Shown piece by piece: positions 1 to 48,705 of a stretch of 48,705 bases of DNA. Origin of the DNA: Limisphaerales bacterium (GTDB taxonomy: Bacteria; Verrucomicrobiota; Verrucomicrobiia; Limisphaerales; BOG-1460); contig PLQC01000038.1 of assembly GCA_003159675.1 (NCBI GenBank), forward strand, positions 7,759 through 56,463. Reading direction: 5' to 3'. The first letter of the stretch is position 1. Every line of letters begins with the position of its first letter. The notes under the pieces are model-generated. The model was given only the letters and a program-made list of their open reading frames with translations, was not told the origin of the DNA and ran no database searches. Position numbers and translations under genes: made by a program.

Positions 1-137
1 TCGTTGCGGAACGCCGGCACGAACATTTCGCCGATGAGCCGGTGCATCAGCTTGCCGCCGCCGCCGTGCGCCAGCAGCACGTGCGGATAGTCCCGGATCG
101 GGATCGGGCAGGCGGCGGAAAAATCAAGAGGCTGCAT
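1..137 (-). CDS. hypE: HypE, hydrogenase maturation (N-terminal part)
   Basis: Only the first 45 codons are in the window; the gene continues past the left edge. HypE dehydrates the thiocarbamoyl group passed from HypF into the cyanide ligand of the NiFe centre. Reading the minus strand from the ATG at 135-137 gives a short lead followed by [17 protein letters not shown], the glycine-rich opening typical of HypE and the AIR-synthase fold. The start lies 3 bases past the hypD stop, so the two are translationally coupled. The assignment rests on this motif and on position at the end of a hypFCD run. The catalytic C-terminal cysteine is outside the window. Confidence 0.93.
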
Positions 138-139
138 AA

Positions 140-1237
140 TCAGGTGAAAGCGGCTTCCCGCCGATACCGGTAATAAGCCGCGCACGCGCCTTCGGACGAG
201 ACCATCGGGGCGCCCAGCGGATGTTCTGGCGTGCAGCGCGTGCCGAAGGCCGGACATTCGTGCGGCTTGATCTGCCCCTGCAGGACCAGTCCGCTGAGGC
301 ATTCGGAGGGTTCGTCGGCGTGATAGCCGGCGACGCCAAATTTCCGCTCGGCATCAAACCCGGCGTAGCGGTCGCTCAGCCCGAGGCCGCTTTGCGCAAT
401 TTCGCCGATGCCGCGCCATTTGCGCGGGATGACCCGGAACACTTCGCGGATGAGCTGTTGCGCGGTTGGATTGCCCTCGCGGCGCACAGCCCGGCTGTAG
501 GGATTTTCGACTTCGGCCCGGCCGCTCTCCAACTGCTGCACGCACATCCACACGCCCTGAAGGATGTCCAGCGGTTCGAAGCCGGTGACGACGATGGGGA
601 CGTGATACTTCGCCGCGATAGGAAAGTATTCCTCGCAGCCCATCACGGCGCAGACGTGGCCCGCCGCCAGGAACGCCTGGATGCGGCACTTCGGGGAACT
701 CAGCACCGCTACCATGGCCGGAGGGACCAGAACGTGCGAGACGAGCATTGAAAAATTCTTCACGCCCCGTTTGGCGGCCTGAAACACCGCCATGGCCGTC
801 GCCGGGGCGGTGGTTTCAAATCCGACCCCGAAGAAGACGACTTCCCTGGCAGGATTCTGCTCGGCGAGTTTCAAGGCATCGAGAGGCGAATACACAATGC
901 GCACGTCGCCGCCCCGCGCCTTGACGGAGAGCAGGTCGGTAGTGCTCCCGGGCACCCGCAGCATGTCGCCGAACGAGCAAAAGATCACCTCGGGCCGGGA
1001 AGCGATCGCGAGCGCCTTGTCGATCAACTCGAGGGGTGTGACGCAAACCGGGCAGCCGGGGCCGTGGACGAGCGTGATGTCCTTGGGAAGCAGTTCATCG
1101 AGGCCGAACTTGACGATGGCATGCGTCTGGCCGCCGCAGACCTCCATGATGTTCCAGGGTCGGGTCGTGATCCGCGCGATCTGACGCGCATACTGCCGGG
1201 CGAGATCCGCATCGCGGTATTCGTCGAGATATTTCAT
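140..1237 (-). CDS. hypD: HypD, Fe-(CN)2CO scaffold protein
   Basis: HypD is the iron-sulfur scaffold on which, together with HypC, the Fe(CN)2CO unit of [NiFe] hydrogenases is built. About 365 residues, normal for the family. The CGGQTHA motif near residue 35, the [11 protein letters not shown] motif near 65, the [10 protein letters not shown] segment and a C-terminal cysteine-rich region ([25 protein letters not shown]) binding a [4Fe-4S] cluster are all present. I start at the ATG at 1235-1237 because known HypD proteins begin near MKYLDEYRD; an in-frame TTG 18 bases upstream (1253-1255) is possible but unlikely. It lies between hypC and hypE on the minus strand. Confidence 0.96.
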
Positions 1238-1334
1238 GGCTGCGCGGCGTGACAACCTGCGGTGTCGCCGGCCGATGGCCCACGGAAGAGCGCCGGAGCA
1301 TCACCGGCCGCCGCGATCCCTGTCGCGCGGTCGT

Positions 1335-1589
1335 TCACGGCCCGGGCTCCCTCAATTCGTCCAGCGATTCCATTTCTTTCAGGTACTCAAAAACTTTGTG
1401 CGCCTCCTCCTCATCGACCCGGCTGATGGCAAAGCCGACATGGACGATGACGTAGTCGCCGATTTTTGCTTCCGGCACACAGGCCAGATTGGCGTTCTTG
1501 AGGATCCCGCCGAAATCGATCTTGCCCGTTCGCTCCAGCGGATCTTCGCCGCTGATGCTCATGATTTTTCCCGGGATGGCCAAGCACAT
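1335..1589 (-). CDS. hypC: HypC, hydrogenase maturation chaperone
   Basis: Small (84 residues) HypC/HybG/HupF chaperone. It binds HypD, carries the Fe(CN)2CO group and delivers it to the large-subunit precursor. The protein begins MCLAIPGKI; Cys2, exposed after removal of Met1, is the essential iron-binding residue and is present. The IGDYVIVHVGFAIS segment of the beta-barrel core is also clear. A good ribosome-binding site (GGGGAGGTAG) lies about 11 bases upstream of the ATG. Seventy-nine to 97 bases separate it from hypD. With three hydrogenases in the window it probably serves more than one; no second HypC is seen. Confidence 0.96.
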   Translation of the reverse strand: MCLAIPGKIMSISGEDPLERTGKIDFGGILKNANLACVPEAKIGDYVIVHVGFAISRVDEEEAHKVFEYLKEMESLDELREPGP

Positions 1590-1598
1590 GATTGAATT

Positions 1599-3980
1599 CT
1601 ACCTCCCCGCGCGCCGGACGGCAATGATTTGGCCCAGGGCGATTCCGCCGTCGTTCGGCGGCACCCGCTGATGCCAATAGGGTTGAAAGCCCGCCTCCTG
1701 CAGCCGGCGCACGGTCGTTTCCGTCAGATACCGATTCTGGAAGCAGCCGCCCGAGAGGGCGATGCGCCCGGTCCCGACGCGGCGAGCGGCGGCGACGATA
1801 AAGTCAACCAGGCTGTTGTGAAATTTCGCGGAAATCCAGCCGGGGGCGGCGCCGGCTTCGAGATCGGCAAGGACGCCGTGAATCATGGGAGCCCAGTCCA
1901 GAATCAGCGGGGATTGAAGAGGACCCGTCGGGGAATGCTCCTCGCGGTTGCCCGGCGGATCGATCGGCAACGGATACGCCTCGTCCGTCACAATTCCCTC
2001 GAGTGCAAACTCCAGTTCCATCGCCGCCTGTCCTTCGAAGCGGGTCTGCTGGCGCAAACCGATCAACGCGGCCACGGCGTCGAACAGCCGGCCGGCGCTC
2101 GATGTGAGCGGTGAATTCAAGCCGCTGGCGAGCATGTTTTTGAAAGTGGCAAGTTCGTGGCGTGCCATTCCGCGCACCGGCGGCAGGTGTTTCATTTCAA
2201 ACGCCGCGTCCCCAAACAATTCGTAAAGCAACCCCAGGGCGGTCCGGCGCGGCTCTTTCACCGCTCTGTCCCCCCCGGGCAATCGGAATTGCCGGAAATG
2301 GGCGACACGCTCGCAGCGGGCGTCGGTGACGAAAAAGAATTCGCCGCCCCAGATGCTGCCGTCGAGGCCGTAACCGGTGCCGTCCCAGGACACGCCGAGC
2401 ACCGGCGGCTCCAATGCATTCTCGGCCATGCAGGACAAGACGTGGGCGACGTGATGCTGGACGGCGACGATGCGCCCGCTCCCGGCCTGCGCCACTCTCT
2501 CCCGCGCGAATTGCGTCGAGAGATACTCCGGATGCGCGTCGGCGGCGATGACTTCCGGGGTGGTCTCGTAGAAGGTCTCGAAATCTGCGATCACCCGTCG
2601 GAAGGCCCCGAAAGCCCGGTCCGTCTCCAGATCGCCGATGTGCTGGCTGAGGAACACCTGGGGGCCGACCGCGAGTGCCACGGCGTTCTTCAGATGGGCG
2701 CCGACGGCTAGAATAGTCTGAGCGTGGAGCGTGGAGCGTGGAGCGTGGAGCGTAATTGGCAGGGGCGCGTAGCCGCGCGCCCGGCGCAGCACCAGCTCGC
2801 GGCCCATCATCACGCGCACGATCGAATCGTCCACATGCCGCACGATGGGACGGTCATGGACCAGGAACATGTCCGCCATTCCGCCGAGCCGTTCCAAGGC
2901 TTCCCGCTCGTCGATGCAGATCGGTTCGTCGCCCAGATTGCCGCTCGTGGCCACCACCGGAAAGCCGAGGAGCGACAGGAGCAGATGGTGCAGCGGGGTG
3001 TAAGGAAGCATGCAGCCGAGATTGGGATTGCCGGGGGCGATGCTCCTGGCAATTTCAAATTTGAGATTTGAAATTTGAGATTCATCCTGCCGGCGCAGCA
3101 ACACGATCGGGGCCTCGGGTGAGCGCAACAGCCGTTCTTCCAAAGGCGAGACTTCACAAACCGCCCTTGCCACAGCCAGCGAGGGAAACATCAACGCAAA
3201 CGGTTTTTCCTCGCGATGCTTGCGCTCGCGCAACCGTCGAACGGCGCTTTCATCGTGCGCCGCCGTCATGAGATGGAATCCGCCGAGACCCTTGATGGCG
3301 ACGATCCGGCCGTCGCGGAGCGCCTCGGCGGCGGCCGACAACGCCGCGTGGCCGCGATCGCGGGAGCGCGGCGGATCTCCGGCGCCGCCGCGCCACAACT
3401 CAAGCTGCGGTCCGCAGTCGGGGCACGCATTGGGTTGCGCGTGGAAGCGGCGGTCCCGCGGGTCGTCATATTCGGCCCGGCACCGCGGGCACATGACGAA
3501 TTCCTTCATCGAGGTGTTTGCGCGGTCGTAAGGCAGCGCTTCGATGATGCTGAAGCGCGGACCGCAGTGCGTGCAATTCGTGAACGGATAGTGGTACCGC
3601 CGGTTGGCCGGATCGAAGAGTTCACGGAGACAATCCGGGCAGGTGGCGATGTCCGGCGGCGCGAGCGCGGTCTTGCCCCCTCCGGTTTCGCTCTCGCGGA
3701 TTTCAAAGCCGGTGTAGCCGGCGGGGCGGAGCCAGGAAGCCTCGAGGCCCTGAATGAAACTGCGCGGAGGCTTTTCCGATTCGAGCCGCGCCAGAAACGT
3801 TTCGAGTTGGGAACGCGGCCCTTCGAGTTCAAGCGTGACGCCCTGGACCGTGTTGTTCACCCACCCTGCGAGCCCAAGTTCGGATGCCATGCGAAACACG
3901 AACGGGCGGAATCCGACGCCTTGAACCGCGCCCCGAACGCAGGCCTTGAGCCGTATTCGTTCCGGAGCCGCAGTTTTCAT
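1599..3980 (-). CDS. hypF: HypF, carbamoyltransferase for cyanide-ligand synthesis
   Basis: HypF converts carbamoyl phosphate and ATP into a carbamoyl adenylate and transfers the carbamoyl group to HypE. About 793 residues from the ATG at 3978-3980. Domains in order: an acylphosphatase domain (VRGAVQGVGFRPFV), a double zinc finger (CPDC, CTHC, CPRC, CPDC), a YrdC/Sua5 domain (KGLGGFHL, GNPNLGCMLPYTPLHHLLL, ATSGNLGDEPI) and a Kae1-like carbamoyltransferase domain (LAVGAHLKN, VQHHVAHV, WDGTGYG, LSGGCFQN). Two linkers hold foreign-looking peptides encoded by period-7 micro-repeats (2721-2753 and 3052-3082), both keeping the frame open. An upstream in-frame start (4046) would add 22 residues with no homology. 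First gene of the hypFCDE run. Confidence 0.96.
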   Translation of the reverse strand: MKTAAPERIRLKACVRGAVQGVGFRPFVFRMASELGLAGWVNNTVQGVTLELEGPRSQLETFLARLESEKPPRSFIQGLEASWLRPAGYTGFEIRESETGGGKTALAPPDIATCPDCLRELFDPANRRYHYPFTNCTHCGPRFSIIEALPYDRANTSMKEFVMCPRCRAEYDDPRDRRFHAQPNACPDCGPQLELWRGGAGDPPRSRDRGHAALSAAAEALRDGRIVAIKGLGGFHLMTAAHDESAVRRLRERKHREEKPFALMFPSLAVARAVCEVSPLEERLLRSPEAPIVLLRRQDESQISNLKFEIARSIAPGNPNLGCMLPYTPLHHLLLSLLGFPVVATSGNLGDEPICIDEREALERLGGMADMFLVHDRPIVRHVDDSIVRVMMGRELVLRRARGYAPLPITLHAPRSTLHAQTILAVGAHLKNAVALAVGPQVFLSQHIGDLETDRAFGAFRRVIADFETFYETTPEVIAADAHPEYLSTQFARERVAQAGSGRIVAVQHHVAHVLSCMAENALEPPVLGVSWDGTGYGLDGSIWGGEFFFVTDARCERVAHFRQFRLPGGDRAVKEPRRTALGLLYELFGDAAFEMKHLPPVRGMARHELATFKNMLASGLNSPLTSSAGRLFDAVAALIGLRQQTRFEGQAAMELEFALEGIVTDEAYPLPIDPPGNREEHSPTGPLQSPLILDWAPMIHGVLADLEAGAAPGWISAKFHNSLVDFIVAAARRVGTGRIALSGGCFQNRYLTETTVRRLQEAGFQPYWHQRVPPNDGGIALGQIIAVRRAGR
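2721..2753. repeat. Heptanucleotide tandem repeat inside hypF
   Basis: AGCGTGG repeated 4.7 times without error. On the minus strand it encodes TLHAPRSTLHA in the linker just before the Kae1-like domain of HypF, a place where relatives have a short variable linker. The repeat keeps the frame open. See the parallel arrays at 3052-3082, 22427-22447 and 46794-46821. Confidence 0.9.
3052..3082. repeat. Heptanucleotide repeat / hairpin inside hypF
   Basis: Period-7 array ATTTCAA, ATTTGAG, ATTTGAA, ATTTGAG, ATT. It also forms a perfect 10-base-pair inverted repeat (AATTTCAAAT at 3051-3060, ATTTGAAATT at 3066-3075, loop TTGAG). On the minus strand it encodes SQISNLKFEI, an AT-rich insertion in the YrdC-like domain of the otherwise GC-rich hypF. 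The frame is preserved. Confidence 0.88.
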
Positions 3981-4352
3981 ATCATATAAATTCTTCCCAG
4001 AATCGCAGCTAAAATGTGCCCGCGCCAACCCGCACCGGCGACACATCCGTTGCCCAAGGCTCCACCTTTTTTGCCGGGCGTCGACAATTTAGCCCCAGTT
4101 CCAATTCCGAGGCCACCTTGAATCGGCCAAGTGCCCCGTCGGAAAGCCGTGGACACAGCCGGGTTCAATGGGGGGTGCCGATGGGGGCTTGGCGCGCGGG
4201 AGGTGGAACTTGAATTAGAATATTATATCAGTTCTTTTACTTGCATTAGCCAAACACATCGTCCTATTCTCAATTGTGCCAATATTACCGGCGCGGCAGC
4301 GAAGTGGTTCGGCGGGCGAGGATAGGGAGCCGGCGTTGGAGTGCATGCACGC
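3981..4352. promoter_or_regulatory. Divergent promoter region between hypF and the FdhF-like operon
   Basis: No convincing gene lies in these 372 bases. The stretch 4212-4300 is markedly AT-rich. On the minus strand an extended -10 box (TG-A-TATAAT, plus-strand 4222-4230) faces hypF, with a leader of about 240 bases. On the plus strand a weak pair, TTGCAT near 4241 and TATTCT at 4265-4270 (spacing 18), could serve the FdhF-like operon. No clear sigma-54 or FNR-type site was found. The boxes are pattern matches only. Confidence 0.4.
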
Positions 4353-6383
4353 ATGGCGCACAAACTGACGACCTGCACGTTCTGCGGAGTTGGTTGCGGC
4401 ATCTATCTGGAAACCGCAGGCAACCGTGTTGTGGGCGCCTACCCCAGCATGTCACACCCGACGAACCGGGGGAAAATATGCCTGCGCGGCTGGCACGTTC
4501 ACGAAGTTTCCGGTTCGCCGGACCGCCTGAAACGACCGTTGCTGAAGAAGAACGGGCAGTTTCAGGAAGTCACCTGGGATGAAGCTCTCGATTTTGTCGC
4601 GAACCGCCTGCAGGAAATCCGGCGTGAGCACGGTCCTGATTCGATTGCTTTTCTGAACTCCCCGCGCTGTTCCAACGAGGAAGCCTACCTGCTCCAAAAA
4701 CTGGCGCGCGCCGTCGTGGGCACGAACAACGTCGATCATGGGGCGGGTGTGTACTGCAACAACTCCATTCACGTCCTGCTGGACATGATCGGTATTCCGG
4801 CCAGCACCAACTCGATTGGCGAACTGGCCCGGAGCGAAGTCATCGTCGTGGACGGGGTGGACCTGGGCCGCCAACTGCCCACCATTGGCGGCTGGGTCAT
4901 TCGAGCCAAGCTGGCTGGCGCCCGGTTGATTGTGATCGACACCCGCCGACACCGGGTGGCGGAGAGCGCCGACCTGTTTCTTCAGATCAAGCCCGGCACC
5001 GAGGTCATGCTGTATGGCGCGATGGCGAAGGTCATTGTGGATCGGGGCCTGATGGATCTTCCGTTTATCAAGGGGCGATGCCGGGGCTTCGAGGCGTTCC
5101 TGGACCCGGTGCGGGGTTACGATCTGTTGCAGGCAGCGACGGACTGCGGCGTGCCGGCGGAGTTGATTGAAGCGGCGGCCCTGACCTATGGCCGGGCACG
5201 GTCGGCGGCTCTGCTTTACTCCACCGGCATCGAGGCGCGGCACACCGACAGCATCCGCGCGATCGTCAACCTGGCGTTGCTGACGGGGAATCTGGGCAAA
5301 GAAGGGGCGGGGCTCTTCCCGCTCACGGAGCAGAACAACCTCCAGGGCGTGTGCGACATGGGCATGTTGCCGGATCGTCTGCCGGGTTATGAACCTGTGA
5401 CGAACCCGGATGCACGCGCCAGGCTCGAATCGCTCTGGAAGGCCACGCTGCCGACGGCGCCGGGACTGGCCGCGCACCCGCTCCTGGCGCACCGCGGGCA
5501 GGGCCGGGTGAAGGCGCTGTGGTTGTGCCGCTATGATCCGGTCAGCACCGCATTTTTCGGCGACGCGGTCCATTCTCTCGAGGAGTGCGATCTGGTCGTG
5601 CTGCAGCATTTGTTCATGACCGAGACAGCGCGTTACGCGCACGTGATCCTGCCGACGACGGCATTTGGCGAGGAGCGGGTTTCGTTCACGAACACGGAGC
5701 GGCGCATTCAATTGGCGGAGCAAGTCATCGATCCCCCGCCCGGGCCCATGCCGGCCTGGGAACAACTGGTGAAGCTGGCTCAAAAGATGGGGGCCGACTG
5801 GCCGTATCGTTCCGCGGGTGAGATCATGGAGGAAATTGGCGCGGCGATCCCCTTTTACAGCGGCGCAAGCCACGAGAATCTGGCGCGTGAATATGGCCGC
5901 CAATGGCCCTGCACGAGAGATTGCCCGCTCGGGACGCCGATGCTGTTCGCCGGCGGCGCCCTGAAACAGGAGTTCAAATTTGTGCCCGTAGCCAGGCCGC
6001 GGCCGGCCGCCCTGGAATCGGCCGGCGCTTTCCCGTTCACGATGGTGTTCGGCCACTCCCTGTATTACTGGCACCAGAACGTGCTCATCAAGCACAGCGA
6101 AACCCTCAAGCGCGAGTACCGTGTTCTGCTCCTCGATTACCCGGACGGCTTCGTCGAAATCAACACGGAGGATGCGCATCGGCTGGGTCTGCGCGACGGA
6201 GCGAAAATCCGGCTGCGGGCGCCCTCCGGCTCGGCGGTCTCCACGGCGCGGGTCACGCCGGAAGTCCGGAGCGGGACCATCATGGTTCCCTATTTCGTCC
6301 AAAGGCTGGAACGGCAGCTTCTCGGGACGACCGGGGATGGCAACTCGTTCGTGTCGGTGTGCGTGGAGAAGGAGGCCGCATGA
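4353..6383 (+). CDS. FdhF-like molybdopterin oxidoreductase subunit with an altered active site
   Basis: About 676 residues, resembling E. coli formate dehydrogenase H (FdhF) along its length: an N-terminal [4Fe-4S] motif (C8, C11, C15, C43), the central molybdopterin domains with GTNNVD and EQNNLQGVCDMGMLPD, and a C-terminal molydopterin-binding domain (FVEINTEDAHRLGLRDG). The residues that make FdhF a formate dehydrogenase are not conserved: the Sec/Cys140 position aligns with Tyr134, His141 with Cys135, and Arg333 with Thr325. It may therefore be a structural electron carrier, as NuoG is in complex I, or act on another substrate. First gene of the Hyc-like operon, overlapping the next gene in ATGA. 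Start chosen at the ATG preceded by GGAG (4338-4341); a GTG at 4341 is the alternative. Confidence 0.85.
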   Translation: MAHKLTTCTFCGVGCGIYLETAGNRVVGAYPSMSHPTNRGKICLRGWHVHEVSGSPDRLKRPLLKKNGQFQEVTWDEALDFVANRLQEIRREHGPDSIAFLNSPRCSNEEAYLLQKLARAVVGTNNVDHGAGVYCNNSIHVLLDMIGIPASTNSIGELARSEVIVVDGVDLGRQLPTIGGWVIRAKLAGARLIVIDTRRHRVAESADLFLQIKPGTEVMLYGAMAKVIVDRGLMDLPFIKGRCRGFEAFLDPVRGYDLLQAATDCGVPAELIEAAALTYGRARSAALLYSTGIEARHTDSIRAIVNLALLTGNLGKEGAGLFPLTEQNNLQGVCDMGMLPDRLPGYEPVTNPDARARLESLWKATLPTAPGLAAHPLLAHRGQGRVKALWLCRYDPVSTAFFGDAVHSLEECDLVVLQHLFMTETARYAHVILPTTAFGEERVSFTNTERRIQLAEQVIDPPPGPMPAWEQLVKLAQKMGADWPYRSAGEIMEEIGAAIPFYSGASHENLAREYGRQWPCTRDCPLGTPMLFAGGALKQEFKFVPVARPRPAALESAGAFPFTMVFGHSLYYWHQNVLIKHSETLKREYRVLLLDYPDGFVEINTEDAHRLGLRDGAKIRLRAPSGSAVSTARVTPEVRSGTIMVPYFVQRLERQLLGTTGDGNSFVSVCVEKEAA

Positions 6384-7471
6384 AGGCCCGCGTGCTCGCC
6401 GGCGCCGATGTGTTGAAGATCGTGGACTTGCTGCGCCGCGAGGGTCGGGAAGTCATTGCGCCCTTTTGCGGGCGGGGTCGTGACACGTATTTTGACATCG
6501 TCACCGACGCGAACCGCGCGGACATTCAGATTCACCTGCCCAATCCTTACTACCCGCCGAAACGATTTGTGTTTCCGCACATTGAACGCCTGTTGAAGGT
6601 TCGGGGGAACGACGGCCAATTCCAGATCGAGCCGACCTACGAGGAACCTAGGCGCGCCCTCTTTGGTATTCGCTCGTGCGACGTGGAGGGCATATGGCAC
6701 CTGGACCGCTTCTATCTGGGCCGGGATTTCCGGGACATTTACTACGAGAAACACCGGCTGAATCTTTTCCTGGTGAACATCGTCTGCACCGACCCGGCGC
6801 GCGACATCGGTGACGAATGTTTCTGCGTCTGCTCGGACACGGGTCCGGCCGCGCGCGATCATTTCGACCTGCAACTGATGGATTTGGGGGGCGGAGAGTT
6901 CATGGCGGTGGCCGGCACGCCGGCCGGGGAGGCGTTGTTTGCGGACCCGATTTTCAGGATGGGCACGGCGGCGCATGTGGAGCGGCGTCGCGCCATCCTT
7001 GGCGAAGTGCGCCGGCAATTCAAGACCACGACCAGTTGGTTTCCCGCCACGGTGCGGTACGTGTCGGAAGGAAGGATTCCAGAAAAGACCTGGGAGGAAA
7101 TCGGCAATCGCTGCCTGGAATGCGGCGGTTGCACTTACGTGTGCCCGGCCTGCACATGCTTTACGGTGAGCGATCGCCGGGTTGGGCCGAATGAAACCGA
7201 GCGCGTGAGGATTTGGGACTCGTGCGCGCTCGGCGGTTTTACGCGCATGGCGGGGGGGTTCAATCCGCGCCGCGCGGTGCATGACCGGCGCAATCGGCGT
7301 TTCTTCCGGAAGCTGGCGTACTACTTCATCCAGCGTGAATTGTCGATGGCCTGTGTCGGCTGCGGCCGCTGCGCGGCGGTTTGTCACGGAGACGTGGGGA
7401 TGCCCAGTGTGGTGGAAATGCTTCGTCGCGCCTCGGCGGACGTAAACCCCAATGAACCCGTCAAGGACTGA
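6380..7471 (+). CDS. Iron-sulfur subunit, sulfhydrogenase beta / AsrA-like
   Basis: 363-residue 4Fe-4S dicluster protein of the HydB/AsrA type (sulfhydrogenase beta subunit, anaerobic sulfite reductase A). In those enzymes it passes electrons between an NAD(P)H-flavin subunit and the catalytic subunit. Two ferredoxin motifs lie in the C-terminal half: CLECGGCTYVCPAC near residue 250 and CVGCGRCAAVC near 325. The N-terminal half has the family features RALFGIRSCDVEGI and GDECFCVCSDTGP. The start overlaps the FdhF-like stop in ATGA, and the gene overlaps the next by 20 bases, so the three are probably translated together. It seems to replace the HycB-type ferredoxin of a classical formate hydrogenlyase, for which no gene is present. 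Confidence 0.87.
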   Translation: MKARVLAGADVLKIVDLLRREGREVIAPFCGRGRDTYFDIVTDANRADIQIHLPNPYYPPKRFVFPHIERLLKVRGNDGQFQIEPTYEEPRRALFGIRSCDVEGIWHLDRFYLGRDFRDIYYEKHRLNLFLVNIVCTDPARDIGDECFCVCSDTGPAARDHFDLQLMDLGGGEFMAVAGTPAGEALFADPIFRMGTAAHVERRRAILGEVRRQFKTTTSWFPATVRYVSEGRIPEKTWEEIGNRCLECGGCTYVCPACTCFTVSDRRVGPNETERVRIWDSCALGGFTRMAGGFNPRRAVHDRRNRRFFRKLAYYFIQRELSMACVGCGRCAAVCHGDVGMPSVVEMLRRASADVNPNEPVKD

Positions 7472-8300
7472 AAACGTTTATCTGCCAAAAGTCGCGATCC
7501 TCGACCGCGTGGTGGAGGACATCGCCGAGGTAAGGACGTTTTATTGGCATTTCGAAGACCCGGCGGCGCAGACGGAGTTCAAGCGATTCCGCCCCGGGCA
7601 GTTCGCGCAAGTTTCGCTGTTTGGCGTCGGGGAATTTCCCGCGTCTCTGCCGCCGAGCCCGGCCGAGCCCGAGACCTTTTTCACCGTCCGGCAGGTGGGC
7701 AGCTGCACCGGCGCACTCCACCGCCTCAAGCCGCACGACCGGTTTGCCGTGCGAGGCCCCTATGGCAACGGTTTCCCCATGGAACAGTACCGCGGGAAAA
7801 ACCTTGTGTTCGTCGCCGGAGGCATCGGGCTGATCCCCCTGCGCTCCTGCATCGTGTATGCGATGAACCATTGCGACCATTACCGGCGCATCCAGATTTT
7901 CCACGGCGCGAAGACGCCCGAGGAATTGATGTATCTTTCCAGCCTGAGGGACTGGGAAAAGTCCGGGCATGCCGAATGTCATCTGACGGTGGACCGGGCC
8001 TGCAACGGCTGGGGCGGCCACGTCGGCGTTGTGGGCAGCTTGTTCAAGAAACCCGGCGTGTCGGTGCCCGTGGAGGACACCATCGCCTTCGTCTGCGGCC
8101 CGCCGATCATGTTCCGCTTCGTCATCCGCGACCTGCTGGCGATGGGTTTCGAGGAACGGAACATCGTCTCGACACTCGAGCGTTACATGAAATGCGGCGT
8201 CGGCAAGTGCGGGCATTGCTGCATCGGCACCGCTTACATCTGCGTGGACGGCCCGGTGTTCACGTACGAGCAAATCAAGAAACTCGGGGAGGACATCTGA
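7452..8300 (+). CDS. FAD/NAD(P)-binding subunit, sulfhydrogenase gamma / AsrB-like
   Basis: 282 residues of the ferredoxin-NADP reductase superfamily, closest in layout to sulfhydrogenase gamma (HydG), AsrB and PyrK. An N-terminal FAD barrel contains FTVRQVGSCTG and VRGPYGNGFP, followed by an NAD(P)-binding Rossmann segment (FVAGGIGLIPLRSC, FVCGPPIMFRF). A C-terminal [2Fe-2S] motif reads CGVGKCGHCCIG with a further Cys in AYICVDGPVF. It should exchange electrons between NAD(P)H and the AsrA-like partner encoded just upstream. Placement between an FdhF-like protein and a membrane hydrogenase suggests an NAD(P)H-linked rather than formate-linked complex. NADH versus NADPH preference cannot be read from the sequence. 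Confidence 0.88.
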   Translation: MNPSRTENVYLPKVAILDRVVEDIAEVRTFYWHFEDPAAQTEFKRFRPGQFAQVSLFGVGEFPASLPPSPAEPETFFTVRQVGSCTGALHRLKPHDRFAVRGPYGNGFPMEQYRGKNLVFVAGGIGLIPLRSCIVYAMNHCDHYRRIQIFHGAKTPEELMYLSSLRDWEKSGHAECHLTVDRACNGWGGHVGVVGSLFKKPGVSVPVEDTIAFVCGPPIMFRFVIRDLLAMGFEERNIVSTLERYMKCGVGKCGHCCIGTAYICVDGPVFTYEQIKKLGEDI

Positions 8301-8917
8301 TGCCCGGCCTGTTCGAACAACTCCGGCGCTGTTTCGAGGGCGGCGTCTGCCTGTTGGGCGTCGGCAACCCGGATTGCGGCGATGACGCCCTCGGCGTGCG
8401 CCTGGCGGAAGCCTTGACCGGAGCGCGGTCGCACATGGTCGCAGCCGTCCGGGAAGGCGAAGGCGTTGCGGCGGAGGACCGCCGCGTTCCAAAGCTCATC
8501 GTCGCGGGCGGGACGCCGGAGCGGTTCATTGGGCGTCTGATCGACGCCGGCTTCGACCATGTGATTTTTCTGGATGCGGTCGAATTCGGCGGCGACCCCG
8601 GCGCTGTTGTCTTTCTCGACTCGAAGCAAATGGCCGCCAGGTTCCCGCAGATTTCGACCCACAAGATTTCGCTCGGGTTGCTGGCCAGATGCCTTGAAGC
8701 CAATGGCCGAACCCGCGCCTGGCTGCTGGGAGTGCAGCCTGGATCACTCCAGCCGGGTGCCGGCCTGACGCCGGCGGTGCAAAACACTCTCAAAATCCTC
8801 ACCGAATTGTTAGGGAAAATGGCGGCGGCCAATCCGGCCGTGGCGCACTCCGCCCTTTCGGAGCGGCGGACGTTGCTCGGCGCGCCGATCGATGCTCCGC
8901 GTTCCGCGATCGCATGA
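8300..8917 (+). CDS. Hydrogenase maturation protease, HycI-like
   Basis: 205 residues, somewhat longer than usual for the HycI/HyaD endopeptidase family because of a C-terminal tail of about 40 residues. Family motifs: GVGNPDCGDDALGVRLAEAL (nickel-sensing Asp), FLDAVEFGGDPG (second metal-binding Asp) and STHKISLGLLA (His). It should remove the C-terminal extension of the HycE-like large subunit encoded 1.9 kb downstream, which has the expected cleavage region after DPCFSCTDR. The start overlaps the preceding stop in TGATG, and the stop overlaps the start of the HyfB-like gene by 4 bases. Confidence 0.88.
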   Translation: MPGLFEQLRRCFEGGVCLLGVGNPDCGDDALGVRLAEALTGARSHMVAAVREGEGVAAEDRRVPKLIVAGGTPERFIGRLIDAGFDHVIFLDAVEFGGDPGAVVFLDSKQMAARFPQISTHKISLGLLARCLEANGRTRAWLLGVQPGSLQPGAGLTPAVQNTLKILTELLGKMAAANPAVAHSALSERRTLLGAPIDAPRSAIA

Positions 8918-10833
8918 TCTCTCCCGAAAAAGCCGTTGTCGCCGCGATTCTCCTTTGTTTCGCCGGGGCGGTGCTGACGCTCGGGATCGCGCGCCTGAAG
9001 ACCCTGGCGGGCTGGCTCGCATTTGCCGTTACCGCGGCCACGGCCGGACTGATCTTCGCGGCGGTGGGCCGGGTGCTCGTTGCCGGACCGTCACCCGAGC
9101 CCGCCACATTCTGGGCCATGCCGGCCATCGGGTTCGCTCTCCGGGTTCACGTGGACGGATTGACGGCGATCTTCCTGCTGCTGGCGGCGCTGGTCGCGTT
9201 GCCCGCTTCGCTCTACTCGATTGCTTACATGAAGCACTACGGAGACTACGGTGTCGCCCGTTATTATCCGTACTTCCTTCTGTTCCTGGCTGCGATGTAC
9301 GGCCTGGTGAGCACCACCGACATGATGTGGTTCTTTTTCATTTTTTGGCAGATGATGACCCTGACGGGCTACGCCCTCATCCGCTTCGAGAAAAGGAAGC
9401 CCGAGAACATCCGCGCCGCAAACAAGTATCTCATGATGATGCAAATTGCCTGCGCCGCCACGATGATCGGCGCGGAGTTACTCGCCGGGGCGGGGACGCC
9501 GGCGAACGGCGGCGCGGCCCTGAAGTACGACTTCGGCACCGTGAGCGCAAACCTTCCGCTCCTGTTGCGCGCCCGGCCCGGGATGACCGCGCTCGCCTTC
9601 GGGCTGTTCCTGGTGGGGTTTGGCATCAAGATGGGGATGTGGCCGTTCGGACAGGTTTGGCTTCCGGATGCGCACCCGGCCGCGCCTTCGCCGGTGAGCG
9701 CGATGCTGTCCGGAGTCATGATCAAGACCGGCGTCTATGGCCTCCTGCGTTATTTCCTTTGGTTGGTGCCGCCCGTCGCTCAGGGGGACTATCCTGTCCG
9801 GAGCTGGGGCCTGGTCGTGGTCCTGCTTGGGACGCTCTCGCTCTTCACGGGGACGATGCAGGCGCTGAGCCAGGAACAGACGAAGCGTTTGCTCGCCTTC
9901 CACAGCATCGGCCAGATCGGCTATATTCTCCTGGGCACGGGGGTCTGCATGGTGATGCTGCCGGCGAGGGGACCCGATGCGGCGGCGCTGGCCACTCTGG
10001 GGTTATTTGGCGCCCTGTTCCACACCTTGAATCACGGTTTGTTCAAGGGACTGCTTTTCCTCAATGCGGGTTCGATGCTGCACGCCACCGGCACGCAAGA
10101 TTTGAACAAGATGGGCGGCTTGTTGAAGTTCATGCCGCTGACCGCCGCAACGACCCTCGTGGCTTCGTTCTCCATCTCGGGAGTACCCTTGTTCAACGGG
10201 TTCGCCAGCAAATGGTGCATTTATGTCGCGGCGGTGCAAGGGAGCCGGACGGCCGGGTACCTCGCCCCCTGCGCCGTCGTCGCCATTCTGACCAGCGCAC
10301 TCACCCTGGCATCGTTCATCAAGTTCTTCGGTGTGAGTTTTCTGTCGCGCCGGAGCCCGCTGGTGACCGCGCAAGCCGCGCGGCGGGGCAAACTCGATGT
10401 CGATTGGCGGATGCAGACGCCTCAAGTGTTCCTGGCGGCGCTGTGCCTGTTGCTGGGGCTCGTGCCGGCGATTGCTTTCCGTTTCATGCAGCAGGCGATG
10501 AACGCCAGCCGGCACGGTCTCGGCGCCGTGTTTGCGGACGCCGCGCCGGCATTGAACCCGCCCTGGACCGGGTTGCGGGCATTGGAGGGGCGGGCCCTGT
10601 TTGTCCCGGGAGCGCTCGCCGCCGTGGTGCTCGTGGCATTCCTCGGCGCGCGCGCCCTTTCAAGACTCGGTGGCGCGCGGCGCCGGGCCGTGGCGCCCTG
10701 GCTTTGCGGTTATGTCCGCGAGTCGGCATGTCACCACTATGTCGCGCATCATTTTTACGGGGAAATCAAGCGCTGTTTCCGCTGGCTCGGCGGCGCGCCG
10801 CAGCGCCCGCGCACAGGATCGAAAAAGACATGA
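8914..10833 (+). CDS. Membrane subunit HyfB/HycC-like (NuoL/MrpD family)
   Basis: 639-residue polytopic protein of the NuoL/NuoM/MrpD antiporter family, as found in hydrogenase-3/4 (HycC, HyfB). About 14-15 hydrophobic segments. Conserved family patches include GFGIKMGMWPFGQVWLPDAHPAAPSPVSAMLSGVM (given here over two motifs: the TM7 lysine region KMGMWPFG and the helix-breaking HPAAPSPVSAML), LAFHSIGQIGYI and LNHGLFKGLLF. These helices probably carry ion translocation driven by the hydrogenase reaction. It is encoded between the protease and the large-subunit gene with 4-base overlaps at both ends. Confidence 0.93.
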   Translation: MISPEKAVVAAILLCFAGAVLTLGIARLKTLAGWLAFAVTAATAGLIFAAVGRVLVAGPSPEPATFWAMPAIGFALRVHVDGLTAIFLLLAALVALPASLYSIAYMKHYGDYGVARYYPYFLLFLAAMYGLVSTTDMMWFFFIFWQMMTLTGYALIRFEKRKPENIRAANKYLMMMQIACAATMIGAELLAGAGTPANGGAALKYDFGTVSANLPLLLRARPGMTALAFGLFLVGFGIKMGMWPFGQVWLPDAHPAAPSPVSAMLSGVMIKTGVYGLLRYFLWLVPPVAQGDYPVRSWGLVVVLLGTLSLFTGTMQALSQEQTKRLLAFHSIGQIGYILLGTGVCMVMLPARGPDAAALATLGLFGALFHTLNHGLFKGLLFLNAGSMLHATGTQDLNKMGGLLKFMPLTAATTLVASFSISGVPLFNGFASKWCIYVAAVQGSRTAGYLAPCAVVAILTSALTLASFIKFFGVSFLSRRSPLVTAQAARRGKLDVDWRMQTPQVFLAALCLLLGLVPAIAFRFMQQAMNASRHGLGAVFADAAPALNPPWTGLRALEGRALFVPGALAAVVLVAFLGARALSRLGGARRRAVAPWLCGYVRESACHHYVAHHFYGEIKRCFRWLGGAPQRPRTGSKKT

Positions 10834-12503
10834 TCGCCCGCGAAAAGCTCAATCAACTGAAGGAAAAATTCGGTCCCGCCATCCAGCGGGCCGATCTGCC
10901 CGGAGAGGACCGGTTGTTCGTGTTCGTGGAGCCTTCGGCGCTGAAAGAAGTCTGCCGGTTTGTCTTCCGCGACCTCGACGGTCGGTACATCACCGGCATC
11001 GGCGCGGATGACCGTCCTTTTTCCGGGCAATTCATGGTCGCGCACACCTTCGCGTTCGACCGGGAACACCTGTTGTGCGGCATCCTGGTTTTCGTGCCGC
11101 CGGACCCTCCCCGCGTGGAGAGCATTTCGGACGCGGTGCCTGCGGCCAACTGGGCCGAGCGGGAATTCCGCGACCTGGTGGGAATCGAACCGGTGGGACA
11201 CGCGCATCCGAAACGGCTGGTGCTTCCTGACGGCTGGCCCGAAGGGGCGCATCCTCTCCGGAAGGATGTGCCCTGGAACGCGGTTCCCGAGGGATTCGAC
11301 GACGAGCGCGAGTTTGATTTCGACGAGCCGCCGGAGGGGTGCGTGGTGGTGCCGTTCGGCCCGTTTCACCCCACCCTCGATGAACCCGCGCACTTCCGGC
11401 TGTATGTCGAAGGCGAGACGGTGCGCGGCTGTGAATACCGGGGATTCATGGTGCATCGGGGCATCGAAAAGCTGGCGGAATCCGTGCTCACCTACAATGA
11501 AATACCGGTGATGGCGGAGCGCATCTGCGGCATCTGCGGCTGTGTTCACAACGTCGCTTACGCGCAGGCGGTGGAGAGCGCCGTCGGCCTCAGGGCGCCC
11601 CCGCGCGCGGAATTCCTGCGCACGCTGATGCTGGAACTCGAGCGCCTGCACAGTCATTTGCTCTGGGTCGGACTGGCCTGTCACATCGTGGGGTTCGACA
11701 CGCTGTTCATGCAGAGCTTCCGCATTCGCGAACCGGTCATGTGGATCGCGGAGAAGATCACCGGCAACCGCAAGACATACGGCCTGTGCGTCGTGGGCGG
11801 CGTCCACCGGGACCTGACGCCGGAGCTGGGCGCCGAACTCCGGCAGGTGCTTGACCGGCTGGAAGCGGAGTGGAGGGCGGTGACCGCCGCGGTGCTCAAG
11901 GACAGGAATATCCAGAAGCGCACCTGCGGCATCGGTGTCGCCGACCGGAAACTGGTGAAGGAAGCGGCGCTCATCGGCCCGATGGCGCGCGCGGCAGGCG
12001 TGGACATCGATTGTCGCCGCGATCATCCCTACGCCGCTTACGACCGGGTGGACTTCGAAGTGATCACCGCCGAAGACGGCGATGTCTGGTCGCGCATCGT
12101 GGTCCGCGCGAACGAAGTTTTCGAGTCGATCAAGATCATGCGCCAGTGTCTGGAGAAAATGGAAGACGGCCCGATCCAATTGTCGATCCAGGACGAGTTG
12201 CCGGCCGGCCGGCTGGGGATGTCCTCGGTCGAGGCGCCGCGTGGCGAGGCGCATCACTTCGTGATCACGGGCGAGAACAACCGTCCGCGCCGATGGCGGG
12301 TGCGCGCGCCGACCTACCAGAACCTGCAAGCGGTGCCGGCGATGATTAAAGATCAGCAACTGGCGGACATGACGATTTCGCTGGCCAGCATTGATCCGTG
12401 CTTTTCGTGCACCGATCGGCTGGAGACCGTGGATCTGAACTCGGGCACGACAAAGGTCTGGTCTGCGGAAGAACTGTCGCGACTGGCGAGGTGGAGGACA
12501 TGA
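10830..12503 (+). CDS. Group 4 [NiFe] hydrogenase large subunit, HycE-like (NuoC-NuoD fusion)
   Basis: 557 residues: an N-terminal NuoC-like 30-kDa domain (about 1-160, including AEREFRDLVGI) fused to a NuoD/hydrogenase large-subunit domain, the arrangement of HycE and HyfG. Nickel ligands are in RICGICGCVH and in DPCFSC (C524, C527). A 27-residue tail follows DPCFSCTDR, matching the point where HycI cuts E. coli HycE, so this protein should be processed by the protease at 8300-8917. The active site should reduce protons or oxidise H2 with electrons from the HycF/HycG-like clusters. The start ATG overlaps the stop of the membrane subunit gene. Confidence 0.95.
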   Translation: MIAREKLNQLKEKFGPAIQRADLPGEDRLFVFVEPSALKEVCRFVFRDLDGRYITGIGADDRPFSGQFMVAHTFAFDREHLLCGILVFVPPDPPRVESISDAVPAANWAEREFRDLVGIEPVGHAHPKRLVLPDGWPEGAHPLRKDVPWNAVPEGFDDEREFDFDEPPEGCVVVPFGPFHPTLDEPAHFRLYVEGETVRGCEYRGFMVHRGIEKLAESVLTYNEIPVMAERICGICGCVHNVAYAQAVESAVGLRAPPRAEFLRTLMLELERLHSHLLWVGLACHIVGFDTLFMQSFRIREPVMWIAEKITGNRKTYGLCVVGGVHRDLTPELGAELRQVLDRLEAEWRAVTAAVLKDRNIQKRTCGIGVADRKLVKEAALIGPMARAAGVDIDCRRDHPYAAYDRVDFEVITAEDGDVWSRIVVRANEVFESIKIMRQCLEKMEDGPIQLSIQDELPAGRLGMSSVEAPRGEAHHFVITGENNRPRRWRVRAPTYQNLQAVPAMIKDQQLADMTISLASIDPCFSCTDRLETVDLNSGTTKVWSAEELSRLARWRT

Positions 12504-12666
12504 GAACCGCCGATCGAAAGCCGAAGCATTCGCGGCCAACGGGCTGTCACGCAGGTTCTCGCCCTTGCGGGTTCAGGGGCGTATCCGGTCGCGCGAATCG
12601 ATTTGGGCCGGTGGAGAGCCGGACCTTTCGGCAGACGAAGGTGTCGGCGCCACCGGCCGCGTTGTT

Positions 12667-13587
12667 ATGAACATTCTGTGGATCATTCCCGGAGTCGCTG
12701 TCAACGCGGGACTTGTCCTGTTGGTGGCGCCGCTGTGTGAAGGCGTGCTTCGCAAAGTGACGGCAGTTGTCCAATCCCGAAGGGGACCGCCGCTCTGCCA
12801 GCCCTATTTCGATCTGCTGAAGCTGCTGGCCAAGGAGGACTTGGAATCGGGCGAAGCGCCTGTCGTGCAAAGGGCCGCGGCCTATTTGTCGCTGGCAACG
12901 GTGGTGACGGTGGCGGGTCTGGTGCCGATGGGCCTGGGGATTCCGATGAACGGGGTGGGTGACGTGATTCTACTGATCTACCTGCTGACGTTCTGCGGCA
13001 TTTGTACGCTGCTGGCGGGCCTGGCCGCCGGATCGACGTACTCGATCATCGGCATCAGCCGTGAAATGATGACGATGATTGCTCTGGAACCCTTGTTCGC
13101 CATCGCGCTCCTCATCGGCGTCCTCCACACGCAGTCGTTCCGCCTCGACGCGGTCTTGAAGGGGTCGGTTTATTCCGCTGACGGTTTTCCGTGGTCGGGT
13201 GTGATCATGGTGGGCGTGATGCTGCTGTCCTTCCAGGCGTTTGTGCAGCGGGTGCCTTTCGACACCTCCGAGGCCGAAACAGAACTCATGGAAGGTCCGC
13301 TCATGGAATATTCGGGGCCGAAATTGGCGTTGTTCAAATACGCGCAGATGGCCCGGTTGGTCATTCATAGCGCGCTATTTGTGGCCTTGTTTGTTCCATG
13401 GGGTTCGGCGTTTGTTTTCCCGGTGGGCTGGCTGTTGTTTTGGGCAAAGGTGGGGGTGCTGGTGCTGCTGGTCACCCTGGTGGCGGCCACTCACGCCCGC
13501 TACCGGATCGACCAGGCCCTCCACTATTTCGCCGGGCTGCTGCTGGTGGCGCTGGCGGCGCTGGTGCTCGCGGCCTATGGATATTGA
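12667..13587 (+). CDS. Membrane subunit HycD-like (NuoH family)
   Basis: 306 residues with about eight membrane helices, of the NuoH/HycD/HyfC family that anchors the peripheral hydrogenase arm. Family signatures: VVQSRRGPPLCQPYFDLLKLL in the first cytoplasmic loop (QSRRGPP and QPYFD), SREMMTMIALEP, and the acidic loop PFDTSEAETELMEGP. There is a 163-base gap after the large-subunit gene, in which I see no gene; the ATG at 12667 is chosen because homology begins there, although the frame is open further upstream. Part of the Hyc-like operon. Confidence 0.94.
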   Translation: MNILWIIPGVAVNAGLVLLVAPLCEGVLRKVTAVVQSRRGPPLCQPYFDLLKLLAKEDLESGEAPVVQRAAAYLSLATVVTVAGLVPMGLGIPMNGVGDVILLIYLLTFCGICTLLAGLAAGSTYSIIGISREMMTMIALEPLFAIALLIGVLHTQSFRLDAVLKGSVYSADGFPWSGVIMVGVMLLSFQAFVQRVPFDTSEAETELMEGPLMEYSGPKLALFKYAQMARLVIHSALFVALFVPWGSAFVFPVGWLLFWAKVGVLVLLVTLVAATHARYRIDQALHYFAGLLLVALAALVLAAYGY

Positions 13588-13635
13588 ACCGACAAACAGC
13601 CTCGATGAGGCGATCGAAAACGAGAGGGTTTTGCC

Positions 13636-14160
13636 ATGTCGCTAGCGAGCAAAATCAAAGAAACGTGGATCTGCCTGAAGGCGGGGCGGGTGACTCTGCC
13701 CTACCCGGCGCAAGCCCGGCCGGTGCCGGCGAATTTCCGCGGCCGGCCGATCTTCGATGCCGCGAAGTGCATCGGCTGCGCGGGCTGTGCGAACAATTGT
13801 CCGGCGCGGGAGATTCTCGTGTTCGACGTTTGCCAGGAGATCCGAATCCTGAAGTATCTCGGCCGTCGCTGCACCTACTGCGGGCGCTGCGCGGAGGTGT
13901 GTCCCGAGAAAGCGATCACGATGAGCCCGGAGTTCGAAACCGCCACCAACCACATCGGCGACCTCCAGCAACGGCTGGACCTTTTCATGAGCACCTGCCA
14001 GCGGTGCGGCCGCTGTTTCAAGGAACCTTCGGTATTGGAACAACTCAAGTTGAAAGGCTACCGGATGGACGATTTGGAAAACGAACGCTGGGTATTCCGT
14101 TCCCGCTCTTACCTCGAGAACGAGCCGGTGGTGGATGACATCCGGATTGAACTGGACTAG
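13636..14160 (+). CDS. Two-cluster ferredoxin subunit HycF-like (NuoI family)
   Basis: 174 residues with two classical [4Fe-4S] motifs, CIGCAGCANNCPAREI near residue 48 and CTYCGRCAEVCPEKAI near 78, as in HycF/NuoI. A third cysteine group, CQRCGRC near residue 120, is extra and may bind a further metal or cluster; its meaning is unknown. The protein should relay electrons from the FdhF/AsrA-like input to the HycG-like subunit. It follows the HycD-like gene by 48 bases on the same strand. Confidence 0.92.
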   Translation: MSLASKIKETWICLKAGRVTLPYPAQARPVPANFRGRPIFDAAKCIGCAGCANNCPAREILVFDVCQEIRILKYLGRRCTYCGRCAEVCPEKAITMSPEFETATNHIGDLQQRLDLFMSTCQRCGRCFKEPSVLEQLKLKGYRMDDLENERWVFRSRSYLENEPVVDDIRIELD

Positions 14161-14205
14161 AGGTCCGCTGCACATGTTACAGGACGTTGAAATGAAAAAA
14201 GGGCC

Positions 14206-14763
14206 ATGCTAAAGAATCTTTGCCAGAAAATGTTCGGCCGGTCGTTGTGGGTCTATCATGCCAACAGCGGCGGCTGCAACGGCTGTGACATCGAAGTGCT
14301 CAACGTGCTCACCCCGTATTACGACGTCGAGCGGTTCGGCATCAGGCTTGTGGGTTCTCCGCGCCACGCGGACGTCATGCTCTGCCAGGGCCCCGCGATG
14401 CGCTCGACGGCCCGGGCGCTGCAACGCGCCTATGAAGCCATGCCCGCCCCGAAGCTCGTGTTCGCCGTCGGCGGCTGCGCCTGTGGCGGCGGCATTTGGC
14501 GCGACAGTTACTCCGTGCTCGGGCCGGTCGAAAAAGTCATCCCGGTGAATTTCTATATTCCGGGATGCCCCCCCCGCCCCGAAGCCATCATCTATGGAGT
14601 GGCGATGGCCGTCGGCCTTGTCGACAAGAGAACCGCTCCGGTCGCGTTCAAACAATTGGAATTCCCGATTCCGCGCTATCATCCCGGCGACCTCCGCGGC
14701 CGGGATGAACTGGTGGTCTATGAGAAAACCCCAAAGGCGCAGGCGGCCCGCACCCCAGGTTGA
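14206..14763 (+). CDS. Group 4 hydrogenase small subunit HycG-like (NuoB family)
   Basis: 185 residues of the NuoB/HycG family, carrying the proximal [4Fe-4S] cluster next to the NiFe site. Cluster ligands are in SGGCNGCDIE, in VGGCACGGG and in PGCPPRPE. A purine-rich ribosome-binding region (GAAAAAAGGGCC) precedes the ATG. This is the last gene of the hydrogenase-3-like operon. It carries no extra domain, unlike the homologous gene of the second hydrogenase (19569-20543). Confidence 0.94.
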   Translation: MLKNLCQKMFGRSLWVYHANSGGCNGCDIEVLNVLTPYYDVERFGIRLVGSPRHADVMLCQGPAMRSTARALQRAYEAMPAPKLVFAVGGCACGGGIWRDSYSVLGPVEKVIPVNFYIPGCPPRPEAIIYGVAMAVGLVDKRTAPVAFKQLEFPIPRYHPGDLRGRDELVVYEKTPKAQAARTPG

Positions 14764-14778
14764 TAGAACGGCGGCCGG

Positions 14779-14970
14779 TCAGGCTCGTTTTAAAAATTTC
14801 CGAGACGCGATTGCTCCGACGAAGATCAAAAGCCCCGCCGAAGGTTACGGCACCGGGATCACTGTCATGTCCTGAGTAATGGTCAATGTCCCATTTGCCA
14901 CAATTGCGCGCTCCCACTCCAACGCCCAGCCGGCGTTTGTGTGGACGGCTCCGTGCAATTCCGCCGCCAT
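14779..14970 (-). pseudogene. Remnant of a PEP-CTERM protein with a stop codon inside the motif
   Basis: On the minus strand the reading frame gives GTLTITQDMTVIPVP, then TAA (14845-14847), then PSAGLLIFVGAIASRKFLKRA and a final TGA (14779-14781). This is a PEP-CTERM sorting tail (VPEP, hydrophobic helix, basic end) in which the Glu codon GAA has become TAA. Upstream about 40 codons remain open back to an ATG at 14968-14970; the rest of the gene is not recognisable. The remainder of the 348-base gap between the HycG-like gene and hypA shows no other gene. A weak TTGTCA (15031) and TATAGG (15052) pair, with a short spacing of 15, could be a hypA promoter. Confidence 0.65.
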
Positions 14971-15111
14971 TCGGATAAGGGATCACCGGGGCGAATTAAC
15001 ATGGATGCCTTTTCAGCGGCTGGAATTTATTTGTCAGGCCGGAGTGTGGGATATAGGTTTTGCCATCTGGCCCGCGAAACGGCTGCTTTTTCGATTGTTT
15101 TCGGCGGCATT

Positions 15112-15453
15112 ATGCACGAGTTATCCATCATGCAGAGCGCATTGAACCAGGCGCTGGATCAGGCACGCCAGGCCGGGGCGGTCCGGGTCCATGAGATTCG
15201 CCTACGGATCGGAGTGTTGAGCGGCGTGGTGCCTGAGGCGCTGCAGTTTGCGTTCGAGGCCCTCTCGGACGGCACGCCGGCCGAAGGCGGACGACTGACC
15301 ATCGAGCACGTCCCGGCACGATTCTGGTGCGCGACATGCAACCGCGAATTTGAAGCCATCCGCTTGTTCACCGAGTGCCCCGAATGCCACAACCCGAGCG
15401 GAGAACTCCGTTCGGGTCGGGAACTGGAACTGGCTTCGCTGGAGGTTGACTGA
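15112..15453 (+). CDS. hypA: HypA, nickel delivery protein
   Basis: 113 residues. HypA works with HypB to insert nickel into the hydrogenase large-subunit precursor. It starts MHELSIMQ, with His2 and Glu3 of the nickel site, and carries a zinc-binding pair of CxxC motifs (CATC and CPEC) in the C-terminal half. The start at 15112 is fixed by the MHELS motif although the frame is open upstream. The stop overlaps the hypB start. Located between the two group 4 operons and separate from hypFCDE, which lies 11 kb away on the other strand. Confidence 0.96.
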
Positions 15454-16295
15454 TGTGCCAAGACTGCGGATGCGGGCTGCCCGGAGAGAAGCCGGTTGGC
15501 ATTTCAACTCACCCTCACACCCACGACCACGATCACCCTCACCACGACCCTCATGATCACGGTCATTCGCACGGAGAATCGGGCGACCCTCACGAACACG
15601 CCGAAGACCACGAGCATCGGCGGACTCTCGAGGTGAGGCGCTCCATCCTGGACAAGAACGACCGGCTGGCCGAACGCAACCGCGGCTTTTTCCGCGCGCG
15701 CGGCTTGTTGGTCCTCAATGTTCTTTCATCCCCCGGTTCGGGCAAAACCACCCTCCTTCGCGAAACCATCCGGAGGTTGGGAAGCCGCCTGAAAACCGGC
15801 GTCATCGTCGGCGACCTGGCCACGGACAACGACGCCCGGCGCCTGGGCGAAGCGGGGGCGACGGCGGTCCAGATCACCACCGGCACGGTCTGCCATCTCG
15901 AAGCGGAGATGGTGGCGCGTGCTTTGAAGCAGCTGGACCTGACCGGCGTGGGTCTGCTCGTCATCGAGAACGTCGGGAACCTGGTTTGTCCGGCCTCCTA
16001 TGATCTGGGTGAAGACCTGCGTGTCGTCCTGTTGTCGGTCACGGAAGGCGAAGACAAGCCGCTGAAGTATCCGCCCATATTTCAATCTGCCGGGGTGGCT
16101 GTGGTCACCAAGATGGACCTTGCCCAGGCATGCGATTACGACCGAGATACAGCGATCGCCAACCTTCGGCGTGTCGCCGCGAATGCGCCGGTATTCGAGA
16201 TCTCGGCCAAAACCGGCCAGGGCATGGACGCCTGGTGCGATTTTTTGGTTCGGCAGCATCAAGCGCTGAAGACACGCGATCCGTTGGGCCTTTAG
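15453..16295 (+). CDS. hypB: HypB, nickel-binding GTPase
   Basis: 280 residues. GTPase that loads nickel during hydrogenase maturation. The N terminus has the CxxCGC motif (CQDCGCG) for high-affinity metal binding. A long histidine-rich stretch follows (about residues 19-55, alternating His with Asp and Pro), a nickel-storage feature of some HypB proteins. The G domain shows the P-loop [11 protein letters not shown], a DLATDNDA switch region and the TKMDLA base-recognition motif (NKxD variant). Overlaps hypA by one base. No transcription terminator with a clear T-run is seen after it. Confidence 0.97.
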
Positions 16296-16329
16296 GCCGG
16301 GATAGTTTACACGTCGGAGCAAGGAAAGA

Positions 16330-16553
16330 TGGCCGTTGCCGAGATTATCTTTGGCGCTGCCGGTGGGGACTTCCAACATGTCCTGGGATGCGAGGTAGAA
16401 TTCCCAGTGTTGATACTCCACGGGCTCCGGGTCATCCGTCAAGAAAGGCGGCCCTGCCGGCGCTTCCTGCGGGCAGAGTGCCAGCGACAGAATCGGGAGG
16501 CATCCCAACCGGACGACGGATTCCAAAGCGGGTCGGACTCTTGAATTCACCAT
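16330..16553 (-). pseudogene. N-terminal fragment of an outer-membrane-type protein
   Basis: From the ATG at 16551-16553 the minus strand encodes a signal-peptide-like start (VVRLGCLPILSLALC) and then AGPPFLTDDPEPVEYQHWEF. That segment is typical of the mature N terminus of a family of predicted outer-membrane beta-barrel proteins (phenol-degradation MetA-like). Homology stops at about residue 57 (16383). The frame then runs on antisense through hypB, where a full protein cannot plausibly be encoded. I read it as a truncated relic. Family naming is from memory of the motif and should be confirmed by search. Confidence 0.5.
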
Positions 16554-16757
16554 CACTTCGTCCCTTTCATTCCACATAGCGCCCCGTCGGGAACACGATT
16601 TTAATAACTACTTTATAGTCAAACTAAAATAAGTTTATGTTGCAAAAAACGGTGAGCATTTGGCAAGGCAAGTAAGGCTGGACGCCCCCTCATTTGCGAG
16701 TGTTAAGAGTGCAAGGTCATGTATCGCGTCGAGACAGCAACGGCGCCATGACGACGG
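16554..16757. promoter_or_regulatory. AT-rich upstream region of the Ech-like operon
   Basis: About 200 bases without a gene, containing the AT-rich block 16601-16650. A possible sigma-70 pair on the plus strand is TTTATA followed after 18 bases by TATGTT, upstream of the echA-like start at 16758. The match is weak (4 of 6 at each box). No dyad operator is obvious. Confidence 0.25.
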
Positions 16758-18653
16758 ATGCGCATTCTTATGACACTCGTCCTGGCATTAATTCTGGTCC
16801 CCATCGGCGCAGGCCTGATGCTGGGGTGTGTGCGGCTCGACACGCTCCGCAAAGTCGTGGTGGGAGCGGTAACGCTGGCGGTCTTCTGCGGCACCCTGGC
16901 TCTGGCGGCCAGGCCGACTCCAGTCGATTCCGGAGTGGTTCCATTCAATCACCATTGGCTCAACCTGGGCATGCTGCTGGTCGAGATCGGGATGGGCCTT
17001 TATGTGATCGTCGTCGGTGTGCGTTCGCGGCGCCCTCTCATTGTGGCGCTCATGCTGGCTCAGGGGGGATTGATGCTCTGGTTCGAGCTGACGCAAGGCC
17101 CGCGCCTGGAGGCGGCGCACGATCTGTTCGTGGACAACTTTTCATTGATCATGGCCCTGATCAACGGCGTGGTGGGCGGCGGCATCTGCCTCTACGCGCT
17201 CGGCTACATGCGCGAGTACCACGAAGTTGCTCACCGCGATGTTCCGGACCGACGGCCGCTGTTCTTCGCGTTGCTGTTTATCTTCATGGGGGCGATGTTC
17301 GGGCTGGTTTTTGCCAACAATTTGATGTGGCTGTTTCTCTTCTGGGAGATCACCACGCTCTGCTCCTTTCTGCTGATCGGTTACACACAGACACCCGAGG
17401 CGCGACGGAATGCATTGAGGGCGCTCGTCATGAACCTGGCCGGCGGCCTCGCCTTCGCGCTGGCCATCGTCTGGTTCCATGACAACGCCGACAGCATCGA
17501 GCTGCAGACGCTGATCACCTCGAAGCAGTCCCTCGCGCTGGTCCCGGCGGCGCTGCTCTGCTTCGCGGGTATCACCAAATCGGCCCAGCTTCCCTTCTCG
17601 AGCTGGCTGCTGGGCGCGATGGTGGCGCCCACGCCGGTGTCGGCACTGCTGCACTCGAGCACCATGGTGAAAGCGGGTGTCTATCTCGTGCTCCGCATGG
17701 CCCCGGCGGTGACGGGCACGACCGTCGGTCTGATGGTGGCGCTGGTCGGCGGCGTCACGTTCGTGATCGGCTCGATGGCGGCCATCACGACGAGCGAGGC
17801 CAAGCGCGTCCTGGCCTGGTCCACGGTCGCCAACCTCGGGCTCATCGTGCTGTGCGGCGGGATCGGGACGGGCGAAGCCGTCTGGGCGGGGATGTTGTTA
17901 ATCGTGTTTCACGCGGTGGCCAAGTGCCTGTTGTTCCTCTGCGTGGGGGTGGTCGAGCACAAGCTGCACAGCCGCGACATCGAGGCGATGTCCGGGCTGA
18001 TCGTGAACCTGCCGCGAGTCGCGGTGATGATGCTGGTCGGCATGGCCGGCATGTTCCTGGCGCCCTTCGGCATGCTGATCAGCAAATGGGCCGTGCTCAA
18101 AGCCGTGGTGGATGCCTCGCCGCTGTTGTCCGTCTTCATCGTCTTCGGCAGTTCCGCGACGCTGTTCTTTTGGGTGAAATGGATGGGCAAGCTGTTGGAA
18201 GTGGTGGAACCGCAACGCCGGATCGAAGAGAAACTGGCGCTGGGCGAGTCCATCGCGCTTTACGGCCTGTCCGCGGCGACGTTTCTGGCGTGCCTGTTTT
18301 TCCCGCTCATTTCATCCCGCTTCATCGAGCCGTATGTCCTGAGTGTTTATGGTCAGACTGCATCCCTGGGTCAGGGCAATCTCCTCATCATGACCATCAT
18401 GATGATCTTCGTCCTGCTCTTTCCGCTCAGCTTTGTCTGGTACGGCCGCGGCGTCAAGGTGGTGGACGCCTACCTGGGCGGCGCAAACGTCCGAGGCGGC
18501 GTTGGCTTCACCGGTTCAGCCGGCCAGGTGCAGGAAGTGAATCTCCACAATTATTACTTTCGCGGCCTGCTCGACGAGGCCGGGCTTTGCCGCTGCGGCG
18601 TCATCGGCTGCTCGATTGTGTTGGCGGTGATGGCGGCGGCGGCACTCGTATGA
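16758..18653 (+). CDS. Ech-like hydrogenase membrane subunit A (NuoL/MrpD family)
   Basis: 631-residue polytopic membrane protein of the proton-translocating NuoL family, about the length of EchA. About 14-16 hydrophobic segments. Family features include LFLFWEITTLCSFLLIG, ITKSAQLPFSSWLLGAMVAPTPVSALLHSS (seen as the patches KSAQLPFSSWL and PTPVSALLHSSTMVKAG) and FHAVAKCLLFLCVG. It opens the second group 4 hydrogenase operon. By analogy with Ech from Methanosarcina and Thermoanaerobacter, the complex would couple ferredoxin oxidation and H2 evolution to ion transport, but direction and ion cannot be read here. Confidence 0.92.
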   Translation: MRILMTLVLALILVPIGAGLMLGCVRLDTLRKVVVGAVTLAVFCGTLALAARPTPVDSGVVPFNHHWLNLGMLLVEIGMGLYVIVVGVRSRRPLIVALMLAQGGLMLWFELTQGPRLEAAHDLFVDNFSLIMALINGVVGGGICLYALGYMREYHEVAHRDVPDRRPLFFALLFIFMGAMFGLVFANNLMWLFLFWEITTLCSFLLIGYTQTPEARRNALRALVMNLAGGLAFALAIVWFHDNADSIELQTLITSKQSLALVPAALLCFAGITKSAQLPFSSWLLGAMVAPTPVSALLHSSTMVKAGVYLVLRMAPAVTGTTVGLMVALVGGVTFVIGSMAAITTSEAKRVLAWSTVANLGLIVLCGGIGTGEAVWAGMLLIVFHAVAKCLLFLCVGVVEHKLHSRDIEAMSGLIVNLPRVAVMMLVGMAGMFLAPFGMLISKWAVLKAVVDASPLLSVFIVFGSSATLFFWVKWMGKLLEVVEPQRRIEEKLALGESIALYGLSAATFLACLFFPLISSRFIEPYVLSVYGQTASLGQGNLLIMTIMMIFVLLFPLSFVWYGRGVKVVDAYLGGANVRGGVGFTGSAGQVQEVNLHNYYFRGLLDEAGLCRCGVIGCSIVLAVMAAAALV

Positions 18654-18708
18654 TTCAACCCACAAGAAAACCACGGCGCATCCCTGCCGGCATCCGGCTC
18701 GAAGTTGT

Positions 18709-19560
18709 ATGAGCTCCTGGATTCGTTTGCTGATTTATTTGATCGCGGCGCCGGTTGTCGGTGGGCTGCTGGCCGGTTGGGACCGCCGGATCTCCGCGCG
18801 CATGCAGTCGCGTCGCGGGCCGCCCATTTTTCAGCCGTTTTATGACGTGCGGAAGCTCTGGCAGAAACAGAGCATCGTCGTCCGCCGTTCGCAGAACTTT
18901 TACATCCTTTTCTTCCTGCTGCTGGTGATCTTCACCGGCGCCCTGTTTTTCGCCGGGTCGGACCTGCTGCTGGTGATATTCGCCCTGACGCTCGCGGCCA
19001 TTTTCTTCGTGCTCGGCGCCTACAAAGCCAGTTCCCCGTACAGCTTCATCGGGGCGGAACGCGAATTGATCCTGATGATGGCGTATGAGCCCATGATCCT
19101 GTTGACGGCGATTGGCATGTACATGGTGACGAAAAGTTTTTACGTCCACGATATCGCCAGCCATGCCACGCTGCTCGTGCTGGCGTTGCCAGGGGTTTTC
19201 CTCGGATTCCTCTACACGCTGGAAATCAAGTTCCGCAAATCGCCCTTCGACCTGTCCTCATCGCACCACGCCCATCAGGAACTGGTGCGCGGGATCACCA
19301 CCGAGTTTTCCGGCCGGGCGCTGGCCCTGGTTGAAATCGCGCATTGGTACGAGAACGTCTTCCTGCTGGGATGGGTCTATCTCTTCTTCGCCTCCTCGCC
19401 GCTCCTGGGCGTGGCGGTGTCGCTGCTGGTATTTGTGCTGGTGATACTGACGGACAATGTGTTTGCCCGGCTCAAATGGCAGACGGCTCTCCGGAGCGCC
19501 TGGGTTGTGGCCGCAGTGCTGGGCTTTGGAAACATCCTCGTCCTGTCCCTCTTGCGCTAG
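18709..19560 (+). CDS. Ech-like hydrogenase membrane subunit B (NuoH family)
   Basis: 283 residues, about eight helices, of the EchB/NuoH family. Signatures: MQSRRGPPIFQPFYDVRKL in the first loop (QSRRGPP, QPFYD), ERELILMMAYEPM, and KFRKSPFDLSSSHHAHQELVRG, the acidic/His loop that contacts the hydrogenase arm. It anchors the small and large subunits in the membrane. It is separated from the A subunit gene by 55 bases and from the small-subunit gene by 8 bases. Confidence 0.94.
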   Translation: MSSWIRLLIYLIAAPVVGGLLAGWDRRISARMQSRRGPPIFQPFYDVRKLWQKQSIVVRRSQNFYILFFLLLVIFTGALFFAGSDLLLVIFALTLAAIFFVLGAYKASSPYSFIGAERELILMMAYEPMILLTAIGMYMVTKSFYVHDIASHATLLVLALPGVFLGFLYTLEIKFRKSPFDLSSSHHAHQELVRGITTEFSGRALALVEIAHWYENVFLLGWVYLFFASSPLLGVAVSLLVFVLVILTDNVFARLKWQTALRSAWVVAAVLGFGNILVLSLLR

Positions 19561-19568
19561 GAGCGACC

Positions 19569-20543
19569 ATGGCTGGCATCAAACAATCTCCGTGGATCCT
19601 CCACTACGACGCTTCGAGTTGCAACGGTTGCGACATCGAAACGCTGGCGTGCCTGACGCCGGTGTTCGATGTCGAGCGCCTGGGCGTGATCAACACCGGC
19701 AACCCGAAGCATGCCGACATCTTCCTGGTGACCGGCGCGGTGAACGAGCAGAGCAAGGACGTCATCCGTAACCTCTACCGGCAAATGCCGGAGCCCAAGG
19801 TGGTGGTCGCCATCGGAGCCTGTGCCGCCACCGGCGGCGTCTTCCGCGAGTGCTACAACATCTCCGGCGGTGTGGACAGCGTCATCCCCGTGGATGTCTT
19901 CGTCCCGGGCTGCGCCGCCCGGCCGGAAGCCATCATCGATGGAGTCGTCCGGGCCCTGGCGGTCCTTGAGGAACGGCAACGCGACACGGCCGCCGCGGCC
20001 GGCAGCATGGACCAGGTTCTTTACCTGCGGGCACAGAAAAGCAACGCGCCCCAAATCCTCGCGCTGCAAAAGGCCGCTTACCAGAGCGAAGCCGGAATTT
20101 ACGGCGACGAGGGTCTCCCGGCGCTGCAGCAAACGCTGGAGGAGCTGGAGGATGAATTCGACCGCCGGCCCAACCGCGAGGCCAGCTCCCTGGGCGCCCG
20201 CGAAACGCGGAAAGATCCCGAGAAAGACCGCGATCACGTCGTTTTCCTCAAGGCCGTTGTCAACGGCAGGATCATCGGCGCCGTGCGCGGCTACGAGGTG
20301 GACGACACGGCCTACCTGAGCCGCGTCATCGTTCATCCTTATTTCCAGGGCATGGGCATCGGCCGCCGCTTGACGGAGGAGATCGAAAAGGCGTTTCCCG
20401 GCGTGAAGCGCTTCGAGATCTTCACCGGCCACCGGAACGAACGGAACCTCCGCCAGTTTCGCAAGCTGGGATACCAGGAATTCAAGACGGAACCGTTCAC
20501 GCCCGCGATCACGTGGATTTATCTGCAAAAGGAACGCCCATGA
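19569..20543 (+). CDS. Ech-like hydrogenase small subunit fused to a GNAT acetyltransferase
   Basis: 324 residues with two unrelated parts in one open frame. Residues 1 to about 135 are a complete EchC/NuoB-type small subunit with cluster ligands C18, C21, C85 and C115 (SSCNGCDIE, IGACAATGG, VPGCAARPE). After a linker (LEERQRDTAAAAG), residues about 147-324 form a GNAT acetyltransferase: ILALQKAAYQSEA, VFLKAVVNGRIIGAVRGYE, the acetyl-CoA loop HPYFQGMGIGRRL, and FEIFTGHRNERNLRQFRKLGY. An internal ATG (20007) sits at the domain border but has no ribosome-binding site, so a true fusion is favoured. A charged insertion of about 25 residues sits inside the GNAT part. The stop overlaps the EchD-like start. 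Confidence 0.9.
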   Translation: MAGIKQSPWILHYDASSCNGCDIETLACLTPVFDVERLGVINTGNPKHADIFLVTGAVNEQSKDVIRNLYRQMPEPKVVVAIGACAATGGVFRECYNISGGVDSVIPVDVFVPGCAARPEAIIDGVVRALAVLEERQRDTAAAAGSMDQVLYLRAQKSNAPQILALQKAAYQSEAGIYGDEGLPALQQTLEELEDEFDRRPNREASSLGARETRKDPEKDRDHVVFLKAVVNGRIIGAVRGYEVDDTAYLSRVIVHPYFQGMGIGRRLTEEIEKAFPGVKRFEIFTGHRNERNLRQFRKLGYQEFKTEPFTPAITWIYLQKERP

Positions 20544-20935
20544 ACCCCGAACCGATCGAGCTCATCACCCTCGACACCCTGCTCGACAAGGTCCGGGCCA
20601 AACGCGAGGCAGGCTGTCGCCTGGTTCAGGTCAGCGCCACCCGGCTCCCCGACCAGGTCGAGTTGACCTATAGCTTCGATCTCAACAGCCGGCTTGCCAG
20701 CCTTCGTCTGTCACTGCCCGGCGCCGCGCCGCGCGTGCCGAGTATCAGCGGGATTTACGGCTGCGCGTTCCTTTACGAGAACGAGATCCACGATTTGTTC
20801 AATGTGCAGGTGGACGGCATGGCGGTGGACTTCAAGGGCAACTTGTACAAGCTGGCGGTCCGGTTCCCGTTCGGGAGCACCCAGGCGCCCTGCGCCCCGA
20901 CCGGCGCCGCCCCGGCCGCGACCCCAACCCAATAG
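20540..20935 (+). CDS. Ech-like hydrogenase subunit D (NuoC family)
   Basis: 131 residues of the 30-kDa NuoC/EchD family, much shorter than the HycE N-terminal domain. The signature is SISGIYGCAFLYENEIHDLFNVQV near residues 70-90, matching the family pattern ExExxDLFG/N. The last 20 residues are rich in Ala, Pro and Thr and look like a flexible tail. The start at 20540 overlaps the stop of the fusion gene in ATGA. In the Ech complex this subunit supports the large subunit. It lies 6 bases ahead of the large-subunit gene. Confidence 0.88.
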   Translation: MNPEPIELITLDTLLDKVRAKREAGCRLVQVSATRLPDQVELTYSFDLNSRLASLRLSLPGAAPRVPSISGIYGCAFLYENEIHDLFNVQVDGMAVDFKGNLYKLAVRFPFGSTQAPCAPTGAAPAATPTQ

Positions 20936-20941
20936 ATCCCC

Positions 20942-22018
20942 ATGCCGCGCACCATCATCCCCTTCGGCCCGCAACACCCGGTCCTGCCGGAACCGATCCA
21001 TCTGGACCTGGTCGTCGAGGACGAGAAAGTGGTCGAGGCGCGGCCGTCCATCGGATTCGTCCATCGCGGGCTGGAGAAGCTGGCCGAGAAGAAGGATTAC
21101 GTGGAATTTGTCTATGTGGCCGAGCGGATTTGCGGCATCTGCAGTTTCATTCATGGACAGACCTATTGCCAGGCGATCGAAACCCTCATGAACGTCCAGG
21201 TGCCGCCGCGCGCGCTCTACCTGCGGACCGCCTGGGGCGAACTCTCGCGCATCCACAGCCACCTGCTCTGGCTGGGGCTGATGGCGGACGGCATGGGCTT
21301 TGAAAGTCTCTTCATGCACTCGTGGCGCGTGCGCGAAAAGGTGCTGAATATCATCGAGGCCACCACCGGCGGCCGCGTCATCTTCGGCTCATGCAAAATC
21401 GGCGGCGTGCGGCGCGACATGAATGCCGAAACCATCCGGAACCTTCTCCAGGAGCTGGACGCAATTGAGAAGGACATGCGGCAGATCACCCGGGTTTTTC
21501 TCGACGACAACTCGGTGAAGTCGCGCCTCTCCGGCATCGGCGTTCTCCCGAAACAGGAGGCCCACGACCTCGGCTGTGTCGGTCCGATGCTGCGGGCCAG
21601 CGGGGTGGCGCAGGACATGCGCACACTCGGCTATGCCGCGTTCAAAGATATCGGGGTCGAGCCGGTCACGCGCGCCGAAGGCGATTGCTACGCCCGCTGC
21701 GCCGTGCGCTGCGAGGAGCTGTTCCAATCCGTGGGGATCATCCGGCAGGCGCTCGAGAAGATCCCGGACGGCGACATCGCCGTGAAAGTAACGGGCAACC
21801 CGGCCGGGGAAACCATCGCGCGCACCGAGCAGCCGCGCGGCGAGGTCGTCTATCACCTGAAAGCCAACGGGACGAAAAACCTGCAGCGGTTCCGGGTGCG
21901 CACCCCGACGTTCGCCAATCTCCCCGCCATGTTGAAAGTCCTGCCCGGCTGCGACCTGGCCGATGTGCCGATGATTGTGCTCACGATCGACCCGTGCATC
22001 AGTTGCGCGGAAAGGTGA
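20942..22018 (+). CDS. Ech-like [NiFe] hydrogenase large subunit
   Basis: 358 residues of the EchE/CooH/NuoD family. The four nickel-binding cysteines are in RICGIC (C64, C67) and DPCISC (C352, C355). The protein ends at DPCISCAER with no C-terminal extension, so maturation does not need an endopeptidase; this contrasts with the HycE-like and HoxH-like proteins of the same window. Other family patches: GPQHPVLPEPIHLDL at the N terminus and RIHSHLLWLGLMAD. Operon order A-B-C-D-E-F is that of the ech genes of Methanosarcina. Confidence 0.95.
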   Translation: MPRTIIPFGPQHPVLPEPIHLDLVVEDEKVVEARPSIGFVHRGLEKLAEKKDYVEFVYVAERICGICSFIHGQTYCQAIETLMNVQVPPRALYLRTAWGELSRIHSHLLWLGLMADGMGFESLFMHSWRVREKVLNIIEATTGGRVIFGSCKIGGVRRDMNAETIRNLLQELDAIEKDMRQITRVFLDDNSVKSRLSGIGVLPKQEAHDLGCVGPMLRASGVAQDMRTLGYAAFKDIGVEPVTRAEGDCYARCAVRCEELFQSVGIIRQALEKIPDGDIAVKVTGNPAGETIARTEQPRGEVVYHLKANGTKNLQRFRVRTPTFANLPAMLKVLPGCDLADVPMIVLTIDPCISCAER

Positions 22019-22019
22019 T

Positions 22020-22349
22020 ATGGGTTATTTCGAAATGTCGAAGCTGGCCTTGAAGTGGGCGCTCACCAAACCGCCGACGAGCCGCTACCCGTTCGAGCCG
22101 CGCCGCGCCCTCGCCGGGTCGCGCGGACAATTGGTTTTCACCAAGGACAGTTGCGTCTATTGCACCGTTTGCGCCAAGAAGTGTCCCACTGGCGCGCTGC
22201 TGGTGAACCGGGCGCAAAAGAAATGGGCGATCGACCGACTGCGTTGCATCTCCTGCGGCTATTGCGTGGAGATCTGTCCCAAGAAATCGCTCGATCTTTC
22301 CACGAGTCACGGCAGCCCCGCGGTGACGCGGGACCGGGAGTTTCACTAA
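22020..22349 (+). CDS. Ech-like hydrogenase subunit F, two [4Fe-4S] ferredoxin
   Basis: 109 residues, EchF/NuoI type. Two ferredoxin motifs, CVYCTVCAKKCPTGAL near residue 42 and CISCGYCVEICPKKSL near 78. It should pass electrons from soluble ferredoxin to the small subunit. The ATG at 22020 immediately follows the EchE-like stop; homology begins there although the frame is open upstream. It is the last gene of the operon; a repeat-rich stretch follows with no obvious terminator. Confidence 0.93.
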   Translation: MGYFEMSKLALKWALTKPPTSRYPFEPRRALAGSRGQLVFTKDSCVYCTVCAKKCPTGALLVNRAQKKWAIDRLRCISCGYCVEICPKKSLDLSTSHGSPAVTRDREFH

Positions 22350-22426
22350 GAGCCATCTCATCAGTCTTATTTGGTGCTGTCGTGGGGCGAGGCCACTGAC
22401 GAGCCGTCCTTCTCCAGGAAACCGTT

Positions 22427-22447
22427 AAAGTCCAAAGTTCAAAGTTT
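22427..22447. repeat. Heptanucleotide repeat after the Ech-like operon
   Basis: Three units with period 7: AAAGTCC, AAAGTTC, AAAGTTT. Same period as the arrays in hypF and before cas1, but a different word. It directly precedes the dispersed repeat at 22454-22652. Confidence 0.75.
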
Positions 22448-22453
22448 GCGTCC

Positions 22454-22652
22454 ATCTGCGTTCATCCGCGGCAGCGCCCTCCGTTTTCTGTGCCAGGAAA
22501 ACCATTCGCGATAATTCGTGAAATTCGCGGATCAAGAAAGCAGCTTTTGTCCACGAATGTCGCGAATTCCCGCGAATAGAAATGCCACTGCAAGGCCGCC
22601 CTAAGCCGTGCCCACGTGCAATCCATATCAAAACGCAGCTCCCCAGCCGCCT
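22454..22652. repeat. Dispersed repeat, long copy A
   Basis: About 199 bases whose left part (to 22571) recurs at 23805-23920 and whose right part (from 22533) recurs at 24030-24150, both with only a few changes. Copies share ATCTGCGTTCATCCGCGG at the left and CCCCAGCCGCCTC at the right. No open frame of note. Copies A and B/C flank the padR and HAAS genes. Confidence 0.85.
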
Positions 22653-22672
22653 CGCACAAGCATCACAGTTTG

Positions 22673-22704
22673 ATGTTGACATACATCATAGTTATAGGTA
22701 TTAT
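22673..22704 (+). promoter_or_regulatory. padR promoter with overlapping dyad operator
   Basis: A near-consensus sigma-70 promoter: TTGACA at 22676-22681, a 17-base spacer, TATTAT at 22699-22704. A perfect inverted repeat TGATGT-N6-ACATCA covers 22672-22689, so it overlaps the -35 box. PadR regulators bind ATGT/ACAT dyads, so this is a good candidate for self-repression. The predicted transcription start is at about 22711, right at the ATG at 22712, and no ribosome-binding site is present: the message may be leaderless. Confidence 0.7.
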
Positions 22705-22711
22705 CGCCGCG

Positions 22712-23047
22712 ATGAAGAAAACCAACCCCAGTTTTTTGAACGGCGTCCCGGAGCTGCTGGTGCTGCGCCTGCTTTCCCGCCGTGAGATGTATGGTTACCA
22801 GATCGTGGACGAAATCCGGACCCAAACCCGGGAGACCTTGTCTTTTGGCGAAGGCTGCGTCTATCCCTACCTTCATTACCTTGAAGCGCAAAAACAGGTG
22901 AGCAGCCAGCGGCGGGAAGTGGATGGACGGAATCGGAATTATTACAAACTCACCACACGCGGAGGAAAACGGCTTGAAGAATTGACCTCGGAGTGGAAAC
23001 GCGTTACGGCCGGCGTCGCGCTATTGATGGAGGGACAACATGCCTAG
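22712..23047 (+). CDS. PadR-family transcriptional regulator
   Basis: 111 residues, a short PadR winged-helix protein. It opens FLNGVPELLVLRLLSRREMYGYQIVDEI, the family N-terminal helix pair (patches LLVLRLLS and MYGYQI), then SFGEGCVYPYLHYLEAQ (recognition helix) and RNYYKLTTRGGKRLEEL (wing). It probably represses its own promoter and the membrane protein gene that it overlaps by 8 bases. PadR genes paired with HAAS-domain membrane proteins are common and usually respond to envelope or drug stress; the signal here is unknown. It has no evident connection to the hydrogenases. Confidence 0.9.
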   Translation: MKKTNPSFLNGVPELLVLRLLSRREMYGYQIVDEIRTQTRETLSFGEGCVYPYLHYLEAQKQVSSQRREVDGRNRNYYKLTTRGGKRLEELTSEWKRVTAGVALLMEGQHA

Positions 23048-23738
23048 AACTGATTTCATTGAACGAATGCGCCGGCGGTTGGTGGAACTGGGCTGCCCCG
23101 TGGCACACGTGCGTCGGCTGGTTCAAGAAGTTGCCGACCACCGCGAGGACTTGAAACAAGCGGCATTGTCCGAGGGATTGTCCGGGGCCGATGCGGAGCT
23201 GAGCGCAAACACAAAGCTCGGAGACCCGCTGGATCTGGCCGAACAACTGATGGTGGCACTGCGACGCTCGTCCTGGTGGGGCCGTCATTTTCTCATCGGT
23301 TTTTGTCTGCTGCCGCTTTTGGCCGTTCCGGTGCTATGGGTCTTGCTGCTGTTCCTTGGCCTAGCGCTGGCGTTCGCGTTGGGTTACGGCTGGGATGTTC
23401 AGAAGCTCCATGTTGCAGCCGCCAGCCCTGTTCCATTTCATCATCTAGTTATCGCAGCTCACATTGCTGACTTTGTCGCGATTGCTCTGGTGACTCTTCT
23501 GTTCTGTGGGCTGGCACGCCGATCGGCTGTGAGCCTCAAGTGGATGGTGACCGCATGTGCCGTCTGTTCACTTTATGCCCTGTTCACCCGGTTCCACCTT
23601 GAGCCACATTCTTTTATGCTAGGTATCGCTCCGAGTCCACAATGGCTCAGAGCGGCAGTCCCGCTGCTGATCGCCGGAGCCGTCTATGCCTTCCACCGGC
23701 GAACGATACAGGGTTTCCACGAGAACGTGCTGGGTTAG
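23040..23738 (+). CDS. HAAS-type membrane protein partnered with PadR
   Basis: 232 residues. The first 75 are soluble and helical (FIERMRRRLVELGCP, VADHREDLKQAALSEG, KLGDPLDLAEQLM), matching the HAAS/permease-prefix domain that accompanies PadR regulators. The rest has about four membrane helices (near residues 82-115, 140-160, 168-185 and 205-222). It starts within the padR gene, so the two are co-translated. No enzyme motif is visible. Probably a membrane partner of the PadR response; the exact role is unknown. Confidence 0.75.
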   Translation: MPRTDFIERMRRRLVELGCPVAHVRRLVQEVADHREDLKQAALSEGLSGADAELSANTKLGDPLDLAEQLMVALRRSSWWGRHFLIGFCLLPLLAVPVLWVLLLFLGLALAFALGYGWDVQKLHVAAASPVPFHHLVIAAHIADFVAIALVTLLFCGLARRSAVSLKWMVTACAVCSLYALFTRFHLEPHSFMLGIAPSPQWLRAAVPLLIAGAVYAFHRRTIQGFHENVLG

Positions 23739-23804
23739 CGGGGCCTCAAGTTGAAGCAGATAAGCGAGATCCGAAGCTGGCGCGTCTGTTCCTCCTCATC
23801 CGAT

Positions 23805-23920
23805 ATCTGCGTTCATCCGCGGCATCGCCCTCCGTTTTCTGTGCCAGGAAAACCATTCGCGATAATTCGTGAAATTCGCGGATCAAGAAAGCTTTTGTCC
23901 ACGAATGTCGCGAATTCCCG
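23805..23920. repeat. Dispersed repeat, copy B (left part)
   Basis: Matches 22454-22571 closely, with a 3-base deletion (AAAGCAGCTTTT becomes AAAGCTTTT). It is cut off at GAATTCCC, where the inverted/tandem element at 23931-24027 begins. Located 66 bases after the HAAS gene. Confidence 0.85.
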
Positions 23921-23930
23921 TGTCTCAATT

Positions 23931-24027
23931 GGGGTCACATCTTAACAACATCTAGGTTGAGCCAATTGTTAAATGTTAAGATGTGACCCCTATTTTCGTT
24001 AAATGTTAAGATGTGACCCCTATTTTC
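23931..24027. repeat. Inverted repeat plus 30-base tandem duplication (REP/MITE-like)
   Basis: A perfect 17-base inverted repeat: GGGGTCACATCTTAACA at 23931-23947 and its complement at 23974-23990. The right arm lies in a 30-base unit (from GTTAAATG to CTATTTTC) repeated exactly at 23968-23997 and 23998-24027. No open frame. Such structured ends recall REP-type elements mobilised by Y1 transposases, but no transposase is in the window. The element splits a dispersed repeat into copies B and C. Confidence 0.8.
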
Positions 24028-24029
24028 AC

Positions 24030-24150
24030 CAAGAAAGCAGCTTTTGTCCACGAATGTCGCGAATTCCCCCGAATAGAAATGCCACCGCAAGGCCGCCCTA
24101 AGCCGTGCCCACGTGCAATCCATATCAAAACGCAGCTCCCCAGCCGCCTC
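24030..24150. repeat. Dispersed repeat, copy C (right part)
   Basis: Matches 22533-22652 with few changes. Its first 46 bases also duplicate the end of copy B, so copies B and C carry overlapping halves of copy A on either side of the inserted element. No gene in it. Confidence 0.85.
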
Positions 24151-24213
24151 CGGAGGGGAAGCTTTCTATCATTAGAAAAGGCATTGTTTCTATGGACGTA
24201 GTATTATTTTTAC

Positions 24214-24241
24214 TTGTCTATCAGGATCGGAAGGTTAGAAT
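24214..24241 (+). promoter_or_regulatory. Candidate sigma-70 promoter for the GltD-like gene
   Basis: TTGTCT at 24214-24219 and TAGAAT at 24236-24241, spacing 16, in an AT-rich block just after the repeats. Expected transcription start near 24248, about 80 bases before the gene. Pattern match only. Confidence 0.4.
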
Positions 24242-24328
24242 AAGTTAACAACTGCCGAAGGGTTGTCGTTGTGGCAGACGCGGGCGGGTGAGGGGACGGG
24301 CCGGCAACTGCTCAGAGTATTGAGGACT

Positions 24329-25756
24329 ATGAACGCGAGACTCAGACCGGATTGGCACGCCAAATATGCATGGCGCGAGGTGGACCGGGTGGACCCTCCG
24401 AAGCGTCCGGCCAAAAATCGAGTCTCCGATTTTCGGGAAACGAGCCAGCCTTACGATGAAGCGACGGCGCGCGAGCAGGCCAGCCGCTGCATCCAATGTC
24501 CGAACCCGAGTTGCGTGGCCGCCTGCCCGCTGGAAACCCCGATTGTTGAACTGCTGGCGCTCGCGGCTGACGGACAGTTCAAGGAAGCAGCGCAATTACT
24601 CTTCGCAACGACCACCCTGCCTGAAATCGCCTCGCATGTCTGCCCTGGCGGACGCCGGTGCGAGGCGGCCTGCGTGTTGGAGGGCAGGGCGGAACCCGTC
24701 CCGATTCGTTCGATCACGCGGTTCCTGGTGGATTATGGCTGGAAGCACGGTCTGTCGGAGCCGCCGGTCGCGCCGTTGACGGGCCGGCGCGTGGCGGTCA
24801 TCGGTTCCGGCATCTGCGGCCTGGTCGCCGCCGATGCGCTCTCTCGCCGGGGATATGCGGTCACCGTTCTGGACTCCCGCCAGAAGCCGGGCGGCCGGAT
24901 GATGAACGGGCTGCCCGGGTTCAGGGTGGACACGAAGCTGGTCGGACGCAGGGTGGAATTGCTCGAAAGGCGGGGCGTCCGGTTCCGCATGAATGTTGTT
25001 TGCGGACGGGACGTGCATCTGCGAGATCTGCGGAGGGAGTTTGACGCGGTGTTCCTGGGATTCAATCGTTCGGATGCGGTGCCCCTGGAGGTGCCGGGGG
25101 CGGCCCTGCGGGGCGTCTTTCCGGCCGATGCGTTCGTGCGCCAATCCGGGTCCGGGGCAACTCCGGGAGAGCCGACGCCGGAGGTTCGAGGCCGGCGCGT
25201 CGTCGTGCTGGGCGGAGGCGACACCGCGATGGATGCTCTGCGCACGGCGATTCGTCGCGGAGCGCGCGAGGCGCTGTGCGTTTATCGGCGCGACGCGGCG
25301 ACCATGGCCGCGGACCGGGAGGAATACGCGAACGCTCTGGAGGAGGGGGCGCAGTTCGTGTTCCTGAGCCAGCCGGTGGCGGTGATCGGCAACAGCGCGG
25401 GCGAAGTGACGGCGGTACGCTGCAGGAACACCGAGTTGGGAGATCCCGACGTTTCGGAACAGCCCGAGGTGAAGCTCCGTGCCGACATCGAGTTCGATGT
25501 TCCGGCGGACGTGGTGTTGGTGGCCTATGGTTTCGGGCCTGCCCGGCTGCCACGTGTGGGTGATTTCGCCGAGGTGGTCGTGGATGAACGTGGCCGTATT
25601 GTCGTCGATGCCGGCCAGATGACCAACCTGCCCGGTGTTTTCGCCGGCGGCTCGATCGTGCGGGGGCCTGCGCCTCTGTCGGAGGTGGTGTGCGATGCCC
25701 GCGAGGCCGCTGCCGCCATGGACCGTTATCTGGCGGCCCGGCGCTCGAACCGCTGA
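24329..25756 (+). CDS. GltD-like NAD(P)-dependent flavoprotein oxidoreductase
   Basis: About 475 residues of the family that includes the glutamate synthase small subunit, NfnB and dihydropyrimidine dehydrogenase N-terminal parts. N-terminal Fe-S region: CIQCPNPSCVAACP and HVCPGGRRCEAACV. Then an FAD Rossmann motif (VIGSGICGLVAADAL) and an NAD(P) motif (VLGGGDTAMDALRTAIRRG), ending GVFAGGSIVRGP, typical of the family. No GltB-like partner is encoded in the window. It is convergent with the hydrogenase protease gene, 9 bases apart, so it may serve electron exchange between NAD(P)H and a hydrogenase or ferredoxin; this is inference. The start is the ATG at 24329; 22 extra upstream codons lack homology. 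Confidence 0.85.
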   Translation: MNARLRPDWHAKYAWREVDRVDPPKRPAKNRVSDFRETSQPYDEATAREQASRCIQCPNPSCVAACPLETPIVELLALAADGQFKEAAQLLFATTTLPEIASHVCPGGRRCEAACVLEGRAEPVPIRSITRFLVDYGWKHGLSEPPVAPLTGRRVAVIGSGICGLVAADALSRRGYAVTVLDSRQKPGGRMMNGLPGFRVDTKLVGRRVELLERRGVRFRMNVVCGRDVHLRDLRREFDAVFLGFNRSDAVPLEVPGAALRGVFPADAFVRQSGSGATPGEPTPEVRGRRVVVLGGGDTAMDALRTAIRRGAREALCVYRRDAATMAADREEYANALEEGAQFVFLSQPVAVIGNSAGEVTAVRCRNTELGDPDVSEQPEVKLRADIEFDVPADVVLVAYGFGPARLPRVGDFAEVVVDERGRIVVDAGQMTNLPGVFAGGSIVRGPAPLSEVVCDAREAAAAMDRYLAARRSNR

Positions 25757-25765
25757 GACGCGGAT

Positions 25766-26239
25766 TCAAACCTTTGCAACATTCCGAGCCAGGGCCTGAA
25801 TTCTTTCCGATGCCAGTTCCACGCCCTGGCGGGCGAGCGGAGAAAGCTCGTCGCCGAACTCAAACTTTTCGACAGGAATCGTCAGCCACCAGGCCGCCGG
25901 ACAATGGCCGAACACATCGCGTGCGAGGGCAAGCAGGGACTGCGGGTCGGCCGCATGGGCCATGACCTGCCCGGTTTCCGCGGGCTTCAATTCGCGCAGT
26001 TGAATTCCGGCTGTGGCGTCTGCGGCGGCATCGACAAAAACGACCCGGGTGGCGCGCGAAACCGGTTCGGCCAGTTCGGGTGTGAGTTGATGGCAGGCGA
26101 TCGAGCGGACACCGGGAAGTTTCAATCGTTCGAGAGCGGCAGCGACCCTGGGTCCGACGCCATCGTCGCAGCGAAGCTCGTTGCCATAACCGATCACGAG
26201 CAGGCCGTCGCCGTGGGCATTCTCATCGGGATTTGCCAT
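25766..26239 (-). CDS. Hydrogenase maturation protease for the Hox-type enzyme
   Basis: About 157 residues, HyaD/HoxW-type endopeptidase. Motifs: VIGYGNELRCDDGVGPRVA with the metal-binding Asp, the CHQLTPELAEP stretch and VFVDAAADATAG with the second Asp. It should cut the 25-residue tail of the HoxH-like large subunit after DPCLSCSTH. It is on the hox strand but separated from hoxH by 1.2 kb that contains a PEP-CTERM gene on the opposite strand. Start taken at 26239; an ATG six bases upstream is equally possible. Confidence 0.88.
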   Translation of the reverse strand: MANPDENAHGDGLLVIGYGNELRCDDGVGPRVAAALERLKLPGVRSIACHQLTPELAEPVSRATRVVFVDAAADATAGIQLRELKPAETGQVMAHAADPQSLLALARDVFGHCPAAWWLTIPVEKFEFGDELSPLARQGVELASERIQALARNVAKV

Positions 26240-26319
26240 GAGCAAAAGCTATGGCGGGAACGGCCTTAAAACCAGCGGGAAGGCGGAACGCTGCGCCATC
26301 ACTTGTGAATAACTTTTGC

Positions 26320-26349
26320 TTGCATTGTCCATTATGTCTGCTGTTTAAT
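26320..26349 (+). promoter_or_regulatory. Candidate promoter of the PEP-CTERM gene
   Basis: TTGCAT (26320-26325) and TTTAAT (26344-26349), spacing 18, within an AT-rich part of the 208-base gap between the protease and PEP-CTERM genes, which diverge. Moderate pattern match. Confidence 0.3.
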
Positions 26350-26453
26350 CGCCACATACCCAAAAAACCAGGTGATGGAAAACCACGCATGGCCGTACGG
26401 TTACGCTCCAAACGCAGCGTGGCTTCTCATCTCCATTAAATGAAAGGCAACCT

Positions 26454-27374
26454 ATGATCCCATTAACAAATCCTTCAGAGCAGTTACCGCAAGCATTTGC
26501 CCGCACAGCGTCAACAAAACAATTTCCCGCTAGAAAAATGAGGAGCTTTACGGTGATGGCTTTGGGCATCACGGCTCTGGTTTCAACAGGAGCGCGTGAC
26601 GGCAGGGCTGCCATTTTCACGATGGATGAGACGACGATAGCGGCCTTCGGCACAGTCAATCAAAACAATGTGCCACCGGGTAATGGTGCGCTCAGTTGCG
26701 CCCCCACGGCCACCATGAACTCGTTCACATTTCTTCAAAACGCGTATCCGACAGTCTATGGACTTGACGGAGGTGGCGCTCCCGTGTTGCAGGGAGGGCA
26801 AGGAAGCTGGCAAGCGGCAGCCGCGCTCCTGGCGGGCCCGCTGTACATGGCAACCAGTGCAACCACCGGAACAACCGAGGGGAATTGGGTCAACGGGAAG
26901 GTGAATTACCTCACGACCTATGCGCCTGGAACAACCACCTTTGCGGGGATGGATTCGGACGCGACCGTCAACCGGCCCGTGTGGGACCAGAACGCGAACC
27001 CGACGGTGAATTTCCTCCTGCAACAATTGCAAACTGGTGAAGATGTGGAACTCGGCATCGACCCAACCGGCAACGGCATCGGGCATGTGATGACCCTCAC
27101 CGGGCTCACTTGGAACGATGCGAACAACAACGGGCTATTCGACGCCGGCGACACACTGACGCTGAACACCATCGACCCTGCAAACCCGGGCGTAAACACA
27201 CCGTTGACGCTCAATCCGGGTAACGCCATGTCGATCACGGGTGCGAATTATAACACGTACCTCCTGACCGGTGCCCTGGCGGAAAGTCCGGTTCCTGAGC
27301 CGACGACTGTCAGCCTGGCGCTGCTGGGCGGGGCCGCGATTGCCTTCTTCCGCAACCGCCATACAAAGGTCTGA
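26454..27374 (+). CDS. PEP-CTERM protein with a C39-peptidase-like core
   Basis: 306 residues, predicted exported. A signal peptide lies in MRSFTVMALGITALVSTGA (from residue 29), and the C terminus is a PEP-CTERM tag: PVPEPTTVSLALLGGAAIAFF and then RNRHTKV, recognised by an exosortase. The middle resembles a papain-like/C39 peptidase: Cys in LSCAPTATMNSF, His in GHVMTLTG, Asp in NTIDP. An NDANNNGLFDAGD stretch looks like a calcium loop of the dockerin kind. Peptidase activity is inference. The ATG at 26454 has a ribosome-binding site (AAAGG); the ATG at 26538 would start at the signal peptide. It lies opposite to the hox genes and has lower GC, suggesting insertion. Confidence 0.8.
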   Translation: MIPLTNPSEQLPQAFARTASTKQFPARKMRSFTVMALGITALVSTGARDGRAAIFTMDETTIAAFGTVNQNNVPPGNGALSCAPTATMNSFTFLQNAYPTVYGLDGGGAPVLQGGQGSWQAAAALLAGPLYMATSATTGTTEGNWVNGKVNYLTTYAPGTTTFAGMDSDATVNRPVWDQNANPTVNFLLQQLQTGEDVELGIDPTGNGIGHVMTLTGLTWNDANNNGLFDAGDTLTLNTIDPANPGVNTPLTLNPGNAMSITGANYNTYLLTGALAESPVPEPTTVSLALLGGAAIAFFRNRHTKV

Positions 27375-27394
27375 CAGGAAGCTGAAAACCCACG

Positions 27395-27440
27395 GGTGAG
27401 TCGTTTCGACCCACCGCCACCTCGCAGAGTGGCGGGTTTC
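27395..27440. terminator. Hairpins between convergent PEP-CTERM and hoxH genes
   Basis: Two overlapping hairpins in the 105-base convergent gap: GGTGAGTCG-TTT-CGACCCACC (one mismatch, 27395-27415) and CCGCCAC-N8-GTGGCGG (27414-27435), followed only by GTTTC. They may be alternative folds of one bidirectional terminator, though no strong T-run is present. Confidence 0.4.
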
Positions 27441-27479
27441 ATCGATCGAAAACGTCTTTCGAGAAATCCGCCGCTCGTT

Positions 27480-28906
<1,427 letters not shown>

Positions 28907-28910
<4 letters not shown>

Positions 28911-29449
28911 CCAAATTTGATGTTCGCTCCGGTCAGTTGCGCGCTTTTGCCGGCCAGGACCTGTTCCAGGAGCAATTTGATGCGCGCGGCCGGGGGCGGG
29001 CAGCCGGGGAGGAACACCTCCACGGGCACCAACTCGTGCACCGGGGTGACGCGCGGCGTTAGCTTGGGGACAATGCCCGGCTCGAGCGGAAACTGGGGCG
29101 CGACGTCCGCGGCATCCTTGTAGGCCCGCTGCAGGACGTTCTCCGGGTCGCCCAACGGATTGCGCATGGCGGTGACGTTGCCGGTCACGGCGCAGTCGCC
29201 GAACGCGACGACGATCTTCGTGTTTTTCCGGACGCGGCGCATCATTTCCACATGGTCTTCATTGGCGATGGCGCCTTCGACGAGAACGACATCCACGTTC
29301 TCCGGGTATTCCTTGATGTCCATGACGGGGCTATAGACGATCTCGGCGGCGGCGGCGAGGTCGATGAGCCATTCGTCCAGGTCCAGGAACGACATATGAC
29401 ATCCGGAACAGCCGCCCAGCCAGACCGTAGCTACTTTCAAGCGATCCAT
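28907..29449 (-). CDS. hoxY: NAD-linked hydrogenase small subunit, HoxY-like
   Basis: 180 residues. Cluster ligands in [11 protein letters not shown] at the N terminus, in FGDCAVTGN and in [11 protein letters not shown]. This short small subunit carries only the proximal [4Fe-4S] cluster, as in HoxY, and has no twin-arginine signal, so the enzyme is cytoplasmic. The ATG at 29447-29449 lies within the end of hoxU. Homology begins at [13 protein letters not shown] although the frame extends upstream. Confidence 0.92.
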
Positions 29450-30153
29450 TGTTTTTTCTCCCGTGCGGTGACGATGAATTCGAGTTTCTGGCGATCGTGC
29501 TCCATTTCGCCGACGCTGGAGCCCCGGCTGAACAGAGCGCCTGTGGGGCAGGCGTCCACGCATTTGCCGCATGACGTGCAGGTGTCGGAACTGCCCCAGG
29601 GCTGGTTCAAATCGGAAATGATCCTGGAGTTCACGCCGCGGCCGGAGACGTTTTTGGTGCCGGCGCCTTCGATGTGCCAGCAGGCGCGGACGCAGCGGGT
29701 GCACAGAATGCAGCGGTTGTGGTCCATCCCATAGCGCGGATGTGTGTTGTCCACCTCCCATCGCGGGGAGCGATAATCGAAGCGGACGTGGTCCATCCCG
29801 TGCGTCCAGGCCAGCGTCTGCAATTCGCAATGCCCATTCGAGACGCAGACGGCGCAGACGTGGTTCCGCTCGGCAAAGAGCAGTTCGAGGATCATCCGGC
29901 GGTATTTCCGCAGGCGCTCGCTGTCCGTCGTCACCTCCATGCCCTCGGAGACCCGGGTCGTGCAGGCCGGCAGGAGTTTCGAAACGCCGGCGACTTCCAC
30001 GAGGCACAGGCGGCAGGCGCTGACGTCGTAAACGCCCTCCATATGGCAGAGCGTTGGGATTTTGATCCCGGCTTCCTCGGCGGCCTGGAGGAGCGTCGCG
30101 CCCTCGAACGCGCTGATTTGTTTACCGTCAATCGTCAGTGTCTTTGCGGCCAT
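29437..30153 (-). CDS. hoxU: Diaphorase iron-sulfur subunit, HoxU-like (NuoG N-terminal type)
   Basis: 238 residues. N-terminal [2Fe-2S] ferredoxin domain ([19 protein letters not shown], and a fourth Cys in LLPACTT), then the His-Cys3 cluster region ([13 protein letters not shown]) and two [4Fe-4S] motifs, [11 protein letters not shown] and [16 protein letters not shown]. It links the flavin subunit HoxF to HoxY. It lies 5 bases after hoxF and overlaps hoxY. Confidence 0.94.
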
Positions 30154-30158
30154 AAAAG

Positions 30159-31790
30159 TTAACTGGGTGTGGCGTTCGCCTCGCCATTCGGCCCGTGAAC
30201 CTCCGGGCCGAGCAATTCGAGGTATTCGTTGCGGAAAAACCGCAGCGTGCTGAGCACGGGATTGGGCGCGGTCTGGCCGAGGCCGCAGAGGCTGGTGTTT
30301 CGGACCATGTCACACAGCTCCTCGAGCTTCCGCAAATCGACGGCGGTCGCTTTGCGCGCCAGAATCTTGCTCAACAAGTGATACATCTGCACGGTGCCCG
30401 CCCGGCATGGGACGCATTTGCCGCAGGATTCGTCCATGCAGAACTCCATGAAAAACCGGGCCACGTCCACCATCCGGGTGGTGTCGTCCATGACGATCAT
30501 TCCGCCCGAGCCCATGATGGAACCGAGCTTCGCGAGGGACTCGTAGTCCACCGGCGTGTCCAGGGATGCGGCCGGAATGCAACCCCCCGAAGGGCCGCCG
30601 GTCTGCACGGCCTTGATGCTGCCCCCGTCCGGCGCGCCACCGCCCATGTTCTCCACGATCTGGCGCAGCGAGGTGCCCATCGGAACCTCGATCAGCCCGG
30701 TATTGGTTATATTGCCCGCCAGCGCAAAAACCTTGGTGCCCTTGCTCTTCTCCGTTCCGATCGACGCGAACCAATCCGCCCCCTTGCGAACGATCGACGG
30801 GACATTGGCGAACGTCTCGACGTTGTTGATGAGCGTCGGGCAGCCCCACAATCCGCTTTCGGCTGGGAACGGCGGCCGCGGGCGCGGCGTGCCGCGTTTG
30901 CCTTCCACGGACATCATCAGGGCCGTTTCCTCACCGCAAACGAACGCGCCGGCGCCGATGCGCAGGTCAATGTTGAACGTGAACGGCGATTCGAAAATGC
31001 CGCTGCCGAGCAGGCCGCGTTCCTTCGCCTGCTTGATGGCGGTCTGGAGGCGGCTGATCGCCAGCGGATATTCGGCGCGGACATAGATGAATCCCTGGGC
31101 CGCGCCGACGGCATAGGCGGCGATGGCCATGCCTTCGAGCACGCTGTGCGGGTCGCTTTCCAGAACGCTGCGGTCCATGAAAGCGCCGGGGTCGCCTTCG
31201 TCGGCGTTACAGATGACGTATTTGTGGCTGTTTTCCGTCTTGGCCACCGTTCCCCATTTCAGGCCGGTCGGGAAGCCCGCGCCCCCGCGGCCGCGCAGGC
31301 CGCTTTTGATGATCTCATCGACGACCTCCTTCGGCGTCATTTCCCGCAGGACTTCGTGCAGGGCTTTGTAACCGTCCGCGGCGATGTAGGAATCGATGCG
31401 TTCGGGATCGACGCAACCGCTGTTGGCGAGCACGATGGAAAACTGGCCGGTGAAAAACGGGCTGTTTGGATCGCCGCGTTGGGCCTGGGTTTGGCCGCCT
31501 TTGACCGTGCCGACGACCGAAGCGGCGTCTTCCGGAGCGACTCTTTCGTAGAGGGCGCCCGCCGGATCCACCTGCACGAGCGGGCCCTGGCAGCACAATC
31601 TCATGCAACCGACCCCCCGCACTTCGACCAACTCGTCGAGGCCCGCCTCCTTGACGGCTGTTTCGAGGCCTTTCTTCACCGCTTCGGAGTTGGAGGACAT
31701 GCATCCGGCCGCCATGCAGCAGCGGATGGTGAATTTCTTGCGGGAAGCGCGCTCTTTTGTGGCAATCTCGATCAGATCGTCAATGATCAT
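30159..31790 (-). CDS. hoxF: Diaphorase flavin subunit, HoxF-like (NuoF type)
   Basis: 543 residues. An N-terminal thioredoxin-like [2Fe-2S] domain ([10 protein letters not shown] and [12 protein letters not shown]) precedes the NuoF core: [16 protein letters not shown] for [18 protein letters not shown] for [24 protein letters not shown] (patches [18 protein letters not shown]) and the [4Fe-4S] motif [13 protein letters not shown] with a fourth Cys in [12 protein letters not shown]. It oxidises or reduces NAD(H). It lacks the C-terminal double-ferredoxin domain that HydB of electron-bifurcating hydrogenases carries, which favours a plain Hox enzyme. Overlaps hoxE by 11 bases. Confidence 0.94.
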
Positions 31791-32313
31791 GGCCGATCCA
31801 TCCTTTCAGGTGTTCGAGGGCCGATTGCGCGGTTTGCCGCGGGGTGACCGTGCCGTCGTACACCACGGCCGGGGCGATGCCGCACGCGCCGATGCAGCGC
31901 GCGGTGAGCAGGGAGAGCTGGTTGTCCCGCGTGGTTTCTCCCGCCTTGATTTTCGCCTGGTCCTCGATCGCGGCGAGCACCTTATCGGCGCCCTTGACAT
32001 AGCAGGCGGTGCCGAGGCAGACGACGCAGGTGTGGTGGCCTTTGGGTTTGAGGGTGAAGAAATGATAGAAGGTGGCCACGCCATAAACGCGGCTGGCCGG
32101 CAGCTTGAGCTTGTACCCGATGAACAGGAGCAGGTCGTCCTCCAGGTAGCCGAACAATTCCTGCGCCTTGTGCAGCACCTCGATCAGGGCGTCCTGCTTG
32201 AACTGGTGCTTTTTCATGTGCGCCTCGAGTATTTTGAAGCGCTTGTCGCCGCTGGCGTGCGCCAGGATTTCCGTCAGGCGGCTCTGCTTGGGTTTTGAAA
32301 CAGTTGCAATCAT
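31780..32313 (-). CDS. hoxE: Diaphorase subunit, HoxE-like (NuoE type)
   Basis: About 177 residues. Thioredoxin-like [2Fe-2S] protein with ligands in [13 protein letters not shown] and in CIGACGIAP. The first 60 residues form the NuoE helical domain ([15 protein letters not shown]). First gene of hoxEFUYH. I prefer the ATG at 32311-32313 (MIATVSK); starting at 32358 would add 15 basic residues without homology and would overlap a possible sigma-54 promoter (32363-32378). Confidence 0.92.
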
Positions 32314-32362
32314 TTCGCTCTGGCCGGCCCTTCGCCGGCGCGTTGCGGGCATCGCCAACTCA

Positions 32363-32378
32363 TGCTGCGAAGATGCCC
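32363..32378 (-). promoter_or_regulatory. Possible sigma-54 promoter upstream of hoxE
   Basis: On the minus strand GGGCATCTTCGCAGCA has the essential GG-N10-GC spacing of -24/-12 promoters, with GGCA and GCA matching the consensus boxes but the TT of the -12 box missing. It would give a leader of about 40 bases to the hoxE ATG at 32313. It gains some interest because an NtrC-type activator is encoded upstream on the same strand. Weak evidence. Confidence 0.25.
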
Positions 32379-32391
32379 ACAGAAATGATCG

Positions 32392-32418
32392 CGGCGGAGC
32401 GCCGAAACGGCTCCGCCG
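32392..32418. terminator. Hairpin between the glycosyltransferase-like gene and hoxE
   Basis: Perfect 9-base-pair stem CGGCGGAGC / GCTCCGCCG with a 9-base loop. Only a short AT-rich stretch flanks it, with no T-run on the minus strand. It may slow or attenuate transcription coming from the upstream genes. Confidence 0.4.
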
Positions 32419-32468
32419 AAATTGTCATTTTATGAACTTCTTTTGTATTCCAGGACGAACCGGCCTCC

Positions 32469-34292
32469 TTATTGCCAGCGCTTCCAGTCGGAGAGAAACA
32501 GTTGTTCCGGCATATACCCGGTCGGCATCTGGCGGAGCGGAAAGTTCACGGGGACCTCCCTTTTCAGGATGGCATCGGTGATGAAATTGCCCCAACTGCC
32601 CTCACCGGCCCGGATCCAATCGGACACAAAGCGGCTGTCGGTCGTCTTCTGCGTGAGGTAAAGGCCGCGAATTGGCTTTTGGGAATCGCTGATCGCGGAG
32701 AAGTTCTCGCCTGAATTGGGATTGTTGGGGTTCGCCGTGGCATTCAACGTGAGCCACACGCATTGCCGGTCGCCATACCAGGCCATGGCCCACGGAATGT
32801 CGCTCATGATCAGCTCGTCCTCCTTCATCCAGGACGCCGTCTGTTGGATGAGCAGCGGATGATAAGGGGGATAGACCACGGGGGAGGTCCGGGTCGAGAG
32901 GGTGAAAAGCATCGGCAGACAGGTCAGGAGGCCGAACGCGCCGACCGCAGCCGGGCGCAACACGGGAGGCGTGAAGTTGATCTGGTCCAGCAAGGTGTAG
33001 AAGAGGCTGATCCCGTAAACCACGACGAGCGGCAGGAGCAGGACGAGCAGGTTGTCCGCATTGATTTCGGGTGAATCATCGGAGAGATGCGTTCTGCCGA
33101 GGGCCTGAACGAGGATCAACAGGCTGAGGCACAGGAGCAGGAAGCAGCGCATCCGGCGGATGGCCGGGTTGCGAAAACCCACCAGCAAACCGACCAGGAA
33201 AAAGGCGGTGATCCACCCGCCGCCCAGGCCGGGCAGGAGGTCTTTCAGCAGGGAGAGCGTGTTGGCAAACAGCTTTCCCCAAAGCACCGACAAGGGCAAC
33301 TGGAGCGTGGGAGCCAAAGAACGCTCGAGCCGGTTTCCGGGAAACAGCGGGGTGCCTTGCAGCAGATCATAGGTTGCCGTGCCGAACGGCGTCCCGCTGA
33401 GGTTCCAGTTGCGCACGATCCAGGGAGTCATCACCGCGGCAAACGCCGCGAGGGCGACCAGACAGAGGACTCCGCGCCGTGAACCCGTGAACAGGGCCAG
33501 AAAAACCAGCGTGGGGAGCAGGAGCCACCCGAACGAATACCGGGTGAGTCCTCCGAGGCCGACAAGCAGCCCGGCGACGGCCGCCAGGACGAACAATGCG
33601 CGTGACCGGCGTTCCGGCGCGCGCGTTTCGGCCTCCAACAGCGTGAGGCACCAGATCAGCCCCATGAAACAGAGGAGCAACAGCATCGTGGAAAGTCCGG
33701 AAGCGCTGAAACGCCAGAGAACGTCGCTGCCCAGCAGCAATACCACCGTGGTCCAGGCCACCCCGGGATCGAACAAGCGACGCGCCCAACCAAAGGCGAG
33801 CACCACCACCGCCCCGAACAATGCTTCGTTGAAGACGGCGATGATAAAGTCGGGTTGATATCGCCAGAACCGTCCGTCGCTGCTCCAAAACGATTTGGTT
33901 GTGGAGGCGATGAAACGGAAGGGAAGCACCTTCATCAGCCCCGCCAGCACGACCGGATAGACGGGCGGATTGGAGATGTCGGGGGGCGCCCCCCTGATTT
34001 GGGCGTCATCCGACACAGTGCCCGGTTTGAGCGCGGTGTGGTTGCTGCGGTTGGTTCCCTGGATCAAATCCATGCTGAAGGGGCGGATGAACGCGGTGGT
34101 GTAGCCCTTGCCTTCGGCGATGCGGCGTCCGAGCTGCGCGGCGTCCATGGCTTCCTGCGTTGAAAAGTTCCTGTAATCCCGCAGGTCATAAGCGATGGCC
34201 AGGAGCAACACCGCCAGCATCACGGTCAGCGCCCGGAAATAACCCTTGCCGCCGGTTCCGTGTTTATAAACCAAGTCTTGCAGAAGGGGCAT
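32469..34292 (-). CDS. Integral membrane glycosyltransferase-like protein (GT-C fold)
   Basis: 607 residues with about 11-12 membrane helices and a soluble C-terminal part of about 130 residues. The layout and motifs (early DLRDYRNFSTQEAMDAA loop with acidic residues, GKGYTTAFIRP, ISNPPVYPVVLAGL, GLGGLTRYSFGWLLLPTL) fit GT-C glycosyltransferases of the ArnT/PMT type, which use polyprenyl-phosphate sugars at the outer face of the membrane. The substrate is unknown. It starts 1 base after the response-regulator stop codon and so belongs to the two-component operon. PEP-CTERM systems often go with such enzymes; whether that applies here is speculation. Confidence 0.7.
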   Translation of the reverse strand: MPLLQDLVYKHGTGGKGYFRALTVMLAVLLLAIAYDLRDYRNFSTQEAMDAAQLGRRIAEGKGYTTAFIRPFSMDLIQGTNRSNHTALKPGTVSDDAQIRGAPPDISNPPVYPVVLAGLMKVLPFRFIASTTKSFWSSDGRFWRYQPDFIIAVFNEALFGAVVVLAFGWARRLFDPGVAWTTVVLLLGSDVLWRFSASGLSTMLLLLCFMGLIWCLTLLEAETRAPERRSRALFVLAAVAGLLVGLGGLTRYSFGWLLLPTLVFLALFTGSRRGVLCLVALAAFAAVMTPWIVRNWNLSGTPFGTATYDLLQGTPLFPGNRLERSLAPTLQLPLSVLWGKLFANTLSLLKDLLPGLGGGWITAFFLVGLLVGFRNPAIRRMRCFLLLCLSLLILVQALGRTHLSDDSPEINADNLLVLLLPLVVVYGISLFYTLLDQINFTPPVLRPAAVGAFGLLTCLPMLFTLSTRTSPVVYPPYHPLLIQQTASWMKEDELIMSDIPWAMAWYGDRQCVWLTLNATANPNNPNSGENFSAISDSQKPIRGLYLTQKTTDSRFVSDWIRAGEGSWGNFITDAILKREVPVNFPLRQMPTGYMPEQLFLSDWKRWQ

Positions 34293-34293
34293 A

Positions 34294-35664
34294 TCAATAG
34301 TCCTCGAGCTGATAGGCGTGGAGTTTGCGATGGAGCGTGCGGCGGCTCATCCCGATTTTCCGCGCGGCCAGCGTGCGGTTGCCTTGGGTCTCCTTCAACG
34401 CGCGGATGATCAATTGCTTCTCGGCTTCCTTGACGGTCAGGTCGTTGCGGGCGAGCACCCGCTGGGGGTCAACCGCGGCCGAGGCGGACCCTTCGCGGAC
34501 GGAGGCCGGCAGATCGCGCGCGGAGATCCGTTCCCCACGGCACAACACGACGGCGTGTTCGATCGCCGTGCGCAACTCGCGCACGTTGCCCGGCCAGGAG
34601 TAGTTCATCAGGAGTTCCATCGCATCCGCGGTGAAGTCCGCGATGGGCTTGTTGTTCTCGCGCGCGAATTCACGCAGGACGTTTTGCGCCAGCAAGGGAA
34701 CGTCCCCCGAACGCGCCCGCAAGGGAGGCAGAAAGATTTCCACCACGCGCAGACGGAAGAACAGGTCCTCGCGAAACGACCCGGCTTTGACGAGCTCCTC
34801 CAGGTTCCTGTTCGTCGCCGCAATCAGGCGCACGTCGGCAGTCAGGGTTTTGTTCGATCCGACCCGCTCGAAGGTCCGCTCGCCCAGGAAGCGGAGGAGT
34901 TTGATCTGGACGGAGGCGTCGATTTCGCCGATTTCGTCGAGGAACAGCGTCCCGCCCTGGGCTTGTTCGAACCGTCCGATGCGCCGTTCATACGCGCCGG
35001 TGAAGGCGCCTTTCTCGTGGCCGAACAGCTCGCTTTCCAGCAGTGTGGGCGAGAGCGCCGCGCAATGGACGGTCACGATGGGCTGACTGGCGCGCGGGCT
35101 GAGCTGGTGGATCGCCCGGGCGACAAGCTCCTTGCCCGTGCCGCTTTCCCCCTGCAGGAGGACGGTCGCGCGCGTGGGGGCAACCTGCTGCACCACCTCG
35201 AAGACCTCCTCCATGGCCGGCGACTTCCCGACAATGTTTTCCATGCCGAACTTCGCATCGAGCTGCTGCCGCAATGAAACGTTTTCCACCTCGAGATTCT
35301 GCTGCCGCAGCGCGCGCGCGATGCGCATTTCCAGCTCATCGATCTGCAGCCGCCCCTTGGCAATGTAATCGTCCGCGCCGTGCTTCATCGCCTCGACCGC
35401 CAGTTCTTCCGAGCCGTACGCCGTCATCAAAATGCAGATGGGCGGTTTGGGCAGCGATTTGGCCCGGGCAATCAGTTTCATTCCGTCCTCGTTCGGCAGC
35501 CGGAAATCGGTGAGCACCACGTCGAAGTGCTCCCGTTCCAGCAATTCCATCGCCGCTTTCGCGTCCTCGGCCAGATACACGTCGTACCGCTCCCCCAACG
35601 CCGCGCGCAGCCCCTCGCGCGTGGACTTCTCATCGTCCACGATCAACAGCGTCGCCTTAGTCAT
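34294..35664 (-). CDS. NtrC-family sigma-54-dependent response regulator
   Basis: 456 residues in three domains. Receiver: acidic pair D10/D11, phosphoacceptor D53 (LTDFRLP), T81 and K103. AAA+ domain: Walker A GESGTGKE, the sigma-54-contact motif GAFTGA (in EKGAFTGAYERRIG), Walker B GGTLFLDEIGEI, and the R-finger region FREDLFFRL. C-terminal Fis-type helix-turn-helix: NRTLAARKIGMSRRTLHRKL. It activates sigma-54 promoters when phosphorylated, presumably by the adjacent kinase with which it overlaps by 8 bases. Targets are unknown; the hox operon downstream on the same strand is a candidate. Confidence 0.95.
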   Translation of the reverse strand: MTKATLLIVDDEKSTREGLRAALGERYDVYLAEDAKAAMELLEREHFDVVLTDFRLPNEDGMKLIARAKSLPKPPICILMTAYGSEELAVEAMKHGADDYIAKGRLQIDELEMRIARALRQQNLEVENVSLRQQLDAKFGMENIVGKSPAMEEVFEVVQQVAPTRATVLLQGESGTGKELVARAIHQLSPRASQPIVTVHCAALSPTLLESELFGHEKGAFTGAYERRIGRFEQAQGGTLFLDEIGEIDASVQIKLLRFLGERTFERVGSNKTLTADVRLIAATNRNLEELVKAGSFREDLFFRLRVVEIFLPPLRARSGDVPLLAQNVLREFARENNKPIADFTADAMELLMNYSWPGNVRELRTAIEHAVVLCRGERISARDLPASVREGSASAAVDPQRVLARNDLTVKEAEKQLIIRALKETQGNRTLAARKIGMSRRTLHRKLHAYQLEDY

Positions 35665-36904
35665 GCAACGGCGCCTCCAGCAACCGCGGCTTTCGTTCGT
35701 GCAACGGCAGCCAGACGCGAAAGGTCGTGCCGCGGCCCACGTGGCTCTCGAGGTCGATCCGCCCGTCGTGCGCCCGCACGATCCGTTGCACGATCATGAG
35801 GCCGAGCCCGGTGCCTTTTTTCTTGGTCGTGTAGAATGGTTCGAAAATGCGGTTGATCTGCTCCTGTGGGATGCCGCCGCCGTTGTCCGACACGCTGAAC
35901 CATACTTCGTCCGAACGTTCGCCGGTTTGAAGCGTGAGCGTCCCGCCCTTGGTCATCGCCTGCATGGCATTCTTGATCAGGTTGACCAGAGCCTGCTGGA
36001 TCTGCATCGCGTCGATGGGCGCCAACGGCAGCGGCTCGGCGAGCTTCAGCTTCACGTTCAGACCGCGGTTCTCCAGCTCCGGACGCAGCAGGTCCAGGGT
36101 CCTTTCCATCGCCTCGTTCAGCGAACCCGGCTTCAACTGGGGCGCCACCGGCCGTATCGCCTGCAGGAACTGCGTCACGATGTAATCCAGCCGGTTGAGC
36201 TCGCCCTTGGCCACCTTGAGGTATTGCTCGAGTTTGCCCGCCGATTCCGCCGCGTCGGTCTCGATGGAAAGATTCTGGGAACGCGGCGTGGGGCCGCCGC
36301 GCGCGGGGGGGCCGGTGGACGTCTGCAGCTTTTTGAGTTCCCGCTCCATCAGTTGCAGGTGGATGTGCAGCGCGTTGAGGGGATTGCCGATTTCATGCGC
36401 CACGCTGGCGGCCAGAAGTGTCAGGGCCTGGATGCGTTCGCTTTCGATGGCCTCGAACGTCTTCTGCCGCGCCTCCGTCGCGTCGTGCAGAATCAACGCC
36501 ACCCCCGCGCTTCCCGCCGCCTCGCCGTCGAGCGGCGCGGCGTACAGGAGGAGAAACCGGGGGCGCGGATACTGGACCTCGAATTCCTGCCGCACGAGGC
36601 GCTTTCCGCCCGTCGCATCCAGTTGCAAAATGTTTTTCCATCCCAGTTCGGGCAGAAAATCGGTGATGGGCAGGCCCTCGACACTAGCCTGCAATCCGAG
36701 CAGGCGCGTCACGGCCTGGTTGAAGTAAATGATCCGTCCGTTCTCATCCACCACCAGCACACCGTCTTCGATGGTGTTGAACAGCGTTTCGAGAAATGTC
36801 CGCTCCCGGGCGAGCCGTTGGACGACCGTCTGCAGCCCCTCCGTGTCGAGCCGTCCGATTCGACCCAATACCTTGTCGAGAAAACTGGACTTGGGCGGCG
36901 CCAT
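35657..36904 (-). CDS. PAS-domain sensor histidine kinase, NtrB-like
   Basis: About 415 residues, no membrane helices, so a cytoplasmic sensor. A PAS domain (about 30-150: FNTIEDGVLVVDENGRIIYFNQAVTRLLG, shown by the patches DGVLVVDENGRI and YFNQAVTRLLG) precedes a HisKA helix with the phosphorylated His in ASVAHEIGNPLNAL. The ATPase domain has NLIKNAMQAM (N box), SDNGGGIP (G1) and GTGLGLMIVQRIV (G2). It is encoded just upstream of the NtrC-type regulator and overlaps it. The start at 36904 is preferred; 32 upstream codons have no homology. The 236-base gap to the divergent gene at 37141 shows no other gene. Confidence 0.93.
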   Translation of the reverse strand: MAPPKSSFLDKVLGRIGRLDTEGLQTVVQRLARERTFLETLFNTIEDGVLVVDENGRIIYFNQAVTRLLGLQASVEGLPITDFLPELGWKNILQLDATGGKRLVRQEFEVQYPRPRFLLLYAAPLDGEAAGSAGVALILHDATEARQKTFEAIESERIQALTLLAASVAHEIGNPLNALHIHLQLMERELKKLQTSTGPPARGGPTPRSQNLSIETDAAESAGKLEQYLKVAKGELNRLDYIVTQFLQAIRPVAPQLKPGSLNEAMERTLDLLRPELENRGLNVKLKLAEPLPLAPIDAMQIQQALVNLIKNAMQAMTKGGTLTLQTGERSDEVWFSVSDNGGGIPQEQINRIFEPFYTTKKKGTGLGLMIVQRIVRAHDGRIDLESHVGRGTTFRVWLPLHERKPRLLEAPLHD

Positions 36905-37140
36905 GGCAAATTTAGAGGCGCAGCGCCCGAGGTGCGAAGACAAAACATTTCCAAAAAGCGCCGCCTTGGCACTCGGCGCCGCAGTACCGGCTCTCGACAA
37001 AATGTTGCCGCGTCATCCTGTCCCACATGTTAGGTCGGAAATTGAGGCTGGCAAGTTCGATCGTATTGGAGGTGGTGTGACGGAGAAACAGTTGTTCGCG
37101 CGCACGGTTGTGCGTACGCTGGAGCCCAACGCCTGACTGG

Positions 37141-39657
37141 ATGACTCTCGATCTGAGCGAATCGGACGCGCGCGAACGATGCGATTTCTCCGCGTCCCTC
37201 CGCCTCCTGCCTCTGTTGCTGTTGTTCGCCGGCAGCGGCTGCGCCGCCTTGATCTACGAAATTGTCTGGCTCCAGTTGCTGCAACTCGTGATCGGCTCCT
37301 CCGCCGTCTCACTGGCCATATTACTGGGGACCTACATGGGTGGGATGTGCCTGGGCAGCCTCCTCCTGCCAAGGGCCCTTGCACCCTCCCGAAACCCGTT
37401 GCGCATCTATGCCCTGCTGGAAACCGGAATCGGCGTCGCCGGAATCGTGGTGCTGTTTGCGGTGCCATGGGCCGGCAGATTCTACGCGATCAACGCAGGC
37501 CATGGTCTTGCGGGAATCCTGCTGCGCGGTGCGGTCGCGGGAGCGTGTTTGCTGCCGCCTACCGTGTTGATGGGAGCGACGTTGCCCGTGGCCGGGCGCT
37601 GGGTGGAAGCGTCGCCCAAAGGGGTCTCGTGGCTGGGACTTCTTTATGGCGCAAATATCGCAGGAGCCGTTGCGGGTTGCCTGTTCGCAGGATTCTATCT
37701 GCTGCGGGTCCACGACATGGCGACCGCAACCTGCGTCGCCGCATCCATGAACGGACTGGTCGCCTTGCTCGGCCTGGGTCTGGCCTCCAAGCCCGGTTTC
37801 AAACCGGCAACCCAAAACCCGCCCTGCGCGAAGGCCGCACCGGGAAGCGCGATGGTCTATGTCGCGATTGGCCTGTCCGGATTCTGTGCCTTGGGCGCCG
37901 AAGTGATTTGGACGCGATTGTTGTCGCTGCTGCTGGGCGCGACGGTGTACACGTTTTCGATCATTCTGGCGGTGTTCCTGGTGGGCCTGGGCATCGGTAG
38001 CGGCGTCGGATCACTGGTGGTGCGGCGGACACGGACGCCGCGCATCGCCCTGGGTTGTTGTCAGGCGCTCGTGATGGCGGGAGTGGCCTGGACCGCCTGG
38101 ATGCTCGCCAGGTCGCTTCCTTATTGGCCGGTGAATCCCTCCCTTTCCCGGAGTCCATGGTTCAATTTCCAGCTCGACCTGGTCCGCTGTTTCTGGGCCA
38201 TCCTGCCGGCGACAGTTTTATGGGGAGCGAGCTTTCCCCTGGCCCTCGCGGCAGGCGCGTCGCCCGGGCGTGATCCGGCAGGCATCGTCGGGAGGATTTA
38301 TGCGGCGAACACCCTGGGCGCGATCTTCGGCGCCCTTGGAACCAGCCTCCTGTTTATCCCCCGGTTGGGCACACAACATGCCCAGCAAGTGTTGATCGGG
38401 TGTTCGGCAGTCGCCGCCATCCTGATGCTGGCGCCCCGGATTCAGCCGTCTTTCCACGGATTTGACGGGGCGGGCCGGGACCCGGGCCGGGGTGTCCCTG
38501 ACGAAATCCCGCAGGGGAGACTGGGCGCGGCCGTTTGGCTTGCGGCGATTGCAGGGGCTGCCGTTGTGCTCGCGTGGTTCGTCCCTGCGATTCCGTGGCA
38601 ACTGGTAGCCCATGGCCGGTATCTGACCACCTTCAATGACGATCGGAAGCTCCTTTATGTGGGCGAAGGGATGAACGCCTCCGTCGCCGTCACGGAAATG
38701 CGTGATGGCGTGCGTAATTTCCACATCAGCGGCAAAGTCGAGGCGTCCACCGATCCGCGCGACATGCGGATGCAGCGCATGCTGGGGCACCTGCCGGCGC
38801 TGCTCCATCCGAACCCCCGCTCGGTGCTCGTGGTCGGATGCGGCGCGGGCGTCACCGCCGGCTGCTTCGTGAATTATCCGGAGGTCGAAAGGATCGTGAT
38901 CTGCGAAATCGAGCCGCTGATTCCGAAAGCGGTATCGCCGTATTTCCAGAAGGAGAACTACAACGTGCTGAAGGACCCGCGCGTCCGGATCGTCTATGAT
39001 GACGCCCGGCACTATGTTTGCACCACGCGGGAAAAATTCGACATCATTACGTCCGACCCGATCCATCCGTGGGTCAAAGGCGCCGCCACACTCTACACGA
39101 AGGAATACTTCGAATTCTGCAAACAACATTTGAACCCGGGCGGACTCGTCACCCAATGGATCCCGCTTTACGAGAGCGACTCGGGCGTGGTCCGGAGCGA
39201 GCTGGCGACGTTCTTCGATGTGTTCCCCGACGGAACCCTCTGGAGCAACGACGACAACGGCCAGGGCTATGACATGGTCGTTCTCGGCGGCGCACGCGCC
39301 ATGAGAATTGATGTGCGCGCACTGCAGGCCAGACTGGACGGAAACGACGCCGCGGCGCAGTCGCTCCGCGACGTGGGATTCAAATCGGCCATCGGCCTGC
39401 TGGCGGCCTACGCGGGGCAGGGCCGGGATTTGGGACCATGGTTGAAGTCCGCGGCAATCAACCGGGACAGGAACCTGAGGCTCCAGTATCTGGCGGGGCT
39501 GGCGGCGAACCGTTATGACGAAGGCGCCATTTACGACGATCTTTTGTTTTATCGAGAATTTCCGGACAACCTCTTTGCCGGCTCCGCGGACAGCATCGTG
39601 GCGCTGAGGCAACTGTTGAAAGCACCCCAAGGCAAACAGGCCACCCCGGGCCATTGA
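37141..39657 (+). CDS. Fused MFS-type transporter / spermidine synthase-like protein
   Basis: About 838 residues. The first 500 or so form about 12-14 membrane helices with SGCAALIYEIVWLQLL, the opening motif of this fused family, and repeat-like patches LGTYMGGMCLGSLLLP and PPTVLMGATLPVAGRW. The last 300 are a spermidine-synthase-type methyltransferase fold: VLVVGCGAGVTAG, CEIEPLIPKAV, DDARHYV and ITSDPIHPW. Whether it makes polyamines is unknown; many fused members have no assigned reaction. An in-frame GTG at 37108 could start 11 residues earlier. It diverges from the histidine kinase gene. Confidence 0.85.
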   Translation: MTLDLSESDARERCDFSASLRLLPLLLLFAGSGCAALIYEIVWLQLLQLVIGSSAVSLAILLGTYMGGMCLGSLLLPRALAPSRNPLRIYALLETGIGVAGIVVLFAVPWAGRFYAINAGHGLAGILLRGAVAGACLLPPTVLMGATLPVAGRWVEASPKGVSWLGLLYGANIAGAVAGCLFAGFYLLRVHDMATATCVAASMNGLVALLGLGLASKPGFKPATQNPPCAKAAPGSAMVYVAIGLSGFCALGAEVIWTRLLSLLLGATVYTFSIILAVFLVGLGIGSGVGSLVVRRTRTPRIALGCCQALVMAGVAWTAWMLARSLPYWPVNPSLSRSPWFNFQLDLVRCFWAILPATVLWGASFPLALAAGASPGRDPAGIVGRIYAANTLGAIFGALGTSLLFIPRLGTQHAQQVLIGCSAVAAILMLAPRIQPSFHGFDGAGRDPGRGVPDEIPQGRLGAAVWLAAIAGAAVVLAWFVPAIPWQLVAHGRYLTTFNDDRKLLYVGEGMNASVAVTEMRDGVRNFHISGKVEASTDPRDMRMQRMLGHLPALLHPNPRSVLVVGCGAGVTAGCFVNYPEVERIVICEIEPLIPKAVSPYFQKENYNVLKDPRVRIVYDDARHYVCTTREKFDIITSDPIHPWVKGAATLYTKEYFEFCKQHLNPGGLVTQWIPLYESDSGVVRSELATFFDVFPDGTLWSNDDNGQGYDMVVLGGARAMRIDVRALQARLDGNDAAAQSLRDVGFKSAIGLLAAYAGQGRDLGPWLKSAAINRDRNLRLQYLAGLAANRYDEGAIYDDLLFYREFPDNLFAGSADSIVALRQLLKAPQGKQATPGH

Positions 39658-39964
39658 AAACAGGGGCCATGGCCAGATGTGTCCTACTTACCACAAGAGT
39701 CAATACTACAATACTAGGAACCGGCCAGTTTCTGATTAATTGGCACGGCCCAAGCGCCGTTGTCATTCTCCACTATTCGCCGAACCGCAATGCCGCTTCT
39801 GTCACGAATGGGCTTGAGCCCGGACGCGAAAATAATTTTTGGATTGGACAGCTTTTGTCCCACCTTATCTGTCATGCTGCCGTGAAAATGTGAACAACTA
39901 TGGCTTGTTACACGGAGACAAGAGCGTTACGAACAGTTCCGGTTCAGACACTCCGGGCGATCAT
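39658..39964 (+). other. Gene-poor gap before the CRISPR locus with a possible protein relic
   Basis: About 307 bases. A short open frame ending at 39893 reads GQFLINWHGPSAVVILHYSPN, similar in style to the C-terminal repeat modules of secreted verrucomicrobial proteins, but it lacks a proper start and the similarity is from memory. Otherwise nothing is recognisable. It probably includes the promoter of the cas genes, though no clear boxes were found. Confidence 0.3.
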
Positions 39965-40144
39965 GTGAAGTTTTACGCGCATACTGCGGAAGGCAAGAAT
40001 GGGGAAGCCCTGCCGGAATCCTCCGGCAAATGGCAGCCGCTGGCGGAACATCTGCGCAACGTTGCCCACTTGGCGAAACAATTCGCATCCCCGCTCGGCC
40101 TTCCCGCCGAAGCCGAACTCGCTGGGCTGCTGCATCAATTATGA
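39965..40144 (+). pseudogene. Stump of a first cas3 (HD-domain N terminus)
   Basis: 59 residues from a GTG: KFYAHTAEGK, then KWQPLAEHLRNVAHLAKQF, then AELAGLLH, then QL and stop. This is the N terminus of a type I-C Cas3 HD nuclease, ending exactly where the HDLGK motif should follow. The stop overlaps the cas5 start (ATGA), the usual junction of an intact cas3 with cas5. I infer an internal deletion that removed most of cas3 but kept its first and last codons. An unrelated complete cas3 lies after cas7. Alternative starts upstream (39839) add non-homologous residues. Confidence 0.8.
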
Positions 40145-40752
40145 AGCCCTATCCCATCCAGCTCGAAATCTCCGGACCCACCGCCATGTGGACGCGACCG
40201 GACACTGGCTCGTCGCCCGTGTCCTACGTCGCACCCACGTTCAGCGCCGTGAAAGGCATTTTTGAATCCGTCCTTCGGTGGAAGTCAGTCAACGTGCGCC
40301 CGACCAAGGTCGAGATTTGCGCCCCGGTACAATTCCACCGTTACACCACGAACTACGGCGGGCCGCTGCGGGCAAGTGATGCCTTGGCGAAAGGCGCGTC
40401 ATTCCAGTTTTACGCCGTGGTGCTGGTCAACGTGTGTTACCGGCTCTACGCCGAGGCCGAGTTTGCCGGGCATCATGAAACCTCGACCTGGCCGCCGCAC
40501 GCTTATCACGACGTGTTCAATCGAGCCTTGGAGCGCGGCCAGTGGTTTTACACGCCCTGCTTGGGTTGGAAGGAATTTGCGCCGGACTACGTCGGCTCGT
40601 TCCGGCCTGAAACGCGCGTCTGCGAAAGCGAGAACCACGAATTGCCGACGATGCTGCGGATGGTGTTCGATCAGCCGCAAGCCGGGCTGGTCAAACCGAC
40701 CTTCAGCCGCAAACTGCGCATCGAGAAAGGAGTGCTCGTCTATGCTCAATGA
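40141..40752 (+). CDS. cas5: Cas5, type I-C (Cas5d/Cas5c-like)
   Basis: 203 residues. In type I-C Cas5 replaces Cas6 in cutting the repeat RNA and then caps the 5-prime handle in Cascade. Family features: an N-terminal RAMP fold (IQLEISGPTAMWTRP, FSAVKGIFESVL), APVQFHRYTTNYGG, and the conserved RGQWFYTPCLGWKEFAPDYVG near residues 135-155 (core PCLGWKEF). There is no cas6 in the window, which agrees with Cas5 being the processing enzyme. The start is the ATG overlapping the cas3 stump stop; it overlaps the Cas8 start by 11 bases. Confidence 0.85.
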   Translation: MKPYPIQLEISGPTAMWTRPDTGSSPVSYVAPTFSAVKGIFESVLRWKSVNVRPTKVEICAPVQFHRYTTNYGGPLRASDALAKGASFQFYAVVLVNVCYRLYAEAEFAGHHETSTWPPHAYHDVFNRALERGQWFYTPCLGWKEFAPDYVGSFRPETRVCESENHELPTMLRMVFDQPQAGLVKPTFSRKLRIEKGVLVYAQ

Positions 40753-42925
40753 ACTTTCCCAAGTGGTCGAGGCCATCGAACGGTTGGGCACAACCCCGCT
40801 GTCACGGCACCCTCGGATCAATCCGATGGGCAAGAACAGGGATCTGCTGGTTGTCTGCGTTACGAAAGATGGATTCATCACTCGTGTCGAGGTGCTCAAA
40901 GGCGAGGTCGCAGCTACGCTGTTTCGTGTAGAGCATGGTTCGGCAGGTTCGAGCTTCCCAGGCTTCACCCTGCCTACGCCTTTGCGGCAATTGAACGAAG
41001 TTCCGATGGAGAAGCTGGCGCCATCAGTCGAAACCCTTTTGGTTTTGGGCAAGAACAAGAATAGTCCCAACACCGCCTTATTTGAGGCCATCGATCAGCT
41101 TTTCAAGTTGTCTGTGCCACGCACGTTCGCAAGCAGTCAAGAGAATCAGTTTCAAAGGTCGTGCGGTGAATTGGTCGCTGAACTCCGCGCAACGCTTTCG
41201 AGTGCGTCCGCTGGTTTGAAAAACTTCCTTACCTTGCTGGCCGTGGTTGGTGATGCGAAACCGATGTCCCAGAGTTTCTCTGATTCATTGGCAGGCGTGT
41301 TGGTCCATCGAGGTGCCGAGAGTGATCGGAACACGCTGTTGCTTTTCCAAGACATTCTCTTTGGTGTCTTGGACTGGAAGAAACGCGCGGCCAAAATCGG
41401 CACTCCCGATTACTGGAATGAGAAAACCAAACAAGACAAGAACGCTAACCAACCAGTTTACCTCGACCTAGCTGAACCGGACTCAAGTTTCAAGCGTGTC
41501 GCCCACTCCGAAACCAGCGCTCTCATCAACGATGCTCTTTTGAAAGCCGATACCAGCGCGACGGTGGCGGCAACTGACGAAAGCTCGGCGGGAGTGGACG
41601 CCTACACTGGCGAAACGGTTGAATTGCAGGATAAGTTCCCGTCCCCAAAAATCGCCGAACTTGGAAATCTAAAGTTGTTTTCAGTGAACACCAATGAGGT
41701 GCGTGCTCTGCGTCGCTACGGTTTGGAAGGCGCAAAGGCGTTTCCTATCTCTGCCGCGCTGGCTCAGAGGATGAATGACGCTTTGCTTTATATCGCCAGC
41801 GAAGACAAGCGTGGCATCTCTTGTCGGGCGATTCCCAGCGCCCAGCCAGACAAGCGCGATTTGCTAGTGGCCTACATTGAAGGTGAACTCGAATTCCGCG
41901 AACAGGTTGCGGAGATGTTCGGCGGCGAAGCGAATGTCTTCTCTGACGCGGATTTTGCGGCAATCGCCCAGCCAGTCCTAGAAATGCTGGAGGGCAAAGT
42001 CGCTGCCAACCCCAATCTCAGTGTCCGCCTGCTGTCCTTCTGTTCCATTGACAAGGGGCGCAAGCAAATCAGCCTCAATCGCCGCTTTCGCGTAGCGGAC
42101 ATTATTCACGCGGCCAAAGACTGGCAGGCAGGCGCTCGGAACGTGCCGCAAGTCTCCGTTTGGTTTTATGACAAAACCATCAAGCAGTCTGTCTTCCGCC
42201 CACTGACAATTCCATGTCCCCTCGATCTCGCCTCGACCCTCAATCGCGTTTGGAGCAGCGACGCGAAAGCTGGATTCAGTTCCAGCTTCCAGCGGGCGTT
42301 TTCGACTTCCGACGCTTACGACATCTTCATGGCCGAAACGCCGCTGGCCCGACAAAAGACTGAGGTTGCCTTGGGATTGTTGATTCGGCGCATGAGTCTG
42401 GTCTTGGCGGGTCTTGGTGCAGTGAAAACAACACGCGAGTGGACCGGTTTGAGCGACACGGTTCGCTGGCAATCGCTCAAGTCCGTCGCGCTCTTGGGAA
42501 TCCTCCTTCGAAAACTTGGACAACACAAAGAAACCTTTATGCAAGAACCCATCACACAACTCGGAAGACTGCTCGCTCTCGCGGACAGCCTGCATCTGAA
42601 ATACTGCGAACATGTGCGCAAGGGCGAAAGCCCCTCGCAACTAATCGGCAACGCCCTGTTCAACACCGCATTGGAGCAACCGGTCTTCGCGCTGGCGCGC
42701 CTAGCAGAGCGTTTAACTCCTTATCAAGCGTGGGCGCGAACTTTCCAGAGCAACGACCCCAAAGCGGGAGTTGGCCTCGTGAAGTATTTCCTCGGCGAAA
42801 TTGGTACCTGCACCGCCGCCATCAAGTTTGAGCAGTTACCGGCCAAGATGTCCGACGCCGACAAGGCCAAGCTCATGCTTGGCTATCTCGCTGACCACTC
42901 CAAAAACGACACGCCCAAACAATAA
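40742..42925 (+). CDS. Large Cascade subunit, divergent Cas8c-like
   Basis: 727 residues, assigned as the type I large subunit mainly because it sits between cas5 and cas7. It is longer than typical Csd1/Cas8c (about 570-600) and I do not recognise the usual Csd1 N terminus. It begins MLNELSQVVEAIERLG and continues GKNRDLLVVCVTKDGFITRV. A region near residue 190-230 (VVGDAKPMSQSF, LFQDILFGVLDW) and the helical C-terminal third (LLIRRMSLVLAGLG, KSVALLGILLRKLG, LADSLHLKYCEHV), possibly acting as a small-subunit domain, are visible. GC content is clearly lower than in the hydrogenase genes. Role in PAM recognition is inferred. Confidence 0.65.
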   Translation: MLNELSQVVEAIERLGTTPLSRHPRINPMGKNRDLLVVCVTKDGFITRVEVLKGEVAATLFRVEHGSAGSSFPGFTLPTPLRQLNEVPMEKLAPSVETLLVLGKNKNSPNTALFEAIDQLFKLSVPRTFASSQENQFQRSCGELVAELRATLSSASAGLKNFLTLLAVVGDAKPMSQSFSDSLAGVLVHRGAESDRNTLLLFQDILFGVLDWKKRAAKIGTPDYWNEKTKQDKNANQPVYLDLAEPDSSFKRVAHSETSALINDALLKADTSATVAATDESSAGVDAYTGETVELQDKFPSPKIAELGNLKLFSVNTNEVRALRRYGLEGAKAFPISAALAQRMNDALLYIASEDKRGISCRAIPSAQPDKRDLLVAYIEGELEFREQVAEMFGGEANVFSDADFAAIAQPVLEMLEGKVAANPNLSVRLLSFCSIDKGRKQISLNRRFRVADIIHAAKDWQAGARNVPQVSVWFYDKTIKQSVFRPLTIPCPLDLASTLNRVWSSDAKAGFSSSFQRAFSTSDAYDIFMAETPLARQKTEVALGLLIRRMSLVLAGLGAVKTTREWTGLSDTVRWQSLKSVALLGILLRKLGQHKETFMQEPITQLGRLLALADSLHLKYCEHVRKGESPSQLIGNALFNTALEQPVFALARLAERLTPYQAWARTFQSNDPKAGVGLVKYFLGEIGTCTAAIKFEQLPAKMSDADKAKLMLGYLADHSKNDTPKQ

Positions 42926-42948
42926 CCTTTCCATATCCCAATTAAATT

Positions 42949-43860
42949 ATGAGCAAAAATCAAGACACCAATCTCGTGCCACGAATCACCGGACTCCTGA
43001 TCTTGGAAGTTCGCAAATCCAACCCCAACGGCGACCCGGAGCGTGAAAGTTCTCCGCGCCAGCGTCCGGACGGCAAAGGCGAGATTTCGCCGGTCTCCGT
43101 GAAACGCAAACTCCGCGACCTTGTTTTGGAAAAGGAGGGAGTCGTTTGGCAGGAGGTCAAAGGGAGCCTCAAAATCCAAAGTGACGATGGATTTCAAATC
43201 CTAGAAAGCCGCGGTCGGAAGCGGGACGAGATTAAGAAACAGATGGAGCCGAAGGATGGAAAACTCGGCCAAGCCTTCATTGACGCTTACTGGGATGGCC
43301 GACTGTTTGGCAATACGTTTCTTGAAGAAGGCGGCAGTGACACAATCCGCTCCGGCATCGCGCACTTTGGCGTCGGCGTCTCAATTGCCCCCATCGAGAT
43401 TGAGTTTTCGACCTGGACGAGTAAATCAGGCGTCGAAACGGGCAAGGATCGAGGAATGGCACCAATGGCGTTCCGAGTCGTGAAGCATGGCCTCTACGCG
43501 GTTCCATTCTTTGTGAATCCCAACTTTGCGCACAAGACCGGCTGCACGAAGCTCGACGTGGATTTGATGCTCCATTTGCTCAAGCACACCTACGCGGGCA
43601 CTCGCTCCGTTGTTCGTTCAATGGTCGAGGTCATCCATGCGCACACGTTCACGCACAACAGCCGTGCCGGTTCAGTTTCTGACTTCGCGTTTCTTGACGC
43701 CTTGATACCGAAGAAGAACGACAATCGAGACAAACCGTCTGAATCGCTGGCCGACTACGGCGATCTTCCAACTTGGGAGAAAATCAAAGACTTGCCGGTT
43801 AGGTCTAGCAGTAAAGTGACTTTTGCGCAGTGCGGCGAATACCGTGACTATGCCTTGTGA
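42949..43860 (+). CDS. cas7: Cas7, type I-C backbone (Csd2)
   Basis: 303 residues. Cas7 polymerises along the crRNA to make the Cascade backbone. The Csd2/Csh2 signature SNPNGDPERESSPRQRPDGKG appears near residue 24 (core NPNGDPE), followed by SPVSVKRKLRDLV. Other patches: AYWDGRLFGNTF, IRSGIAHFGVGVSI and KHTYAGTRSVVRSMVEV. The stop overlaps the following cas3 start (GTGA). Confidence 0.9.
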   Translation: MSKNQDTNLVPRITGLLILEVRKSNPNGDPERESSPRQRPDGKGEISPVSVKRKLRDLVLEKEGVVWQEVKGSLKIQSDDGFQILESRGRKRDEIKKQMEPKDGKLGQAFIDAYWDGRLFGNTFLEEGGSDTIRSGIAHFGVGVSIAPIEIEFSTWTSKSGVETGKDRGMAPMAFRVVKHGLYAVPFFVNPNFAHKTGCTKLDVDLMLHLLKHTYAGTRSVVRSMVEVIHAHTFTHNSRAGSVSDFAFLDALIPKKNDNRDKPSESLADYGDLPTWEKIKDLPVRSSSKVTFAQCGEYRDYAL

Positions 43861-46142
43861 CCGACAGTCTCAAAATCTCTGAGCCACTGGCCCACAGCGC
43901 CCGCGACGGCGCGCCGCAGCAAACTTATCGCGACCACGTCGGCAACGTGTGCCGTTATTCTGCACTCTTCGCCGGGGATGCAGCGGCGTTCTCGCCCAAG
44001 TGGCGCGAGCCATTTCTGGCTACGATTGAGCGGGCTGCCGCCTACCACGACCTCGGCAAGCTGGACGAGTTGTTTCAGGAAGTCCTGCGCCACAATCGAA
44101 AGAACAAGCGCGGCTACAATCACGTCGAGGCAGGCACGACTCATTTGCTGCGCCTCAAACAGTTCGAGGCCGCTTTCACCGCTTACGCGCACCACATCGG
44201 CCTGCCATCGTTCCCGAAGGAGAAAGCCAAGATCGCCAACAACCTGAACCTCGCCTTTCGCGATACGAATGATCTTGTCGGGCTGGACAAGAGCGCGTGG
44301 CAATGGACTGAGGAACATCTTGATGCCTATCTGAAACAGCACCACCAATTGTTTCCTGCTGTGGGCGCTATCTCAAACGCGTTGCTTCCCGGCCTTGTCC
44401 GCCGCCTCGCCCTTTCCTGTCTCGTTGACGCGGATCACAGCGACACCGCCCGGCACTATCGGCAGGAACGAGAGCTTCGCGGCTTGCCGCTCCGGGCTGG
44501 CGACCGGCTGGCGAGGCTCGACCAGTATGTCGCTAACTTGGCTCCGGCCAAACCGCCGCCCACGGAACAGGAACGATTGCGGCTCAAAGTTCGTCAGCAG
44601 GTTTACCACGCTTGCCGTGACCGCTCGCTGGCTGGCCATGAGCGCATTGTCGCCTGTGACAGTCCGGTAGGTACCGGCAAAACCACGGCGGTCATGGCGC
44701 ATTTGCTCAACGTCGCGCGCGAGCGCGGTCTGCGCCGGGTTTTCGTGGTCTTGCCCTACACCAATGTTATTGACCAGTCGGTTGACGTTTACCGGCGCTC
44801 TCTTGTGCTTAATGGCGAGGCTCCTGATGAAGTTGTCGCCGCCCATCATCATCGCGTCGAGTTCAAGGGCGAGAACTGGCGCGATCTGCGCCAACTCACC
44901 CAACGCTGGGATGCACCGGTGGTCGTGACCACAGCGGTTCAATTCTTCGAGACGCTGGCGGCCAAAGAAACCACCGCGCTTCGTAAGCTTCATCAAGTGC
45001 CCGGCTCCGCCATCTTTGTGGACGAAAGCCACGCCGCCATGCCTGCGCCGCTTTGGCCACAAATGTGGAAGTGGTTGCGCGAACTCTGCGACGATTGGGG
45101 CTGCCATTTAGTCTTGGCCAGCGGCTCACTGGCGCGGTTCTGGGATTTGCCAGACTTCGTTCCGCCCGCTGAACGTCCGCCTGTCGCCGAACTGGTTCCC
45201 GATGAACTCCGCAAGGAAGCAGCGGCACTGGAAACGCGCCGCGTCGAGTTGAAAACCAAACCGGAGAGACTTTCGCTGGCCGGACTAGCGGACTTCGTGC
45301 AGTCAAAGCCCGGCCCACGGCTTGTTATCCTGAATACCATCCAGTCCGCTGCAATTTTCGCAAAGCATCTTCGCACCGCACTTGGACCGGGAATGCAGGT
45401 CGAGCATCTTTCCACCGCCCTTTCACCACGCGACCGAGGCATCATCATCGAACGGGTTCGCGCGCGGTTGAAGGTGCAGGCGGACAAGGACTGGGTCTTG
45501 GTTGCCACCAGTTGTATTGAAGCCGGCGTGGATTTTTCGTTTCGTACTGCCTTCCGCGAAAGCTGCGGCTTGGTGAATCTTCTGCAAATCAGTGGTCGGG
45601 CCAACCGATCGGCGGAATATGGCAACGCCGAGGTTTGGGACTTCCGGCATGACGAAGACGGGTTCCTCACCTTGCACCCTCACTTCAAAGTGTCCCGTCG
45701 AGTTCTGGAGGATATGTTCCGGGAAGGCAAAGCGGCGGCGGCCCATTGCACCGAATCGCTCCAGCGTGAACTCAATCGCGATGTTGGCCAGACGGAAAGC
45801 TTTGCTAAAAGCATTCTTCAGCATGAGAAGGACGCGGACTATCCCGAAGTGGCCAAGCTCTGCCGTCTCATCACTGCCGACACGCAAACAGTCCTTGTGA
45901 ATCAGGATTTAATCGCGCGCTTTGATTCACGCGATCCAGAGCAATTTCCAAACGCGAAAGAGGTCATGCTTAACAGCGTGCAAATTTGGAAATCACGCCT
46001 GCCCGACCTTGATCCCAAGCCGCTTGGATTTGGCGACGACCTCTTCGGTCTGCGCGATGAACAGTATGATGGCTTTCTTGGTTACATGAAAGGCATCCTG
46101 CCGTTGTTGGAAGCGAAACCTATCGGCGCGATTATCACCTAA
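43857..46142 (+). CDS. cas3: Cas3 nuclease-helicase (complete, in an unusual position)
   Basis: 761 residues starting with GTG. Cas3 unwinds and degrades the target after Cascade binding. N-terminal HD nuclease: His27 in YRDHVGNV and H64-D65 in AAYHDLGKLDELF. Superfamily 2 helicase: Walker A K275 (SPVGTGKTT), motif II DESH (389-392), motif III reads LASGS rather than the usual SAT, and motif VI is QISGRANR. In standard type I-C order cas3 precedes cas5; here it is between cas7 and cas4, while a stump of another cas3 holds the normal place. It is not a copy of the stump: the N-terminal sequences differ. Confidence 0.9.
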   Translation: MTDSLKISEPLAHSARDGAPQQTYRDHVGNVCRYSALFAGDAAAFSPKWREPFLATIERAAAYHDLGKLDELFQEVLRHNRKNKRGYNHVEAGTTHLLRLKQFEAAFTAYAHHIGLPSFPKEKAKIANNLNLAFRDTNDLVGLDKSAWQWTEEHLDAYLKQHHQLFPAVGAISNALLPGLVRRLALSCLVDADHSDTARHYRQERELRGLPLRAGDRLARLDQYVANLAPAKPPPTEQERLRLKVRQQVYHACRDRSLAGHERIVACDSPVGTGKTTAVMAHLLNVARERGLRRVFVVLPYTNVIDQSVDVYRRSLVLNGEAPDEVVAAHHHRVEFKGENWRDLRQLTQRWDAPVVVTTAVQFFETLAAKETTALRKLHQVPGSAIFVDESHAAMPAPLWPQMWKWLRELCDDWGCHLVLASGSLARFWDLPDFVPPAERPPVAELVPDELRKEAAALETRRVELKTKPERLSLAGLADFVQSKPGPRLVILNTIQSAAIFAKHLRTALGPGMQVEHLSTALSPRDRGIIIERVRARLKVQADKDWVLVATSCIEAGVDFSFRTAFRESCGLVNLLQISGRANRSAEYGNAEVWDFRHDEDGFLTLHPHFKVSRRVLEDMFREGKAAAAHCTESLQRELNRDVGQTESFAKSILQHEKDADYPEVAKLCRLITADTQTVLVNQDLIARFDSRDPEQFPNAKEVMLNSVQIWKSRLPDLDPKPLGFGDDLFGLRDEQYDGFLGYMKGILPLLEAKPIGAIIT

Positions 46143-46145
46143 TTC

Positions 46146-46793
46146 ATGGAAACTCTCCCTCTCTCCCTCCTCAACGATTTCCTCTACTGCCCGCGCCGGG
46201 CGGCGTTGAAGATCGTCGAGGGCTGGCGGGCGGAAAACAAGCACACCGTGCTCGGTGATATTGTGCATGAGCACGCCGACTTGCCCGGGTATGAAGTTGC
46301 CAAAGGTATAAAGCTTCTTCGCGCGTTGCCGGTCTTCTCCGATCGGCTTGGTCTGAACGGCAAGTGCGATATTGTGGAGGCGAGGAGCCAGGAGGGGCAA
46401 AGTGGATTAGAGCCTTCTCACGTCGGCTCCTACAAGAGTCTGGTCCCGGTCGAATACAAAAAAGGCAAGCGCCGCCAGTTCGAGAACGACGACGCGCAGC
46501 TTTGCGCGCAGGCGTTGTGTCTGGAAGAAATGTTCAAACTTCCCGTTGAACGCGGTGCGGTGTTTCACGCCGAGAGCAAACGCCGTCGCGAAGTTGTGTT
46601 CACGCCCGAATTGCGGACGTTGACCGAGGAGGCGATCAAACAACTTCAGCGCTTGCTCGCTTTGGAGCAGGTGCCGCCCGCGGAATTCAAACCCGCTTGC
46701 GAGGAGTGCTCGCTCTTCAAGATTTGTCTGCCGCGCGTCACGAGCCAGCCGGCGTCGCTCCGCCGCGCCGCTGCACAGCTTTTTGAAACTTGA
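46146..46793 (+). CDS. cas4: Cas4, RecB-like adaptation nuclease
   Basis: 215 residues. Cas4 trims and orients prespacers by PAM before integration by Cas1-Cas2. Cluster cysteines: C15 (LYCPRRAAL) and C185, C188, C194 (ACEECSLFKIC). Nuclease motifs: His in GDIVHEHAD, Asp in GKCDIVEA, and VEYKKGKRRQ (E-x-K motif). It follows cas3 by 3 bases and is followed by a period-7 micro-repeat that ends at the cas1 start. Confidence 0.94.
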   Translation: METLPLSLLNDFLYCPRRAALKIVEGWRAENKHTVLGDIVHEHADLPGYEVAKGIKLLRALPVFSDRLGLNGKCDIVEARSQEGQSGLEPSHVGSYKSLVPVEYKKGKRRQFENDDAQLCAQALCLEEMFKLPVERGAVFHAESKRRREVVFTPELRTLTEEAIKQLQRLLALEQVPPAEFKPACEECSLFKICLPRVTSQPASLRRAAAQLFET

Positions 46794-46821
46794 CCCTCAA
46801 CGCTCAACTCCCGACCCTCAA
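46794..46821. repeat. Heptanucleotide repeat between cas4 and cas1
   Basis: Four period-7 units: CCCTCAA, CGCTCAA, CTCCCGA, CCCTCAA. It fills the whole 33-base space from the cas4 stop to the TTG start of cas1, leaving no ribosome-binding site. Confidence 0.75.
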
Positions 46822-46826
46822 CCAAC

Positions 46827-47912
46827 TTGGACCTCCAACAAAACACGCTCTATCTCACAACGCCCGGTAGTTACGTGGCTCGCGATCATCTGACGCTTCA
46901 GGTCGAAGTCCCCGTTTACCCGCCCGATCTGCCGCCGGAAGAGCGCAACCGGCAATCGGCAACCGACACCCGGAAATTATCCATCCCGATCCACCATTTG
47001 GAGTCGGTCTGCGTCTTCGGCGCTTCCAGCATCAGTCCGCCCGCGATGGACCTTTGCTGGGAGCATGGTGTCGCCATTAATTTCCTGTCCGAAAACGGCT
47101 ACTTGCAAGCCCGCGTCACCGGCGTGGCCGACACCAGCGTCACCTTGCGTCGCGCCCAATTCCGCGTTGCGGACGACCCGGTTCGCGCCGCCGCCATTGC
47201 CCGTCAGATTGTCGCGGGCAAAATCCAAAATTCCCGGAATAGTCTTTTGCGTGGCGGGCGCGAAACGAATGACACTGCCGAACAAAGGCAACTTACGGAC
47301 GCCGCCGACGCTCTGGCGCGACAGCTTTCCGATCTGGCGAAAACCAATCCGCCGCTTGACCAGTTGCGCGGTATCGAGGGCATGGCCGCGCAGACGTATT
47401 TCTCCGTGTTCGGGCTGCTGCTCAAACAACAACGCGATGACTTCGCTTTCACCACCCGCAGCCGCCGTCCGCCGCGTGACCGCATCAACTGCATGGTTTC
47501 ATTTCTCTACGCGCTGGTGCGACATGATTGCATCGCCGCGCTGACCAGCATCGGCCTCGACCCTTTTGTCGGCTTTCTCCATGCCGACCGTCCCAATCGC
47601 CCGTCGCTCGCCCTCGACCTGATGGAGGAATTTCGTCCGTGGCTGGCTGACCGTCTCGCTGTCACGCTGATCAATCGGCAGCAAATCCAGCCCGACCATT
47701 TCGTGTTGCGTGAAGGCGGGGCCGTGGAATTTACCGATACCGGGCGCAAACTCGTTATCAAAGCCTACCAGGAACGCAAGCAGGAGAGCTTGAATCATCC
47801 TTTGCTCGACCAGAACTTGCGCATTGCACAATTGCCCTTCGTGCAGGCGCGCATTTTGGCCCGACACCTGCGCGCCGATTTGCCGGAGTATCTGCCGCTG
47901 GTTCCCAAATAA
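46827..47912 (+). CDS. cas1: Cas1 integrase, type I-C
   Basis: 361 residues. Cas1 with Cas2 integrates new spacers. Metal-binding residues: Glu in RGIEGMAAQTYF, His in GFLHADRPNRPS and Glu in LDLMEEFRPWLAD, all conserved. The N-terminal beta domain has YLTTPGSYVARDHLTLQVE. The only start that keeps the N-terminal homology is TTG at 46827; no ATG occurs before the middle of the domain, and a repeat occupies the ribosome-binding position, so translation probably depends on coupling to cas4. Confidence 0.95.
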   Translation: MDLQQNTLYLTTPGSYVARDHLTLQVEVPVYPPDLPPEERNRQSATDTRKLSIPIHHLESVCVFGASSISPPAMDLCWEHGVAINFLSENGYLQARVTGVADTSVTLRRAQFRVADDPVRAAAIARQIVAGKIQNSRNSLLRGGRETNDTAEQRQLTDAADALARQLSDLAKTNPPLDQLRGIEGMAAQTYFSVFGLLLKQQRDDFAFTTRSRRPPRDRINCMVSFLYALVRHDCIAALTSIGLDPFVGFLHADRPNRPSLALDLMEEFRPWLADRLAVTLINRQQIQPDHFVLREGGAVEFTDTGRKLVIKAYQERKQESLNHPLLDQNLRIAQLPFVQARILARHLRADLPEYLPLVPK

Positions 47913-47920
47913 CCCCGACC

Positions 47921-48211
47921 ATGTTAATCTTGGTAACATATGATGTTTCCACCGTCGAAAAAGCCGGGCTGCGTCGCCTGCGCCGGGTTGCCCGAGCGTG
48001 TGAAGACTACGGCACGCGCGTCCAGAAATCCGTCTTTGAATGTCAGGTTGGACAAAAAGAATGGGCGTCTTTGCGCGACCGGTTGTTGCATGAAATCAAA
48101 ACGGACGAAGACTCGCTCCGCTTTTACTTTCTCGATGAAAATGCCGCCCAACGCACGGAACACCATGGCGCAGAGAAACCGGTTGATCTGACCGAACCGC
48201 TCATCCTATGA
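47921..48211 (+). CDS. cas2: Cas2, adaptation protein
   Basis: 96 residues, ferredoxin-like fold. Opens MLILVTYDVSTVEKAG with the conserved Asp of the first strand, then RRLRRVARACEDYGTRVQKSVFECQV, the family helix and second strand (core DYGTRVQKSVFEC). Partner of Cas1 in spacer integration. It lies 8 bases after cas1 and just before the CRISPR leader. Confidence 0.96.
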   Translation: MLILVTYDVSTVEKAGLRRLRRVARACEDYGTRVQKSVFECQVGQKEWASLRDRLLHEIKTDEDSLRFYFLDENAAQRTEHHGAEKPVDLTEPLIL

Positions 48212-48398
48212 ACCGACTTCCGCGAACCCTAAGTGCCGACTTAACCCCGCCACGTTCGCGGCTGACAGAAACCTCGCGGCTGGCTGACACTTTCAATCGT
48301 TCTTTGAAAATCAAAACAGCGCAAACGCGTAAAAACTCGTCCCGTTCGCGGGAATGGGATATTAAAGCTTTGCGGTGCTGCTGGTTGGCAGCACCGCA
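48212..48398 (+). promoter_or_regulatory. CRISPR leader with two hairpins
   Basis: 187 bases between cas2 and the first repeat. A perfect 11-base-pair hairpin (TGCGGTGCTGC at 48371-48381, loop TGGTTG, GCAGCACCGCA at 48388-48398) ends exactly at the base before the first repeat. A smaller one, TCCCG-TTCG-CGGGA, lies at 48340-48353. An AT-rich block at 48300-48336 (with TTGAAA at 48304) may hold the array promoter, but no well-spaced -10 box is seen. The leader end is where new spacers are inserted. Confidence 0.75.
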
Positions 48399-48705
48399 GT
48401 CGCCCCGCGCGAGTGCGCGGGGCGCGGATTGAAACTTCGATATACCGGCAACAGGTGCGGAAAGAACTTGTCGCCCCGCGCGAGTGCGCGGGGCGCGGAT
48501 TGAAACCGGTCCTGGCGCGCCCTGGTCCTGCGGGATGAGGCGTCGCCCCGCGCGAGTGCGCGGGGCGCGGATTGAAACTGGCGCGACTGCTCCATGATGC
48601 CGGGCTCCTTCGGGTCGCCCCGCGCGAGTGCGCGGGGCGCGGATTGAAACCATATCAAAGGTAAATTGTCCCGCGCCAGTGGGAGGTCGCCCCGCGCGAG
48701 TGCGC
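48399..48705 (+). CRISPR. CRISPR array, at least five repeats, runs off the right edge
   Basis: Four complete identical 37-base repeats at 48399-48435, 48470-48506, 48542-48578 and 48614-48650, and the first 20 bases of a fifth at 48686. The repeat begins GTCGCCCC and ends GGATTGAAAC, the type I-C 3-prime end. It contains a perfect 10-base-pair stem (CGCCCCGCGC / GCGCGGGGCG) with loop GAGT. Spacers are 34, 35, 35 and 35 bases, all different, with no match noticed in the window. The ATTGAAAC end and leader position show transcription on the plus strand. Confidence 0.98.

Follow-up and report, generated by a model that had tools for sequence, protein, structure and literature searches.

Ech hydrogenases, with representatives in Methanosarcina and Acetivibrio/Thermoanaerobacter, consist of six subunits encoded in the order A-B-C-D-E-F, with cluster cysteines in EchC and CxxC motifs in EchE. 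Among solved structures, MbhJ and MbhL of the membrane-bound hydrogenase Mbh (6CFW) come closest to EchC and EchE. How Ech-type hydrogenases are controlled after translation has, to our knowledge, hardly been explored. The initial annotation knew of no Ech complex with a GNAT domain, and none was found in the open-licence PMC literature; one paper lists, though not for Ech, a GNAT family near hydrogenases. The operon described here has the Ech gene order and motifs and encodes an EchC subunit that continues in frame into a GNAT domain. The favoured reading, with a probability of roughly 0.45, is that the fused GNAT is an accessory acyl-CoA-binding regulatory module of Ech, acquired once in the ancestor of one clade.

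The window (the whole stretch of DNA analysed, 48,705 nucleotides) contains six tightly packed genes on the forward strand in the canonical Ech order A-B-C(GNAT)-D-E-F. An EchA-like, NuoL/antiporter-type membrane subunit (16758..18653; Pfam Proton_antipo_M and gene order) is followed by an EchB-like, NuoH-type membrane subunit (18709..19560; Pfam NADHdh and gene order), the fused echC-gnat (19569..20543; Pfam and full-length relatives), an EchD-like, NuoC-type subunit (20540..20935; Pfam Complex1_30kDa), an EchE-like large subunit (20942..22018; best PDB match MbhL, 6cfw_L) and an EchF-like, NuoI-type 2x[4Fe-4S] ferredoxin subunit (22020..22349; Pfam Fer4 families in two stretches). EchE has both Ni-binding CxxC motifs, RICGIC and DPCISC, and so reads as part of a true [NiFe] hydrogenase, not of a complex I remnant. 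Ni-insertion maturation genes hypA and hypB, recognised by reading the sequence, are located directly upstream of the ech genes (15112..16295, +); the same placement is repeated at another locus (L152). The operon groups with methanogen and clostridial Ech homologues in a tree whose rows hold no characterised Ech. Subunit order, EchC cysteines, EchE CxxC motifs and tree position all agree with the Ech class, and the fused protein is the predicted EchC subunit of an Ech-type energy-converting [NiFe] hydrogenase.

Other genes of the window are as follows. A PadR-type regulator and then a small membrane protein lie directly 3' of echF (22700-23738, +). A second complex-I-like [NiFe] hydrogenase operon (4341-14763, +), with a formate-dehydrogenase-like gene next to it, resembles a system of the formate hydrogenlyase type; Oxidored_q6 is the sole Pfam match of its small subunit (14206-14763), which has no GNAT tail, as initially annotated. 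The third hydrogenase (27480-31790, -), with large and small subunits and HoxU/HoxF-like diaphorase genes, is apparently NAD-linked and bidirectional. An apparent type I-C CRISPR-Cas system with cas8c and cas7 and with cas3- and cas1-like genes was read by eye at 40262-47912 (+).

The echC-gnat gene is a single open frame on the forward strand, read and translated as 324 amino acids; the in-frame fusion first noted there is borne out by the frame and by both Pfam domains. A Shine-Dalgarno-like TAGGAG stands about 6 bases 5' of the start; at the other end, stop and echD start share the sequence ATGA (20540-20543). The EchC part, residues 1-145 (19569..20003, +), matches Oxidored_q6 at residues 18-127 (E 3e-30); the GNAT part, residues 148-324 (20010..20540, +), matches Acetyltransf_1 at residues 198-302 (E 3e-13), both over the curated cut-off. 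The four cysteines of the proximal [4Fe-4S] cluster named in the initial annotation (C18, C21, C85, C115) are present and do not vary across 30 aligned EchC sequences. The GNAT part contains the acetyl-CoA loop at residues 256-268 (HPYFQGMGIGRRL), with the P-loop Q260-G-M-G-I-G265, and carries F297 at the usual tyrosine position.

The AlphaFold single-chain model has a mean pLDDT of 78.5 and a pTM of 0.63. Residues 32-43 and 204-216 are unreliable, the latter within an insert missing from most relatives. The EchC fold is present, and its long final helix (119-145) is joined to the GNAT domain with hardly any linker. The top Foldseek match of the EchC half is MbhJ (6cfw_J, 55% identity). The GNAT half aligns with TA0374 (3f0a) in VIA (Z 21.0, rmsd 2.3, 153 residues aligned; alignment rows span residues 147-324, the EchC half being judged by Foldseek). 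VIA alignment and Pfam together place it in the GNAT superfamily fold. The domain had been called complete; this holds for the fold and fails for the usual catalytic tyrosine, which is Phe here.

Full-length relatives of 66-71% identity are known from sequence records. The one-frame fusion is present in at least 33 genome loci (29 aligned after duplicate removal, plus G177, G344, G314 and G523), in canonical Ech order wherever flanks permit; the two-domain architecture thus recurs in ech operons of other genomes. A same-order search of 97 genomes gave seven further genomes with the fusion; in G042 the direct orthologue is unfused. A species-level scan (one genome per species, two peptide patterns; counts are lower bounds) gave at least 23 loci with a single-frame fusion, L055 among them ended by the contig end, and at least 57 loci without GNAT, chiefly in Methanomicrobiales and Clostridia. 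Among 388 genomes sampled from the phylum, 8 match the whole fusion and the remaining matches cover the EchC part only. By record title (most records are MAGs), carriers are labelled Verrucomicrobiota, Lentisphaerota, Planctomycetota, Omnitrophota, Fibrobacterota and Spirochaetota; with six labelled phyla, the fusion is a widespread variant and not an oddity.

The source genome is a draft of 182 contigs, which might suggest an assembly join, or a missed stop or frameshift merging two genes. That reading is refuted, its probability being negligible: full-length relatives occur in many genomes, and two carriers, G177 (6.0 Mb) and G314 (4.7 Mb), are each assembled as one contig, which is evidence against misassembly. 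A split into two genes at the junction is ruled out, as none occurs in any relative and both domains are in a single frame in the 29 aligned proteins. The ATG at 20007, initially proposed as a possible separate start, is not conserved, since seven relatives read CTC, TTG, ATT or ATC there. In unfused orthologues the junction holds no GNAT: echC runs into echD by an ATGA overlap in G042, and the two frames overlap in L093. No stand-alone GNAT gene next to ech, as a precursor state, was found among the sampled loci.

Two further features of EchC or Ech frames were observed. In several ech operons with the GNAT fusion (L037:7108-9987, L040:7138-9987, L041:7156-9987, L042:7156-9987, L196:3496-6558), EchA and EchB share a single frame of about 940-1020 aa, a predicted second fusion in the GNAT-fused clade. 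EchC of Clostridiales Family XIII (L099, L102, L112) has C-terminal extensions of about 100-115 residues without a GNAT match.

The EchC-only tree is poorly resolved; resolution was obtained by concatenating EchB, EchC and EchE. All sampled fusions fall within one clade (support 97/99), which is separated from remoter homologues in the same phylum, and the remaining unfused Ech, same-phylum ones included, fall outside. The only unfused rows within the clade are L032 (genome G042), nested in starred branches, and L093. At least three changes of fusion state are required over this tree; they are best read as one GNAT gain and two losses, the simplest reading, although change counts alone cannot separate gain from loss. 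In G042 the domain is missing from echC and no family member occurs elsewhere in the genome; a search for the family in the L093 genome gave no match. Loss in two lineages while the operon stayed makes the domain accessory, which favours a CoA-binding regulatory module. These natural losses are ready comparisons for the fused forms.

Fused GNATs are separated from their stand-alone relatives in the GNAT tree (88/87, not starred), and the fused domain is, judging from its sequence, a descendant of that stand-alone GNAT family. Two apparent stand-alone GNATs (L166, L171) were rejected; most likely both are fragments of L055, the fusion in the same genome that a contig end cuts. In the loci examined, no stand-alone relative is near ech genes and no recurrent partner gene was found among the neighbours; the ancestral activity therefore probably had nothing to do with the hydrogenase. 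The same distribution would suit a GNAT that acts on a small molecule or another cell protein and is merely tethered to Ech for location or co-expression. However, the fusion is kept over the six labelled phyla, always at EchC and never as a separate gene near ech, and such tethering is distinctly improbable.

Purifying selection acts on the GNAT domain: among the computable pairs, dN/dS is 0.04-0.10 there and 0.005-0.03 in the EchC part. The P-loop pattern Q/R-x-x-G-x-G/A fits 25 of 31 fusions and all 20 stand-alones, and reads QGMGIG in this protein. It is degenerate in 6 of 31 fusions; W, E or H replaces Q/R in some, so that CoA binding may be weak in those. G263, Q188 and K228 are present in 31/31 fusions and R240 in 29/31, the last three matching the stand-alones; A155, Q167, Q188, K228, R240, G263, E273, Y302 and K321 are common to stand-alone and fused forms. 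The degenerate P-loops, together with the rigid helix link of the model, would be expected of a structural or assembly aid, the GNAT fold being a scaffold that steadies the EchC-EchD-EchE arm or guides maturation. Such a role is improbable, since the CoA-loop glycine and pocket residues are invariant and unfused members of the same clade manage without the domain.

The general-acid tyrosine of the motif-B helix, its position defined by alignment with the Tyr of YpeA MYERLGY, is present in 20/20 stand-alones versus 16/31 fusions. It is absent from 15/31 fusions through at least four changes, and F297 replaces it here. According to a review, tyrosine is the general acid in 62% of characterised GNATs, and some work without it (PMC4964394); this common, not universal, mark of a catalytically active GNAT is lacking in the present protein. 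Because the P-loop is mostly kept and the tyrosine repeatedly lost, acyl-CoA binding is probably retained in the fused GNAT, and efficient acetyl transfer is doubtful in the window's own subclade. With P-loop and tyrosine both kept in 15 of 31 fusions, many of these domains may be active acetyltransferases of the ordinary kind.

True acetylation of a subunit or of ferredoxin is the main rival to the regulatory module. The domain would be an active acetyltransferase whose target, a lysine or the N-terminus, lies on an Ech subunit or on the partner ferredoxin; the modification would switch activity with acetyl-CoA, and a SIR2 enzyme may undo it. This is consistent with the full GNAT fold, with the fusions that keep P-loop and tyrosine, with pocket residues held in common with the stand-alone family and with a SIR2 homologue in the genome. 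It is rather unlikely, given the repeated tyrosine loss, which includes this protein, and given that no EchA-F lysine is both fusion-specific and lost with the domain. Lysine co-variation across EchA-F gave no convincing target, EchB K106 alone being fusion-enriched. This residue is Lys in 24/24 fused-clade EchB with a residue there and Ser, Ala or Val in unfused Ech; it is retained in unfused L032 and is Arg in unfused L093. EchB K106 is a clade marker.

With the CoA loop largely kept, the tyrosine lost repeatedly, no dedicated lysine and two domain losses, the evidence leans slightly towards sensing or regulation. Of the two functions put forward in the initial annotation, acetyl-CoA sensing is thereby somewhat favoured over acetylation of a subunit or ferredoxin, both still being proposals. 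CoA binding, a regulatory role, its direction and its target are what we infer from these comparisons. Under the favoured reading of a regulatory module, the ancestor of one Ech clade would have gained, once, a C-terminal GNAT domain from the stand-alone family. The domain would bind acyl-CoA, most likely acetyl-CoA; fixed to EchC, the neighbour of the large subunit, it would tune ferredoxin-dependent H2 production or its reversal, in step with the acyl-CoA state. For roughly half of the members, the present EchC-GNAT among them, the mode of action may be binding and not efficient acetyl transfer, in the manner of PanZ, a GNAT that regulates PanD in a CoA-dependent way without acetylating it (PMC4410942). 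The genome itself encodes PFOR-family proteins, acetate kinase and a SIR2 protein, which fits a fermentative acetyl-CoA-ferredoxin link, short of proof.

A conserved predicted CoA-binding domain on the cluster subunit suggests a testable route by which a fermenting cell could match its H2 output to acetyl-CoA. The stronger proposition, that a built-in sensor derived from the GNAT lets acetyl-CoA directly gate an ion-pumping complex-I-like hydrogenase across the Ech clade, is less likely than not. If true, fermentation state would set H2 production in an Ech clade spanning several phyla.

Compared with known systems, the operon departs from Ech in the GNAT on EchC, which is absent from all unfused EchC (at least 57) among the matches listed. 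Mbh differs in its matched small-subunit chain, whose 143 residues leave no room for a GNAT domain. The stand-alone GNAT family with the motif AYQSEAxLYxD..PLxQTL, putative source of the fused domain, has the conserved residues in common, but is encoded by separate genes not near ech and has the acid tyrosine throughout. PanZ/PanM resembles the fused domain by analogy, as a GNAT fold used for CoA-dependent regulation (PMC4410942), but is a separate protein with another partner; the Pfam PanZ match to EchC-GNAT is weak, just over the cut-off, and the score against the NCBIfam PanM equivalog is 20.9 bits (22.6 for the GNAT domain alone) at a cut-off of 68. The pseudo-HAT of O-GlcNAcase is likewise a GNAT-like domain appended to an unrelated enzyme (PMC12494797); enzyme and lineage differ, and the P-loop is mostly intact in the Ech fusions. 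The fused form adds a variant to the Ech hydrogenases and does not constitute a separate type of system.
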